IMG/VR virus record: IMGVR_UViG_3300025886_000048
Span: 1 to 46,582 of that record
Length of the DNA stretch: 46,582 bases
Strand: one strand, 5' to 3'
Origin: a virus
The notes under the pieces were generated by a model. The model saw only the letters and a list, made by a program, of their open reading frames with translations. It ran no database searches and was not told the DNA's origin. Positions 1 through 46,582 of this stretch are shown piece by piece. Numbering within the stretch: the stretch's first letter is position 1; every line of letters begins with the position of its first letter. The position numbers were made by a program, and so were the translations under genes.

Positions 1-3000
1 CCCGAAGATCCAGAAGTACCACTAGAACCTGAAGTACCTGTAGCACCGTCTACACCTGAAGTGCCAGAACTGCCTGAAGTGCCAGATGAACCACTAGTAC
101 CAGAAGATCCACTTAAACCTGAACTACCAGAAGTGCCTGAAGTACCTGAGCTACCTGAAAAACCACTACTTCCTGAAGTACCTGAGCTACCTGATACACC
201 ACTAGAACCTGAAGTGCCAGATGAACCACTTGTACCAGATGAACCTGAAGTGCCTGTAGCACCATCAACGCCTGAAGTGCCTGAAGTGCCTGAAGTGCCA
301 GATGAACCTGAGGTACCAGAGCTACCTGATGTACCAGATGAACCCGAAGTACCCGAAGAGCCATCTATACCAGAAGTACCTGAACTACCTGAAGTGCCAC
401 TAGAGCCTGAAGTACCAGAACTACCTGATATACCTGAGGAACCTGAGGTACCTGTAGCACCATCAACGCCTGAAGTACCACTTGAACCTGATGTACCTGA
501 ACTTCCTGAAATGCCACTAGAGCCTGAAGTACCTGATGAACCATCTATACCTGAGGTGCCACTAGAACCTGTAGTACCACTAGTACCGCTTGAACCTGAA
601 ACACCAGATGAACCACTAGTACCTGAGGAACCTGAAGTACCTGAAGAACCTGAAATTCCACTTGTACCAGATGAACCAGATGTACCTGAACTTCCTGAGA
701 TGCCACTAGAGCCCGAAGTACCTGATGAACCATCAATACCTGAAGTACCACTACTTCCTGAAGATCCAGAAGTACCGCTACTTCCAGTAGTACCAGAAGT
801 ACCTGAAGACCCTGAAGAACCAGATGTACCTGAAGAACCTGAAGTGCCCGTAACACCATCAACGCCTGAAGTACCAGATGAGCCACTAGTGCCTGAAGAT
901 CCAGAAGTGCCACTTGAACCTGTTGTACCTGAAGTTCCACTAGAACCAGAAGTGCCTGATGAACCTGAAGTGCCTGTGGCTCCATCTACACCCGAAGTAC
1001 CTGAACTACCAGAAGTGCCTGATGAACCATCTATACCTGAGGTACCACTAGAACCAGAAATACCAGACGAACCTGATGTTCCTGAACTACCTGAAATTCC
1101 TGAAGAGCCAGATGTGCCCGAAGAACCTGATGTTCCACTTGAACCTGAAATACCAGATGAACCAGATGTGCCTGAGGAACCTGAAATGCCTGAAGTGCCA
1201 GAAGAACCACTAGTACCACTTGATCCTGAGATACCAGATGAACCACTAGTACCTGAGGTACCCGATGATCCTGCTTGTCCTGTAGCACCTGCTAAGTTAA
1301 TACACCATGTTGCTGATCCACTAAAACTACCTCCTACAGCAGTTACATCAATTGTTATATCTCCTGTTCCTAAGATGTAACTATTTACTGTTCCTTCAAT
1401 ATAATTACTAGGAGTAGATTGTTGGGCTAAAATTATGTTTTGTCCTGCTGTATAAGCTAACCCAGTTGCTATTACAATACTAATTTGGGTAGGTGGGGTA
1501 GGTGTTGATAAAGTTTGGGTACTACAATCTGCATATATATCCCCATCTGCGCCAGAAGTACCTGAAGTGCCTGAGGAGCCATCTGCGCCTGAAGTACCAG
1601 AGCTACCTGAAGTACCAGTAGCGCCGTCTATACCAGAAGTACCTGATGAACCTGAAGTACCTGATGTGCCTGAACTACCTGAAATTCCGCTTGAACCTGA
1701 GGTTCCTGAAGAACCTGATGTACCTGACGTTCCACTTGAACCCGAAGTACCAGATGAGCCTGAAGTACCTGATGAACCATTAATACCTGAAGTACCTGAT
1801 GAGCCACTAGTACCTGAAGATCCAGAAGTGCCACTTGAACCTGTTGTACCTGAAGTACCTGAAGAACCACTAATACCTGAGGTACCTGAAGAACCACTAG
1901 TACCACTTGAACCCGAAACACCTGAAGAACCTGAAGTGCCACTTGATCCTGAAGTACCAGTAGCACCATCTACACCTGAGGTACCACTTGAACCATCTAC
2001 ACCTGAGGTACCAGATGAGCCCGAAATTCCTGATGAACCAGATGTACCTGAAGAACCGTCTACACCTGAAGTGCCAGATGAGCCTGAAGTGCCAGATGAG
2101 CCTGAAGTGCCAGATGAACCCGAAACACCTGAAGTGCCCGACGATCCATTAGTACCTGAAGAACCTGAAGTACCAGATGAACCACTAATACCAGATGAAC
2201 CACTAGTGCCACTTGATCCTGAAGTTCCTGATGAACCTGAAGTGCCACTTGATCCTGAATTACCTGAAGTGCCACTAGAACCTGAAGTGCCTGATGAACC
2301 CGATGTGCCCGAAGTGCCACTAGAACCTGAAGTACCACTAGAACCTGAAGTGCCAGATGAACCTGAAGTACCTGTAGCACCATCTACACCTGAGGTACCA
2401 GAAGTACCTGAAGAACCATCTATACCTGAAGTACCAGATGAACCTGAGGTACCTGAAGTACCACTTGAGCCTGTTGTACCAGAAGAACCACTGGTACCTG
2501 AAGAGCCTGAAGTACCAGATGAGCCTGAAGTACCAGAACTACCTGAAGTACCTGAAGAACCATCTATACCAGAAGTGCCAGATGAACCACTTGTACCACT
2601 TGAACCCGAAGTGCCAGATGAGCCTGAAGTGCCAGATGAGCCTGAAGTACCTGTAGCACCGTCCACACCTGAGGTACCTGAAGTGCCACTTGAGCCTGTT
2701 GTACCTGATGTACCACTTGAGCCTGTTGTACCTGATGTACCACTTGAGCCTGAAGAACCTGAAGTGCCAGAAGTGCCAGAACTACCTGAAGTACCTGAAG
2801 AACCGTCTATACCTGAAGTACCAGATGAGCCTGAAGTACCTGAGGAACCTGCAGTACCTGATGTACCACTAGAACCAGAAATACCTGATGAGCCTGAAGT
2901 ACCCGAAGTACCACTTGAACCTGAAGTACCTGATGAGCCAGATGTGCCAGACGAACCTGATGTACCACTTGAGCCTGAAATTCCAGAAGATCCTGAAGTG

Positions 3001-3974
3001 CCTGATGAACCATTAATACCTGAAGTGCCTGAAGAACCGGAAGTACCAGATGAACCATCTATACCTGAGGTACCTGAGCTACCTGAGGTACCACTAGAAC
3101 CTGATGTGCCACTAGAACCTGAAGTACCGCTTGAACCACTAGTACCTGTAGCACCGTCTATACCAGAAGTACCTGATGAACCTGATTCTCCAGAAGAACC
3201 TGATGTACCACTAGTACCTGAGGAACCAGAAGCACCAGGGGCACCTGCTAGGTTAAGACACCATTCTTGAAGTGTATTAGTCCAACTTCCTGTAGTTGTG
3301 ATACTTGATATTGTTATAACTCCAGTATCAGAAGCATAATCATCTACTGTAGCTTCCATATAATTAGAGCTATCTATAGCTAAAATTACACTTTGACCTG
3401 CAGTATAAGCTAATCCGGTATCTACAGTAATAGTAAGAGGGTCTGCAGGTGTGGGATTAATACTTTGATCTGTGCAGCTAGCATATACATCACCACTATT
3501 TCCTGAAGTACCTGAGGAACCTGCTGTACCAGAAGTACCAGAAGTACCACTTGAGCTAGCACCTCCCCCTCCTCCTTCACCATCATTATAATCTAATACA
3601 ATACAAACTTCATCTTCTCTAGAAAAAGGTAGGTTTTCTGAAAAAGCGATAGAGCCAGAAGTTGTACCAGAAGTAATATCTAAAGATATGTAATTACTAT
3701 TTTCTGTTACTGAAGAGTAGGGGAAAATAGCATATGAAGTTGGGAATTCTTTTGAATGGATTAATATATTCCCCTTACTACTTCCCGTTAAATACCTTAA
3801 TATATCGTTGTTATTAAGGTCAGATGTGTTGATGTCGATTCTTGTGGTATGACGAACATCAAATTTATTATAAAAACTAAGTCTTCCCGAAACAGGAACC
3901 GTAGAGACACTCGATACTTTAAAAGGAACACAAAAGTTTCCTAAATCTCTATCTATTAAAAATTTTTGTGCCAT
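1..3974 (-). CDS. Giant Ser/Thr-rich collagen-like fibre protein (partial, C-terminus beyond window)
   Basis: The minus-strand frame from the ATG at 3974 is open to the window edge, giving at least 1324 codons without a stop. Residues 1-145 form a non-repetitive head (start MAQKFLIDRDLGNF) ending in a Gly-rich linker. After that the frame is almost entirely Gly-X-Y triplets such as GTSGSSGTSG and GVDGATGTSG, rich in Ser and Thr and nearly free of Pro. Two related globular inserts of about 80 residues (around 3485-3237 and 1535-1285) interrupt the triplets. Each starts with a Cys, carries a YTAGQ segment and ends in WC-NLAGA. Synonymous codons vary freely between triplets, so selection acts on this protein frame. 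It follows the baseplate genes and is probably a trimeric virion fibre or appendage (inference). The Gly-X-Y pattern is seen directly; the triple helix is family knowledge. Confidence 0.85.
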   Translation of the reverse strand, partial: MAQKFLIDRDLGNFCVPFKVSSVSTVPVSGRLSFYNKFDVRHTTRIDINTSDLNNNDILRYLTGSSKGNILIHSKEFPTSYAIFPYSSVTENSNYISLDITSGTTSGSIAFSENLPFSREDEVCIVLDYNDGEGGGGGASSSGTSGTSGTAGSSGTSGNSGDVYASCTDQSINPTPADPLTITVDTGLAYTAGQSVILAIDSSNYMEATVDDYASDTGVITISSITTTGSWTNTLQEWCLNLAGAPGASGSSGTSGTSGSSGESGSSGTSGIDGATGTSGSSGTSGSSGTSGSSGTSGSSGTSGIDGSSGTSGSSGTSGINGSSGTSGSSGISGSSGTSGSSGTSGSSGTSGSSGTSGTSGSSGISGSSGTSGTAGSSGTSGSSGTSGIDGSSGTSGSSGTSGTSGSSGSSGTSGTTGSSGTSGTTGSSGTSGTSGVDGATGTSGSSGTSGSSGTSGSSGTSGSSGTSGIDGSSGTSGSSGTSGSSGTSGSSGTSGSSGTTGSSGTSGTSGSSGTSGIDGSSGTSGTSGVDGATGTSGSSGTSGSSGTSGSSGTSGTSGSSGTSGSSGTSGNSGSSGTSGSSGTSGSSGTSGSSGISGSSGTSGSSGTNGSSGTSGVSGSSGTSGSSGTSGSSGTSGVDGSSGTSGSSGISGSSGTSGVDGSSGTSGVDGATGTSGSSGTSGSSGVSGSSGTSGSSGTSGISGSSGTSGTTGSSGTSGSSGTSGSSGTSGINGSSGTSGSSGTSGSSGTSGTSGSSGTSGSSGISGSSGTSGTSGSSGTSGIDGATGTSGSSGTSGADGSSGTSGTSGADGDIYADCSTQTLSTPTPPTQISIVIATGLAYTAGQNIILAQQSTPSNYIEGTVNSYILGTGDITIDVTAVGGSFSGSATWCINLAGATGQAGSSGTSGTSGSSGISGSSGTSGSSGTSGISGSSGTSGSSGISGSSGTSGSSGTSGSSGISGSSGTSGSSGISGSSGTSGIDGSSGTSGSSGTSGVDGATGTSGSSGTSGSSGTSGTTGSSGTSGSSGTSGSSGTSGVDGVTGTSGSSGTSGSSGSSGTSGTTGSSGTSGSSGSSGTSGIDGSSGTSGSSGISGSSGTSGSSGTSGISGSSGTSGSSGTSGSSGVSGSSGTSGTTGSSGTSGIDGSSGTSGSSGISGSSGTSGSSGTSGVDGATGTSGSSGISGSSGTSGSSGTSGSSGTSGIDGSSGTSGSSGTSGSSGTSGSSGTSGTSGTSGVDGATGTSGSSGTSGSSGTSGSSGVSGSSGTSGSSGFSGSSGTSGTSGSSGLSGSSGTSGSSGTSGSSGTSGVDGATGTSGSSGTSGSS

Positions 3975-3993
3975 AAACTAGTGGTTCTTCGTT

Positions 3994-4002
3994 ATAAATA
4001 TT
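3994..4002 (-). promoter_or_regulatory. AATATTTAT element upstream of the giant collagen-like gene
   Basis: AATATTTAT on the coding strand, 19 bases before the ATG at 3974, overlapping the upstream TGA stop. One of 18 such intergenic sites (see findings); the promoter role is unproven. Confidence 0.4.
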
Positions 4003-4598
4003 CAAGATTTATAGTACCTTAAATAATCTTCTCGAAGATATTTTCCAAAACCATAAAATTTTTCATTTTTTTCTTTTAATAATACTATATTACGATTTGT
4101 ATTATACACCTTATTTTTATTACCTGTTAAAGTCCATGGTATGTTAAAAGAAGTCCAGTTTTGATAATCTATAACAGAAGAATTTTGAACTAAATTATTA
4201 TAATCAGTTTGGGAAATTTCTAAATAAATAAATTCACTTCTTTTTTTACAGAAAAATCTTTGGAATTCACCTAAATTATAATTATCTTCCGTAGGTTGGG
4301 TATAAAATAATTGGGGGGAATTTCTTAACTTATTTCCTTGAATCCCTTTTATTTGTTTATAAACCTCATTTTCAGCCCCATCTTTAATGTAAATTTGAAC
4401 TTGGTTAGCTTGAGTTTTTTTGGGGAGTGGAATTAAGATTCTATTAGGTTTATTATCAGGATTTTTACCCGTAAATAATTGTCCTATATAAGTTTTGTAA
4501 TAATATCCTACATAAGGCTCTAGAGTTGACTCTATTACATACTCCTTTCCAGCAGTATATAAATTGGGTTGTATTCTACTCTTAGGAACATAGGGCAT
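4002..4598 (-). CDS. Conserved-looking virion protein of unknown function
   Basis: A 198-residue protein whose N-terminus (MPYVPKSRIQPNLYTAGKEY) and following Y-rich stretch with YIGQLFTGKNPD resemble structural proteins I associate with marine T4-like phages, but I cannot name a function. It has no signal peptide, membrane segment or catalytic motif. It lies between the hub-like protein and the giant collagen-like fibre, so a baseplate-to-fibre linker or fibre-attachment role is plausible from context only. The start is the ATG at 4598, preceded four bases upstream by the recurrent AATATTTAT element, which overlaps the stop codon of the upstream gene. Confidence 0.7.
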   Translation of the reverse strand: MPYVPKSRIQPNLYTAGKEYVIESTLEPYVGYYYKTYIGQLFTGKNPDNKPNRILIPLPKKTQANQVQIYIKDGAENEVYKQIKGIQGNKLRNSPQLFYTQPTEDNYNLGEFQRFFCKKRSEFIYLEISQTDYNNLVQNSSVIDYQNWTSFNIPWTLTGNKNKVYNTNRNIVLLKEKNEKFYGFGKYLREDYLRYYKS

Positions 4599-4602
4599 AT
4601 TA

Positions 4603-4611
4603 ATAAATATT
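4603..4611 (-). promoter_or_regulatory. AATATTTAT element, 4 bases before the ATG at 4598
   Basis: Coding strand TAATATTTATTAATATG. The upstream stop TAA lies within the element. The spacing is too short for a T4-like late promoter with a leader. Confidence 0.4.
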
Positions 4612-6970
4612 ACTTTTGTTTAGGTATTGATAAACCTTCGATTGAAGTAGTCCAACCTGATTGGTCTATAGAATGACGGAGTCCTTTAGTAAGGAATTCT
4701 ATATTATCTCTATAATTTTGAGGGAGAATTTCATCATTAATAGTATATTTTTGGAATAATTTTATTCCTGAGATTCCGTCTAGTTTTAAGTTGAGGGAAA
4801 TAGGTATAAATGATTTTGGTAATAAATTGCCCTCTAGTACTTCTATATCCCTTTCAATTTTAAGGTAGTTAACTATATTTTGCTTATATTTTTCTAAACT
4901 TCCTATTTTTGTTCCTCTATTTAAAGTTAATAAATAAACTAGAGTTTCAACTAAATCTTTTCTACTAGAAGATTCTTCATAATTATTGGTTGTAGTATTA
5001 GATGAAAAAGATTTAGTAGCTATTATTCTATCAGTTAATCCTAAATTCCACCTACTAAAACCTACTGAATCTGAACCCAAACTTTTATTATTTGCCTGGG
5101 CTCCAATGGCTATTTGGGTACTAAGTTTATTGGAAATCTCAGATTTGATTGAGAAGGATTTAACAAAGCTTCCAAAATTGCCTTGAAAACTTTTTATATT
5201 AATTTTTGTAGGATCAGGGGGGTTTGATTCAGTAAAGGGTTTTATAGGGGGATTATTATCTATAATGAAATAAGTATTAATCTCTTCATCATAATTAATT
5301 CCTAAATCAATAGTTCCTCCTAAAGCAGAATTAATACCATTTAAGATAGCCGTTAAAAAGTCATATAAAGATAAATCTCCATTTTTATCTAAATTACTGT
5401 TTAGTTGGGTAATAATAAAATCTATATTTACATGAATGTGAAGGGGTTTTGCTTTATAAGGATCTGAATCTGATGTTAGGAAATCTGTTCCTACAAATCC
5501 ATTAAATTCTTCAAGATTTATTTTACCTGTATTTAAAGCATCTCGAGCATTTCCACCTGTACTTATATTTATATATTGAAGTTCGGGGTCTGTAAGAAGA
5601 GAAGAAACATTATTATATTCAATATTTGAAGGTATAAGACACACTTTAGGATCTACAGGTACAAGATTTTTAGGGATACTACAAAAAGTATCTTCATAAT
5701 TATAGTCTATAGAAACTAAAGGGGGGTTGTTAGGTTTAGAATAATCATATACAGTAAAAAAATTATTAATTATTCTTAATAAAGATCCTAACTTTATATA
5801 ATATTGGTCTGGGGACATGGTTATCCATCTAGAATCAAAGTAGAGTAATTCTTTATTAGTAAAAAAATTCTTTGAAGGATAGAAAGGATTGTTACTTGTG
5901 TTAAGTAAAGTTTTAATAAAATCTTCGTCTAAATCTTTCCCATCAATATATGTTCCGGGGTTTTGCCACCAACTCCACACTTCTTTAAGTTTTTTAACTT
6001 TAGGTGAATAACTATTATTTAAAAGATTTTTAAAAGTATTTAAAAGTATTTCTAAAGGGGAACCTCCACTTTCATCAGGTGATTTATTAGAAATTGGTGA
6101 AGGTTTAGTTATAGATAAAGACTCAATTATATCTCCATAACTTATAGCCTTTAAATTTATAGTGTATACTCCTTCAGGAGATAAATCCCAAGAAAAATTT
6201 GTAACCCACCCCAAAAAACCATCATAATTTCCATCACTTTTTTTTCTTTGATTTTTTATTAAATCTAAAATTTTATTTTGATTAGAATTTACATCTATCC
6301 CAATATCTTTAGGATCAGTTTCAGGTACCACCCCACCAAAACCTATGTCAGAAACAACTCCAGTTACAATAGGAGTAGTTTTTAAAAATTCTTTATAAAC
6401 ACTATCTGTAAGGATAGTTTTTAAAGATTCTTTATTATCAAAATACATTGTATGACCCCATTCTAATAATATTGAATATTTTAACCTCAGGTATAAGGTT
6501 TCAATAATATTAAACTGTTCCCTATTAAAAGCTTTAATTACAATATTTGCTTCTCTTAATGAACCTCTATTTTTAGGAACAATTTCAGCTGATTCTATAC
6601 CTGGGAGAGGGGTAAGGCCATAGTCTTTAATAGAATTAAACCCATATGAAGCATTTTGGGATAGTGTATTGGGATAAGAATTAGAGAGTCCTCCTTTAGG
6701 TATAGAACTTCCACTAACATTGTTAGCTCCCCCAAATAAAACATAGCTTTCAGCTAGTTTATTTTTTTTTAAACTCTGATTGGGTCTACCTAATTCTTTT
6801 AATTTGGATTCATCTATATCAACACCAGACGTAAGACGGAGCCAACTTGTTTTACTTGTAGTATAAGCAAGAACATCAGGATCACGATTTTCAGCTCCTA
6901 ATTTTTTTTGTCTTACTTTTATTTGTTCAGCTACATATGGATTAAAACTTTCTCCTATATTTTTTCCCAT
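4610..6970 (-). CDS. Large baseplate hub-like virion protein
   Basis: A 786-residue soluble protein. The N-terminal third contains GLTPLPGIESAEIVPKNRGS followed by a REQFNIIETLYLRLKYSILL-type segment and EWGHTMYFDN. I associate this pattern with large baseplate or tail-tip structural proteins of marine phages. The central part is long and low in recognisable motifs. The C-terminal 200 residues look like a beta-rich domain (FIPISLNLKLDGISGIKLFQ, then GLRHSIDQSGWTTSIEGLSI), similar in style to gp27/gpD-type hub proteins, whose barrel domains end with a comparable strand pattern. It sits directly after the gp53-like LysM protein with a 3-base gap, in the baseplate segment. Hub assignment is inference from position and general character. 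No lysozyme motif was seen. Confidence 0.55.
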   Translation of the reverse strand: MGKNIGESFNPYVAEQIKVRQKKLGAENRDPDVLAYTTSKTSWLRLTSGVDIDESKLKELGRPNQSLKKNKLAESYVLFGGANNVSGSSIPKGGLSNSYPNTLSQNASYGFNSIKDYGLTPLPGIESAEIVPKNRGSLREANIVIKAFNREQFNIIETLYLRLKYSILLEWGHTMYFDNKESLKTILTDSVYKEFLKTTPIVTGVVSDIGFGGVVPETDPKDIGIDVNSNQNKILDLIKNQRKKSDGNYDGFLGWVTNFSWDLSPEGVYTINLKAISYGDIIESLSITKPSPISNKSPDESGGSPLEILLNTFKNLLNNSYSPKVKKLKEVWSWWQNPGTYIDGKDLDEDFIKTLLNTSNNPFYPSKNFFTNKELLYFDSRWITMSPDQYYIKLGSLLRIINNFFTVYDYSKPNNPPLVSIDYNYEDTFCSIPKNLVPVDPKVCLIPSNIEYNNVSSLLTDPELQYINISTGGNARDALNTGKINLEEFNGFVGTDFLTSDSDPYKAKPLHIHVNIDFIITQLNSNLDKNGDLSLYDFLTAILNGINSALGGTIDLGINYDEEINTYFIIDNNPPIKPFTESNPPDPTKINIKSFQGNFGSFVKSFSIKSEISNKLSTQIAIGAQANNKSLGSDSVGFSRWNLGLTDRIIATKSFSSNTTTNNYEESSSRKDLVETLVYLLTLNRGTKIGSLEKYKQNIVNYLKIERDIEVLEGNLLPKSFIPISLNLKLDGISGIKLFQKYTINDEILPQNYRDNIEFLTKGLRHSIDQSGWTTSIEGLSIPKQK

Positions 6971-6973
6971 AAC

Positions 6974-7273
6974 TTATTGATTTAAAGATTCAAAATTTGA
7001 TATTACATCTGATACATTAGCAGGAATTCTGATTTGGTGTCCTAAAGTGGGGTATAGGCTATTTGGTTTGAATCTAGGATTTGCTGAAGGGATTATCCAC
7101 CATAAAGTAGCATCGTTGTAGTAGGTATAAGCTAATAAGTCAAATCTATCTCCTTCTTGGGCTACTACGTAAATGTCATTATCACTATAAGGAATTTCAG
7201 GATACTTTACGTTAGCATAGTATCTTCTGCCCCTAGAAGTTTTAAATATTGGTATGTTGTTATATCTATTCAT
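6974..7273 (-). CDS. gp53-like baseplate protein with LysM-type fold
   Basis: A 99-residue protein. Residues 33-90 show a LysM/tail-protein-X pattern: an EGDRFDLLAYTYYNDATLWW helix-turn region, then IPSANP and a terminal LGHQIRIP strand. T4 gp53 and P2 gpX use this fold to join the baseplate wedge or spike region to the tail. T4 gp53 is 196 residues, so this would be a short, LysM-only version. The gene is flanked by the tube-cap-like gene (4-base gap) and the hub-like gene (3-base gap), in agreement with a baseplate role. The LysM-like fold is fairly secure; equivalence to gp53 is less so. Confidence 0.7.
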   Translation of the reverse strand: MNRYNNIPIFKTSRGRRYYANVKYPEIPYSDNDIYVVAQEGDRFDLLAYTYYNDATLWWIIPSANPRFKPNSLYPTLGHQIRIPANVSDVISNFESLNQ

Positions 7274-7277
7274 TACC

Positions 7278-9047
7278 TTAACTTAAAAGGTTATCCTTTC
7301 CTCCAAAAAATTGACTATCACTACTTACTAATTTATTATTATTACTAGTAATTGGAGTAAAGTTAAACCCACTTACTTTAATAGCTTTAGGTAATTGTTT
7401 ACCTGAGGTGTTTTCCCCTTCTCCTCCAATATCAAAGCCTGCTTCAAATATTGGGGATAATGAAAAACGTGTTATGATTCCCGGAACATTATTAAGGTAA
7501 TCTCCAACTGTTAATTTAACAAAATTCCCACGTAAATAACCAGCATCGCTATAGTTAGGTGCCATATTTTGAATAAGAGAGTTTAATTTTTGGTAAATAG
7601 GGAGTATTTGAGTTGGGGTTGAAGCTACTATAGTAAAATCTAATCCTATACTTCTTGTAAAACCCTTGTATTTGTAAAGGGGATAACCTCTTCCTACATA
7701 ATTGTATGACTCATAATCTGCTCCTATTTGATCATTAAAATTATCTAAATATGCTTGCCAATAAAGATATTGATTTTTTTCAGGACCATTAGCATTAATA
7801 AGGTTTATATAGAATTTAAATAACTGAGAGTCAGGGGGGGTTTTTTCTATTTTAGAAGTGTTTAATAATTTAGTATTTTCTTTACCAAATTTATCTTTAG
7901 TATAATCATAATCCCCTTCCTTAGTTAGGTTACCATAATTATATCTTTTAAAATTAGGATTAGCCTTATATTCTTTACCAGGTTGACCATTTTTATTTCT
8001 AGTAGTATACATCAAATCACTACCATTAGGTTTTTGATAAGCAGTTTTAAGTGTTATAATTTCATTATTGTTAGCTACACCTCGAGGAAAATTTTCTTCA
8101 GAATTGTATGAGCCTGGGGTTATTCTAGGTAAAATATTTACCCCAGTTAGATCAACAAGTGAATCTGTTATTTTAAGAGGAGAAGAATAATTATTATTAA
8201 AATAGGTTTTAGCTTCAGCTACTTTAACTTTAGATCTTTCTTCAGCAGATTGTATAGATGAAGATAATACTAAAATATTAGGACTTCCTGCACCATAAGT
8301 TATTTCAGAAACAGAGCCTGAAGAAAAATTATCGTTAAAGTAGGTTATAGAATTAGCAACCTTATTTTTAGAAAATGAAACATATCCTCCATCAGGGTTA
8401 CCATAAGGATTAATTCCTGTAGTATTAGAAGTACGTTTAATTCTAGTTTTTCCTATTCCTAATACTGAGTTAGGGCCTCCTCCATAAGATAATAATTCTG
8501 TAGAGTTAGGGTCTAAATCTATTTTATCTTCTTTAAGTTTAACTAATCTATTTAACCCATTTTTATTAAAATCAAAAACTGCTTGTTCATATCTAATTAA
8601 ACCTCCTCCAGGAAATAATCCTCCTTCTACAACACCTGCTACAGGTGACGATGGGTCTAAACCTAATAAATTTAGGTGAGTGCCTGTAAATCCTACTCCA
8701 GCTTGTGCTAATGTAGAAGTAGGTGAATAAATACCTTGGTTTACATTACCCCCACCATAAGCAGGACCTAAAGTAGCTTCTGTTTTAACTGATCCCCTTG
8801 AAAGGAGATTTTGGTTAGCTATAAAAGTTAAACCTCTAGTAGTAGTAAATAATTGGGTTAATCTAGAAACATCGTTTACACTAGATACAATTGATCCTTG
8901 TCTTAATAAAACATCCCTTGTAGCTCCAGGAGTTTCCCCTTCGGGTATAGCTTTAGTAATAAAGGGTTCTTTACTACTTCCCATACCACGCCTGTCAAGT
9001 CCATATTTTAAGGACTTAAGGTCTGTTTTAAGATCAATTAAAGGCAT
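7278..9047 (-). CDS. Baseplate tail-tube cap/initiator-like protein (gp48/gp54 type)
   Basis: A 589-residue protein. The last 190 residues (from FKFYINLINANG) contain the segments QNQYLYW-like, NYVGRGYPLYKYKGFTRSIG and LDFTIVASTPTQILPIYQKL. These look like the tube-type beta-barrel domain found in the T4 baseplate cap proteins gp48 and gp54, which nucleate tail-tube polymerisation. The first 400 residues are Gly/Asn/Ser-rich and low in recognisable motifs. T4 gp48 is 364 residues, so this is considerably longer. It lies between the tape measure region and the gp53-like protein, where a tube initiator would be expected. Either gp48 or gp54 is possible, or a fused or expanded version; the exact identity is inference. 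Confidence 0.5.
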   Translation of the reverse strand: MPLIDLKTDLKSLKYGLDRRGMGSSKEPFITKAIPEGETPGATRDVLLRQGSIVSSVNDVSRLTQLFTTTRGLTFIANQNLLSRGSVKTEATLGPAYGGGNVNQGIYSPTSTLAQAGVGFTGTHLNLLGLDPSSPVAGVVEGGLFPGGGLIRYEQAVFDFNKNGLNRLVKLKEDKIDLDPNSTELLSYGGGPNSVLGIGKTRIKRTSNTTGINPYGNPDGGYVSFSKNKVANSITYFNDNFSSGSVSEITYGAGSPNILVLSSSIQSAEERSKVKVAEAKTYFNNNYSSPLKITDSLVDLTGVNILPRITPGSYNSEENFPRGVANNNEIITLKTAYQKPNGSDLMYTTRNKNGQPGKEYKANPNFKRYNYGNLTKEGDYDYTKDKFGKENTKLLNTSKIEKTPPDSQLFKFYINLINANGPEKNQYLYWQAYLDNFNDQIGADYESYNYVGRGYPLYKYKGFTRSIGLDFTIVASTPTQILPIYQKLNSLIQNMAPNYSDAGYLRGNFVKLTVGDYLNNVPGIITRFSLSPIFEAGFDIGGEGENTSGKQLPKAIKVSGFNFTPITSNNNKLVSSDSQFFGGKDNLLS

Positions 9048-9050
9048 TTA

Positions 9051-9272
9051 TTAAAATGATCTACCTTCAGGTACAGTATTTCTATAGTTGTTTTTAGGAG
9101 TTGCTCCGTTTAAATCTAACTTAGAAGGGGATGGTTTATTCCTTAATTTAGGATTTCCATTTAAAGAATATTCATTATGTAATTTAGATTGTGATGTTGC
9201 TCCTACAGGAACAGTTGGCTGAGGACCCGATAATGTAGAAGTATTTTGGTTGTATTTGTCTAATAATGCCAT
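9051..9272 (-). CDS. Small Asn/Pro/Ser-rich hypothetical protein
   Basis: A 73-residue protein, starting MALLDKYNQNTSTLSGPQP, rich in Asn, Pro, Ser and Lys and probably largely disordered. It has no membrane segment or known motif. It is wedged between the tape measure gene and the tube-cap-like gene with a 3-base gap downstream, and is preceded by the AATATTTAT element 11 bases before the ATG. The position and conserved frame suggest a small tail-assembly or baseplate component. I do not recognise the family. Confidence 0.6.
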   Translation of the reverse strand: MALLDKYNQNTSTLSGPQPTVPVGATSQSKLHNEYSLNGNPKLRNKPSPSKLDLNGATPKNNYRNTVPEGRSF

Positions 9273-9283
9273 GGTTTTTATTT

Positions 9284-9292
9284 ATAAATATT
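9284..9292 (-). promoter_or_regulatory. AATATTTAT element upstream of the small gene at 9272
   Basis: Coding strand CTAATATTTATAAATAAA, 11 bases before the ATG, just after the tape measure gene. Here the palindromic extension also contains TATAAATA on the coding strand. Confidence 0.4.
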
Positions 9293-9297
9293 AGAAA

Positions 9298-11832
9298 TTA
9301 TTGTAATTTATATGAACCTACTGTTAGGGCAGTACCTACTTTTGTACTATCTAACATAACCGTACCTTCTTTACTTAAGATAGCATTTAAAGTAGCATTC
9401 ATTTTATTCATTTGTTCTACTAAAGGACCTAAGTTAATTGAAGGGGAAGATGTAGATGGATTAGATCCTTGATCTAAATCTGTTCCTGCTACAACCGTAT
9501 CTTTATCATTTAGGGCAAATGTGCCTTCGGGTGCTGATAGAATACGTTTTCCATATCCTGGGGACATTACGTCATCTCCTTTAGATAAATATTGTTTACC
9601 TAAAGCAAAAGCACCTGCAGCTGCTGCTGCTCCTAAAAGAGCTTTAAAAGGATTTGCAAGAGCCCAAAGAGCTGCTTGAGCTGCTAATTGAACTAATTTA
9701 CTTTTACCAAGTGCTAAACCTCTTAAATCTAATAAACTTTGGGCTCGTTTTTGGAGAGCTACTTTTGCTTCTAATAAAGCTTGAAGTTTTGTTTGGAGAG
9801 CAGTGAAGGCAGCATATCCCTTTATAGCTAACCAAATAGTGCCAATACTCCCTAATATAGTTTCCCACATTGAAAGAGACTCAATATCACCACTTAAAAT
9901 TTTGCTAACTCCCTCAAATGTAGTTTTAATAGGTTGTAATAAAAAGTTTATAGCAGGAAGTACAGTTGTAACTAAATCCATTAAGGGGGAAACAATTGAT
10001 AATATAGGTTCAGCAATACTAACAAATATTTCTTGTAATTTTTCGGTAGCAGCAGCAAATCTATCTTGAACAGATTCTGATTTCATTTGGTTTGCTAATT
10101 GTTCATTACCTAATTTTTTGGCAATTTGATCGTCTGAAAGGCCTTGTTTTTTTAATTTGTTATAAGCTTCTTGGGTACTTAAATCTTGCATTCCAACCTT
10201 AGCTAAAGCTTCCCTTTCAATTAAAGATTGAGCTAAGTCATCACGTGACATTCCAACAGCTTTAGCTAATGCTTCCTGTTGTATAACACCCATCTCTCCA
10301 AATTCTTCAGCAGTTCCCAATTGTTTAGCTACTTCAGCTGCTGCTTCACCAGTTTTACCTTGTAAAGCTAAAAACCTAGCTTGTTCAAGGTTTAAATTCT
10401 TACCAGTTAACAATTCCGCTTCTAGTTCAGATTCAATAGAAGACTGAAAGTTAAGTAAGCTAGAGGAAATAGATTCAGCTTGTTGAAGATTTAAACCAAA
10501 TTTCTTAGCTTGCATAACATTTTTAGCTAGTGCATCTGCACTTCTTCCAAATGTTAATACAGTAGCAGCTCCGGTTTTAGCTACTTCTGCTACAATATCT
10601 TTTTCATTTAATGCTAGTTTATTAACCGCGTTAAATGCTTTTGCAGTGCCTAATATTTCAGCAGTATTATCAGATAAATCACCTCCTGTAGATTGAGTGA
10701 TTTTACCTAATGCAGTCATAGTTTCAACTGAGTAGCCTGCTTGTTCTGTAAGTTTAGCGAAATCAACTAATAATTCCTTATTAAGCATAACATTAGTTCC
10801 TAATGCTTTACTTAATTCTAGTTGGGCCTTTACTAAATTTTCAGTATTGACATGGGTATCAAATGATGAGTTAGCTATATCATTCATATCAGAAACCATT
10901 GCATTGGCTTCTTTATAACTCATACCTAGGTTTTTAGCAGTTTCTCCTGTTAATTTATCAACTTTACCTAAAGCATCTACTAGTTGAGTTACAATCATTA
11001 AACCAATTGATAAAGGATCTTTAAGATTCTTTAATAAATTAGCTCCCATATTTTTAAAACCTGCTTTTAATATTTTAGTTTTATCTGCAAAACCTCCTGT
11101 TAACTCACCCCCCTCTTCCATACGTTCAGCAAGGGCTCTCATTTCTTCTTGAGCTTCGCTAAAACCAAGTTTTTGGGCAAGCCCTCCCATTCCTAACTTA
11201 TTTAAGGCTCCTTCCATAGAACCTAATATAGCTCCTCCTAATCCTAAAGATTCATTAATTTTTCCTTCTTGTTCTAGTCTAAAAGCAACCCTATCATTTA
11301 TAACACCTAAATTACTTGCTTCATCTTCTAATTCACCATTTATAGCAGCCAAAGCCATAACCCTTTTATCAATTAGATCTTGGTCTGCTTCTTCCATTTG
11401 AAGCTTTTGAATTTCAAGCCTTAAAGCTTCTTTATTAGCTTTTAAATCAGCATATCTTTGTTTTGCTTGTTCTTGGAGACTTTTAAGTTGTTTTTCATTT
11501 AACTTAGATATACCCTGTTGATCGTATGCTAATTTTTGAGCAATACTTTGAAGCCCACTTAGGGTTTTAGTAGAAGTTGTTAATGCTGAGTTTTGGTTTT
11601 TTATTTCATCTATAGTTGCTCTAAAGGCAGATACAACCCCATTCATGTCAGAGTTTACTTCCCTTACCCTGTTTTTAACATCCCTAAGACCTGCCTCTAA
11701 TTGCTGTATAGCAGTAGTAGCATCCGTAATATTGTTAGTATTAAAGTCTTTAAATGGATTTGTTTGGCCTAAACGATCATATTGTCGTTGGATTTCAGCT
11801 AATATTTGTTGAATTTCTTGGGGGGTAGCCAT
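9298..11832 (-). CDS. Tail tape measure protein (gp29 position)
   Basis: An 844-residue protein with long charged helices and predicted coiled coils in residues 1-200 (heptad-rich LRDVKNRVREVNSDMNG, then EALRLEIQKLQMEEADQDL). Hydrophobic stretches follow near the middle and end (PLSIGLMIVTQLVDALG, ILSIVSPLMDLVTTVLPAI, ANPFKALLGAAAAAGAFALG). The C-terminal part holds SPGYGKRILSAPEGTFALND and DTVVAGTDL, a terminal motif I associate with phage tape measure proteins. Such proteins set tail length and may be injected with the DNA. T4 gp29 is 590 residues; the greater length would predict a longer tail, assuming the usual roughly linear relation. It lies just downstream of the two overlapping chaperone-position genes, which is the classical arrangement. 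Confidence 0.78.
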   Translation of the reverse strand: MATPQEIQQILAEIQRQYDRLGQTNPFKDFNTNNITDATTAIQQLEAGLRDVKNRVREVNSDMNGVVSAFRATIDEIKNQNSALTTSTKTLSGLQSIAQKLAYDQQGISKLNEKQLKSLQEQAKQRYADLKANKEALRLEIQKLQMEEADQDLIDKRVMALAAINGELEDEASNLGVINDRVAFRLEQEGKINESLGLGGAILGSMEGALNKLGMGGLAQKLGFSEAQEEMRALAERMEEGGELTGGFADKTKILKAGFKNMGANLLKNLKDPLSIGLMIVTQLVDALGKVDKLTGETAKNLGMSYKEANAMVSDMNDIANSSFDTHVNTENLVKAQLELSKALGTNVMLNKELLVDFAKLTEQAGYSVETMTALGKITQSTGGDLSDNTAEILGTAKAFNAVNKLALNEKDIVAEVAKTGAATVLTFGRSADALAKNVMQAKKFGLNLQQAESISSSLLNFQSSIESELEAELLTGKNLNLEQARFLALQGKTGEAAAEVAKQLGTAEEFGEMGVIQQEALAKAVGMSRDDLAQSLIEREALAKVGMQDLSTQEAYNKLKKQGLSDDQIAKKLGNEQLANQMKSESVQDRFAAATEKLQEIFVSIAEPILSIVSPLMDLVTTVLPAINFLLQPIKTTFEGVSKILSGDIESLSMWETILGSIGTIWLAIKGYAAFTALQTKLQALLEAKVALQKRAQSLLDLRGLALGKSKLVQLAAQAALWALANPFKALLGAAAAAGAFALGKQYLSKGDDVMSPGYGKRILSAPEGTFALNDKDTVVAGTDLDQGSNPSTSSPSINLGPLVEQMNKMNATLNAILSKEGTVMLDSTKVGTALTVGSYKLQ

Positions 11833-11836
11833 GCTA

Positions 11837-11845
11837 ATAAATATT
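11837..11845 (-). promoter_or_regulatory. AATATTTAT element upstream of the tape measure gene
   Basis: GAATATTTATTAGCATG on the coding strand; spacing to the ATG is 4 bases. Confidence 0.4.
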
Positions 11846-11862
11846 CAAAGAGTAAATTTTTA

Positions 11863-12195
11863 TTAGGGCCTAGTCTTAAATGAAGATCTTTTTGGAGAAG
11901 CATCAGCAAATTGAGGTTTATTTACTTTTCCTGATGGATCTATTAGTGTACTGGTTCCTTTTTTGTTAACTTTATCATAAGCTGCTTTTTCTTCTTCATA
12001 AAATTCTTGAATTTCTTTAAAAGTAAATCGCCTTAACCAAATAGGCATATTATATACATCATTCCAAGAATATCCCCCTTTACCATGAAATACTATTTCA
12101 TGGATCTGTTTAAATACACTACGTCTTGCTCGGGGGGCTATATCAGAAGTCAGGCCAAAAAAAGCTAATCCCCATAGGGATGGTAATCTCCTCAT
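11863..12195 (-). CDS. gp51-position tail/baseplate assembly protein
   Basis: A 110-residue protein. Residues 1-60 hold RRLPSLWGLAFFGLTSD and KQIHEIVFHGKGGYSWNDVY, then NMPIWLRRFTFKEIQEFYEE. The remainder is Lys/Ser-rich and probably flexible. The pattern resembles small assembly proteins next to tape measure genes of T4-like phages. In T4 terms this is the gp51 (hub assembly catalyst) position, but the length and sequence differ. The ATG at 12195 lies inside the 3' end of the upstream gene and the two frames overlap for 53 bases. The start is chosen because the N-terminal RLPSLWGL region looks like authentic protein. A frameshift fusion is a possible alternative (see findings). Confidence 0.65.
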   Translation of the reverse strand: MRRLPSLWGLAFFGLTSDIAPRARRSVFKQIHEIVFHGKGGYSWNDVYNMPIWLRRFTFKEIQEFYEEEKAAYDKVNKKGTSTLIDPSGKVNKPQFADASPKRSSFKTRP

Positions 12196-12865
12196 TACCA
12201 GTTGTGATATAGGTTAAGTCTACATCAGGTTGAACTTCTTTAATATGGGTTCTTAAAGCACGAGAATCCCTAGCTAATAAACCATTATCTACAAAATTAC
12301 GAATTGTTTTGGTTTCTGCATCTCCATTTACAGAAGTAATAACATATTTCAACCTTGTTGATAGTTCTGGGGAAGCTAATTTGTTTATCTTTTTTAAGCC
12401 TTGTATTTCTTTTTCGATTTTGGTTTCGTCGTGTCCATTTAAAATCTTAAAAGTAATGTCTATACCACTATGAGGTAAAGTATAAGAAAAACTATTACCT
12501 TCTGAAAGGGTAGATTCATCTATTTCTTTGTTTTCTAAAGTAGATAAATCTACGTCATGGGATTCCCCCATGTATGAGAATGAGTAATCTTTACCATATC
12601 CCAAAATACGAGTAGCAATCAATACAGCATTTTTGTCTCCTATAATTAAATCCTTAATGTTAATTTTACTAACTACTACAGATTTAAGTAATTCATCTAA
12701 TACTGTACCTCGTTCTATGTAAGATTGGTTTGTAAGTATATCTTCCTCTTTAGCGGTCATATACTTAATTTCAACTTTTCCTTCTCTTAAAGGATGACCT
12801 TCAGGGTAAACTAAACCTTTTGAAGGTAATTCTACCATTTCGGTAGGTAATGTAAATTCACTCAT
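12143..12865 (-). CDS. T4 gp26-like baseplate/tail assembly protein
   Basis: A 240-residue protein starting MSEFTLPTEMVELPSKGLVY, followed by PEGHPLREGKVEIKYMTAKE and EDILTNQSYIERG. This N-terminal signature is what I know from T4-like baseplate (gp26-type) proteins, usually 200-230 residues. In T4, gp26 is needed for hub assembly; proteins at this position in other phages chaperone the tape measure protein. The gene is first in its transcription unit: it follows a hairpin terminator behind gp19 and has a TATATTTAT element 25 bases before the ATG. Its 3' end carries a run of seven T just before the stop, within the overlap with the next gene. Confidence 0.7.
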   Translation of the reverse strand: MSEFTLPTEMVELPSKGLVYPEGHPLREGKVEIKYMTAKEEDILTNQSYIERGTVLDELLKSVVVSKINIKDLIIGDKNAVLIATRILGYGKDYSFSYMGESHDVDLSTLENKEIDESTLSEGNSFSYTLPHSGIDITFKILNGHDETKIEKEIQGLKKINKLASPELSTRLKYVITSVNGDAETKTIRNFVDNGLLARDSRALRTHIKEVQPDVDLTYITTGNEEITIPMGISFFWPDF

Positions 12866-12890
12866 TTAAAAATAACTTTATTTGTTTAAT

Positions 12891-12899
12891 ATAAATATA
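12891..12899 (-). promoter_or_regulatory. TATATTTAT element upstream of the gp26-like gene
   Basis: Variant TATATTTAT, 25 bases before the ATG and directly after the gp19 terminator, an arrangement that suits a promoter. Confidence 0.45.
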
Positions 12900-12911
12900 T
12901 AGAAAATAAGG

Positions 12912-12933
12912 AAGGCGTACCGAAGTACGCCTT
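12912..12933 (-). terminator. Intrinsic terminator after gp19 (UUCG loop)
   Basis: On the minus strand a 9-bp stem (AAGGCGTAC with GTACGCCTT) closes a TTCG loop with a C-G closing pair, then a T-rich tail (CCTTATTTT). It lies 24 bases after the gp19 stop. The C(UUCG)G loop is read on the coding strand. A plus-strand T run is also present, so bidirectional action cannot be excluded. Confidence 0.85.
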
Positions 12934-12956
12934 TCTTTTATAATATTTAGCTTGTA

Positions 12957-13442
12957 TTAGAAATTCAACACACAATAATCAGGCTGTACTGTCATTGAGA
13001 TTTCAACAGCACCCTCATTATCGTAATTGTAATCACCAAATGATGCTTCAGTAATAAATGCACCTTTAATAACCCACTCAGAAACTACATCACCTACAGG
13101 CCCTAAAACATTTACTGTTAAATCTTTCTTGTAGAAATCTGAGTAGCCATCTCTACCAGTTACTGATTCGTGATGTAATCTCACCCATTCCATTACTGAT
13201 TGGGCTCCAGAAGGAGTAATAGCATCAAATAAGGTTAATGCTATTGTACCCCAAGTAGTTTTACCTTTAATATTTCTTTGAATATTAATGTGGTTTAAGT
13301 TTACAGTCCCTTGTGATACTGTTACTGCACCCATTGCCTTGATAAGGTAAGCGGGAAATCCATCTACATACAAAACAAATCTATTTTGTTGTTTTGGTTC
13401 AAATGGGGTGAAAAATATTTCGTTTGGATCTAATACTGCCAT
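12957..13442 (-). CDS. gp19: Tail tube protein gp19
   Basis: A 161-residue protein, almost the length of T4 gp19 (163). The sequence contains PKQQNRFVLYVDGFPAYLIK at the N-terminus, INIQRNIKGKTTWGTIALTL in the middle and the C-terminal strand VEISMTVQPDYCVLNF. This is the layout of the single-barrel tube protein that stacks as hexamers to form the inner tail tube. It lies directly after the sheath gene gp18, as in T4, and is followed by a strong UUCG-loop terminator, consistent with high expression. The AATATTTAT element is 14 bases upstream of the ATG. Confidence 0.9.
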   Translation of the reverse strand: MAVLDPNEIFFTPFEPKQQNRFVLYVDGFPAYLIKAMGAVTVSQGTVNLNHINIQRNIKGKTTWGTIALTLFDAITPSGAQSVMEWVRLHHESVTGRDGYSDFYKKDLTVNVLGPVGDVVSEWVIKGAFITEASFGDYNYDNEGAVEISMTVQPDYCVLNF

Positions 13443-13456
13443 TGTTATGTTTATTA

Positions 13457-13465
13457 ATAAATATT
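13457..13465 (-). promoter_or_regulatory. AATATTTAT element upstream of gp19
   Basis: TAATATTTATTAATAAAC on the coding strand, 14 bases before the ATG, in the gap after gp18. Confidence 0.4.
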
Positions 13466-13482
13466 ACTATCTCTAATTTTTA

Positions 13483-15204
13483 TTATGCTGGGAATTCAGC
13501 TCCAGTTGGTAATACGTTGAAATCTAAGATTATAAATTCAGCTGTTCTTGTTGGTTGAATAAAGATTTGACCTACTAACTGATTTCTGTCTATCACATCT
13601 GGTGTGTTGTTTGAATCATCCATTACTACCTTAAATGCGTAAACACCTTGTCTTTGTTGTACGCTTTCCATGTATGGATTTACTTGAGCTAAGAAGCTGT
13701 TTCTTGTAGCTGCTGTATTTTGTTCAAATACTAAGTTATTAGCAACTTGACCAATGTAACCTTTAAGAGCGATTAATAATCTTCTAACATTTACACGATC
13801 AAGTGAAGATGCTTTCTTTTGTAATGTCTTTTGACCAAATACTACAGTTCCGTTTGCAGGGAAGTTAGCAATTGGGTTTACATTAGCTTCATACAAAGTA
13901 TCTCTATCAGCTCTTTGTAATTTTCTTTCAGGTCTAATTACTTGTGTTAAACCACCTCTGTTGATACCTGCAGGAGCAAACCATGGCTCAGAAGCATTAT
14001 CATTAAAGGCATAAACACCAGGGATTAAAGTTGAAGCAGGAACCCAATTCATTTTACCCGTGTTTGGGTTTACAATTTGACACCAAGGCCAGTAAGAAGC
14101 AGCATAGCTTGAATTAATACCACTTGCTTGAGTAGTTGTAGCTGAGATTAAAGATCCATATTTTATAAGATCTACAACAGCAATTGCATCTCCTCTATCT
14201 TGGGTATTTTGGATTAATGTATTTACTTGATTAGAGTGCTCATCATGCAATAAACCAGGAGCAGTAATTACATTGTATTGGTATTCGTCTTTATTTTTTA
14301 ACAAATCAAAAGCAATGTCATAGCAACCCGCAGTTAAACCTTGAGTATTATCACCTACACCTACTCCTATTTCATCAAAAAATAACGCAGGAGCACTTCC
14401 AGTAACTTCACCAGTAGCCAACCCAAATGAACCACTATTAACTTGAGGGATAGACCCAGTGTAATCGATTTTAGCATTCCCTTCATTATCAAAATAATTT
14501 GGAGTAGGAGATACTACAGAAGACACATAAACATATCTACTTACATTAGGGTACTCACCAATAGCTTGAACGTAGTTATTTCCATCACTATCGGTTTGTA
14601 CTTGATGGTAGGTATCACCTATTGCTTTAGCTACATAATTATCCTGTTCAGGGTCTAAGGATACATTAGCAAATGTTTCTAAAATAACTTTTTCGTTCTT
14701 GATATCATCACCTCTTCTAATATTAAGAGTAAATGTACCAGATCCTGTATTAGAATTAGTGACTTCCCATCTTACATTATCTCTAGTACCGGTTTCAAGG
14801 GCACCTCCAGCGTCAACAAGATTGCCGGTATTCATAATAGCACCTTCTGAGATAGTTTTAAGAATTAATGTTTCATTGCCTTCAATGTCACTAATAGTTC
14901 TACTAGTAGCAGAACTAAATGAACCAGTTACTACTCTAGTTACTAATAATGAAATACCTCCATTTTGGAAGTAATTAAATGCTGAAATTGAAGTAAGGAA
15001 AGAGTAGGTTTGGCTAGCACTTACAAATGTAGTACCAAAAATATTTTCGTACTGACTGTAAGAAGTTACTATAGTTGGTATTTCTACAGGACCCTTTACT
15101 GTAGGGCCAACGATTGCAGCCCCTAATTCTACGGGCTGTTGGGTAATAAATGACTGGTCGTTTTCTCTTGTAAATACTCCAGGTGATACTATTTGTTCTG
15201 CCAT
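13483..15204 (-). CDS. gp18: Contractile tail sheath protein gp18
   Basis: A 573-residue protein (T4 gp18 is 659). The N-terminus SPGVFTRENDQSFITQQPVE and the segment AIVGPTVKGPVEIPTIVTSY are typical of sheath proteins. The C-terminal part contains the ring-forming domain with RRLLIALKGYIGQVANNLVF, and ends DRNQLVGQIFIQPTRTAEFI followed by ILDFNVLPTG. The C-terminal strand would augment the neighbouring subunit in the contractile lattice. It lies between the small coiled-coil gene and gp19, as expected. The leader is A-rich without a Shine-Dalgarno sequence. Confidence 0.95.
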   Translation of the reverse strand: MAEQIVSPGVFTRENDQSFITQQPVELGAAIVGPTVKGPVEIPTIVTSYSQYENIFGTTFVSASQTYSFLTSISAFNYFQNGGISLLVTRVVTGSFSSATSRTISDIEGNETLILKTISEGAIMNTGNLVDAGGALETGTRDNVRWEVTNSNTGSGTFTLNIRRGDDIKNEKVILETFANVSLDPEQDNYVAKAIGDTYHQVQTDSDGNNYVQAIGEYPNVSRYVYVSSVVSPTPNYFDNEGNAKIDYTGSIPQVNSGSFGLATGEVTGSAPALFFDEIGVGVGDNTQGLTAGCYDIAFDLLKNKDEYQYNVITAPGLLHDEHSNQVNTLIQNTQDRGDAIAVVDLIKYGSLISATTTQASGINSSYAASYWPWCQIVNPNTGKMNWVPASTLIPGVYAFNDNASEPWFAPAGINRGGLTQVIRPERKLQRADRDTLYEANVNPIANFPANGTVVFGQKTLQKKASSLDRVNVRRLLIALKGYIGQVANNLVFEQNTAATRNSFLAQVNPYMESVQQRQGVYAFKVVMDDSNNTPDVIDRNQLVGQIFIQPTRTAEFIILDFNVLPTGAEFPA

Positions 15205-15222
15205 TTTATTTTGTTATTAATT

Positions 15223-15477
15223 TTATTCCGTTTTTGTAAACGTACCTGATTCTAAATCGATTGTTCCGTTTCCGTATTTTTGTGTTAATTCGTTTCCTGT
15301 GGTTAGTTCTTGTTCACGCAACTTATTTAAAGATTCAATTAATTGATCTTTTTGCAACTCTAATAACTGCATTTGGTACTCAATTGAGCCAAACTGTGTA
15401 ATTAAATTTTGTTGGTCTGTTTGTAATTGCTTAACAAAATCTAATTCTTCTTGGGATAACTTAATTTGTTCACTCAT
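15223..15477 (-). CDS. Small coiled-coil virion-region protein
   Basis: An 84-residue, Gln/Leu/Glu-rich protein. Residues 5-60 are a strong heptad-like helix (LSQEELDFVKQLQTDQQNLI, then LLELQKDQLIESLNKLREQE), followed by a polar tail (GNGTIDLESGTFTKTE). It is prefoldin-like in appearance. It sits between gp15 and gp18 and is preceded by two AATATTTAT elements in a 59-base gap. A tail-assembly accessory or minor structural role is inferred from position. No specific family is claimed. Confidence 0.7.
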   Translation of the reverse strand: MSEQIKLSQEELDFVKQLQTDQQNLITQFGSIEYQMQLLELQKDQLIESLNKLREQELTTGNELTQKYGNGTIDLESGTFTKTE

Positions 15478-15482
15478 TTTTT

Positions 15483-15491
15483 ATAAATATT
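15483..15491 (-). promoter_or_regulatory. AATATTTAT element (proximal) upstream of the coiled-coil gene
   Basis: AAATATTTATAAAAAATG on the coding strand, 5 bases before the ATG at 15477. Confidence 0.4.
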
Positions 15492-15517
15492 TAATTTTTA
15501 ATTAAAACGTGTTTGCT

Positions 15518-15526
15518 ATAAATATT
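15518..15526 (-). promoter_or_regulatory. AATATTTAT element (distal) upstream of the coiled-coil gene
   Basis: TTAATATTTATAGC on the coding strand, 40 bases before the same ATG, giving two copies in one 59-base gap. Confidence 0.4.
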
Positions 15527-15536
15527 AATTTTTTTC

Positions 15537-16445
15537 TCAAAAAATGTTAGTATCTGTATTTTGGGGATTTCTTGTGTCAACTTGAGTTTGGTTTAATTGA
15601 TCAAAATTAGAAACTGTTTCTTGTTGTATAATAACTTGACCTTTACTGAAGCGTTTTTTATCTACTGTAAGGTCTTTTTGTGGAATGTCGGGTATGATAT
15701 AACCCTTTAAGTTTAAATCAAAGTTTGCTCTAACAGTTCTTTCACTTCCCTGGTTAAGTTCAGTAACAGTAGTAAAAGAATCAATATCTGCCTTAAATTT
15801 AAATCGTTCAGGATTACCCCAGTATGAATTAGCAGCATAGTTAATAGCTTCTACTATTTTATTAAGTTGTTCTACATAATAAGTGTAAATTACACAACTA
15901 TAAGTCATAGTAACATAATCGGGTACTACTACAGTATGGTATTCTTTAATAGGTTTTCTATTATTTAGAATATTAAATTTATCGTATGCGTTTTGCTTAT
16001 TATATGAGGTTTGTGTGTAAGCAACATTTGCAGGACGATTAGCATCTAATTTGTTGTATTGACCTTTTATAGGGGCAATAGTGTTACGCTTAAACATAAT
16101 CATAGGAGCCATTATAGCACCCTTTTGATCACGCATAAAACCATCACGTTGTACTGATTTCCATCTTTCAGGGGCGCCATACATTACAGGTACTTCAATA
16201 CGTTGTCCGTTTTGAATTACAAAAGGTTTAATTACATTTTTAAAATAATAAACAATAGATTCGTCTATATCCTTAATTCCTATGGAGAATGGTTTAGTAG
16301 TATCGTCTCTAAATGAAGTTTTATTACCTCTATTTAAATCACGACTTTGGTTAGGATTTCCCCTTTGAGTATCAAATGGTTCAATAAATCCATTTGCTAT
16401 CTCAGCTTGTGATTTTGGTATTGGGATCCTTCCTTGTGTCGCCAT
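15537..16445 (-). CDS. gp15: Proximal tail sheath stabilisation protein gp15
   Basis: A 302-residue protein (T4 gp15 is 272). The central region PDYVTMTYSCVIYTYYVEQL followed by NKIVEAINYAANSYWGNPER and the strand DLNLKGYIIPD match the gp15 pattern. In T4, gp15 caps the completed tail tube and sheath as a hexamer and binds the neck. The N-terminal 60 residues are polar and rich in Asn/Arg. It overlaps gp14 by TAATG, and the gp13-gp14-gp15 order is the T4 order, which supports all three names. The C-terminal 30 residues are Gln/Asn-rich and probably disordered. Confidence 0.78.
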   Translation of the reverse strand: MATQGRIPIPKSQAEIANGFIEPFDTQRGNPNQSRDLNRGNKTSFRDDTTKPFSIGIKDIDESIVYYFKNVIKPFVIQNGQRIEVPVMYGAPERWKSVQRDGFMRDQKGAIMAPMIMFKRNTIAPIKGQYNKLDANRPANVAYTQTSYNKQNAYDKFNILNNRKPIKEYHTVVVPDYVTMTYSCVIYTYYVEQLNKIVEAINYAANSYWGNPERFKFKADIDSFTTVTELNQGSERTVRANFDLNLKGYIIPDIPQKDLTVDKKRFSKGQVIIQQETVSNFDQLNQTQVDTRNPQNTDTNIF

Positions 16446-16954
16446 TATAATCTTTCTTTAGTTATGCCAGGTTTATCACCAGGAATATAATTAGTTTTAC
16501 AAATAATAGAGTAATTTGAACCAAATTGGTTTAATCCTGGGTTGAGTGGGTTTGATTCATAAGGATAGTCTGGGTTTTTGCCTAAAATATATTGATTAGC
16601 ATTAGTAGTATTTACTTCGTAGTACCCCCCATAATATAAAATTATATCACCTACTTCAGGTACTACATTAGCGTCAATTAGATCTTCCCTTAAGAATTTA
16701 AAATCAATACCCCACTTAAAGTCAACACCCATATCGCTTTCAGGATATTCTTGGTCTTGCCTTTCAACTAAACAATTGAATAGTGTAGGACCATCATAAT
16801 AAGCTCCATCAGCTGCCTCACCGTAAATGTTTATTGTTGTTTTTTCTAAAACATATTTGTAGAAGGCACATTCTTGGGTAATAACATCCCCCAACAATTC
16901 TCTATTAATTGTTGTAAATAAGTTAATGTCTCTTTGTCGTCCAAATAATGCCAT
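16445..16954 (-). CDS. gp14: Neck protein gp14
   Basis: A 169-residue protein, shorter than T4 gp14 (256). It begins MALFGRQRDINLFTTINREL and includes the DIILYYGGYYEVNTTNANQY segment that corresponds to the gp14 motif in which a strand precedes 'EIN' and 'LG-N' residues, followed by ILGKNPDYPYESNPL. gp14 forms the collar with gp13 joining head and tail. It overlaps gp13 upstream and gp15 downstream by TAATG, indicating translational coupling. The identity rests on both the motif and the neighbours. Confidence 0.8.
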   Translation of the reverse strand: MALFGRQRDINLFTTINRELLGDVITQECAFYKYVLEKTTINIYGEAADGAYYDGPTLFNCLVERQDQEYPESDMGVDFKWGIDFKFLREDLIDANVVPEVGDIILYYGGYYEVNTTNANQYILGKNPDYPYESNPLNPGLNQFGSNYSIICKTNYIPGDKPGITKERL

Positions 16955-18108
16955 TAGCCAATAAAGATAGTATATGGTACTGCACTTAAATCTTTTTGTA
17001 TAAACTCAGAATTTGCTGCTTTCTTTTCTAATAACTTATTACGAGATGTTTCATCAAGATACGATCTTAACCTTTCAATTAATGCTGTTTTTTCAGAGGT
17101 AGCGGCTGAAATTAAGTCAGATTGGTTTAATGTTACTTCACTTCCAGGAATAGGTACTGTAGTGTATTTGCCTCTAATGTAACCTAACATTTCTTTACAT
17201 AATGCTAATGTGTATTCAAATACCCATTGTCTGCCAATTGAATTAATATAAGCATAAGTAGGATTAGCATAAGGCACCGTTGATATATCTGTTACCACTC
17301 CAGTTCCTAAGCTTCCAGAAACCAACACAGAATTTCTGTCTGATTTAAGGATGTATTTAAAATATAATTTCCCACCATTTCGATTTGGAATGGGGAATAT
17401 TCTTAATTGGTTATTAATTAATTCAAAACTATAATTAGATTTTCGTATAGTATCATTAAAATCAATTGCTTGAATTTTAGATAAATCATAATTTATAGGC
17501 ATCATTAAAAAATTAATACCAGGAGAATAATTTCCAAATCCAAAAGAATCCATTAATCCTTGAGTACTTGTTCCTGTACCAGCATATGGATCAAAATATC
17601 TTACAATTGCGGGGTCACCTTGATAAAATACTTCTTTAACTTCTAATTCACCTGAAGAAATTCCTGAGGAAGAAGCCCATGCTCTTAAATCATAGGTTTG
17701 TGTTCCTGAGGTGAGAGCTATACTACCCGTTCTCCAAGTAACAGTACCACCTACACCTGCTTCTTCCCCATATTGTTCTGCAAGGCGGATAATTGCTCCT
17801 AAATTAGGTTTTTGAAGTTTGTAATTTAAATCCGATCCAGTAGGCGACCCCTCTAGTGAAAGATAATTTTCACTCGCTTTAAAAGCATATACTTCATTAC
17901 CATACGTGGTTATAGCTTCTTCAAATGCTGCATAAAAGCTAATATCTTGTAATTCTACATCAGTTAAAGGGTATCCTAATCTGCGAGCACAGAATATTGC
18001 TACTTTATCTGCATCAATTTGAAATTCAGCGTCATTATCATAAAACCCAAAAGGGGTATTCCCTGGGAAAAATGAGCTAGATCCGGGCCAAATTGGGGTG
18101 TTTGCCAT
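16954..18108 (-). CDS. gp13: Neck protein gp13
   Basis: A 384-residue protein (T4 gp13 is 309). The segment FCARRLGYPLTDVELQDISF followed by YAAFEEAITTYGNEVYAF is the gp13 signature: a short helix pair with conserved RRLG and VEL residues near the N-terminus. Then come a Tyr-rich DLRAWA segment and a C-terminal helical region ending with SAATSEKTALIERLRSYLDE. In T4, gp13 binds the portal/connector and gp14. It is preceded by an AATATTTAT element 11 bases upstream and starts the gp13-gp14-gp15 unit, which follows the fibre island rather than the terminase genes. Confidence 0.85.
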   Translation of the reverse strand: MANTPIWPGSSSFFPGNTPFGFYDNDAEFQIDADKVAIFCARRLGYPLTDVELQDISFYAAFEEAITTYGNEVYAFKASENYLSLEGSPTGSDLNYKLQKPNLGAIIRLAEQYGEEAGVGGTVTWRTGSIALTSGTQTYDLRAWASSSGISSGELEVKEVFYQGDPAIVRYFDPYAGTGTSTQGLMDSFGFGNYSPGINFLMMPINYDLSKIQAIDFNDTIRKSNYSFELINNQLRIFPIPNRNGGKLYFKYILKSDRNSVLVSGSLGTGVVTDISTVPYANPTYAYINSIGRQWVFEYTLALCKEMLGYIRGKYTTVPIPGSEVTLNQSDLISAATSEKTALIERLRSYLDETSRNKLLEKKAANSEFIQKDLSAVPYTIFIG

Positions 18109-18119
18109 GTTGTTTTGTT

Positions 18120-18128
18120 ATAAATATT
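18120..18128 (-). promoter_or_regulatory. AATATTTAT element upstream of gp13
   Basis: CAATATTTATAACAAAAC on the coding strand, 11 bases before the ATG, at the boundary between the fibre island and the neck genes. Confidence 0.4.
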
Positions 18129-18139
18129 GTAAAAATCAA

Positions 18140-19057
18140 TTAAGTTGTTGTAACAACTGAAGTTGCTTGGAGATAATTGCTTATTTCTAACTGCATAGTA
18201 AAATCTGTTAGAGGTTTTATCAAATAAGCTTGCGTATATAAATAATAAGTATAACTTTGACCAGGGGTAAGTCCAGTTTTTAAAATATTAATTGGAGAAA
18301 TAGTAACTAAATTGTCAGTAGTGTTATCCCAATTCCATAATTGGGTAGTATTAGAAAAAGGACCATAAAGATCAATATCATCATCATCTATAATAATAGA
18401 AGATGAAACAGGAGAAGTAGGAGAAAACGTAATTCTAGGTCCTCCTGTGTATTGGGGGCCAAAATTTCCCGAGTCTTGGGTTGATTGAAGATGTCCTATA
18501 GTTAAAATAACTTTTCCACTTACAGGTGCTACAAATTCCCATTTTAAATCAGATGAAGCAAACCATTCATTTTTTAACATACTTCCCGTAGATTTATTTA
18601 CTAATCTAAAGTCTAACTGTTTAGGAGCAGCATCCAAAAGTTCAATAGCTTGTTCGCCTTCTAAAGATTGGGATGTAAAAGGAGCATAAGAGGCACTAGT
18701 AACAAAAAATGAGGTAGGTACATAACTTGCAGTGCCATATAATGAGCCTGTAAGACTAGAAGCACTTATTATAGAGCCTGTAATTGATATAGTAGTAGAA
18801 GCTCCTGTTTCAGTATTTTCTTGTAAATTATGAGGAGGACCTTGAGATCCTGAAGGACCTATGGGACCTAAGGGGCCTTGTTCTCCTTGAAGCCCCTGTG
18901 AGCCTGAAGGGCCTATGGGTCCTATAGAACCTGTTAATCCAGGAATACCTTGGGAACCTGAGGGACCTGGAAAACCTGTTAGGCCTGGTTTCCCATATCG
19001 TGAAGTAGGAAGGCTTACATTAACAATATTATTATTTTCAGAAACATTATTGTTCAT
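18140..19057 (-). CDS. Collagen-like tail fibre protein (paralogue B)
   Basis: A 305-residue protein in three parts. Residues 1-20 are an Asn-rich N-terminus. Residues 21-75 form a Pro-rich collagen-like Gly-X-Y segment ([20 protein letters not shown], with [10 protein letters not shown] repeats). A 'GSLYGTASY' linker follows and then a C-terminal globular domain of about 190 residues ([14 protein letters not shown], then a beta-rich [12 protein letters not shown] stretch). It overlaps its neighbour by ATGA and is its paralogue: both share the linker, the 'SLYGTAS' motif and the PKQL start of the C-terminal domain. It is probably a host-contact fibre; the target is unknown. Confidence 0.8.
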
Positions 19058-20079
19058 AATATTTCTATTACCCTAAAATAGGTATTAGTAAAATTCCAAG
19101 TTACAGGGCTTGAAGCATTAAGATAAGCATAAATTGTATATTCATTTCCTGATGTGAGTCCTGTTATAGCTTGAGAATACCCTGTTGATGAAATAGTAAC
19201 ATCAAAATGGGTTGGGAATAATAAAACATTAATGTACTCAGTCCACTGAGGATCAATAGCAGAACCTGTTCCTTGCATGTAAGCATTCCAAGTTTCTCCA
19301 TTTAGATCATACCATTGTGAACTTGTTGATGGGGGTCTATTAGTGGCATATAATTTAGTAAAAGTAGGGGAAGTTGCACTTTTTAACATAAAACCTATAT
19401 CAACTATAACATTACCACTTTCGGGTGCTGTAAAATTCCAGACTAGTGAAGAGCTATTAGCATACCAATCATTATTAAAATCAGTTTTAACTGATGAAAA
19501 ATTTACTTCATTAAAATAGAGTTGTTTGGGCATCCCTGATAGTATAGCAAGGGATTGGGAACCATCTAATGAAGTAGCAGCAAATGAAGCATATGAGGCT
19601 GAAATTGCATTATCAGCATTTTCAGCCCAACTTGCAGTACCATATAAAGAACCAGTAAAACTAGAAGCGCTTATTATAGAACCTGTAATGGGTATAGTAG
19701 TAAAAGCACCTTGTTCGGTTACTTCTTGTAAGGTCCCTAAAGGACCTTGAGGACCTTGTGAACCAGAAGGACCTTGAGAGCCAGAAGGACCTTGTTCACC
19801 TTGGGGTCCTTGTGAACCGGAAGGACCTTGGGGGCCAGAAGGACCTTGTTCACCTTGGGGTCCTTGTGAGCCTGAAGGACCTTGTTCCCCTTGGGGTCCT
19901 TGTAACCCAAATACTGTAGAAGATACAGTGGCAGTATTAGAGGGAGGAGTGGTAACAGATATGTTATTACCTGTAGTGGATGTTACAGTTATAACATTAT
20001 TTTTTTCAGTACTAACACTATTTTGGGAAGTAGAAACTGTAATGTTAGTATTTTCAGTATTTTTAACATTTACAGCCAT
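19054..20079 (-). CDS. Collagen-like tail fibre protein (paralogue A)
   Basis: A 341-residue protein using the ATG at 20079 ([15 protein letters not shown]...), which overlaps the upstream stop as TAATG. A longer in-frame extension to 20151 runs through the upstream gene and is not needed. Residues 1-60 are Thr/Asn-rich. Residues about 65-110 are a collagen-like [12 protein letters not shown] repeat. Residues about 115-160 carry [20 protein letters not shown] and [14 protein letters not shown], and the C-terminal domain of about 180 residues starts [13 protein letters not shown]. The same architecture in the next gene indicates a tandem duplication. The likely role is a receptor-binding fibre. 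Confidence 0.82.
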
Positions 20080-20480
20080 TAGAATGATCCTAAAGTTACA
20101 TTCTTGGATAATCTTACAGAACCCTCTAATAAACGCGTTACTACAACACAATCATTACTGCCTGAAGCTATTTCTAGGTCGTACTGAGCGCTTGCAAAGT
20201 CTAATTGGGAAGAGCTTACTGATGAAATATAAATTCCTATAGTACCTGATGTAGGTGGGTTTAAACCTCCTGATCCACTCATATTAAGTCCAGTACCACA
20301 AGGGCCTAAACTGCTAGAGAGAGTTAGGTATAGTGTTTCAGATCCAGCAGTAGGGCGAAGTTGCATCCTTGCGTTATATCCTGTTAAATCTATAGGGTCA
20401 CCGTTTGAATCTGTGTAAGCTATTTCAAAATCTACAGTAGTACCTTGTTCGATAGTAAAATTATATTTTCCAGCAGCCAT
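20079..20480 (-). CDS. Small virion/baseplate-upper-like protein
   Basis: A 133-residue protein beginning [20 protein letters not shown], followed by [21 protein letters not shown] associate this N-terminal pattern with small virion structural proteins in marine T4-like phages and with Ig-like upper baseplate (BppU-type) domains. The remainder is a beta-rich sequence ([19 protein letters not shown]). It overlaps the collagen-like gene by TAATG, so it may be an adaptor that anchors the fibre to the particle (inference). An ATATTTAT element lies 17 bases upstream. Confidence 0.7.
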
Positions 20481-20497
20481 GAGTTTGGGGTTTGGAT

Positions 20498-20506
20498 ATA
20501 AATATT
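20498..20506 (-). promoter_or_regulatory. AATATTTAT element upstream of the BppU-like gene
   Basis: TAATATTTATATCC on the coding strand, 17 bases before the ATG at 20480. Confidence 0.4.
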
Positions 20507-20516
20507 ACAAAGGGAA

Positions 20517-20801
20517 TTAGATTTCTAAATTAGGGTACCATTCATTAGGATTAGGAGGATAAGAAATACGTACATCATCTCTCCAATACCAATCACCAAT
20601 CCCATTAATCAATTCAATATAATCAGCAAGGGATTGTTCATCATTAAAAATACTTAAAAATTGTTGACCTGTGGTTAATGTTTGTTCAGGTTCTATATAA
20701 CCAATTTGTTGGGGTGTTAGCTCAATTCCATTAGAATATGCAACCCAAAATTTGGGTCCTGTTTCTTCTGTGCATTGGAAAGTAGTAGTAGTTAATTGCA
20801 T
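20517..20801 (-). CDS. Small hypothetical protein of the fibre island
   Basis: A 94-residue acidic protein (start MQLTTTTFQCTEETGPKFWV) with a Trp/Tyr-rich C-terminus (ELINGIGDWYWRDDVRISYP). No membrane segment or known domain is visible. It lies between the DUF285 protein and the BppU-like protein, each with a gap of about 20-40 bases, and is preceded by a variant element (AATATTTAA) 10 bases before the ATG. A small chaperone or fibre accessory role is possible but unsupported. Confidence 0.55.
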   Translation of the reverse strand: MQLTTTTFQCTEETGPKFWVAYSNGIELTPQQIGYIEPEQTLTTGQQFLSIFNDEQSLADYIELINGIGDWYWRDDVRISYPPNPNEWYPNLEI

Positions 20802-20811
20802 TTTTTTAAAT

Positions 20812-20820
20812 TTAAATATT
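20812..20820 (-). promoter_or_regulatory. AATATTTAA variant upstream of the gene at 20801
   Basis: A one-base variant of the element (AATATTTAA), 10 bases before the ATG. Weakest copy in the set. Confidence 0.3.
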
Positions 20821-22843
20821 ATTGACCGTTATCTCCGGCATCTATAATAGTCCACCCATAAGTTCCTGTAAGTAAAGTTCTAGCTGAACCCGCTATAGAT
20901 CCAGAATATTGTTGGAGATTAGCTTCAAAAGTTACATTAGATTGTATATTAGGAGCTTGAGCAGCCCATCCTATAAGTAAATTACTATAATTCTCATCTG
21001 AGAAGCCCCAAGCATTTCGGAACATTAAAGTACAATTTGTTACATTGCTTATATCCCAATTTCCGATATCTTGATTAAATCCAGTACCCGTAACACTATT
21101 ACCAGTTCTCATAAACATCCGATAAAGATTAGTAGCTGATCCTATATTCCACCCACTAATATCTTGGTCAAAATCAAGGCATTCATAAAACATATTGTTA
21201 AAATCAGTAACATTGCTAACATCCCAACTGCTGATATCTTGATTAAAGGCATCCGCATTATTAAATGTAGAAGCCATACTAGTTATATTAGATGTATTCC
21301 ACCCTGTTATATCACCATTAAAAGAAGTTGCATTAAAAAATAAACTATTTAAAGAAGTATGATTTGAAATTGATGAAGACCAAGAATTTAAAGGTTGGTT
21401 GAATGACGATGCTCCGCTGAACATTTCAGTTATATTATTAGAAGAGCTCATATCCCAACTATCTAGAGGATGGTTAAAAGAAGAAGCACCTTCAAACATG
21501 CCCAAAAAGTTAGTACCTGAACTTACATTCCATTCACTAATGTCTTGGTTAAAAGAAGTGGCTTGAAGAAAAACTTCTCGGAAGTTAGTTATATTAGAAA
21601 CATCCCAAGAAGAAGATATATCATTATTAAATGCTGTAGCACCATAGAACATTCTATATAAACTAGTAACATTTGAAGTGTCCCAATTATTTAAAGGTTG
21701 GTTAAAAGATGTCGCTCTAACAAACATAAATTCTAAACCATTATTGGATGTTGGTGAAGCTGACCAATTTCCTATAGGTTGGTTGAAAGAATTATTATCA
21801 CCAAACATTCTATAGAATGAAGTTACATTAGATACATCCCACCCACTAATATCTTGGTTAAAAGCATTAGAATTAGCAAACATATACCCCATATCTGTTG
21901 CAGAACCTACATTCCATCCCCCAATATCTTGGTTAAAGGAATCTGCATTATTAAACATATTGCTAAAACCAGTAACATTGCTCACATCCCAACTTGATAT
22001 ATCCTGATTAAATGCTGTAGTACTCGAAAACATACTAGTCATATTAAGTACTGATGATATATCTAAGTTAATAATTTCAGGATTATTATATGGGGTATTC
22101 GAAAACATACCACCCATACTAGTACAATTACTAGTGTCCCAATTAGAAAATGACCCTGTAAATGCCGAATTAGCAAATACGTTATCTAAAGCATATGGGG
22201 GGCTAGTAGTACCCAATGTAAGAGTAGCATACCAATTTAAATTGGGGTTAGCATTAGTGCCATTTAACATAGTTCTAAGGTCACCCGTAAAGGGACTACC
22301 AGATGTAGACCAGTTAGAAAAGTCACCAGTCAAATTATCATTATTAACAAAGAGACCAAATCCTGCACCTCTTGGAAAATCTCTAGACCCAAAATCAGGA
22401 ACATCCGTAGCAGTCATATACCAATTTTCACAATTATGAAATATTTTATCAGTTACATATAAAATAGTAGGACCCCAAGATTTTACATTTATTAATTTAA
22501 GCCTATCATTAGTATCTGTTGTAGTTGATCCATCTTGGGTTGCCCATGAAATATGATCTACACCACTAGAGGCATTTTCAGAAATAACAATATCGTATTC
22601 CCCTCCTGAGCTATAAGTGTGGGTGACTTCAGATTGGTTCCAAGAAGTTATATCATCTTCTGTACCATCCCCCCATGAAACTTTAAAATTATAAGATCCA
22701 TTAGAAGTAAGGGGAAGCCTATAAGAAAAAAAATCAGTACTTCCTGCTTCAATATTCCTTGTATCTATAGTAAAATTAAAAGGTAAAACATTTGTTGATG
22801 TTCTTGGATAAGCGGCAGCAGATAATTCAAAAAGAAAAGCCAT
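20819..22843 (-). CDS. DUF285 (BspA-like) repeat surface/fibre protein with PKD-like N-terminus
   Basis: A 674-residue protein using the ATG at 22843 (MAFLFELSAAAYPRTS); a TTG two codons earlier would overlap the upstream stop. Residues 45-95 resemble a PKD-type Ig fold (KVSWGDGTEDDITSWNQSEV, then HTYSSGGEYDIVISE). Residues about 150-600 consist of many repeats of about 25 residues of the kind FNQDISSWDVSNVTDFNNMF, the DUF285 leucine-rich-like repeat of Mycoplasma and marine Bacteroidota surface proteins. The C-terminus (YSNLLIGWAAQAPNIQSN, then YGWTIIDAGDNG) is the usual cap of this family. Such proteins are adhesins; here it is probably a virion protein binding the host or a surface polymer (inference). 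Confidence 0.88.
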   Translation of the reverse strand: MAFLFELSAAAYPRTSTNVLPFNFTIDTRNIEAGSTDFFSYRLPLTSNGSYNFKVSWGDGTEDDITSWNQSEVTHTYSSGGEYDIVISENASSGVDHISWATQDGSTTTDTNDRLKLINVKSWGPTILYVTDKIFHNCENWYMTATDVPDFGSRDFPRGAGFGLFVNNDNLTGDFSNWSTSGSPFTGDLRTMLNGTNANPNLNWYATLTLGTTSPPYALDNVFANSAFTGSFSNWDTSNCTSMGGMFSNTPYNNPEIINLDISSVLNMTSMFSSTTAFNQDISSWDVSNVTGFSNMFNNADSFNQDIGGWNVGSATDMGYMFANSNAFNQDISGWDVSNVTSFYRMFGDNNSFNQPIGNWSASPTSNNGLEFMFVRATSFNQPLNNWDTSNVTSLYRMFYGATAFNNDISSSWDVSNITNFREVFLQATSFNQDISEWNVSSGTNFLGMFEGASSFNHPLDSWDMSSSNNITEMFSGASSFNQPLNSWSSSISNHTSLNSLFFNATSFNGDITGWNTSNITSMASTFNNADAFNQDISSWDVSNVTDFNNMFYECLDFDQDISGWNIGSATNLYRMFMRTGNSVTGTGFNQDIGNWDISNVTNCTLMFRNAWGFSDENYSNLLIGWAAQAPNIQSNVTFEANLQQYSGSIAGSARTLLTGTYGWTIIDAGDNGQ

Positions 22844-22845
22844 TA

Positions 22846-24714
22846 TCAAGTAGTTGCTCGTTCACCTGTTAAAGTCCATGTATCTGTATTAACTCTTTTT
22901 AGTGCTATAACAGCGTTCTGACCAGATGTTACAAGAGTTGCTGATGAATTTACTGTGACTCCGCTTCCTGCTGCTATAGTAATAGGAAAGGCATTACCCT
23001 GTTCAAAAGCTACTTCACATGAATCAGGCCATGAAACATCTGATTGAGGAGGGACTGTGTAAGTAGCTCCTGGGGAGGAAGGGGAACATTTTATATAGGT
23101 TAAATTATCACTTAAAGCAAGTGTTCTTCCTGTACTTTCTAAAGAAACTGAAAAAGAAGTACCAGCTTGTCCTGCAGGTCCTACAGGTCCAACAGGACCT
23201 TGTAAAGCGGGATTATCTACTTTAGTTAATTGAAAATATCCTTGTTGGGCATTACAAGTAGCACTAGTAGCATAATTAGCAACCCTTATTTCTACTTGTT
23301 CATTTCCATTAGGTAAATAAATAACTCTACTTATAGTACAGCTAGCCTCATCAGCACCACTAGCATTTCTTATATACCCATAGGCTCTACCTTCTACTTC
23401 AACTCCATCAACATATACATTCATACCAGGAGTTGTTCTTTGCCCTCCTACATTAAATGCTACTAAAGCATCAACTTGATAATACCCAGCTTCAGAAACA
23501 GTAATTTTTGTAGCAGATCCAGTTTCAGGAGTTAAAGAATTTCCTTGATTATATTCAATTTGATTAAATTGAACAGCAATTGCGGTTGTTACATTATAAT
23601 TTACAGTAGTATCTACAAGAAATAATCCTGTTGATTTAAATGAGGGTTGTAAACCTAGATTAATAGAAGATGCTAAGGAAAAATCTACAATAGAACCTGA
23701 TGTAGTAAGTGAACCTGTAATGTTAGTATCTCCTATTACATCTAAACTACCAGTAACACTAACACTGCCTGTGAATATATGAGTATCATCTAAACTATCA
23801 CCAAATTTAGTTGAACCCGATGAATAAATTATTGATGAAGATTCATAATTTGTTACTAATACATTAACAGAAGCAGTGCCATATATTGTAACATCTCCTG
23901 TTACTTCCAATGCTCCACTAATTGCAGCGCTTCCCGTGTATGGGAATGGATCTTCGTTAAATGACGAAGTAGGAACGGCAGTAGCAACCCAATTTTCGTT
24001 ACCAATCCAAGCATACCCCGGTTGGATATTAGGAATATCATTACTTCTACCAATAGCTGATACTAATATTTCTCCCGAGTTTTGTTGTCTTCTTGCAACT
24101 TTACCAACGTTTTGTATTAGGGCACTTCCTGTGGGTTTTACATTTGTAAGACCTCCACCTACCTGGACATAGAGTATATCACCTTCTTGAAAATCATTAG
24201 GGGCTATTTGGGTATTGACATTATCTAAAGCTCCTAATGCTACCATTTGGGTATTAACATTAGCACCTACAGTTTCATAAGCTAAACCATATGAAGGCAT
24301 TAAAGAGGGATTTAGAGCATCTGCTCTTCTAACTTCAGCTCTATTTTGCCCATTGTTAAATCCTACAACTCTTAAGGGGTCTCCCTTAGTTACAGCTTCA
24401 ATCGTTCTTACTTCAATACTTGTTCTATCCGAATAATCGAATGAAAGATTCCCACTCCCATCAGTTCTAAGAACCATAAATTCAGTTCCATCTGTGTCAG
24501 GATAATTAAGTCCTGAAGCTGTTAAGTATTGTATTTCAGTAGAGCCTGTTACTATAAGGCTTCCTGAGATTATAGCACTGCCCGTGTACGGAAAAACAGC
24601 TCCCCCAAAATTAACTAGAGAACCTGTTCCGTCATAAAAATTTGTACCATCGGTTTGTATAACCCTTTGGTACGTATTTTCTATATTTTGCCCTGTTAAA
24701 TCAGGTAGTGCCAT
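22846..24714 (-). CDS. C1q-like, collagen-containing tail fibre protein
   Basis: A 622-residue modular fibre. The N-terminal 330 residues are 'TGS' rich with segments such as YTGSAIISGSLIVTGSTEIQ and the FTGSVSVTGSLDVIGDTNIT repeat-like strand pattern found in marine phage fibres. Residues about 350-500 look like a C1q/TNF-like jelly-roll (AVQFNQIEYNQG, then AGYYQVDALVAFNVGGQRTT). A short collagen-like piece follows (GPVGPVGPAGQAG), and then a C-terminal domain of about 105 residues ending in a Trp strand (VNTDTWTLTGERATT). C1q-like domains usually trimerise and bind ligands. A 2-base gap separates it from the DUF285 gene. Confidence 0.82.
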   Translation of the reverse strand: MALPDLTGQNIENTYQRVIQTDGTNFYDGTGSLVNFGGAVFPYTGSAIISGSLIVTGSTEIQYLTASGLNYPDTDGTEFMVLRTDGSGNLSFDYSDRTSIEVRTIEAVTKGDPLRVVGFNNGQNRAEVRRADALNPSLMPSYGLAYETVGANVNTQMVALGALDNVNTQIAPNDFQEGDILYVQVGGGLTNVKPTGSALIQNVGKVARRQQNSGEILVSAIGRSNDIPNIQPGYAWIGNENWVATAVPTSSFNEDPFPYTGSAAISGALEVTGDVTIYGTASVNVLVTNYESSSIIYSSGSTKFGDSLDDTHIFTGSVSVTGSLDVIGDTNITGSLTTSGSIVDFSLASSINLGLQPSFKSTGLFLVDTTVNYNVTTAIAVQFNQIEYNQGNSLTPETGSATKITVSEAGYYQVDALVAFNVGGQRTTPGMNVYVDGVEVEGRAYGYIRNASGADEASCTISRVIYLPNGNEQVEIRVANYATSATCNAQQGYFQLTKVDNPALQGPVGPVGPAGQAGTSFSVSLESTGRTLALSDNLTYIKCSPSSPGATYTVPPQSDVSWPDSCEVAFEQGNAFPITIAAGSGVTVNSSATLVTSGQNAVIALKRVNTDTWTLTGERATT

Positions 24715-24715
24715 C

Positions 24716-25288
24716 TTAACCTATTTTAGACAACCCTGTTAATACTCCTTCAATGATGGTTTTCTTTTGGTTAGAAGTGATTTTATTTTCTTGTAAGTAA
24801 GTACCAACAAGATTGTTGAGTTTATCCTTTTTAATTGAAAGATTTTCTAAATTAATATCTTCCTTAATCAACAATCGTAGTAGGGTAATGATATGTTCCC
24901 TTTCGTGGAGAGTCACGCTATTTTTAACATTACTTACAGAAACTTCAGGTTTAGATTCAGTTAATACTTTAGTGTCTTGTTGAGATTTGACTTCTACAGT
25001 AACTTTTCTAGAAGTGTCTACGGTAAATTTAGATTCCCAAGGAGTAAAATAAGTATCTTCAGCAATTACTTCTAATTTTAAATTACCCTCAGTACTTTCA
25101 TCTAATAATCCTTTAAGCTTTTTTATTGGGATTTGGCATTTGCCTGTAGAACTGATAGTTCCATTAAACATAAGACTTAAATCCTCAGATTCTACTAATA
25201 GACGTGCTCTACTATTTTTTAGTGAGGCACCCTCTAATTTTATATTACACTCAAAGAGTTCAGTTTTATCTGTAAATAATTTATACAT
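24716..25288 (-). CDS. Conserved-looking virion-associated protein
   Basis: A 190-residue protein. Its N-terminal half (FECNIKLEGASLKNSRARLL, then EDTYFTPWESKFTVD) contains a Lys-rich strand pattern, and its C-terminal half is helical and charged (RKVTVEVKSQQDTKVLTESK, then helical RLLIKEDINLENLSIKKDKL). The N-terminal LEGASLKN and TYFTPWE motifs recall structural proteins of T4-like marine phages; I know no function. It is coupled by TAATG to the next upstream gene and lies one base from the C1q-like gene, suggesting a role with the fibres or their adaptors. Confidence 0.7.
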   Translation of the reverse strand: MYKLFTDKTELFECNIKLEGASLKNSRARLLVESEDLSLMFNGTISSTGKCQIPIKKLKGLLDESTEGNLKLEVIAEDTYFTPWESKFTVDTSRKVTVEVKSQQDTKVLTESKPEVSVSNVKNSVTLHEREHIITLLRLLIKEDINLENLSIKKDKLNNLVGTYLQENKITSNQKKTIIEGVLTGLSKIG

Positions 25289-25605
25289 TACACATCTATT
25301 TTTATATCAATTCCTAATACTTCCTTAGCAACTAATGCTACGTCCGTAATACGTATTTGCCTTTTTTTAACTTCTTTGGTTTCTTTGTATTCTACGCCCT
25401 CTATTTGACATATAAGTTTTATAAAGCGTTTTTTCTTTTTTTCGTCTTTAAAGACGTCTCCGTACGCTTTACCTGCCTTTACAACTTCTTTAACTAACGC
25501 ACAATCGTCCCAAGTGAATGGGTTCGTGCTTTGTCTTGCTCCAAATGGGTTTGTGTTCCAAGCAAAATTAGCATTCCCCCATTCAAATGGTGTTCGTGAA
25601 GCCAT
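25288..25605 (-). CDS. Small hypothetical virion-region protein
   Basis: A 105-residue protein beginning MASRTPFEWGNANFAWNTNP with a Trp/Asn-rich N-terminus, then a Lys-rich helical middle (DVFKDEKKKKRFIKLICQIE) and the C-terminus ALVAKEVLGIDIKIDV. It has no membrane segment or recognisable motif. It is the first gene downstream of the giant SHAEG protein (3-base gap), coupled by TAATG to the next gene. A small virion adaptor is possible; the family is unknown to me. Confidence 0.6.
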   Translation of the reverse strand: MASRTPFEWGNANFAWNTNPFGARQSTNPFTWDDCALVKEVVKAGKAYGDVFKDEKKKKRFIKLICQIEGVEYKETKEVKKRQIRITDVALVAKEVLGIDIKIDV

Positions 25606-25608
25606 ATA

Positions 25609-28600
25609 TTATTTTATCTTTAAGAAATAGGTACCTGGGTCTGAGGGGTCTTCTTCTCTCCAAATTCTATTAGTTTCTGTTGGTTCTGAAGTTGGAAGAG
25701 AGGCAGCATCTAAGTAGATACCATTAGCATAGTTTACAACTAAAATATTTTTTCTACCTGCATCACTTACTCCATTACCTATTACAAATAAAGCGTCTGA
25801 AATGTTTGATAAACCTGCAGCAACTGAACCCGAATTGTTATACTGGCCTATTACTGTTTGGTGATTTCTTCCATCTTTTAGAGCTTGACCATGTACATGA
25901 GTGTAATCATGGGAACCTGTTGAAAAAGCACCTCCCACATGAGTAAAGTCACCACTTGCTAAAGATTTAAACCCTTCAGCATGGCTATAAACTCCAGAAG
26001 CAGATGTTAATTGTCCTTCGGCGTGTGCTGCTATTCCACCAGCATAGGTAGCATTACCTTCAGCATGTGAATATTGCCCCTCAGCAACTGAAAGATAACC
26101 TTCAGCATGTGAGTAATTACCTAAAGCTTTAGTATCCCAACCTTCAGCATGTGAATAATCACCTGATGCTGAGGTTATTCTACCTTCAGCGTGTGTATAT
26201 TGTCCTTCAGTTAAAGTATCTCTACCTTCAGTGTGTGAATACCATCCTTGAGCTGTGGTTTCAAGACCTTCAGCATGAGATGCTCTACCACTAGATAACG
26301 TACTTTGACCTTCAGCATGAGCCCAACTATTTGAAGCGGTTGTAAAATACCCTTCAGTATGAGATCCTTCTCCACTTGCTAAGGTATTTTGACCTTCAGC
26401 GTGAGCACTATCCCCACTTGCTGTTGTTGATTCACCTTCAGCGTGAGAAGATGGAGCAGAAGCTATTGTAGTGAAACCTTCAGCATGAGAATTACCTCCG
26501 GATGCTATTGTACTTCTACCTTCAGCATGATCATAACTTTGTTGAGCTTGAGTATTTAAACCTTCAGCATGGGAATTTTCACCGGTTGCTGAGGTTTGCT
26601 GCCCATGAGCAAATGAATTAAATTGTACAACATTATTAGGATCACCTTGGGCCATACTTCCCGTAATGAGAACACCGCGGGAAGAAGTAACCCATAAATT
26701 ATTTGCTGTTACGTGCCAATCGTCGTCTTCCCCCCCTGAACCTGTGTTAATTGTAAGAATTTCAGTAGTACCATCCCCTTGATAAAAAGTAATTTCGTTA
26801 AGGTTAACAGATGATGAGTAATAAAATGAACCAGTATCAACAACAGAGTATGAACCTGTATATTCAAATTGACCTGTTGTTGGGTTAAATACTACAACGT
26901 TAGTACCACTACCATTAGTATCTTCTGGGATGGCTGCCCATAAAGCACCACTTGCACTTATATCGTTACTTGCAGTAACTGAAGCGTTTAATGTGATAGC
27001 ATTAGAATTAAATAATGCTAGATTGCTTCTGTTAAGATCATTAATGCCATTACCAATGATCATTAATGAATCAGAATTAGCAATATTCCATTGACCTTGA
27101 ACATGTTGGTTTTCACCTTGAGCAATAGTCCCTAAACCTTCGGCGTGTGAAGATTTACCGGAAGCAACTGTACTTGAACCTTCAGCATGAGAATTTAGTG
27201 ATGTTGCTTGTGTGTCTTGCCCTTCAGCATGAGATGATTGACCCGAAGCTAATGAACCTGAACCTTCAGAGTGAGCATATAAGCCTGAGGATATTGTACT
27301 AACACCTTCAGCATGTGATTGATCCCCTGAAGCTAAGGTGTTGTTACCTTCGGCATGAGCTTCTTGTCCAGAAGCTATAGTTGATTGTCCTTCAGCATGG
27401 GAATATACTCCTGAAGCTGTGGTGAATCTACCTTCAGAGTGGGCAGCAAAAGCAGATGCTAAAGTGTTTTGTCCTTCAGCATGGCTTGAAGCACCACTAG
27501 CAGTAGTAAATCTACCTTCGGAGTGTGCTGCTTTGTTACTAGCTAAAGTAGTATCACCCTCAGCATGAGATACAGGTCCTAATGCTAATGTATTTATACC
27601 TTCAGCGTGGGATCTTTCTCCCAAAGCTACAGTATTTTCACCTTCAGCATGAGAAGATAATCCAATAGATATGGTATTCCAACCTTCAGCATGAGACCAA
27701 CTTCCAGAAGCTATTGATCCTGAACCTTCAGCATGAGAGAAGCTCCCAGAGGCTAATGTGTATTGGCCTTCAGCGTGTGATGCTTCACCAAATGCTTCTG
27801 TTTCTTTACCTTCAGCGTGAGATGTTAAGCCTGAAGCTGAAGTGAAATAACCTTCAGCATGGGATTGATCTCCTATAGCTAGAGTATTATTACCTTCAGC
27901 ATGAGAGGAATTTCCTTCAGCAATTGTATAAAAACCTTCAGCGTGAGCATATCCTCCTAAAACTTTTGCATAAAAACCTTCTGCATGGGATGCAACTGCA
28001 AGTTCTCCTGTAGAAGTATACCATCCTTCGGTATGAGAAGTACTTCCACTAGCTATTGTATATTGACCTTCAGCATGTGAGGTGGGACCATAACTAACGT
28101 TATGTCGACCTTCTGCGTGAGAATAATCACCTTTAGATACATTTTGACCTCCTTCAACATGAGAATAAGAACCCGAGGTTATGTTAGAAACCCCTTCTAC
28201 GTGAGAACCTATTGCGGGGAGGGCAGTGTAATTAAGATGTCCTTCGGCATGTGACCAAGATGCATAGGTTATAGTATTTTCACCTTCAGCATGGGAATAT
28301 ATTCCATTGGTGTTAGTGTTAGACCCCTCAGCGTGACTTCCTATGGCTCCAATGTTTGAGGTGGTATCTTTACCTTCAGCGTGGGAGTAAAGCGCAAAAG
28401 CATTTGTACCATGTCCTTCGGCATGGGAGTATTGACCACTAGCGACTGTAGATTGTCCCTCAGCATGGGCCCCCACACCATTAGAAGTTGTATTGTTACC
28501 TTCAGCATGTGAATAGTTACCATTTGCTTCTGAAAAGTATCCTTCAGCATGTGAGTAATCACCTGCTGCAGTTGTGTTTCTACCTTCAGCATGTGAATAC

Positions 28601-30585
28601 TCACCTGAAGCTATTGAAGGATTGTTTTCGCTTCCTTGGGCTACACTCCCTGTAATGAGAACACCGCGGGAAGAAGTAACCCATAAATTATTTGCTGTTA
28701 CGTGCCAATCATTATCTTCTCCACCTTCACTACTACCATAGGATCCAGTATATTCAAATTGACCTGTTGTTGGGTTAAATACTACAACGTTAGTACCACT
28801 ACCATTAGTATCTTCTGGGATGGCGGCCCATAAAGCACCACTTGCGCTTATATTAGCGCTTGCGGTTACATCAGCTTTTAATTCAATTCCATTAACATTA
28901 AATAATGCTAAATCATTTCGGTTATTAGTATCACTACCATTACCAATGATCATTAATGAAGTATCATTATTATGGGTATTATATTTACCCTGAACGTGTT
29001 GATATGAGCCTGAGGCGATGGTGCCTAAACCTTCAGCGTGAGAATAATACCCTTCTGTTATTGTGCTTTGGCCTTCAGTATGGGAAGCATCTCCTTTAGC
29101 AACACTATAAGCACCTTCAGCATGTGAGTATAAACCTATAGCTCGAGCACCCTGTCCTTCAGCATGTGAGGCGAAACTCTCCGCAATAGTAGTTGCACCT
29201 TCAGCATGAGAATTGAAACCCCCAGCTGTGGTATTTATACCTTCTGCGTGAGAGTTAGTTCCTGAGGCTATAGTACTATCACCTTCAGCATGGGAAGAGC
29301 GACCTGAAGCTGTAGATTCATTTCCTTCAGCATGTGAATATTCTCCAGAAGATATTGATCCTGAGCCTTCAGCGTGTGATCTAAGACCTGAGGCTATGGT
29401 TTTATATCCTTCAGCATGAGATGCAACTCCAGAAGCTATAGCCAATTGACCTTCAGCATGACTATAATCTCCTGATGCTGTAGTAAGACGTCCTTCAGCA
29501 TGTGTTGATGTAGCAGTTGTTAGAGTATTTTCACCTTCAGCGTGTGAATATAATCCTAAGGTATTAGTACCAAACCCTTCAGCATGGCTATAAGGAGAAG
29601 AAGCAGTTGTAAAATAACCTTCAACATGGGATGAATCTGCAACTGCGGTTGTAAGAGTTTTTCTACCTTCAGCATGTGAGTAGGATGCTAGAGTAATAGT
29701 ATCTCTACCTTCGGCATGTGAAAAACTGCCTGATCCTAATACATTTTGTCCATGAGCAAAAGCAGCGGTAGCGACTGCTTGTGTATTACTACCATGAGCA
29801 AAAGCAAAGTCTGCAGTAGCAGAAGTAAAATTATCTCCAATTGCAATAGGAGCACAAGCTGTAAAATCTACTACAGGAGAAGGACCCATTAATAATCCAC
29901 CACAACAATCTATTTGAACAAATCCAAAAGGATTAAATACTATAGTTTCACAATTCTCATTAAGTGGGTATATAGTAAAAGATCCTGAGGTAACTATATT
30001 ACCTAATATAGTATTAGTAGTAGTATTGTCACTTTTACCTAAAGTAATATTATTACCATTTACATCAATTAAAATTCCATTTGAATTAGCATGGTAAAAT
30101 CTATCAGTACCTAATCGGAAAATAGTATTATCATCACCATCTGCAAAAATTGCTTGGGTAGTTGTCCATTTAGAAGCATCAACTCCTCCTTTTGAAGTAG
30201 TAGTAGCCGATTTACCTAATTGGAGGGCGTCTAATTCTTGCTTGGTAAAACTTGATATAGAAGCTCCATCAACAAAATTTATAGATCCATCAGAAACATA
30301 AAGTTCTTTCCATGCTTGGGTAGGACTTCCTAAATTAAAAGAAGAAGTTGTTTCTCCACCTCCTACATCTGGGAGGATATTCCCAGAAATAAACAGGGTG
30401 TTATTTATGTCTACGCTTCCGTCGAATATGACGGTTTCTCCTGCTGCAGAAGATGTTGTTCCTAAACGAGCATTTATTACATCGTATAAGCTGTTAACTG
30501 AAGTTTTAGTATCATTAAATATAGAAGCACTAACGGCACTATCAGCACCGTTATTTGCTCTATCATCCCAAGTAATTTTTGCCAT
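25609..30585 (-). CDS. Giant YadA-head-repeat (SHAEG) fibre/adhesin
   Basis: A 1658-residue protein. The N-terminal 240 residues are a non-repetitive assembly region ('NNTTTNTILGN' type strands and a Cys-containing stretch). Three blocks of dozens of 14-residue repeats of the kind SHAEGxxTxASGxY follow; this is the Hep/Hag (YadA head, PF05658-type) left-handed beta-roll. Two connector regions (GSYQHVQGKYNTHNNDTSLM and the later QHVQGQWNIANSDSLMIIGN) divide the blocks, each followed by the same ISASGALWAAIPEDTNGSG and VTANNLWVTSSRGVLITGS stretches. The last 130 residues end DPSDPGTYFLKIK. Such head domains are trimeric adhesins, here probably a long host-binding fibre (inference). Confidence 0.88.
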   Translation of the reverse strand: MAKITWDDRANNGADSAVSASIFNDTKTSVNSLYDVINARLGTTSSAAGETVIFDGSVDINNTLFISGNILPDVGGGETTSSFNLGSPTQAWKELYVSDGSINFVDGASISSFTKQELDALQLGKSATTTSKGGVDASKWTTTQAIFADGDDNTIFRLGTDRFYHANSNGILIDVNGNNITLGKSDNTTTNTILGNIVTSGSFTIYPLNENCETIVFNPFGFVQIDCCGGLLMGPSPVVDFTACAPIAIGDNFTSATADFAFAHGSNTQAVATAAFAHGQNVLGSGSFSHAEGRDTITLASYSHAEGRKTLTTAVADSSHVEGYFTTASSPYSHAEGFGTNTLGLYSHAEGENTLTTATSTHAEGRLTTASGDYSHAEGQLAIASGVASHAEGYKTIASGLRSHAEGSGSISSGEYSHAEGNESTASGRSSHAEGDSTIASGTNSHAEGINTTAGGFNSHAEGATTIAESFASHAEGQGARAIGLYSHAEGAYSVAKGDASHTEGQSTITEGYYSHAEGLGTIASGSYQHVQGKYNTHNNDTSLMIIGNGSDTNNRNDLALFNVNGIELKADVTASANISASGALWAAIPEDTNGSGTNVVVFNPTTGQFEYTGSYGSSEGGEDNDWHVTANNLWVTSSRGVLITGSVAQGSENNPSIASGEYSHAEGRNTTAAGDYSHAEGYFSEANGNYSHAEGNNTTSNGVGAHAEGQSTVASGQYSHAEGHGTNAFALYSHAEGKDTTSNIGAIGSHAEGSNTNTNGIYSHAEGENTITYASWSHAEGHLNYTALPAIGSHVEGVSNITSGSYSHVEGGQNVSKGDYSHAEGRHNVSYGPTSHAEGQYTIASGSTSHTEGWYTSTGELAVASHAEGFYAKVLGGYAHAEGFYTIAEGNSSHAEGNNTLAIGDQSHAEGYFTSASGLTSHAEGKETEAFGEASHAEGQYTLASGSFSHAEGSGSIASGSWSHAEGWNTISIGLSSHAEGENTVALGERSHAEGINTLALGPVSHAEGDTTLASNKAAHSEGRFTTASGASSHAEGQNTLASAFAAHSEGRFTTASGVYSHAEGQSTIASGQEAHAEGNNTLASGDQSHAEGVSTISSGLYAHSEGSGSLASGQSSHAEGQDTQATSLNSHAEGSSTVASGKSSHAEGLGTIAQGENQHVQGQWNIANSDSLMIIGNGINDLNRSNLALFNSNAITLNASVTASNDISASGALWAAIPEDTNGSGTNVVVFNPTTGQFEYTGSYSVVDTGSFYYSSSVNLNEITFYQGDGTTEILTINTGSGGEDDDWHVTANNLWVTSSRGVLITGSMAQGDPNNVVQFNSFAHGQQTSATGENSHAEGLNTQAQQSYDHAEGRSTIASGGNSHAEGFTTIASAPSSHAEGESTTASGDSAHAEGQNTLASGEGSHTEGYFTTASNSWAHAEGQSTLSSGRASHAEGLETTAQGWYSHTEGRDTLTEGQYTHAEGRITSASGDYSHAEGWDTKALGNYSHAEGYLSVAEGQYSHAEGNATYAGGIAAHAEGQLTSASGVYSHAEGFKSLASGDFTHVGGAFSTGSHDYTHVHGQALKDGRNHQTVIGQYNNSGSVAAGLSNISDALFVIGNGVSDAGRKNILVVNYANGIYLDAASLPTSEPTETNRIWREEDPSDPGTYFLKIK
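26663..26721 (-). repeat. 59-nt direct repeat within the SHAEG gene, copy 1
   Basis: Identical over 59 bases to 28652-28710, inside the connector encoding HVTANNLWVTSSRGVLITG. The exact identity contrasts with the diverged SHAEG repeats around it. Confidence 0.9.
26858..26934 (-). repeat. 77-nt direct repeat within the SHAEG gene, copy 1
   Basis: Identical over 77 bases to 28748-28824, and nearly identical for about 20 more bases after one mismatch. It encodes PEDTNGSGTNVVVFNPTTGQ. Confidence 0.9.
28652..28710 (-). repeat. 59-nt direct repeat within the SHAEG gene, copy 2
   Basis: Second copy of the 59-base unit at 26663-26721, about 2 kb upstream in the same gene and in the same orientation and frame. 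Confidence 0.9.
28748..28824 (-). repeat. 77-nt direct repeat within the SHAEG gene, copy 2
   Basis: Second copy of the 77-base unit. Together with the 59-base repeat it marks a duplicated connector module. Confidence 0.9.
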
Positions 30586-30606
30586 GTTGTTGAAATTGAT
30601 TTATTT

Positions 30607-30615
30607 ATAAATATT
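30607..30615 (-). promoter_or_regulatory. AATATTTAT element upstream of the SHAEG gene
   Basis: TAATATTTATAAATAAATC on the coding strand, 21 bases before the ATG; also palindromic with TATAAATA. Confidence 0.4.
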
Positions 30616-30622
30616 AAAAAAG

Positions 30623-31321
30623 TCAGTAAATTGGATTGTCAATGTAATAATCTCTTAAATCTTCAACTATTTCATTCCTGTGATTGGACTTTAAAGTGAT
30701 TGCTTCTAGATTTTTAACTTTACGTGATGCTTTGTATAGATATTTAAAACCAGAATCTGATTTTTTCTTTAAGTCTGTTTGGTGTTGATCCCCACATACC
30801 ATCATTTTAGAGCGTAAACCCAAACGTGTTACAATCATTTCCATTTGTTCGTGTGTTACGTTTTGGGCTTCATCTACAATAACACATGAATCCAAAAATG
30901 TTCTACCTCTCATAAATGATACAGGTACAATTTCTATTTTACCATCTTTAATAAATTTTTCTACTTTAGCTTTGTCATATAAAGTAAAAAAGTTTTGATA
31001 GATAGGTTGTACCCAAGGATCCATTTTTTCTCTTAAATCACCTGGGAGGAATCCTATATCTTCTTTTGATACTGTAGGGCGTGTAATTATTACTTTTTGG
31101 TATACTCTCCTAATTAAACCATCTAAAGCTATTTGGCAAGCTAATAATGTTTTACCCGATCCCGCTTGTCCAGCTAATAAGGTAATTGTATTATCTAATA
31201 TTACTTGTTTAGCTTCTTTCTGTTCGTCGTTGAGTGATACTTTAAATTTAATTGGGTTCTTCACTACTTTTTTTTCTCTGAAGATTTCTTCAGCTTTTGG
31301 GGTGGTATTGAAATGGGTCAT
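30623..31321 (-). CDS. phoH: PhoH-like P-loop ATPase
   Basis: A 232-residue protein using the ATG at 31321 (MTHFNTTPKAEE); an upstream Met at 31342 would deepen the overlap with the PSD gene and is less likely. The core is a PhoH-family AAA-type ATPase: Walker A GQAGSGKT at residues 51-58, the PhoH segment TVSKEDIGFLPGDLREKM, and Walker B VIVDEAQN at about 147-154. PhoH is common in marine phages. A nucleotide-hydrolysing, RNA-related role has been proposed for the family but not settled. Here it overlaps the PSD gene by about 32 bases and forms the end of the metabolic cassette, suggesting co-expression. Confidence 0.92.
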   Translation of the reverse strand: MTHFNTTPKAEEIFREKKVVKNPIKFKVSLNDEQKEAKQVILDNTITLLAGQAGSGKTLLACQIALDGLIRRVYQKVIITRPTVSKEDIGFLPGDLREKMDPWVQPIYQNFFTLYDKAKVEKFIKDGKIEIVPVSFMRGRTFLDSCVIVDEAQNVTHEQMEMIVTRLGLRSKMMVCGDQHQTDLKKKSDSGFKYLYKASRKVKNLEAITLKSNHRNEIVEDLRDYYIDNPIY

Positions 31322-32039
31322 TTCTAAAATTAATTTTAACAAGTTTGTCTAATCCTGCATTTACATGCATTGTATCTTTTAAGACAAGGTCAAAATCGTA
31401 TCTTTCATCCAAAGGAAGAACTAAATCAACTTGTGATCCCCATCTTATAAGTGAAAAACGTTCATTTTGCGACACAGGCGCATTTTGATCGTTAATAAAG
31501 GGGGCAATTACATTAACATCTTCATCAGCTATTTGTACTAAGTAATAAGTATAATCTAATTGTGGAGAATATATTTTATTTAACATTCTCTCATTGTATT
31601 TAAGATACTCTAAATTGTTGGGGTTAATCGCAGCATTTAAAATATCCTTTTCTACAGCAAGCATAGGTTTGTTAGTAGATTCTATGGGATCTAATCCTTT
31701 ATATTGTAGTATGCCTGCATAGGGTATTCTATTTATATGAACATCATAAAATGACATAAATATTCCAATTACAAGAGACGGTTGATTATAGTGTTTATCA
31801 CCAAGTACGTCTTGTAAAGTGTAATTCATACCTTTAATTTCTACTATAGAATCAGTAGGATTTTCTATAAATTTTTGGTATAAAATAGTGCCGTCTGCTG
31901 GGGAGTAGAAATGTTTGTAGTCTATATAGTTGGGACGCATGGGGTCCCTAAAAAAGAATGTGTTTGATAATTCTCCTACTTCTAACTTCGAAAGCTCAGC
32001 TACTTCTCCGTCTAACCAATCTTCTAAATATTGAGCCAT
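31290..32039 (-). CDS. psd: Phosphatidylserine decarboxylase (short, bacterial/archaeal type)
   Basis: A 249-residue protein with all signatures of the PSD family, whose enzymes turn phosphatidylserine into phosphatidylethanolamine using a self-generated pyruvoyl group. Visible are FFFRDPMRPN near residues 28-37, SPADG at 46-50 (catalytic Asp 49), GIFMSFYDVHINRIPYAG near 92-109 (His 101), and ERFSLIRWGSQVDLVLP near 193-209. The Gly-Ser at 201-202 is the usual self-cleavage site, leaving pyruvoyl-Ser. No N-terminal membrane segment is seen; short-type PSDs associate peripherally. The gene starts by TAATG overlap with the DDAH-like gene and ends inside phoH. Auxiliary metabolic function in host lipid remodelling is inferred. 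Confidence 0.92.
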   Translation of the reverse strand: MAQYLEDWLDGEVAELSKLEVGELSNTFFFRDPMRPNYIDYKHFYSPADGTILYQKFIENPTDSIVEIKGMNYTLQDVLGDKHYNQPSLVIGIFMSFYDVHINRIPYAGILQYKGLDPIESTNKPMLAVEKDILNAAINPNNLEYLKYNERMLNKIYSPQLDYTYYLVQIADEDVNVIAPFINDQNAPVSQNERFSLIRWGSQVDLVLPLDERYDFDLVLKDTMHVNAGLDKLVKINFRNDPFQYHPKS

Positions 32040-32953
32040 TAAAGTAAGGATTTAGTATAATCAACGTAATTTAAGTGCATTATCATACAACTTAACATAG
32101 CACCCGATTTCATATATTCTGAAAGGTTAAAAAATACTGGTTCTAGTCCTTCATTAAAGCATATTTTTTCTATGCTTTCAATTTTATGTTTTTCAGCTTC
32201 ATAATTTTCATCTGCTCTAGTCATTTCAGAAATGTTAGAGGCACATAAGATCATGTTACCTAAACGTACAGAATTAGTTAAACCGTTAAGAGCATCGTCA
32301 ATTTCTACGTTTACTATGTTAGTATACTGTGATAATTCAGCTAATTCATCTTCATTGAAGAGTTCCGTGCAAACTAATGTTTTATCCATAGTTAACGGGA
32401 AAATAGAACAATCGAGGTGATATAAATATTCATCAACCATTTCAAGTTTAATGATTTTCATATCAAATTCTTTTTCCATCCATTCATAAGCTTTGATATC
32501 TGAACGGATTCCATATCCCCCTACATAAACATTGTCATAAAGATATTTTAAGTCTGCTTCTCCTTCCCATTTAAAAGGGCACATGTGGACTTTATAATTC
32601 ATTAATTCAAAAAATGGTTTTCCTACTTCTTCTTCACCTTGGCGAGGTTCTGAAGTGAAGTTAGCCATGATGATATTATTTGAATCTTTAATATGGGGAA
32701 GGTAAATACCTAAGTTAGCAACATAAACTAAATCTTGATAATTTCCTTTGGCAGGAAGATTACACACAAGTCCATTACCTGCTACAAATTGGTACAAATC
32801 TAAAAATTGTCTATAAGCGTTTCCTTTATTTATTTTTAACGCTTCTTCCTCCAACTCTTGCATCCAAACATTATTTGGAACTGCTGTGTCTAATGTGAAG
32901 GGGAAATTCATAACAAATGCCGGGATTGGCAACTGAGAGGGTGTCTCTTTCAT
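32039..32953 (-). CDS. DDAH/arginine-deiminase-like amidinohydrolase
   Basis: A 304-residue protein with the plan of the guanidino-group modifying (GME) superfamily: NYQDLVYVANLG near residues 71-82, KWEGEADLKYLY near 128-139, YVGGYGIRSD near 143-152, YHLDCSIFPL near 178-187, and SGAMLSCMIMHL near 283-294. The expected catalytic residues are visible (Asp/Glu of the EGEAD motif, His 179, Cys 289). Family members hydrolyse arginine, methylated arginines or related amidines to citrulline-type products, or transfer amidino groups. The precise substrate cannot be read from the sequence. It is the first gene after the capsid terminator, has a TATATTTAT element 26 bases upstream, and is coupled by TAATG to psd. 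Confidence 0.85.
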   Translation of the reverse strand: MKETPSQLPIPAFVMNFPFTLDTAVPNNVWMQELEEEALKINKGNAYRQFLDLYQFVAGNGLVCNLPAKGNYQDLVYVANLGIYLPHIKDSNNIIMANFTSEPRQGEEEVGKPFFELMNYKVHMCPFKWEGEADLKYLYDNVYVGGYGIRSDIKAYEWMEKEFDMKIIKLEMVDEYLYHLDCSIFPLTMDKTLVCTELFNEDELAELSQYTNIVNVEIDDALNGLTNSVRLGNMILCASNISEMTRADENYEAEKHKIESIEKICFNEGLEPVFFNLSEYMKSGAMLSCMIMHLNYVDYTKSLL

Positions 32954-32979
32954 TTAATATATACTTTTATTGATTTATT

Positions 32980-32988
32980 ATAAATATA
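32980..32988 (-). promoter_or_regulatory. TATATTTAT element upstream of the DDAH-like gene
   Basis: CTATATTTATAATAAATC, 26 bases before the ATG and 21 bases beyond the gp23 terminator stem: a terminator-then-element order as at gp19/gp26. Confidence 0.45.
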
Positions 32989-33009
32989 GTATACCTACTA
33001 GAGAATAAA

Positions 33010-33033
33010 AAAGCCCCACCGAAGTGGGGCTTT
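33010..33033 (-). terminator. Intrinsic terminator after gp23 (UUCG loop)
   Basis: The minus-strand hairpin AAAGCCCCAC TTCG GTGGGGCTTT has a perfect 10-bp stem and a UUCG loop, and is followed by TTTATTCTC. It lies 25 bases beyond the capsid gene stop and separates it from the DDAH-like gene cassette. Confidence 0.9.
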
Positions 33034-33058
33034 CTCTTAGTATATTCTAAACTCTATA

Positions 33059-34675
33059 TTAGATAGTGTTTAAACCTGCTACCATGATCTTAGCATAGTA
33101 TTCAGGTCTCAACATCTTCTTAGCGTAACGAGTCAAGAGACCTTTTCTTGGAGTGAAGGTCGTTGGATCGTATACGAGAGGAGTCATGATCAATGGAATG
33201 TAAGGAGCGAAAGTAGCACCTGTTTCCAAGAATTGTGAACCTCTGAAGCCTAACAAAATAGTGTTTTCAGTCATGTATGGGTTCTTGTAAACTTCATACT
33301 TAGCATTCAAGTTACCAACTTTCTGGATACCGAATGCATAGTTCATAGTTTCAGCATCAGCACCATCAGCAGCAGCGAATCCTGGGATTGATTCCAAGAT
33401 AGTACCTACTGTTGGAGAACATACCATAAAGTTAGCACCTCCTCTTAAAGTTAACTGGTGGATCTTGTTAGATACCTTGTTTAACTTAGTACCAAGAGTT
33501 TGGAACCACTGACCTTGTGTATTGTAGAAAGTACCGTTATCTACTGCACCCGTACCATCAAATTGTTCGTTGTTTTTAGCTGACCAGTATTCAGTAGTTA
33601 AGGCATTTTCAACCAACATACCGAGGAGTTCCAAATCGATCTCAAGAGCGATGTACTCACTCATGATAGAAGTCAACTCAGCTTCAGCATCCAAGCTGTG
33701 GTAAGCATTCAAATCTTGTGCGAACTCAGGAGTCCATACAGCTTTGAGCTTTTTAGTCTTAGCAACGATTGCTTCAGACTTCATCTTGATGTTGATTTCT
33801 GGGATATCGATTGTTTCGTTTTCATTGTTGAGGGCAGTATTACCGTCCTCGAAGTCACCTCTGTATTGATCAGTTGGTTGTTGTACGTAAGTAACAACTA
33901 ATCCTGAAGGATCAGTACCATCAACACCTTGAGCAAATAAAAATACGTTAGTACCAACAACATTGTTGTAAGCAGCAACGTTTGAAGTGATAGTTGAACC
34001 AGAAACTGTAAAGCCTCTAACACCTGCTAAATCAGGATTGGCGAAAGAAGTAGTAGCAATTTCAAGTTTCTTCAAAGTACCAGCTACGATTGAAGATGAT
34101 AAAGCGGCATCATATCCAGTATCAGCCCAAGAAGCTGTTGTTGCAGTTGCAGTAACACCAGATTGAGTTACCTGTGAAGAGTAGGTCCATCTACCCGCAC
34201 CATACAAACCATCTGTAGGAGTAGCAGTAGTGTCAGTAACACCGTACAAAGAACCTGTACCGAATACATTACCACCTGCATTGAACTTACCACCTAATTT
34301 TTCAGTACCATACTGGAAATCAAGGAAGAACACAAGGCCAGAAGGTAAGTTCATTGGTTGAACGCTAACGAAATCTTTCGCTGCAATTTGACCAAATACC
34401 TTTCTTACGAGAGGAAGAGCAATACCCGCCCACTGTTCACCGGTACCTGCTTGGAAGTTACCTACTGAAGCGAGTCCACCACCTGTTTGAGACGTTTCAA
34501 CAACGAGTTGTTTCGCCTGATTTTCAAGGATCAAAGACATATTGTTTCTGTCCATCTCAGAAGAGAGGCCTTCTAACAATCCTGTCCGTGACCACTTATT
34601 GGCTAACTTAGCGGCATCAGACTGAACTGATTTCCACTGGTTAGCACTCTCTAAAAGAGAATTTAAGTTTGACAT
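33059..34675 (-). CDS. gp23: Major capsid protein gp23
   Basis: A 538-residue protein with gp23 hallmarks: a helical N-terminus, an internal GEQWAGIALPLVRKVFGQIA followed by KDFVSVQPMNLPSGLVFFLD segment, and the C-terminal pattern SQFLETGATFAPYIPLIMTP with LTRYAKKMLRPEYYAKI. T4 gp23 is cleaved by the prohead protease after residue 65. Here the motif LVVE ends at residue 60, followed by TSQTGGG, and LILE ends at 51, both candidate cleavage points. It follows the scaffold gene with a 24-base A-rich leader and is followed by a strong UUCG-loop terminator. The GC-rich, codon-optimised look of this gene relative to neighbours fits high expression. Confidence 0.97.
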   Translation of the reverse strand: MSNLNSLLESANQWKSVQSDAAKLANKWSRTGLLEGLSSEMDRNNMSLILENQAKQLVVETSQTGGGLASVGNFQAGTGEQWAGIALPLVRKVFGQIAAKDFVSVQPMNLPSGLVFFLDFQYGTEKLGGKFNAGGNVFGTGSLYGVTDTTATPTDGLYGAGRWTYSSQVTQSGVTATATTASWADTGYDAALSSSIVAGTLKKLEIATTSFANPDLAGVRGFTVSGSTITSNVAAYNNVVGTNVFLFAQGVDGTDPSGLVVTYVQQPTDQYRGDFEDGNTALNNENETIDIPEINIKMKSEAIVAKTKKLKAVWTPEFAQDLNAYHSLDAEAELTSIMSEYIALEIDLELLGMLVENALTTEYWSAKNNEQFDGTGAVDNGTFYNTQGQWFQTLGTKLNKVSNKIHQLTLRGGANFMVCSPTVGTILESIPGFAAADGADAETMNYAFGIQKVGNLNAKYEVYKNPYMTENTILLGFRGSQFLETGATFAPYIPLIMTPLVYDPTTFTPRKGLLTRYAKKMLRPEYYAKIMVAGLNTI

Positions 34676-34699
34676 TTTGTTTTTGTTTTAAAGTTAAAG

Positions 34700-35692
34700 T
34701 TAATTAATACCTGCTAATTTTTTAAAGCGAGATACCATAGCATCTTCTTGAATAACGTTTTCATTCAATTGACGTTTTGGAGCAACACCCGCAGGTTTAG
34801 AAGCCATACCTAATGATTCTCTAATGTTAGATTTAGTAGACTTAGCTACTAAATTTTCATTAAGAGTTTCAAAAATAGATTTTGCTCCTTTTACTGTTTC
34901 GGCTTTATCAAAAGCCTTTAAAACCTTAATTTTTTGATTTTCTGTGAGGTTTTTACCTCTAAAAATCTTATTAGTGTAGAGTAATTTAGAGTTTAACAAG
35001 TTAACTTCATTAAGATCAGAACGTAATTGGTTGATTACTTCCTTAGCTTCCGCTAATTCTTCTTCCATTTTTTCCTTTTCTTCATCAACTTTTTCTTCTT
35101 CTAATTCAATCTCTTCCTCAGCTTCAACATCCATTTCCATTTCTTCTCCTCCTTCTTCCTCTTCTTCATCAGTCATTTCAACGGGGTCTCCACCAGCTTC
35201 GAGTTCACCAGAAGCAACCATGTCTTCGATAACATCTTCGATCATGTCTTTTAACTCTTCTTCACTCATGTCCTCAAGATTGATTTCTTCTTCTGTTTCA
35301 ACTTCAACTTCTTCTTCAGCTTCATCCATATCTTCAGCTTCGTCCATTTCGTCCTTAGCTTCTTCTATGTCTTCACCTTCTTCAAGTTCAAGTTCAGCAA
35401 GAATTTCATCTAAATTGAGTTCTTCTTCCATGGAATCATCATAAGCTTCATCCATTTCCTTTTTACCATAGCCTTCTTTTTTCATCTTAACTTCTTCTTG
35501 CTTTTCTTTATCAACTTCAGCGAGGTCCATTTCTTCATCCATGTCCTCCATTTCGTTAATTTTTTGAGCAAGCATGTTTTTAAGATGAGGTGTGAAAGCT
35601 TCTTCTAAAGCGGCTTTCGCATTTGCGATAGCGACTTCTTTGACTGCTTTTGCATCAGCAATAGCGTCTGCTAACAAATCTCTGTTTGCCAT
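34700..35692 (-). CDS. gp22: Prohead core scaffolding protein gp22
   Basis: A 330-residue protein. Residues 70-215 are extremely acidic (long Glu/Asp runs), with coiled-coil heptads around 205-235 (EEELAEAKEVINQLRSDLNE). The C-terminal part contains LLYTNKIFRGKNLTENQKIK followed by AFDKAETVKGAKSIFETLNE, the gp22 C-terminal motif known from T4-like phages. The protein forms the prohead core around which gp23 assembles and is degraded by gp21. It sits directly between the protease and the capsid genes, as in T4, and is preceded by a long leader with two hairpins. Confidence 0.93.
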   Translation of the reverse strand: MANRDLLADAIADAKAVKEVAIANAKAALEEAFTPHLKNMLAQKINEMEDMDEEMDLAEVDKEKQEEVKMKKEGYGKKEMDEAYDDSMEEELNLDEILAELELEEGEDIEEAKDEMDEAEDMDEAEEEVEVETEEEINLEDMSEEELKDMIEDVIEDMVASGELEAGGDPVEMTDEEEEEGGEEMEMDVEAEEEIELEEEKVDEEKEKMEEELAEAKEVINQLRSDLNEVNLLNSKLLYTNKIFRGKNLTENQKIKVLKAFDKAETVKGAKSIFETLNENLVAKSTKSNIRESLGMASKPAGVAPKRQLNENVIQEDAMVSRFKKLAGIN

Positions 35693-35715
35693 TGTTCCTA
35701 AATTTTTTGGGAAAG

Positions 35716-35738
35716 TACGCTTATTCTGTAGAAGCGTA
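35716..35738 (-). promoter_or_regulatory. 5' leader hairpin of the scaffold gene (proximal)
   Basis: The minus strand contains TACGCTT and AAGCGTA, a 7-bp stem around a 9-base loop, within the leader of about 100 bases before gp22. It is not followed by a T-run on the minus strand, so it is more likely an mRNA structure than a terminator. The function is inferred: stability or translational control. Confidence 0.5.
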
Positions 35739-35764
35739 ATAGTGATTATTAAAAATAATATTAG

Positions 35765-35786
35765 ATACCGTATAGACTGACGGTAT
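35765..35786 (-). promoter_or_regulatory. 5' leader hairpin of the scaffold gene (distal)
   Basis: ATACCGT and ACGGTAT form a 7-bp stem with an 8-base loop on the minus strand, directly downstream of the TATATTTAT element at 35796-35804. It would be near the 5' end of the scaffold/capsid mRNA if that element is a promoter. Confidence 0.5.
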
Positions 35787-35795
35787 ATTCTTGTG

Positions 35796-35804
35796 ATAAA
35801 TATA
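35796..35804 (-). promoter_or_regulatory. TATATTTAT element upstream of the scaffold gene
   Basis: TATATTTATCAC on the coding strand, 103 bases before the ATG, directly behind the gp21 terminator and ahead of two leader hairpins. Confidence 0.45.
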
Positions 35805-35815
35805 TAGAAAAAAAG

Positions 35816-35839
35816 AAAGGATGCATTTCTGCACCCTTT
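35816..35839 (-). terminator. Intrinsic terminator after gp21 (GAAA loop)
   Basis: The minus strand reads AAAGGGTGCA GAAA TGCATCCTTT, a 10-bp stem with one G-T wobble and a GNRA (GAAA) loop, followed by a CTTTTTTTCT tail. It lies just beyond the prohead protease gene and upstream of the scaffold-gene leader, so gp21 and gp22 are probably separate transcription units or attenuated. Confidence 0.88.
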
Positions 35840-35865
35840 CGTCCTCCTATTCTACTATATAAAAT

Positions 35866-36486
35866 TTATATAATAGGACATTGTCCATTATTACAAAGAA
35901 TTTCTGTAATAATTTCATTTATTTTATTATAATCATTAGTAACCTTAATAGAAGATTCTAAACCTTCTTTTATAGGGTGGACATATGCCCCTGGGGTAGA
36001 TGGGGTGGATACAAAATCCCAACATAACAATTCAAAATCATCTTGTACTTCTTGTACTCCCTTAGAGTTGGGTTTTAAACTACCCATACCTCTTGAAGAT
36101 ACACCAACTGTAATTCCATTTTTAAATAACTCTGTTAATATGTTGCCTGAAGGGGTTGGGAGGATTTCTATTTTACCTACTACATCGTCTCCATCCCACC
36201 AAACATCTTTAATGTTATGAGAAACGTTTTTAAGGTTAATAATAGAAGAATCGGGATGATCTAATTCACCTAATGCTCTATTTTCCGCTATTGGACCTTT
36301 TTTATAATTTTCAACTTCTCTTTCTAAAATGTTTCTAGGGTAGTACCTACCGTTACCGTTTTTAGTTTCAGCAGCTTGTAATCTACCCTCAACAAGCAAA
36401 TTACCTCTTTCAGTTTTAACTGCTTCGGTAAGTGCTTGGGGTGAAATCGTAAAAAGTTGAATTTCTATGAGGGTTTGTCGACTCAT
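35866..36486 (-). CDS. gp21: Prohead core protease gp21
   Basis: A 206-residue protein, the length of T4 gp21 (212). Catalytic motifs of the U9/S80-type phage prohead protease are visible: ALGELDHPDS near residues 71-80 (His 77) and GITVGVSSRGMGSL near 114-127 (nucleophile Ser near 121-122). The N-terminal part contains RYYPRNILEREV. The protein would cleave core and capsid proteins after an LxE-type motif. It overlaps the upstream core-protein gene by ATGA and is followed by a hairpin terminator with a GAAA loop. Confidence 0.93.
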   Translation of the reverse strand: MSRQTLIEIQLFTISPQALTEAVKTERGNLLVEGRLQAAETKNGNGRYYPRNILEREVENYKKGPIAENRALGELDHPDSSIINLKNVSHNIKDVWWDGDDVVGKIEILPTPSGNILTELFKNGITVGVSSRGMGSLKPNSKGVQEVQDDFELLCWDFVSTPSTPGAYVHPIKEGLESSIKVTNDYNKINEIITEILCNNGQCPII

Positions 36487-37343
36487 TTTCCTCCAGTCAT
36501 AGTATTTTTATCGGCCGATACTTCCATCAACTTTTTTTCTAATTCCTTGATTTCTTTTTCGACTTCTTGAATTGCAGATTGATTAATAAATTCTGAGAGG
36601 GATTCATCTTCGTTAATGGAGCAGGCTTTTTTTCTTTCAGCAATCGCAGCCTCATATACCTTTGCTTCTACTTTCATTCGAGCGATTTCACCTAAACGAT
36701 TCGCTTCCTTAAGAACTTCAGACATTTTCATTCTGCCTTCTTTCTTCATTTTTTTCTTTTCTTCCTTTTCACCTGCTTTTTTACCTTTTTCGTATTCATA
36801 CTTTTCATCACCACCTACATACTTTTCTTCTTGATCTTCAGCTTCCGATAAAAAAGCTTCAAACTTATTTTCATAAGTTTTTTTTGTTCTATTTGCAAAT
36901 GGGTTGCCAATAGAAGGTATCCCAGCTACTGCTTCTTCTAATAATTCTTTTAATTTGTCAGCTTTTTTCATATCATTTTCTTTTAAGTCTCCGTAGCCGG
37001 AGGATTTGTATTTTCCAGTTGATTCTTTACCGTTTTCTAATTCTTCATATCCTAAACCATCTACCTTAAATGCAGCATTTTTAGTATAGTAAATAGGATC
37101 TTTTTCTAAATTTTTAGCTACTACTTCTTTGGCTTCTTCAATAGTTAATTTAGGATTTTTTTCTAATTCAACTCTTAAACCATTTAAGTATTGATCAAAA
37201 ATTTGATTATTAAGATTCTTTTTATCTTTGTAATCGTATCCTGCAGTTTCTTTTTCTTCTACTTCTTTAGTAGTCTTTTTTTCTTCAGCTTTTACAGCTT
37301 CAGTTAAATATTCTTGGAATTTATATATAATTTCGCTTGTCAT
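36483..37343 (-). CDS. Charged prohead-core-like protein
   Basis: A 286-residue, Lys/Glu-rich, mostly helical protein (GEKEEKKKMKKEGRMKMSEV with a long C-terminal helix ending EKEIKELEKKLMEVSADKNT). Its position between portal and protease matches T4 gp67/gp68, the small prohead core proteins, but it is longer and I see no sequence motif that fixes the name. The segment MSEVLKEANRL contains an LxE-type candidate protease site. It overlaps gp21 by ATGA, and is preceded by an AATATTTAT element 4 bases before the ATG. Confidence 0.65.
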   Translation of the reverse strand: MTSEIIYKFQEYLTEAVKAEEKKTTKEVEEKETAGYDYKDKKNLNNQIFDQYLNGLRVELEKNPKLTIEEAKEVVAKNLEKDPIYYTKNAAFKVDGLGYEELENGKESTGKYKSSGYGDLKENDMKKADKLKELLEEAVAGIPSIGNPFANRTKKTYENKFEAFLSEAEDQEEKYVGGDEKYEYEKGKKAGEKEEKKKMKKEGRMKMSEVLKEANRLGEIARMKVEAKVYEAAIAERKKACSINEDESLSEFINQSAIQEVEKEIKELEKKLMEVSADKNTMTGGK

Positions 37344-37347
37344 ATTA

Positions 37348-37356
37348 ATAAATATT
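37348..37356 (-). promoter_or_regulatory. AATATTTAT element upstream of the core-like protein gene
   Basis: CTAATATTTATTAATATG on the coding strand; spacing 4 bases. Confidence 0.4.
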
Positions 37357-37876
37357 AGTCTTTATACAAATCTACATAATTAATGCCCTTTGTTTTTTTT
37401 CTAAGAGATTTTTGATTAACTGGTTTGTAACCTGCTTTAGTGTATTGAGAGATATTAGCTTTACCAAATGCATAAGGTGTATTATAACCCATCCCTTCTA
37501 TTTCTTTAATACTAGTTCTTACCATAGAATATTGTTCTGGGTAGTTATTTCTAAAAAATGTTCTAAAGTCATTAGATGTTTTAGCTACTTGTTGAGCTTG
37601 GGCTTTGTAAGTAGCATCACCCCTTAATTCTTTTTTAGTAGTTAAACCTTTAGCGATTTCTTTAGCCTTTTCTAAAGTGTTATATAATTCTACAAAACTA
37701 GGAAGTTTAATAATTTCATGAGTAATACCACCACCTTCACCCCTTTCTTCAGGTTTATTAGCTTTAGCATAATAACTTAAATCATCAGCAAAAAAATCAT
37801 CAGGGCTTGTAGAGCCATACTTATCCTCAATTTTTTTAAGAAAAGTTGGGTTTAGTTCAGAGGGTTCAATAGGCAT
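37355..37876 (-). CDS. Hypothetical protein of the head block
   Basis: A 173-residue protein (start MPIEPSELNPTFLKKIEDKY), basic at the C-terminus (KSLRKKTKGINYVDLYKD) and with helical charged regions. It has no recognised domain or membrane segment. It lies between two core-block genes, coupled by TAATG to the upstream gene. A minor head or core function is likely from position, but unproven. Confidence 0.6.
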   Translation of the reverse strand: MPIEPSELNPTFLKKIEDKYGSTSPDDFFADDLSYYAKANKPEERGEGGGITHEIIKLPSFVELYNTLEKAKEIAKGLTTKKELRGDATYKAQAQQVAKTSNDFRTFFRNNYPEQYSMVRTSIKEIEGMGYNTPYAFGKANISQYTKAGYKPVNQKSLRKKTKGINYVDLYKD

Positions 37877-38733
37877 TATTTAATTGATTTGTGGAGTTCT
37901 TCTGTCAATTGGTAATATTGGAGAAGATTAATTAAATCATTATTATTAATTTTAGAACCCTTATCTATTTCTTTAAGAAGTTTTATTACTTCTAATAATT
38001 TAATCTTAGTAGCACCATCTTTAACTTTTCTAGTTTCAAGTTTAAGTACTTTTTTAATCTCGTTAATTTTAGTGTTATAAATTTCTTTTAAACGAGGGGT
38101 ATTATCAATAGAATTGATAAATTCTTTAAGAATTTCTTTTTGACCCTTATTTAAATTAGAGTATTTACCATTAAACTTTTCAAGCATTACTTTGTAAGTA
38201 AGAATTCTTAAGTCCTTATTATACTTAGAAAATTCTTCAACTAAGTCTTCTTTTACTTTTTTCTCACTAACTGGTTTTTCAGTAAGGCATTCAAGTATAG
38301 TTATTTTGTTGTTTATAATTTCATCAGTTTCAGATAGTTTATCTGAATTGAATATTTCTATTAGTTTATAGAAAGCAGCGTATCCTTTATAATTGGGAAC
38401 TTGGTGGCTAAAGAATTCCTCTAAATTATAATGTTTACGGATTTCGTTAATTAAATTATATTTTTCTCTTCTTAAAGCACTTCTATTTAATTTACGAGTT
38501 GCTTCTAATATAGTGTTTAAAGTAATATCTGCTTTACCTTCACTTAAATTTTTATTTTTAAATAAAGTTTCATAAAGTTTATATTCTTTTCCTAATTCAG
38601 TCTTAGCAAATGAACTTTTTAAAATATTAAGTGAAGGAGACTCACCACCAGACAAGGTATCAGCTGTTATTTGTCTTACTAAAAGCTCAAATAAAAGGCC
38701 TGTATTTTTGTACTTAGAATGTTTGATTCTCAT
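37876..38733 (-). CDS. Conserved-looking head-block protein of unknown function
   Basis: A 285-residue, helix-rich basic protein beginning MRIKHSKYKNTGLLFELLVR, followed by QITADTLSGGESPSLNILKS and ELGKEYKLYETLFKNKNLSE, then long amphipathic helices. I believe I have seen this N-terminal pattern in marine T4-like phages just after the portal gene, without known function. An association with the portal or core is inferred from position only. A TATATTTAT element lies 14 bases before the ATG, in the short gap after the portal gene. Confidence 0.65.
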   Translation of the reverse strand: MRIKHSKYKNTGLLFELLVRQITADTLSGGESPSLNILKSSFAKTELGKEYKLYETLFKNKNLSEGKADITLNTILEATRKLNRSALRREKYNLINEIRKHYNLEEFFSHQVPNYKGYAAFYKLIEIFNSDKLSETDEIINNKITILECLTEKPVSEKKVKEDLVEEFSKYNKDLRILTYKVMLEKFNGKYSNLNKGQKEILKEFINSIDNTPRLKEIYNTKINEIKKVLKLETRKVKDGATKIKLLEVIKLLKEIDKGSKINNNDLINLLQYYQLTEELHKSIK

Positions 38734-38747
38734 TGATAGGCTTTTTT

Positions 38748-38756
38748 ATAAATATA
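38748..38756 (-). promoter_or_regulatory. TATATTTAT element upstream of the gene at 38733
   Basis: TATATATTTATAAAAAAGCC on the coding strand, 14 bases before the ATG. Confidence 0.4.
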
Positions 38757-38765
38757 TAAAGATCT

Positions 38766-40673
38766 TTACTCCTTTAAATTACCTTCATCTAATAACGACT
38801 CTTCTTGCTCAAATACTAATTGTTTACGATTAACCGGAATAGTTTTAAGCATGTCTTTATTTTGTAAATAAGCAGTTCTAGCTTCTAAAGCTAATGGGGA
38901 ACCTCCTTTATATGTAGGCTTTATTGAATCAGAATCATTTTTATCAGTATCCTTCATTCGTTTTGTACCTAACCTATCTTTTCCAAAATTATTATCTTGG
39001 GTATTTATATTAGAAACCTTTTCTTCAGGGCGACCTAATTCTTTTTCATCGTATCCTGCAGGTACATTATCTGGCTCGTCGTAGTATCTACCTTTACCAT
39101 ATAATGAGGCTAAATCATGTGGTGTGCCATATGATTCACCTGTTTCTACAGGATCGTTTCCTTCAGATTCAATTTGAGCGTTGCGGAAACCGCGTTTAGA
39201 ATCTTCTCTAACTAAATCTCTAAATTCAGCATACTCATCTTCACTTAAGTGAAATAAATTATCATATATAAAGTCAGATGGGAATAATTTAGAATCAACC
39301 ATTTGAGTTGCTAAATCCATCTTTTCTTTCATTAATACTATTCTTTCCTGGTCGTAAATAATTGAAGGAGTAGTTAAATTAAGTTCGAAATTAACTAAGT
39401 CATCACCATCATACCCTTGAGTGTAAAGGTGAACAACAGCAATTTTATATAGTTCTGAAAGAATGATTCGTTGTATGCGTTCTACAGTACGAGCAAATCT
39501 AATATCCATAGAAGCTAATGTAGCTTTACCTTCAATATCATCAGCGTATCCTAAAAATGCTTTAGGTACTTTAAGGGCAGCAAATAATTTATCTCTTAAA
39601 TATTCTATATCAGTAATACCATCATATTGCAAACCAGGTGTAGTTTCAATTTTAGTAGTAGTATCATTACCTCTCATAGGGATATAAAAATCTTCTAAGA
39701 GATTTTGCATATTATACTTTAGATTATAATCCCCAGTATTTTGATCAACATAAGGAGTACGCTTCATTTTTGAGATAGTCTTCTGCATAAAGTTTTCTAT
39801 CTCAGCAGGTGGAATAGCACCCACATTTATATAAAAAATACGTTTTTCAGGTGCACGAACAATTCTGTGTACCAACATCGCATCTTCCATCAACACATAC
39901 TGTTTAAATAATTTACGTGCGGGTTCTATATAACTTCTGCCGTATGGAAGATAATTCACATCTGAAAGGAGTCTAAAGTGGGCAATTTCGTAGTTATCAA
40001 AATAAATTGTTTTTGAGTTAGTATTACCTCCTGAGCTTTGTAGTCCACCAAAGTAGCCACCATATTCACCTCCACCACTTAATCCGTCAGGATCAAATTT
40101 AAATTTAACTTCTACTTGGCTATTGTTAGATTCACTTATTTTTTCTTCTCTTATAATATTATAAGCAGTATAGGGGATTACATTATAAACACCAAATTTA
40201 TCTGCAATTTCAAGTTTTAAAAAAAAGTCACCATATTTACACATTTGGCGAATCCACATCCACAAGTTAAATTCTATATTTAAAACATCATAAAAAAGAT
40301 TATATAGAATTTTTTGCAAATTTTCATCAGACGATTTAATTTGGAGAACTTCACCCATAGCATTTTTAAGGGTGGATTCATCTGCTAATATGTCTAAAGA
40401 AGAAGCGATAATAGCATCAGTATCCATCGCTTCATAATCAGAATATAATTGTGTCCTTAAAGTTTGATAATTTAAGGCTGGGTTGTAGATAGGGGCTTGG
40501 TTTGTAGTATATAAACGGTTGTATCTATCAACCATAGAGTTAGTTTCAACTTGCCCTGTTTGTTGATATTTACTAAAATCTAATACTTTTAGTTTGCTTC
40601 CTCCTACATTACGAATTAATACGTCTGTAGAAAATAATCTTTTTAATCTTGTAAATGTGCTTGTATCAGCCAT
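38766..40673 (-). CDS. gp20: Portal vertex protein gp20
   Basis: A 635-residue protein (T4 gp20 is 524). The segments YDAIIASSLDI-like (EAMDTDAIIASSLDILADES), WMWIRQMCKYGDFFLKLEIA and GRSYIEPARKLFKQYVLMED are typical of T4-like portals, with KAFLGYADDIEGKATLASMD and FARTVERIQRIILSELYKIA in the second half. The C-terminal 100 residues are polar and appear flexible. It would form the dodecameric DNA entry pore at one capsid vertex. The order terminase, portal, core, protease, scaffold and capsid is conserved with T4. An AATATTTAT element is 17 bases upstream of the ATG. Confidence 0.96.
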   Translation of the reverse strand: MADTSTFTRLKRLFSTDVLIRNVGGSKLKVLDFSKYQQTGQVETNSMVDRYNRLYTTNQAPIYNPALNYQTLRTQLYSDYEAMDTDAIIASSLDILADESTLKNAMGEVLQIKSSDENLQKILYNLFYDVLNIEFNLWMWIRQMCKYGDFFLKLEIADKFGVYNVIPYTAYNIIREEKISESNNSQVEVKFKFDPDGLSGGGEYGGYFGGLQSSGGNTNSKTIYFDNYEIAHFRLLSDVNYLPYGRSYIEPARKLFKQYVLMEDAMLVHRIVRAPEKRIFYINVGAIPPAEIENFMQKTISKMKRTPYVDQNTGDYNLKYNMQNLLEDFYIPMRGNDTTTKIETTPGLQYDGITDIEYLRDKLFAALKVPKAFLGYADDIEGKATLASMDIRFARTVERIQRIILSELYKIAVVHLYTQGYDGDDLVNFELNLTTPSIIYDQERIVLMKEKMDLATQMVDSKLFPSDFIYDNLFHLSEDEYAEFRDLVREDSKRGFRNAQIESEGNDPVETGESYGTPHDLASLYGKGRYYDEPDNVPAGYDEKELGRPEEKVSNINTQDNNFGKDRLGTKRMKDTDKNDSDSIKPTYKGGSPLALEARTAYLQNKDMLKTIPVNRKQLVFEQEESLLDEGNLKE

Positions 40674-40690
40674 AGTATATTAATATATGA

Positions 40691-40699
40691 ATAAATATT
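40691..40699 (-). promoter_or_regulatory. AATATTTAT element upstream of the portal gene
   Basis: TAATATTTATTCATATATT on the coding strand, 17 bases before the ATG; it overlaps the terminase stop codon. Confidence 0.4.
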
Positions 40700-42269
40700 A
40701 TAAAAGCCAACTAAAGTCTTCAGTCCCTCCTTTTCCATCATCCATATGATAAGGATTATCTTGTCCTGTAGAGAAATAGGCTCCTTGGTGGGCTACAGTA
40801 GATCTATGAAAAGAACCTAATGTTGCTTTTGTTATATCTAATCCGTGTTGTTTAAATTTTAATGCAGTATCTCGTACATATAAGCCGATACCAAAACTCA
40901 TAATTAAATCATCATTATAACCCCCTTGAGCTTCTGCTCTACCATATTTCCAAATAAACGTTTTCATTTCTTCTAATAAACGTTTTGATTGAATAGTTAC
41001 ACCTTTATCACTTACATATTCTTGAAATTTACCAATAACCATAGGGCGAGTTCTAGTTGACATAGTAAATCCTGCAGTCATACTAGAATTGTTTTCATAA
41101 TTTTGTAAATATGAATCTACATTAACTATGTCAGATTTAGGAGAATAATAAAGGTTAGGGTATGATTTTTCAATAATTGTTTGAATTGTACTCCATCCTA
41201 TATTAGCATTTTCTACTACAAGTAGAGCATTATTATATTCAGTAGCAATTGCTGTAAGGATATTTCCAAAATCTTTAGTTGATACTTGACCTTTATATTC
41301 ACCTACCTGTGTAGCATTCTCAACATCAAAAATATGAAATGCAGAATAATCTTTACCATCACCTCTAGCTACGTCAGCTGAGATTAAGTATTGTCTGGAA
41401 TAATCTGCAGGTTCCCAAATCCATAAGTTTTGGTCTACACCTCGTCTTTCTAGGGGTTCTCTAATTGTAGATTTTTCTATATATTCAAGGTATTCAGGAT
41501 AAAATACAATATCACCAGAGGTACTAAAATCACAATCACATTCTTGTGCTGCCATTCTAGGATCCCCTAGTAATTCATCTTGTCTATCTCTCCAGTTTTG
41601 ATCTCGTTCAGGGTGGACATACCAAGGTAATTTAATAGGTAAAAATTCATTTTCATTTGCTTCTGCCCTAACCCATGTTTGATGGAACCAATTACCAGTA
41701 CCATAAGGGGTTGAAAGTGCTATACACCCCCCACCTGTAGCAAGTGTTTGTTGGGCTGATGCCCATATCTCACCAATGTTATCAATAAAAGCAGCCTCAT
41801 CAATTAATAGAAGTGAAACTGCTTCTGATCTACCTGCGTCGCTTGATGCTGAGGTTGCTTTAATTTGGGATCCGTTTGTTAATCTAAGTGTTAATTTGTT
41901 GTTTTCTTCAAAATCTACTTTAAGCCATGAAGGTAAATTTTCATACATAAATTTAACCTTTGTAACCATGTTTTTAGCAGTTTCCTGTTTTGTAGCAATA
42001 CAAAGAATATTTTTATCTTCATGAAAAATCATCATCCACAGTGAATATCCTGCAGACAATGTGGAAATTCCTAATTGGCGAGATTTTAAAATGATAGAAT
42101 AAGGATTGTCTTCAAGTAATTTTAATACTTTTTCTTGAAATGGGTATAAGTGAAAGTTGATTCTACCCCTTTGTGGGTGTTGAATCATACAATATTTCTT
42201 CATAAAATGTACAGGGTCTTGAGCACACTTTATGTATTCTTGTCTTATTACTTTTTTTAAATCACTCAT
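40698..42269 (-). CDS. terL: Large terminase subunit gp17
   Basis: A 523-residue protein using the ATG at 42269 (MSDLKKVIRQEY), which overlaps the upstream stop as ATGA; a longer start at 42329 would add 20 residues lying in the upstream gene. Motifs: the P-loop-like LKSRQLGIST near residues 61-70, Walker B LLLIDEAAF near 153-161, coupling motif LSTPYG near 185, and C-terminal nuclease acids DVARGDGKDYSAF (Asp 299), VVENANIG (Glu 353) and NDDLIMSF (Asp 453-454). It packages DNA and cuts headful lengths. No small terminase gene was recognised in the window. Confidence 0.96.
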   Translation of the reverse strand: MSDLKKVIRQEYIKCAQDPVHFMKKYCMIQHPQRGRINFHLYPFQEKVLKLLEDNPYSIILKSRQLGISTLSAGYSLWMMIFHEDKNILCIATKQETAKNMVTKVKFMYENLPSWLKVDFEENNKLTLRLTNGSQIKATSASSDAGRSEAVSLLLIDEAAFIDNIGEIWASAQQTLATGGGCIALSTPYGTGNWFHQTWVRAEANENEFLPIKLPWYVHPERDQNWRDRQDELLGDPRMAAQECDCDFSTSGDIVFYPEYLEYIEKSTIREPLERRGVDQNLWIWEPADYSRQYLISADVARGDGKDYSAFHIFDVENATQVGEYKGQVSTKDFGNILTAIATEYNNALLVVENANIGWSTIQTIIEKSYPNLYYSPKSDIVNVDSYLQNYENNSSMTAGFTMSTRTRPMVIGKFQEYVSDKGVTIQSKRLLEEMKTFIWKYGRAEAQGGYNDDLIMSFGIGLYVRDTALKFKQHGLDITKATLGSFHRSTVAHQGAYFSTGQDNPYHMDDGKGGTEDFSWLL

Positions 42270-42634
42270 TGAGGAAGTGTGTAGTCTACTGCATGTAAGA
42301 AAAATATCATACCTACAGCCCCTACCCAAGGTTTTTTATACCATTTATCTACTTGAGTTAAACGTTTATTATAGAGCTCAATTTGTTCGTTTAACAATTT
42401 AATTTCTTCGTTTTTGTAACCTATAATTAACTCATTTTGAGTATCTAAACGTTTATGATAAACAATTTGTTCCTCAAGTTGTGTAGTTAAAATAGTTTTA
42501 AGTGAATCTTGAGTTTTAAGTGTATCCATAGCCAAGAAAAACTCCTCAAGTTTTTCAGCAGGAATTTGAAGAGTATCTTGAGATAAACAAATATTAGATA
42601 CTCCTAGTAGTATTAGTATTAATAAGTACCTCAT
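42266..42634 (-). CDS. Secreted coiled-coil protein with terminal hydrophobic segment (possible lysis/spanin-like)
   Basis: A 122-residue protein. Residues 1-19 form an N-terminal signal-like hydrophobic helix with a Cys near the end (MRYLLILILLGVSNICLSQ), which does not match a strict lipobox. Residues 35-95 form a coiled coil (KLEEFFLAMDTLKTQDSLKT, then LLNEQIELYNKRLTQVDKWY), and residues 102-118 are a second hydrophobic stretch (WVGAVGMIFFLHAVDYT). It overlaps both neighbours by ATGA. A membrane-associated or lysis-related role, such as a spanin-like pair with the gene before it, is possible. The architecture is seen; the function is inference. Confidence 0.65.
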   Translation of the reverse strand: MRYLLILILLGVSNICLSQDTLQIPAEKLEEFFLAMDTLKTQDSLKTILTTQLEEQIVYHKRLDTQNELIIGYKNEEIKLLNEQIELYNKRLTQVDKWYKKPWVGAVGMIFFLHAVDYTLPQ

Positions 42635-42936
42635 GATTTTTTTGGTCTACCTCTTTTTCTATACTTTTTTTCAAAGTTTTTAGTAGTTTCTTTAGCAGAA
42701 GTAGTATCTTTAACTTTTGCTTTTGTCTTTGCTACTTTAGTTTCTTGTTTTTCAACAGCTTTTTTAATTTCTGCTTTCTCAGCTTCAGTTTTTTTAACTT
42801 TTGCTTTTACTACTTTAATTTTGTCTTGGTTATTTTTTAATTCCTTTTTGAATTCTTTTTTGTCTTTAAAAGACTTAACAGTTAATAACCCTCCTAGAAA
42901 AGCAATAGCTCCTAAAATATATTTCCATAATTTCAT
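42631..42936 (-). CDS. Small N-anchored Lys-rich coiled-coil protein with AT-hook-like C-terminus
   Basis: A 101-residue protein. Residues 4-22 are a membrane segment (KYILGAIAFLGGLLTVKSF), then about 65 residues of Lys/Glu-rich coiled coil (KKTEAEKAEIKKAVEKQETK), and a C-terminal RKRGRPKKS that matches the AT-hook core (RGRP flanked by basic residues). An AT-hook would bind the minor groove of AT-rich DNA such as this genome. It overlaps the next gene by ATGA and is preceded by an AATATTTAT element 4 bases before the ATG. It could tether DNA to the membrane, or form a spanin-like pair with the next gene; neither is shown. Confidence 0.65.
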   Translation of the reverse strand: MKLWKYILGAIAFLGGLLTVKSFKDKKEFKKELKNNQDKIKVVKAKVKKTEAEKAEIKKAVEKQETKVAKTKAKVKDTTSAKETTKNFEKKYRKRGRPKKS

Positions 42937-42940
42937 GATA

Positions 42941-42949
42941 ATAAATATT
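42941..42949 (-). promoter_or_regulatory. AATATTTAT element upstream of the AT-hook gene
   Basis: TAATATTTATTATCATG on the coding strand; spacing 4 bases. Confidence 0.4.
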
Positions 42950-42950
42950 A

Positions 42951-43469
42951 TTACTTAATAGTTTTTAAAATTTGTTTAATACGTTCCTCAGTTGATCCTT
43001 TAATAGTATAAAAAATAGGGCGACATTCAAATAATAATTTTTGAATTTCTTCATCAATTTCATTTCTATATTCAACATTTGTTTCACGAACCCCATTATC
43101 TTCTATACCTATACCCTCTGGTGATATGTAGAAGATGAAATCATATTGTTTTATAAAACGCTTAGCATATTCTTTAAATGCATCTCCATCTAAATAGCTA
43201 ACTTTTTTAGCACAATTAGTAAAAGCCATTACATCAATAATTGTTCTATCAGTTATAAGATTTTCTTGCATTAACTCTGTTACACGTTCTGCTAAAAATA
43301 TAGTTTGACCTTCAATAGTAGTTTCATGATTCAATGGAATACCCAATGAACTAAGATACTTACTACGTTCAGTAGCAAAATTATAATTTTTAAATTTAGG
43401 TAATTCTTTTAACGCATTTACAAGCGTTGTTTTACCTACTGACATTGTTCCACAAAAACCTATTTTCAT
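42951..43469 (-). CDS. NadR-like (AAA_28 type) P-loop NTPase
   Basis: A 172-residue protein. Walker A GTMSVGKTTLVNAL lies near residues 7-20, and the segment ITDRTIIDVMAF (residues about 72-83) provides the Walker B-like acidic residue. The body (FYISPEGIGIEDNGVRETNV) resembles the NadR/AAA_28 kinase-type family that includes nucleoside or ribosylnicotinamide kinases. The substrate cannot be read from the sequence. It lies 11 bases after the small DG-H-GPA gene and upstream of the AT-hook gene. A role in nucleotide or NAD metabolism of the infected cell is a possibility. Confidence 0.78.
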   Translation of the reverse strand: MKIGFCGTMSVGKTTLVNALKELPKFKNYNFATERSKYLSSLGIPLNHETTIEGQTIFLAERVTELMQENLITDRTIIDVMAFTNCAKKVSYLDGDAFKEYAKRFIKQYDFIFYISPEGIGIEDNGVRETNVEYRNEIDEEIQKLLFECRPIFYTIKGSTEERIKQILKTIK

Positions 43470-43481
43470 AATAATATTGTT

Positions 43482-43739
43482 TTATCCTCCTTGGCGTGAT
43501 GATTCTCTCATTGCAGGGTTTTTATACCATGGGACTCCATTTCTTTCTCTTCGAACTTCTTTCCATTCTTCTTCAGTATGATAAATCCCATAAATATAAT
43601 ATTCTCTTAACCGTCTTACACCCTGAGGTATGAGAGCTGGCCCTTCCCAATTGTGAAGTTTACCATCCCAGTGGTGTAATATAGTACCATCAGGGGTTTT
43701 AGTTCTTGTTGGCTTTGGCCATTTGTTATCCTTTCCCAT
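43482..43739 (-). CDS. Small DG-H-GPA motif protein
   Basis: An 85-residue basic protein with PDGTILHHWDGKLHNWEGPA near residues 16-35, a short DG-x-LH-x-x-GPA motif that recurs in small phage proteins. The second half is Trp/Arg/Glu-rich (EYYIYGIYHTEEEWKEVRRE). It is coupled by TAATG to the FAD dehydrogenase gene. The function is unknown to me. Confidence 0.6.
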   Translation of the reverse strand: MGKDNKWPKPTRTKTPDGTILHHWDGKLHNWEGPALIPQGVRRLREYYIYGIYHTEEEWKEVRRERNGVPWYKNPAMRESSRQGG

Positions 43740-45109
43740 TATTTTTTTAATATTTGTTCTGCTACTAATGTACCTTGTGCTCCCGATACTGTAATGCCTC
43801 TTGCACTTAAAGCATCACCTACAAAATGAACATTAGGATATGTAGTTAAGCTTAAATCTTGATAATTTACAAGTGGTTCAGGTGATAAGTATTTTACTTC
43901 AGGTACGTAAATTCCCCAATCATCACCAAGTGTTGGGAATACTTTTTTCATATCCTCAATAAAGTCTTCAATATATTTAAAATATCCTTTAAATGCATCT
44001 CTTACTTCTTGAAGACCAGATTCACCAATATAATGTGCTTTAACCCAATTACCTTCAGATGTAAGTGTTTTATCTTTATTTGAAGGGCTATAGTATAAAC
44101 CTGCTTTATATTTAGCTTCAAATCGTCCTAATGCTTTTTTACCACCTGATCCTTCATTTGAAACTATATTATGTTTTTGTACTTTAGAAACTAACTCACG
44201 TGACCAATCAAATGGTTTATCAATACCTTTAACTTCCATTAAGATACCAAAATTAGTCATATTGTTTCTATGTTCTTCTCCTTTTTTAGCATGACCATTG
44301 TAGCTATAATCACCATATGTTTCTTCTAGGGCCACATAAGCTGCGTTATTGTTGGTACAAAATGAACGAAGTGATACACCTTCATCTTCAAACTTACGAT
44401 ATAACTTAAAGTCATAACTTACATCAATTAATTTTTGAAAGTGTTTTTGTGGTGCTTCAAATCTAACGCCAATTTGTACTGGTTTTGGTTCTGTTGGTAA
44501 TTCATATTGTTCAGCTAATTTTTTACCAAAGTCAATGCCTGATTTTCCTACCCCAAAAATAAGAGTGTCATATCCTATCCAATCATTATCTTCTGTGCTT
44601 TTATCAGTGTGTAATTGTTGGGCATCAAAATCAATTGATGTAACCTTAGTTTTCCAAATAAATTTAACACCTTTATCACAAAGATAATCGTACCAATTTT
44701 TACCAATCTCATGTAGATAATCTGTACCTACGTGCCAAACTGGGAATAAACGTAGTCCAAAGTATGGTTTAATAAAATCAGGTTCTGCTACAGGATTAGA
44801 ACATTGTACTTCTTCTGGTTTAGGGTGGAAACGCTTAAAGTTAGTGATTACTTGGTCCATTAACTCCATTGCCTTTTCATCGCCCGTATACTTAGTTAAA
44901 TGACCACCTATTGAAGTGTGGTATGTAAGTTTACCATCACTCCATCCTCCAGCACCCATAAAACCTGTCATTACTTCCTCAGGTTTACGGTTATATGGAT
45001 CATTACCCATATCAATGATGGTAATTTCACCATCAAAACCTTCATCTACTAATTTAGTTGCAGCATTAACACCTGCTACACCTGCTCCAATTATTACTAT
45101 TTTTTCCAT
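43739..45109 (-). CDS. COG2509-type FAD-dependent dehydrogenase
   Basis: A 456-residue protein using the ATG at 45109 (MEKIVIIGAGVAGVNAA); the longer frame from 45142 adds 11 unrelated residues. A Rossmann GAGVAG motif binds FAD at residues 8-13. The segment GGWSDGKLTYHTSIGGHLTK corresponds to the GGAGAFSDGKL hallmark of COG2509 dehydrogenases, and the C-terminus has the FAD-closing VHFVGDALSARGITVSGAQG. Between them, SYNGHAKKGEEHRNNMTNFG resembles the NGMS..NAN motif of that family. The substrate of these enzymes is not established. It is preceded by a strong terminator and followed by TAATG coupling. Its function in infection is unknown; it may be an auxiliary metabolic gene. Confidence 0.85.
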   Translation of the reverse strand: MEKIVIIGAGVAGVNAATKLVDEGFDGEITIIDMGNDPYNRKPEEVMTGFMGAGGWSDGKLTYHTSIGGHLTKYTGDEKAMELMDQVITNFKRFHPKPEEVQCSNPVAEPDFIKPYFGLRLFPVWHVGTDYLHEIGKNWYDYLCDKGVKFIWKTKVTSIDFDAQQLHTDKSTEDNDWIGYDTLIFGVGKSGIDFGKKLAEQYELPTEPKPVQIGVRFEAPQKHFQKLIDVSYDFKLYRKFEDEGVSLRSFCTNNNAAYVALEETYGDYSYNGHAKKGEEHRNNMTNFGILMEVKGIDKPFDWSRELVSKVQKHNIVSNEGSGGKKALGRFEAKYKAGLYYSPSNKDKTLTSEGNWVKAHYIGESGLQEVRDAFKGYFKYIEDFIEDMKKVFPTLGDDWGIYVPEVKYLSPEPLVNYQDLSLTTYPNVHFVGDALSARGITVSGAQGTLVAEQILKK

Positions 45110-45136
45110 TGTTGTATTAAGATTATGTAAATATAC

Positions 45137-45170
45137 GAACAAAAAGTGACGTCTCCAAAGGAGACGCCAC
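45137..45170 (-). terminator. Intrinsic terminator after the histone-like gene
   Basis: On the minus strand an 11-bp stem (GTGGCGTCTCC pairing with GGAGACGTCAC, one wobble) has a TTT loop and a TTTTTGTTCG tail. It separates the small-gene cluster at 45227-46582 from the FAD dehydrogenase gene. Confidence 0.88.
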
Positions 45171-45226
45171 AGATGTCATGTTTTTTTTAATTGCGACTGG
45201 CTATGAATCAGTCTATATGTTTTTTG

Positions 45227-45397
45227 TTACTTCTTATCTTCAGCTACAGATGCTTTACGATATTCAGTTACTAATTTTTTAATTTCACCTAAGGCTTTAC
45301 GGGCTCTACCGTGTGCTGCTTTAGATTTACCTTCATGTTCGGTTTTAAATGTTTCATATAAACCTTCGATTTGTTCAAATAACTCTTGAGTATTCAT
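45227..45397 (-). CDS. Histone H1/Hc1-like nucleoid protein
   Basis: A 56-residue protein (start MNTQELFEQIEGLYETFKTE). The C-terminal half, KSKAAHGRARKALGEIKKLV followed by TEYRKASVAEDKK, closely resembles the Hc1/histone-H1-like proteins of Bacteroidota, with their RARKAL-EIKKL core, an acidic amphipathic N-terminal helix and a basic C-terminal part. Such proteins bind DNA and condense or organise the nucleoid. The ATG at 45397 overlaps the stop of the upstream cupin gene as ATGA, and the gene is followed by a strong terminator at 45146-45170. This short gene supports a Bacteroidota host. The similarity is by eye. Confidence 0.75.
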   Translation of the reverse strand: MNTQELFEQIEGLYETFKTEHEGKSKAAHGRARKALGEIKKLVTEYRKASVAEDKK

Positions 45398-45657
45398 TTT
45401 TTTATAATTTTTATTGTTAAATTTCCGTTACCTTTTATTACACGATGTAAATATCCACGAGGGATATCAAAACTACTATTTTCTTTAAGTTCAAATGGGA
45501 TTTTTTCATCAAATTGAAACTTCCACCCATTTCCTTCTATAACTTCTATTGTTCTATCTTCTTGATCTTCATGCCAGATTAATGACATTGGATCTACATC
45601 AGCACTAAACTCTCTAATTATTTCTTTACCTTCAGTTAAGTTGGTATATAGGTTCAT
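45394..45657 (-). CDS. Small cupin-like protein
   Basis: An 87-residue protein with a cupin-like pattern: LIWHEDQEDRTIEVIEGNGW near residues 26-45 and a closing IPRGYLHRVIKGNGNLTIKI. The His in WHED and the His in YLHRV are the positions expected for a metal site, but the sequence is too short for the complete classical motif. Similar small cupins occur in marine T4-like phages with unknown function. It overlaps the histone-like gene by ATGA and the upstream gene by TAATG. Confidence 0.72.
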   Translation of the reverse strand: MNLYTNLTEGKEIIREFSADVDPMSLIWHEDQEDRTIEVIEGNGWKFQFDEKIPFELKENSSFDIPRGYLHRVIKGNGNLTIKIIKK

Positions 45658-46259
45658 TAAGCTGCTAATTTAGATCCTACCTTACCTAAAATACCAGCTA
45701 TCTCAGCACTTTTAATACCTGTAAGTCCAGTTTCTAATGCTCCAAATAAAGCACTTCCATCTTTAAAAGCGCTAATAGCTCCTCCAGTAGCTGAGATTGC
45801 CGCTACAGCTAATATTACAGCAAACACTACTTCAGCAGTATCATGTAATTCATCTTCATTAATGCTTCCATCTTCTTTAGTCCATACTTTTTTAGCAAGA
45901 CCTGTAAGTTTAATAGCTTTCATTAATAACTTAATGTACTTTTTTTCTAAATTTTCTCCTGCTTTTTCAATTTTAGCAGCAACTCCCTCTTCAGAAGTAT
46001 TTTTACCAAATAATTTAGTTATTTTTCCAACAAGTTTTCCTAATAAAGTTAATAATTTTGGTGCTGAAAGTAAACCACCTGCTATTAATCCTATAGCTGA
46101 CTCCTCTAATTGGGTTTTATCCTCAATTATATTTTCATTTATAGAATTACTTAGAAATTCTTCGAAAAGAAAATTAATTTCTTCGTGAACTTGAGTTTCA
46201 ATAAGTTGTTGACCAACCCCACCCGCTGCTAAATAGTTTTTAAAATCAAAGTTATTCAT
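45657..46259 (-). CDS. Hypothetical protein with hydrophobic segments
   Basis: A 200-residue protein using the ATG at 46259 (MNNFDFKNYLAAGG), which overlaps the upstream stop as TAATG; an alternative TTG start two codons earlier is less likely. Residues 50-90 include a hydrophobic stretch (AIGLIAGGLLSAPKLLTLLG), and residues about 140-165 a likely membrane segment (AEVVFAVILAVAAISATGG), followed by an Ala/Gly-rich helix (GLTGIKSAEIAGILGKVGSK). A membrane or virion-internal role is possible. I do not recognise the family. Confidence 0.6.
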   Translation of the reverse strand: MNNFDFKNYLAAGGVGQQLIETQVHEEINFLFEEFLSNSINENIIEDKTQLEESAIGLIAGGLLSAPKLLTLLGKLVGKITKLFGKNTSEEGVAAKIEKAGENLEKKYIKLLMKAIKLTGLAKKVWTKEDGSINEDELHDTAEVVFAVILAVAAISATGGAISAFKDGSALFGALETGLTGIKSAEIAGILGKVGSKLAA

Positions 46260-46582
46260 TACCAAAAAGTATTCATTTTAGGACCCAAACCGAGTGCTGG
46301 GGCATATCTTGGGAGGTTGCAACTCCAGTATCCTGCTGTTGTTCTGTCCTTCTTTTGGTCACAATTGTGTCTAGCAGCAAATGCCTGTCGTGCTTTTGGG
46401 TCTTTAATTTTTGCTCTTAAACCTCCTGATCCAAATGAGATTTTTTTAACTTTGTCTCCATCCATTACATAAACGTAGTATGCTTTAGAACCACCACGTT
46501 TTGGTTTGCCAATTGGGACATCTTTGCCTTGATATTCAGCTTCTTCTATAGCTTTAGGTATATCAAGTGGAACTTTTTTACC
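46259..46582 (-). CDS. HNCD/YWSC-motif protein (partial, N-terminus beyond window)
   Basis: The last 107 codons of a gene that enters from the right edge in frame. The visible C-terminal part contains IGKPKRGGSKAYYVYVMDGD, KKISFGSGGLRAKIKDPKAR, and the Cys-rich QAFAARHNCDQKKDRTTAGY followed by WSCNLPRYAPALGLGP. The RHNCD and YWSC motifs with two Cys recur in proteins of T4-like marine phages. The function is unknown to me, and a zinc or disulfide link between the cysteines is a guess. It overlaps the next gene by TAATG. Confidence 0.7.
   Translation of the reverse strand, partial: GKKVPLDIPKAIEEAEYQGKDVPIGKPKRGGSKAYYVYVMDGDKVKKISFGSGGLRAKIKDPKARQAFAARHNCDQKKDRTTAGYWSCNLPRYAPALGLGPKMNTFW

Follow-up and report, generated by a model that had tools for sequence, protein, structure and literature searches.

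Several described systems each resemble one part of the locus reported here. ArgZ and AgrE, from the cyanobacterial ornithine–ammonia cycle, are arginine enzymes of the guanidino-modifying fold. Phosphatidylserine decarboxylases (PSDs; PF02666) carry Asp, His and Ser residues for self-cleavage at a Gly-Ser site, and the same fold serves free amino acids in the A. oryzae arginine decarboxylase (9jf5, 9jer) and the tryptophan decarboxylase PsiD (8x4q). Among viruses, every Fletchervirus phage has an annotated PSD (PMC8713573), and genes of the PE pathway in viruses have been discussed as lipid genes (PMC11360552). Passages of two surveys describe SpeDA and SpeDC, SpeD-derived pyruvoyl ornithine/arginine decarboxylases of pelagiphages and bacteria, as phage-borne pyruvoyl enzymes for polyamine precursors; these passages report no phage arginase and are silent on routes through the PSD family or a dihydrolase (PMC9992855, PMC10407285).

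We analysed T4-like phage DNA (IMGVR_UViG_3300025886_000048) as a single window of 46,582 nt, in which a DDAH-like gene and a PSD-like gene lie behind the gene for the major capsid protein gp23. The DDAH-like protein shares the fold and the key N, R, E, R, H and C residues of ArgZ and AgrE, its nearest solved relatives, but is only about 22–24% identical to them and, at 304 aa, stands alone without the ornithine-cyclodeaminase half. The PSD-like protein has the fold, the D-H-S residues and the GS site of PF02666, but is predicted to be soluble, bears an acidic motif where short-type PSDs have a basic one, forms a separate clade and has an arginine-enzyme partner. The A. oryzae enzyme and PsiD are eukaryotic and longer, and a profile search to E 10 gave no sequence similarity to it; SpeDA and SpeDC, as described in those survey passages, belong to a different family (S-adenosylmethionine decarboxylase). 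The window proteins belong to PHROG 12670 and 12759 (7e-44 and 4e-60), both listed there as of unknown function. A fungal PSD-fold arginine decarboxylase and phage polyamine genes are thus already known, and it is the DDAH-like/PSD-like combination for which we found no description in the open-access literature.

The capsid-linked locus and its predicted transcription signals

PHROG matches to portal, terminase, sheath, tube, baseplate hub and fibre proteins fit a T4-like structural region. The initial annotation had described three coupled genes directly after a gp23 terminator, and the genes, the TAATG junction, the 32-base overlap and the terminator are all present on the minus strand (Table 1). 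Pfam supports PhoH (PF02562, 5e-62), PS_Dcarbxylase (PF02666, 6e-25) and Gp23 (PF07068, 1e-72). The PSD-like/PhoH overlap is 32 bases if PhoH starts at ATG, and a TTG start at 31342 is also possible. Directly downstream of PhoH, a 1,658-aa protein (25609–30585, minus strand) carries dozens of SHAEG-type repeats that resemble trimeric-adhesin head repeats, and is likely to be a fibre or adhesin. Near the terminase gene, a further protein (43739–45142, minus strand) matches PHROG 12409 'dehydrogenase' (6e-21).

Table 1 Features of the enzyme unit and its surroundings (positions in the window)
Feature	Position	Strand	Details
gp23 major capsid protein, upstream neighbour of the unit	33059–34675	−	PF07068
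Intrinsic-terminator-like hairpin and T-run after gp23	33010–33033	−	stem AAAGCCCCAC/GTGGGGCTTT, loop TTCG
Late-promoter-like motif TATATTTATA	32979–32988	−	34–35 nt before the DDAH-like start codon
DDAH-like gene, predicted arginine dihydrolase	32039–32953	−	304-aa ORF
Cys289 codon of the DDAH-like gene	32087–32089	−	
TAATG, DDAH-like stop overlapping PSD-like start	32037–32041	−	
PSD-like gene, predicted soluble pyruvoyl-dependent basic amino-acid decarboxylase	31290–32039	−	249-aa ORF
Gly201–Ser202 codons, predicted self-cleavage site of the PSD-like protein	31434–31439	−	
PhoH-like ATPase	30623–31321 (from ATG)	−	PF02562

A strong hairpin stands between gp23 and the enzyme unit. The window has 21 copies of the motif ATATTTAT on the coding strand against a single copy on the opposite one, and 15 of the 21 are found no more than 60 nt upstream of an ORF start, where about one would be expected; this strand-specific motif is probably a late promoter of this aquatic T4-like phage group. 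Sites upstream of structural genes include those at 40698, 30614, 20505, 18127 and 12898. Within the unit, a copy precedes the DDAH-like gene and none precedes the PSD-like gene or PhoH. Both the gp23 terminator and the late motif recur in all of the intergenic regions compared among relatives (18 of 18). The enzyme unit is therefore likely to be a late transcription unit with a predicted promoter of its own and, lying behind a terminator and a late-promoter-like motif common to structural genes, would be made together with the capsid.

Conservation and spread of the enzyme pair

Scans of IMG/VR fetched about 300 overlapping loci, the first 162 of which were checked for gene positions. The order gp21–gp23–DDAH–PSD–PhoH was found in 107 of these, 25 further loci showed the same order minus gp21, and 15 ended before PhoH; some contigs were fetched twice, such that independent contigs are fewer than these counts. 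Thus the synteny search that the initial annotation had proposed shows gp23–DDAH–PSD–PhoH recurring in far more than 100 of the viral loci fetched. Median dN/dS was 0.06 for the PSD-like gene, 0.14 for the DDAH-like gene and 0.29 for gp23 (simple counting method, each against the window sequence, with only 23 PSD pairs unsaturated), and both enzyme genes are under strong purifying selection. Given the low dN/dS and the recurrence in the great majority of fetched loci, the gene order is not due to chance.

The pair extends beyond the aquatic group. The two genes are adjacent in Bacteroides phages DAC16–23 and SJC03, and both are present in Campylobacter Fletchervirus, where 42 kb separate them and they lie in the vicinity of replication and other genes rather than of the capsid gene. 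The PSD-like gene was found in 45 of 50,697 phage records, all 45 of which also hold the DDAH-like gene, although these records stem from few lineages and represent a handful of independent retentions. The DDAH-like gene occurred without its partner in two phage records, one a fragmented Campylobacter phage match and the other a distant Xanthomonas phage DDAH (21%). Searches of plasmids gave no close homologue of either gene. The retention of both genes in Fletchervirus even though they are unlinked argues for a functional tie between the two enzymes.

PhoH behaves differently. The PSD-like/PhoH overlap is not conserved among relatives, even within the aquatic clade, and PhoH was neither annotated nor seen beside the pair in the Bacteroides and Campylobacter phage regions read. 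We therefore rejected it as a module member; it is probably a neighbour in the aquatic T4-like clade only. Of the earlier proposal that three genes form one unit, a conserved, co-transcribed-looking arrangement behind gp23 with two functionally linked enzymes stands, whereas PhoH falls outside the conserved pair.

Relatives and catalytic residues of the two proteins

The DDAH-like protein has no Pfam match. Its NCBIfam matches, Arg_dihydro (3e-22) and dimethylargininase (3e-21), are both far under the cut-offs: it scored 79 bits against NF052232 (cut-off 450), indicating a relative rather than a listed member of that equivalog, and 76 bits against the DDAH model (cut-off 300). AgrE and ArgZ were the only matches in a PDB profile search (1e-31). 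The AlphaFold model (pLDDT 93) has the guanidino-modifying-enzyme fold, and Foldseek placed ArgZ first (3e-22), with DDAH-1 ten orders weaker (approximately 1e-12). Residues matched to ArgZ are N80 (N71 in ArgZ), R104, E130, R150, H179 and C289. Among 112 distinct aligned homologues, C289, H179 and E130 were kept in all and N80 in 111, with one gap; R104 and R150 were also invariant and align with R90 and R139 of AgrE/ArgZ, which hold the substrate carboxylate in that family. By sequence and predicted fold, this is a guanidino enzyme nearer to arginine dihydrolase than to DDAH; the earlier guess at arginine and nitrogen compounds pointed the right way, and it is ArgZ and AgrE, not DDAH, that come closest. 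Cyanobacteria that carry the DDAH-like subfamily also carry AgrE, which scores far lower (111–125 against 450–500 bits), so that the DDAH-like proteins are a distinct subfamily whose substrate may differ.

The PSD-like protein retains, as judged from the alignment, the Asp-His-Ser and GS self-cleavage machinery needed for pyruvoyl formation, with D49, H101, G201 and S202 invariant in 100 distinct homologues. It could be a true PSD, raising the phosphatidylethanolamine content of the host, with the arginine enzyme as an unrelated neighbour, given these residues, the PF02666 match and the E. coli lipid PSD as both its nearest solved relative by sequence and its top fold match. Structural comparison does not separate the possibilities: in VIA, PsiD (8x4q) reached Z 9.5 and the A. 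oryzae arginine decarboxylase (9jf5/9jer) Z 9.3, and with E. coli PSD all three fall at Z 9 to 11 against the model (pLDDT 82, with a low-confidence stretch at 127–145 in the part where substrate could bind), so that the fold alone is silent on substrate. The top VIA rows, 3our and 2gpr (EIIA-type beta folds), covered 137 residues only without a common motif and were set aside as a common beta arrangement.

Other features set the protein apart from the short-type lipid PSDs examined in bacteria. It has no membrane segment like that at the N-terminus of short-type PSDs (N-terminal KD19 no higher than 0.45, whereas three genuine PSDs of this type gave 1.9 to 2.6), although the long E. coli-type PSD (KD19 0.6) also lacks a strongly hydrophobic N-terminus, such that KD19 leaves room for that type. 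The long E. coli-type PSD binds the membrane peripherally. An invariant D.D motif (D172/D174) replaces the G..A(R/K)RI of short-type PSDs, and GSQ stands where these have GSR. In a tree, the PSD-like clade is separated from genuine PSDs (support 97/97, branch 2.16), and its best NCBIfam PSD equivalog score was 73 bits against a cut-off of 183.

Bacterial partners and a candidate route to putrescine

A genome scan gave 15 bacterial loci with a DDAH-like gene, to which wider searches added a few; the subfamily is rare in bacteria (386 + 395 + 245 + 246 + 189 genomes in overlapping groups), and the pairing described here rests on about a dozen species. The order is PSD-like, DDAH-like, ABC exporter in Xenorhabdus, and DDAH-like, PSD-like, MATE-type transporter in Saprospiraceae; in both lineages a genuine PSD is encoded in addition to the PSD-like protein. 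Elsewhere the decarboxylase is of another kind. In four cyanobacteria the DDAH-like gene lies beside an Orn_Arg_deC-type PLP decarboxylase, whose nearest solved structures are lysine/ornithine and ornithine decarboxylases; in Spirulina it lies beside an OKR_DC decarboxylase, and in Myxococcales a carboxynorspermidine-decarboxylase-like gene accompanies two DDAH-like copies. Three bacterial loci (L320, L322 and L326) have no decarboxylase beside the DDAH-like gene, and the three genomes checked of cyanobacteria carrying this gene have no PSD family member. The slot of the PSD-like gene beside the DDAH-like gene is thus filled elsewhere by unrelated amino-acid decarboxylases, and this is our main argument. 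A comparable swap is known from analogous mushroom clusters, in which the place of PsiD, a PSD-family protein, can be taken by the unrelated PLP enzyme IpsD and vice versa (PMC12603985).

In the DDAH-like tree, PLP-paired bacteria fall on one side and PSD-paired bacteria with most phages on the other (97/98), with the long-branched Fletchervirus among the PLP-paired bacteria. Saprospiraceae group with L165, L164 and the DAC phages in both the DDAH-like and the PSD-like trees, as expected if the pair travels together.

Such substitution weighs against a lipid enzyme: the PSD-like gene is obligately paired with the DDAH-like gene, PLP amino-acid decarboxylases take its place in bacteria (some of them without any PSD), the protein has no membrane segment and carries acidic residues where the short-type motif is basic, and the phage genomes checked contain no CDP-alcohol phosphatidyltransferase of the phosphatidylserine-synthase type (PF01066). 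A true PSD is on these grounds improbable, and the membrane-lipid remodelling suggested in the initial annotation finds no support in this soluble, separate clade. The substrate of the PSD-like protein is probably a small amino acid or amine and not a lipid.

Several bacterial loci deserve mention in their own right. The Xenorhabdus loci (L315:7209–10923 and L313–L317, L319) may form a hitherto undescribed locus for the export of small molecules or polyamines. Three cyanobacterial clusters (L308:6557–11926, L310:7980–11268 and L312:1358–6843) combine the PLP decarboxylase, DDAH-like, agmatine-deiminase-like and ABC transporter genes and look biosynthetic. A tandem of two DDAH-like genes lies behind the carboxynorspermidine-decarboxylase-like gene in one Myxococcales genome (L318:272–2897).

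The simplest chemistry that joins both enzymes and the bacterial substitutions is conversion of arginine to ornithine and then to putrescine, and on balance we lean towards this full route in that order, for which we infer the substrates and products. The DDAH-like enzyme would hydrolyse arginine to ornithine, ammonia and CO2 through Cys289 and His179, with Asn80 as the counterpart of ArgZ Asn71, the site mutated in the structure with a trapped reaction intermediate (6juz, ArgZ N71S). The PSD-like enzyme would cleave itself at Gly201-Ser202, the serine becoming a pyruvoyl group, and would then decarboxylate ornithine to putrescine in place of phosphatidylserine. The reverse order, in which arginine would first be decarboxylated to agmatine by the PSD-like enzyme and agmatine then hydrolysed by the DDAH-like enzyme, giving N-carbamoylputrescine or putrescine, would suit the action on arginine of the A. 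oryzae enzyme (9jf5), the PSD-fold decarboxylase already known for a basic amino acid, and the agmatine-deiminase-like gene near the DDAH-like gene in three of the four cyanobacteria. It is unlikely, however, since the nearest relatives of the DDAH-like protein act on arginine and the invariant R104 and R150, with their presumed carboxylate-holding role, suit an amino acid better than agmatine.

In the arginine–ornithine–putrescine route, the product would have to serve as such or through host enzymes, given that spermidine synthase and PLP ornithine decarboxylase are both missing from the phage genomes checked (neither PF01564 nor PF02784 in two reference phages and five large contigs of aquatic phages). 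Putrescine could offset the charge of DNA as it is packaged, or aid the synthesis of DNA and protein late in infection. Polyamines are present in T4, whose DNA synthesis and maturation are not normal without them (PMC7226272), and from this general T4 knowledge and the gene position we suggest a use in packaging. Tentatively, the pair may constitute a new putrescine route, made of an arginine dihydrolase and a PSD-derived pyruvoyl ornithine decarboxylase, in bacteria and at least three unrelated phage lineages, which in the aquatic T4-like group would have joined the late regulon next to the capsid gene as a source of diamine for DNA packaging. If so, a function could be assigned to two phage protein families now listed as unknown, a number of 'phosphatidylserine decarboxylase' annotations, among them those of all Fletchervirus phages, would name the wrong substrate, and caution would be due in surveys where viral psd genes are counted towards lipid metabolism. 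The conserved capsid-linked unit would tie polyamine supply to virion assembly, and would add a bacterial and viral case of a PSD fold turned to a basic amino acid, so far seen in fungi.

Two other uses of the pair were weighed. Arginine dihydrolase (ArgZ) frees two ammonia per arginine and aquatic hosts may be nitrogen-limited; the pair might accordingly scavenge nitrogen, or deplete arginine in defence or against host enzymes, with the decarboxylase only pulling the reaction. This is an improbable reading, as it leaves the constant decarboxylase partner and the late structural-gene regulation unexplained. Alternatively, the pair might make or finish an amine attached to phage DNA bases: polyamine-modified phage bases such as alpha-putrescinylthymine exist, and in Fletchervirus the DDAH-like gene lies between the gp41 and gp45 genes. 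Fletchervirus DNA also has unusual bases (cited in PMC8713573), but its deoxyinosine requires neither enzyme, the relatives in bacteria belong to clusters of a transporter or biosynthesis type, and no modification gene was seen in the annotated part of the window, which makes DNA modification very improbable.

A GMP-reductase-like gene was considered as a common partner of the pair and rejected, being found in DAC19 only and absent from the other phages checked. In that Bacteroides phage the gene (DAC19_247, L002:15895–16869; IMP dehydrogenase/GMP reductase-like) lies close to the pair and could bear on base modification.

Follow-up and report, generated by a model that had tools for sequence, protein, structure and literature searches.

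A phosphatidylserine decarboxylase-superfamily protein and an arginine dihydrolase-like partner as a candidate arginine-to-putrescine cassette of phages and bacteria

Pyruvoyl-dependent ornithine and arginine decarboxylases derived from AdoMet decarboxylase have been proposed to feed polyamine synthesis in phages (PMC9992855); in that paper, arginase is reported in no phage, and the terms 'phosphatidylserine' and 'arginine dihydrolase' do not appear. The decarboxylase described below resembles these enzymes in being a phage-borne, predicted pyruvoyl enzyme proposed for polyamine supply, but it belongs to the phosphatidylserine decarboxylase (PSD) superfamily, whereas they descend from SpeD. 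That PSD-superfamily enzymes can act on free amino acids is already known from solved structures, among them the PsiD L-tryptophan decarboxylase (8zia) and the Aspergillus oryzae arginine decarboxylase (9jf5), which share the superfamily fold and have longer chains (350 to 382 residues) than the phage protein. The canonical PSDs (PF02666; E. coli PSD, 7cnz/6l06) form another close comparison. PMC11360552 terms viral psd abundance in the oceans negligible. The closest described relative of the partner is ArgZ/AgrE (6jv0, 6lrf), the cyanobacterial arginine dihydrolase, which it resembles in fold and in aligned active-site residues; the chains of ArgZ/AgrE are about 700 aa long, unlike the stand-alone partner of 304 aa. 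We found no description of a PSD-fold decarboxylase paired with a stand-alone dihydrolase in the portion of the open-access literature covered.

The window, that is, the whole 46,582-nucleotide stretch of viral DNA analysed here (IMG/VR record IMGVR_UViG_3300025886_000048), represents part of a T4-like phage genome, with matches to the gp23 capsid protein, the prohead protease, a T4-type terminase and PhoH. On the minus strand the genes run in the order gp23, partner, decarboxylase and phoH, and the partner lies directly upstream of the decarboxylase:

33059..34675, minus strand: gp23 major capsid protein, upstream (PF07068, 1e-72)
33007..33030, minus strand: terminator-like hairpin followed by a T run, in the gap that separates gp23 from the partner gene (read from the sequence)
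32039..32953, minus strand: partner gene, 304 aa, product predicted to modify guanidino groups and nearest to the arginine dihydrolase ArgZ/AgrE (phrog_12759, NF052232, fold)
32037..32041, minus strand: TAATG overlap of the partner stop and the decarboxylase start (junction read)
31290..32039, minus strand: 249-aa member of the PSD superfamily (cassette subfamily), predicted to be a pyruvoyl-dependent decarboxylase (PF02666, phrog_12670, tree)
31893..31895, minus strand: Asp49 codon, PADG motif
31737..31739, minus strand: His101 codon, DVHINR motif
31524..31526, minus strand: Asp172 codon, subfamily-only residue
31434..31439, minus strand: Gly201-Ser202 codons, predicted self-cleavage site
30623..31342, minus strand: downstream PhoH-like gene; by the listed coordinates it overlaps the decarboxylase ORF (PF02562, 5e-62)

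The first-pass annotation had placed a phage PSD at 31290-32039, and these coordinates are correct, with the strand being minus; the plus strand across the interval is crowded with stops. Of 80 related viral contigs, 72 carried gp23, partner, decarboxylase and phoH together; in the other 8 either gp23 (7) or phoH (1) was not found.

The decarboxylase matched PF02666 at 6e-25 with 88.5 bits, above the cut-off of 22, and matched phrog_12670, a PHROG family of unknown function, at 7e-44. When Pfam was scanned at E<=1, only a sub-threshold DUF3669 match appeared besides PF02666, and the AdoMet decarboxylase family PF02675 gave no match. The three PSD signatures reported earlier are present in order, namely SPADG with D49, FMSFYDVHINR with H101, and RWGSQVDLVLP with G201-S202. 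D49, H101, G201 and S202 were unchanged in 34/34 aligned viral and bacterial relatives, and a second, larger alignment gave the same result for its phage rows and bacterial cassette rows (45/45). The alignments of the decarboxylase (A5) and of the partner (A6) held 34 and 32 rows, respectively, picked for diversity, and rows L074 and L080 were left out of alignment A2. Given the PF02666 score and this invariance, the three signatures are not a matter of chance. As the protein belongs to the PSD family and carries an intact autocleavage signature, it is probably a pyruvoyl enzyme, and self-cleavage is predicted from the motif and the family.

The AlphaFold2 model of the decarboxylase had a pLDDT of 84.5 and a pTM of 0.85. 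A Foldseek search with this model returned nothing at E<=0.001, the best match being PsiD at 4.8e-3. The VIA fold comparison gave a sugar-transport IIA domain (Z 12.2), E. coli PSD (12.0), PsiD (9.7) and the Aspergillus arginine decarboxylase (9.2). Since the IIA domain is tied with E. coli PSD, the fold match is silent on substrate; the modelled fold supports the PSD superfamily and no particular substrate. At the sequence level, the A5 profile of cassette decarboxylases found neither 8zia nor 9jf5 at E<=10.

The protein could be a genuine PSD that produces phosphatidylethanolamine during infection, the lipid-synthesis role suggested at first, and this reading gains from PF02666 membership, from the intact motif with a GS-x-VD arrangement like that of short-type PSDs, and from E. 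coli PSD ranking first among the enzymes that the model matched. Superfamily, motif order and the positions of Asp, His and Gly-Ser are indeed shared with canonical PSDs. However, in a tree of 65 rows the phage and bacterial cassette proteins grouped together (branch 99/96), apart from both the canonical short PSDs (97/96) and the long PSDs (100/99); the 65 rows included 17 from phages, and the phage-like contig L266 and the truncated L267 were left out. The PSD equivalogs of NCBIfam all scored far under their cut-offs, with a best value of 72.6 bits against 183. Residue 172 was D in 45/45 cassette and phage rows, G in 4/4 short and A in 16/16 long canonical PSDs, and further residues confined to the subfamily were N103, N123, E130 and Q191 (45/45 each) and Q203 (44/45), the last being R, T or S in canonical PSDs. 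The side chain of D172 may meet a positive one. The highest 19-residue hydropathy before PADG was 0.31 in the decarboxylase of the window, did not exceed 0.55 among 192 relatives (a set with repeats) and lay between 1.22 and 1.61 in 4 short-type PSDs, so that the hydrophobic N-terminal segment of these four is absent here; long-type PSDs ranged from 0.26 to 1.23 and overlap the cassette values.

Further points against a lipid role came from other genes. A separate, stronger PF02666 protein, a canonical PSD at E<=4e-36, was present in 23/29 bacterial cassette genomes (the exceptions being G006, G008, G012, G020, G021 and G025), and among 10 related phage records a search for CDP-alcohol phosphatidyltransferases of the PF01066 type found none (0/10). 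The gene is also bound to that of an arginine dihydrolase-like enzyme, a fixed partner that canonical PSDs do not have. We therefore keep the earlier assignment as far as PSD-family membership and the autocleavage signature are concerned, and do not retain a phosphatidylserine decarboxylase for lipid synthesis, which we consider highly improbable. The accompanying remark that lipid-synthesis genes are rare in tailed phages was too strong, as the gene already bears the label PSD in GenBank entries for Campylobacter phages and a single scan of IMG/VR yielded 199 relatives. In three of the bacterial genomes (G001, G003 and G005), a third and weaker PF02666 protein of ~220 aa (5e-9 to 1e-12) was seen beside the canonical and cassette copies.

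The partner matched phrog_12759, another PHROG family of unknown function, at 4e-60, and a Pfam scan of the gene gave no match. Its model, with a pLDDT of 93.5, was closest to ArgZ/AgrE (Z 34.5-34.8, rmsd 1.8 A over 264-265 residues, 25% identity), followed by AstB (27.4), DDAH (~27; 27.2), and arginine deiminases and amidinotransferases (~23-26); agmatine deiminases reached about 20-21. ArgZ/AgrE was also closest by sequence. When AgrE residue numbers were assigned from chain positions, AgrE N22, N71, R90, E118, R139 and H168 aligned with partner N28, N80, R104, E130, R150 and H179, respectively. AgrE Cys264 lies beyond the alignment and was paired with C289 by its closeness to the C-terminus. 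E130, H179 and R104 were kept in 32/32 partners, and N80, R150 and C289 in 31/32; N28, too, was conserved in 31 or all 32. The titles of PDB entries name N71S and C264S mutants. By analogy with ArgZ/AgrE, we take the Glu, His and Cys to be catalytic, N80 (AgrE N71) to be an ArgZ-like Asn, and AgrE R90 and R139 to hold the arginine carboxylate. The modelled fold thus places the partner as a guanidino-modifying enzyme nearest the arginine dihydrolases ArgZ/AgrE, with dihydrolase activity predicted; its score against the NCBIfam arginine dihydrolase NF052232 was 3e-22 and 79 bits, far below the cut-off of 450, which counts against that prediction.

Two other assignments of the pair bear on these data. 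The order could be reversed, with the PSD-fold enzyme converting arginine to agmatine and the partner agmatine to putrescine. A PSD-superfamily arginine decarboxylase has been solved (9jf5, the Z 9.2 match above), and bacteria place the decarboxylase gene first, both in favour of this order. We nevertheless judge it quite improbable: the Z of 34.8 to ArgZ/AgrE contrasts with about 20-21 to agmatine deiminases, and the dihydrolase-first order is favoured because R104 and R150 correspond to the two arginines that presumably hold the carboxylate. Alternatively, the partner could work as a deiminase or an amidinotransferase, and citrulline or another amino acid could be the substrate of the decarboxylase; in bacteria the neighbouring MATE transporter would export the product. 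GenBank labels the partner an amidinotransferase, DDAH and the amidinotransferases share its fold with Z of 27 to 23, and MATE genes adjoin the pair in three of the loci examined; against this stand the ArgZ-like Asn in 31/32 partners, the first rank of dihydrolases by fold, and PotD-like neighbours. This assignment seems unlikely to us.

The decarboxylase was found in 45 of 50,697 phage records (39 Campylobacter and 6 Bacteroides), and the partner accompanied it in 45/45. The partner without the decarboxylase appeared in two records, Campylobacter PP921807.1 and a distant Xanthomonas match. In PP921807.1 the partner match is partial and in two pieces and there is no decarboxylase match, possibly a broken pair. 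Both genes were present in 77/80 viral contigs, and the three misses (L050, L066 and L068) are uninformative, as the decarboxylase there begins <=61 bases from the locus start and the upstream side is unseen. Across 161 viral loci, in which many contigs are repeated, the pair was adjacent in 156; the remaining loci comprised 4 misses at the locus start and 1 with the partner on the opposite strand.

The genome scan gave 30 bacterial relatives (Verrucomicrobia, Actinomycetota, Latescibacterota, Campylobacterota, Pseudomonadota and others), 28 of which had an adjoining partner; one of the 30, L266, lies on a phage-like contig with the phage gene order and a very high partner score. Among the 29 genomes searched (that of L245 was left out), the partner was present in 28: G012 has it some 600 kb away from the decarboxylase, and G029, the genome without a partner, has a truncated decarboxylase match. 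Phages and bacteria arrange the two genes in different orders, and a distance of about 43 kb separates them in phage NCTC12673. These differing orders and this separation make passive hitch-hiking unlikely, and our best reading is a cassette common to bacteria and several phage lineages. As a GenBank note hinted at a natural-product context, the Streptoalloteichus regions carrying the actinobacterial copies were examined, and the ORF listing alone revealed no obvious biosynthetic cluster. One Streptoalloteichus partner copy (L248, 10735-11694) has N28, N80, R150 and C289 all changed and appears decayed; it is the one deviant among the 32 partners, its adjoining decarboxylase retains the motifs, and the same genome has a second pair.

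In Verrucomicrobiales, the decarboxylase was present in 13/288 genomes, and the partner at E<=1e-30 in exactly those 13, with weaker, partial matches in 6 others. SpeA (E<=1e-50) was found in 219/288 genomes, distributed as 0/13 with the cassette and 219/275 without; the best speA matches in the 13 were 1e-11 to 1e-16. Agmatine deiminase (PF04371, E<=1e-20) was found in 225/288, as 2/13 (G021 and G024) and 223/275, respectively. Fisher tests gave 3e-9 for speA and 1e-6 for agmatine deiminase, values that ignore kinship; as 12/13 of these genomes fall in one clade of the tree, the contrast may stem from one event. Over all cassette genomes, speA was above the cut-off in 6/29, and the pair is therefore not always a replacement and would be an additional route there. 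A missing-step pattern across the 29 cassette genomes was sought and was not clean, the clear contrast being within Verrucomicrobiales and largely in one clade. Spermidine-synthase-family matches were scattered (22/29), and PF02784 matches occurred in 27/29, a family in which LysA is not separable from the polyamine enzymes.

Transporter-related neighbours were also recorded. A MATE gene lies near the pair in L238, L241 and L254, and a PotD/PotF-like gene, a neighbour seen in one phylum only, lies near it in L247 and L254, two Verrucomicrobial loci that were scanned. A gene of the same cluster occurs in 10 loci. In L254 (13314-17191) a hybrid histidine kinase, and not a set of transporter permeases, comes after the PotD/PotF-like binding protein; this may be a polyamine sensor.

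As the decarboxylase almost always occurs with an arginine-breaking enzyme, it probably contributes to the synthesis of putrescine and not of membrane lipid. In the two-enzyme cassette that we propose, the partner, acting like ArgZ, would hydrolyse L-arginine and yield L-ornithine; self-cleavage at Gly201-Ser202 would turn the PSD-fold protein into a pyruvoyl enzyme, which would decarboxylate ornithine to putrescine and CO2; and a T4-like phage could in this way raise the polyamine content of the infected cell, for example as a DNA counter-ion at head filling. We infer that the protein cleaves itself, that the two reactions take place and in this order, and how the product is used. The cassette is supported by the motifs and the invariant active-site signature of the decarboxylase, its separate subfamily, its near-absolute coupling to the partner in phages and bacteria, the closeness of the partner to ArgZ/AgrE, whose aligned catalytic positions are unchanged in 31 or all 32 of the partners, and the missing SpeA route in cassette-bearing Verrucomicrobiales. 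The MATE and PotD/PotF-like neighbours, the PSD-superfamily enzymes of free amino acids in the PDB (one being an arginine decarboxylase) and the separate canonical PSDs also favour it. On the other side stand the 6/29 genomes with speA, the single clade behind 12/13 Verrucomicrobiales, the low partner score against the dihydrolase cut-off, the restriction of the PotD-like neighbour to a single phylum, the lack of a spermidine synthase in the 10 related phage records, and the Aspergillus arginine decarboxylase, which in our own reading of the alignment has Phe and not Asp at the column matching D172. Weighing these, we regard the case for arginine to ornithine to putrescine as evenly balanced. 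That it constitutes a so far unnamed arginine-to-putrescine route, replacing SpeA and agmatine deiminase in a Verrucomicrobial lineage and also present in distinct lineages of large phages, cultured phages of Campylobacter and Bacteroides among them, we put forward tentatively, at slightly under an even chance.

If correct, this proposal would assign a role to PHROG families 12670 and 12759, both of unknown function at present, would correct a lipid annotation that recurs across Campylobacter phage records, would extend the PSD superfamily by a further branch of decarboxylases that act on free amino acids, and would explain putrescine production in some bacteria without SpeA. Whether some T4-like phages produce their own DNA counter-ion would become a question testable in cultured phages.

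Several other proteins of the window, all on the minus strand, were noted. An open-ended protein of >1300 aa (3-3974) consists mostly of GTSGSSGTSG-type repeats with a DNA period of 9 bases. A 676-aa protein (20819-22849) carries repeated FNQDIS-W-DVSNVT units, and a predicted FAD/NAD-dependent oxidoreductase (43739-45142; Pyr_redox_2, 1e-10) adjoins the head genes. The 1658-aa protein at 25609-30585 contains dozens of 14-residue (42-base) SHAEG repeats, which we find reminiscent of the heads of trimeric adhesins.
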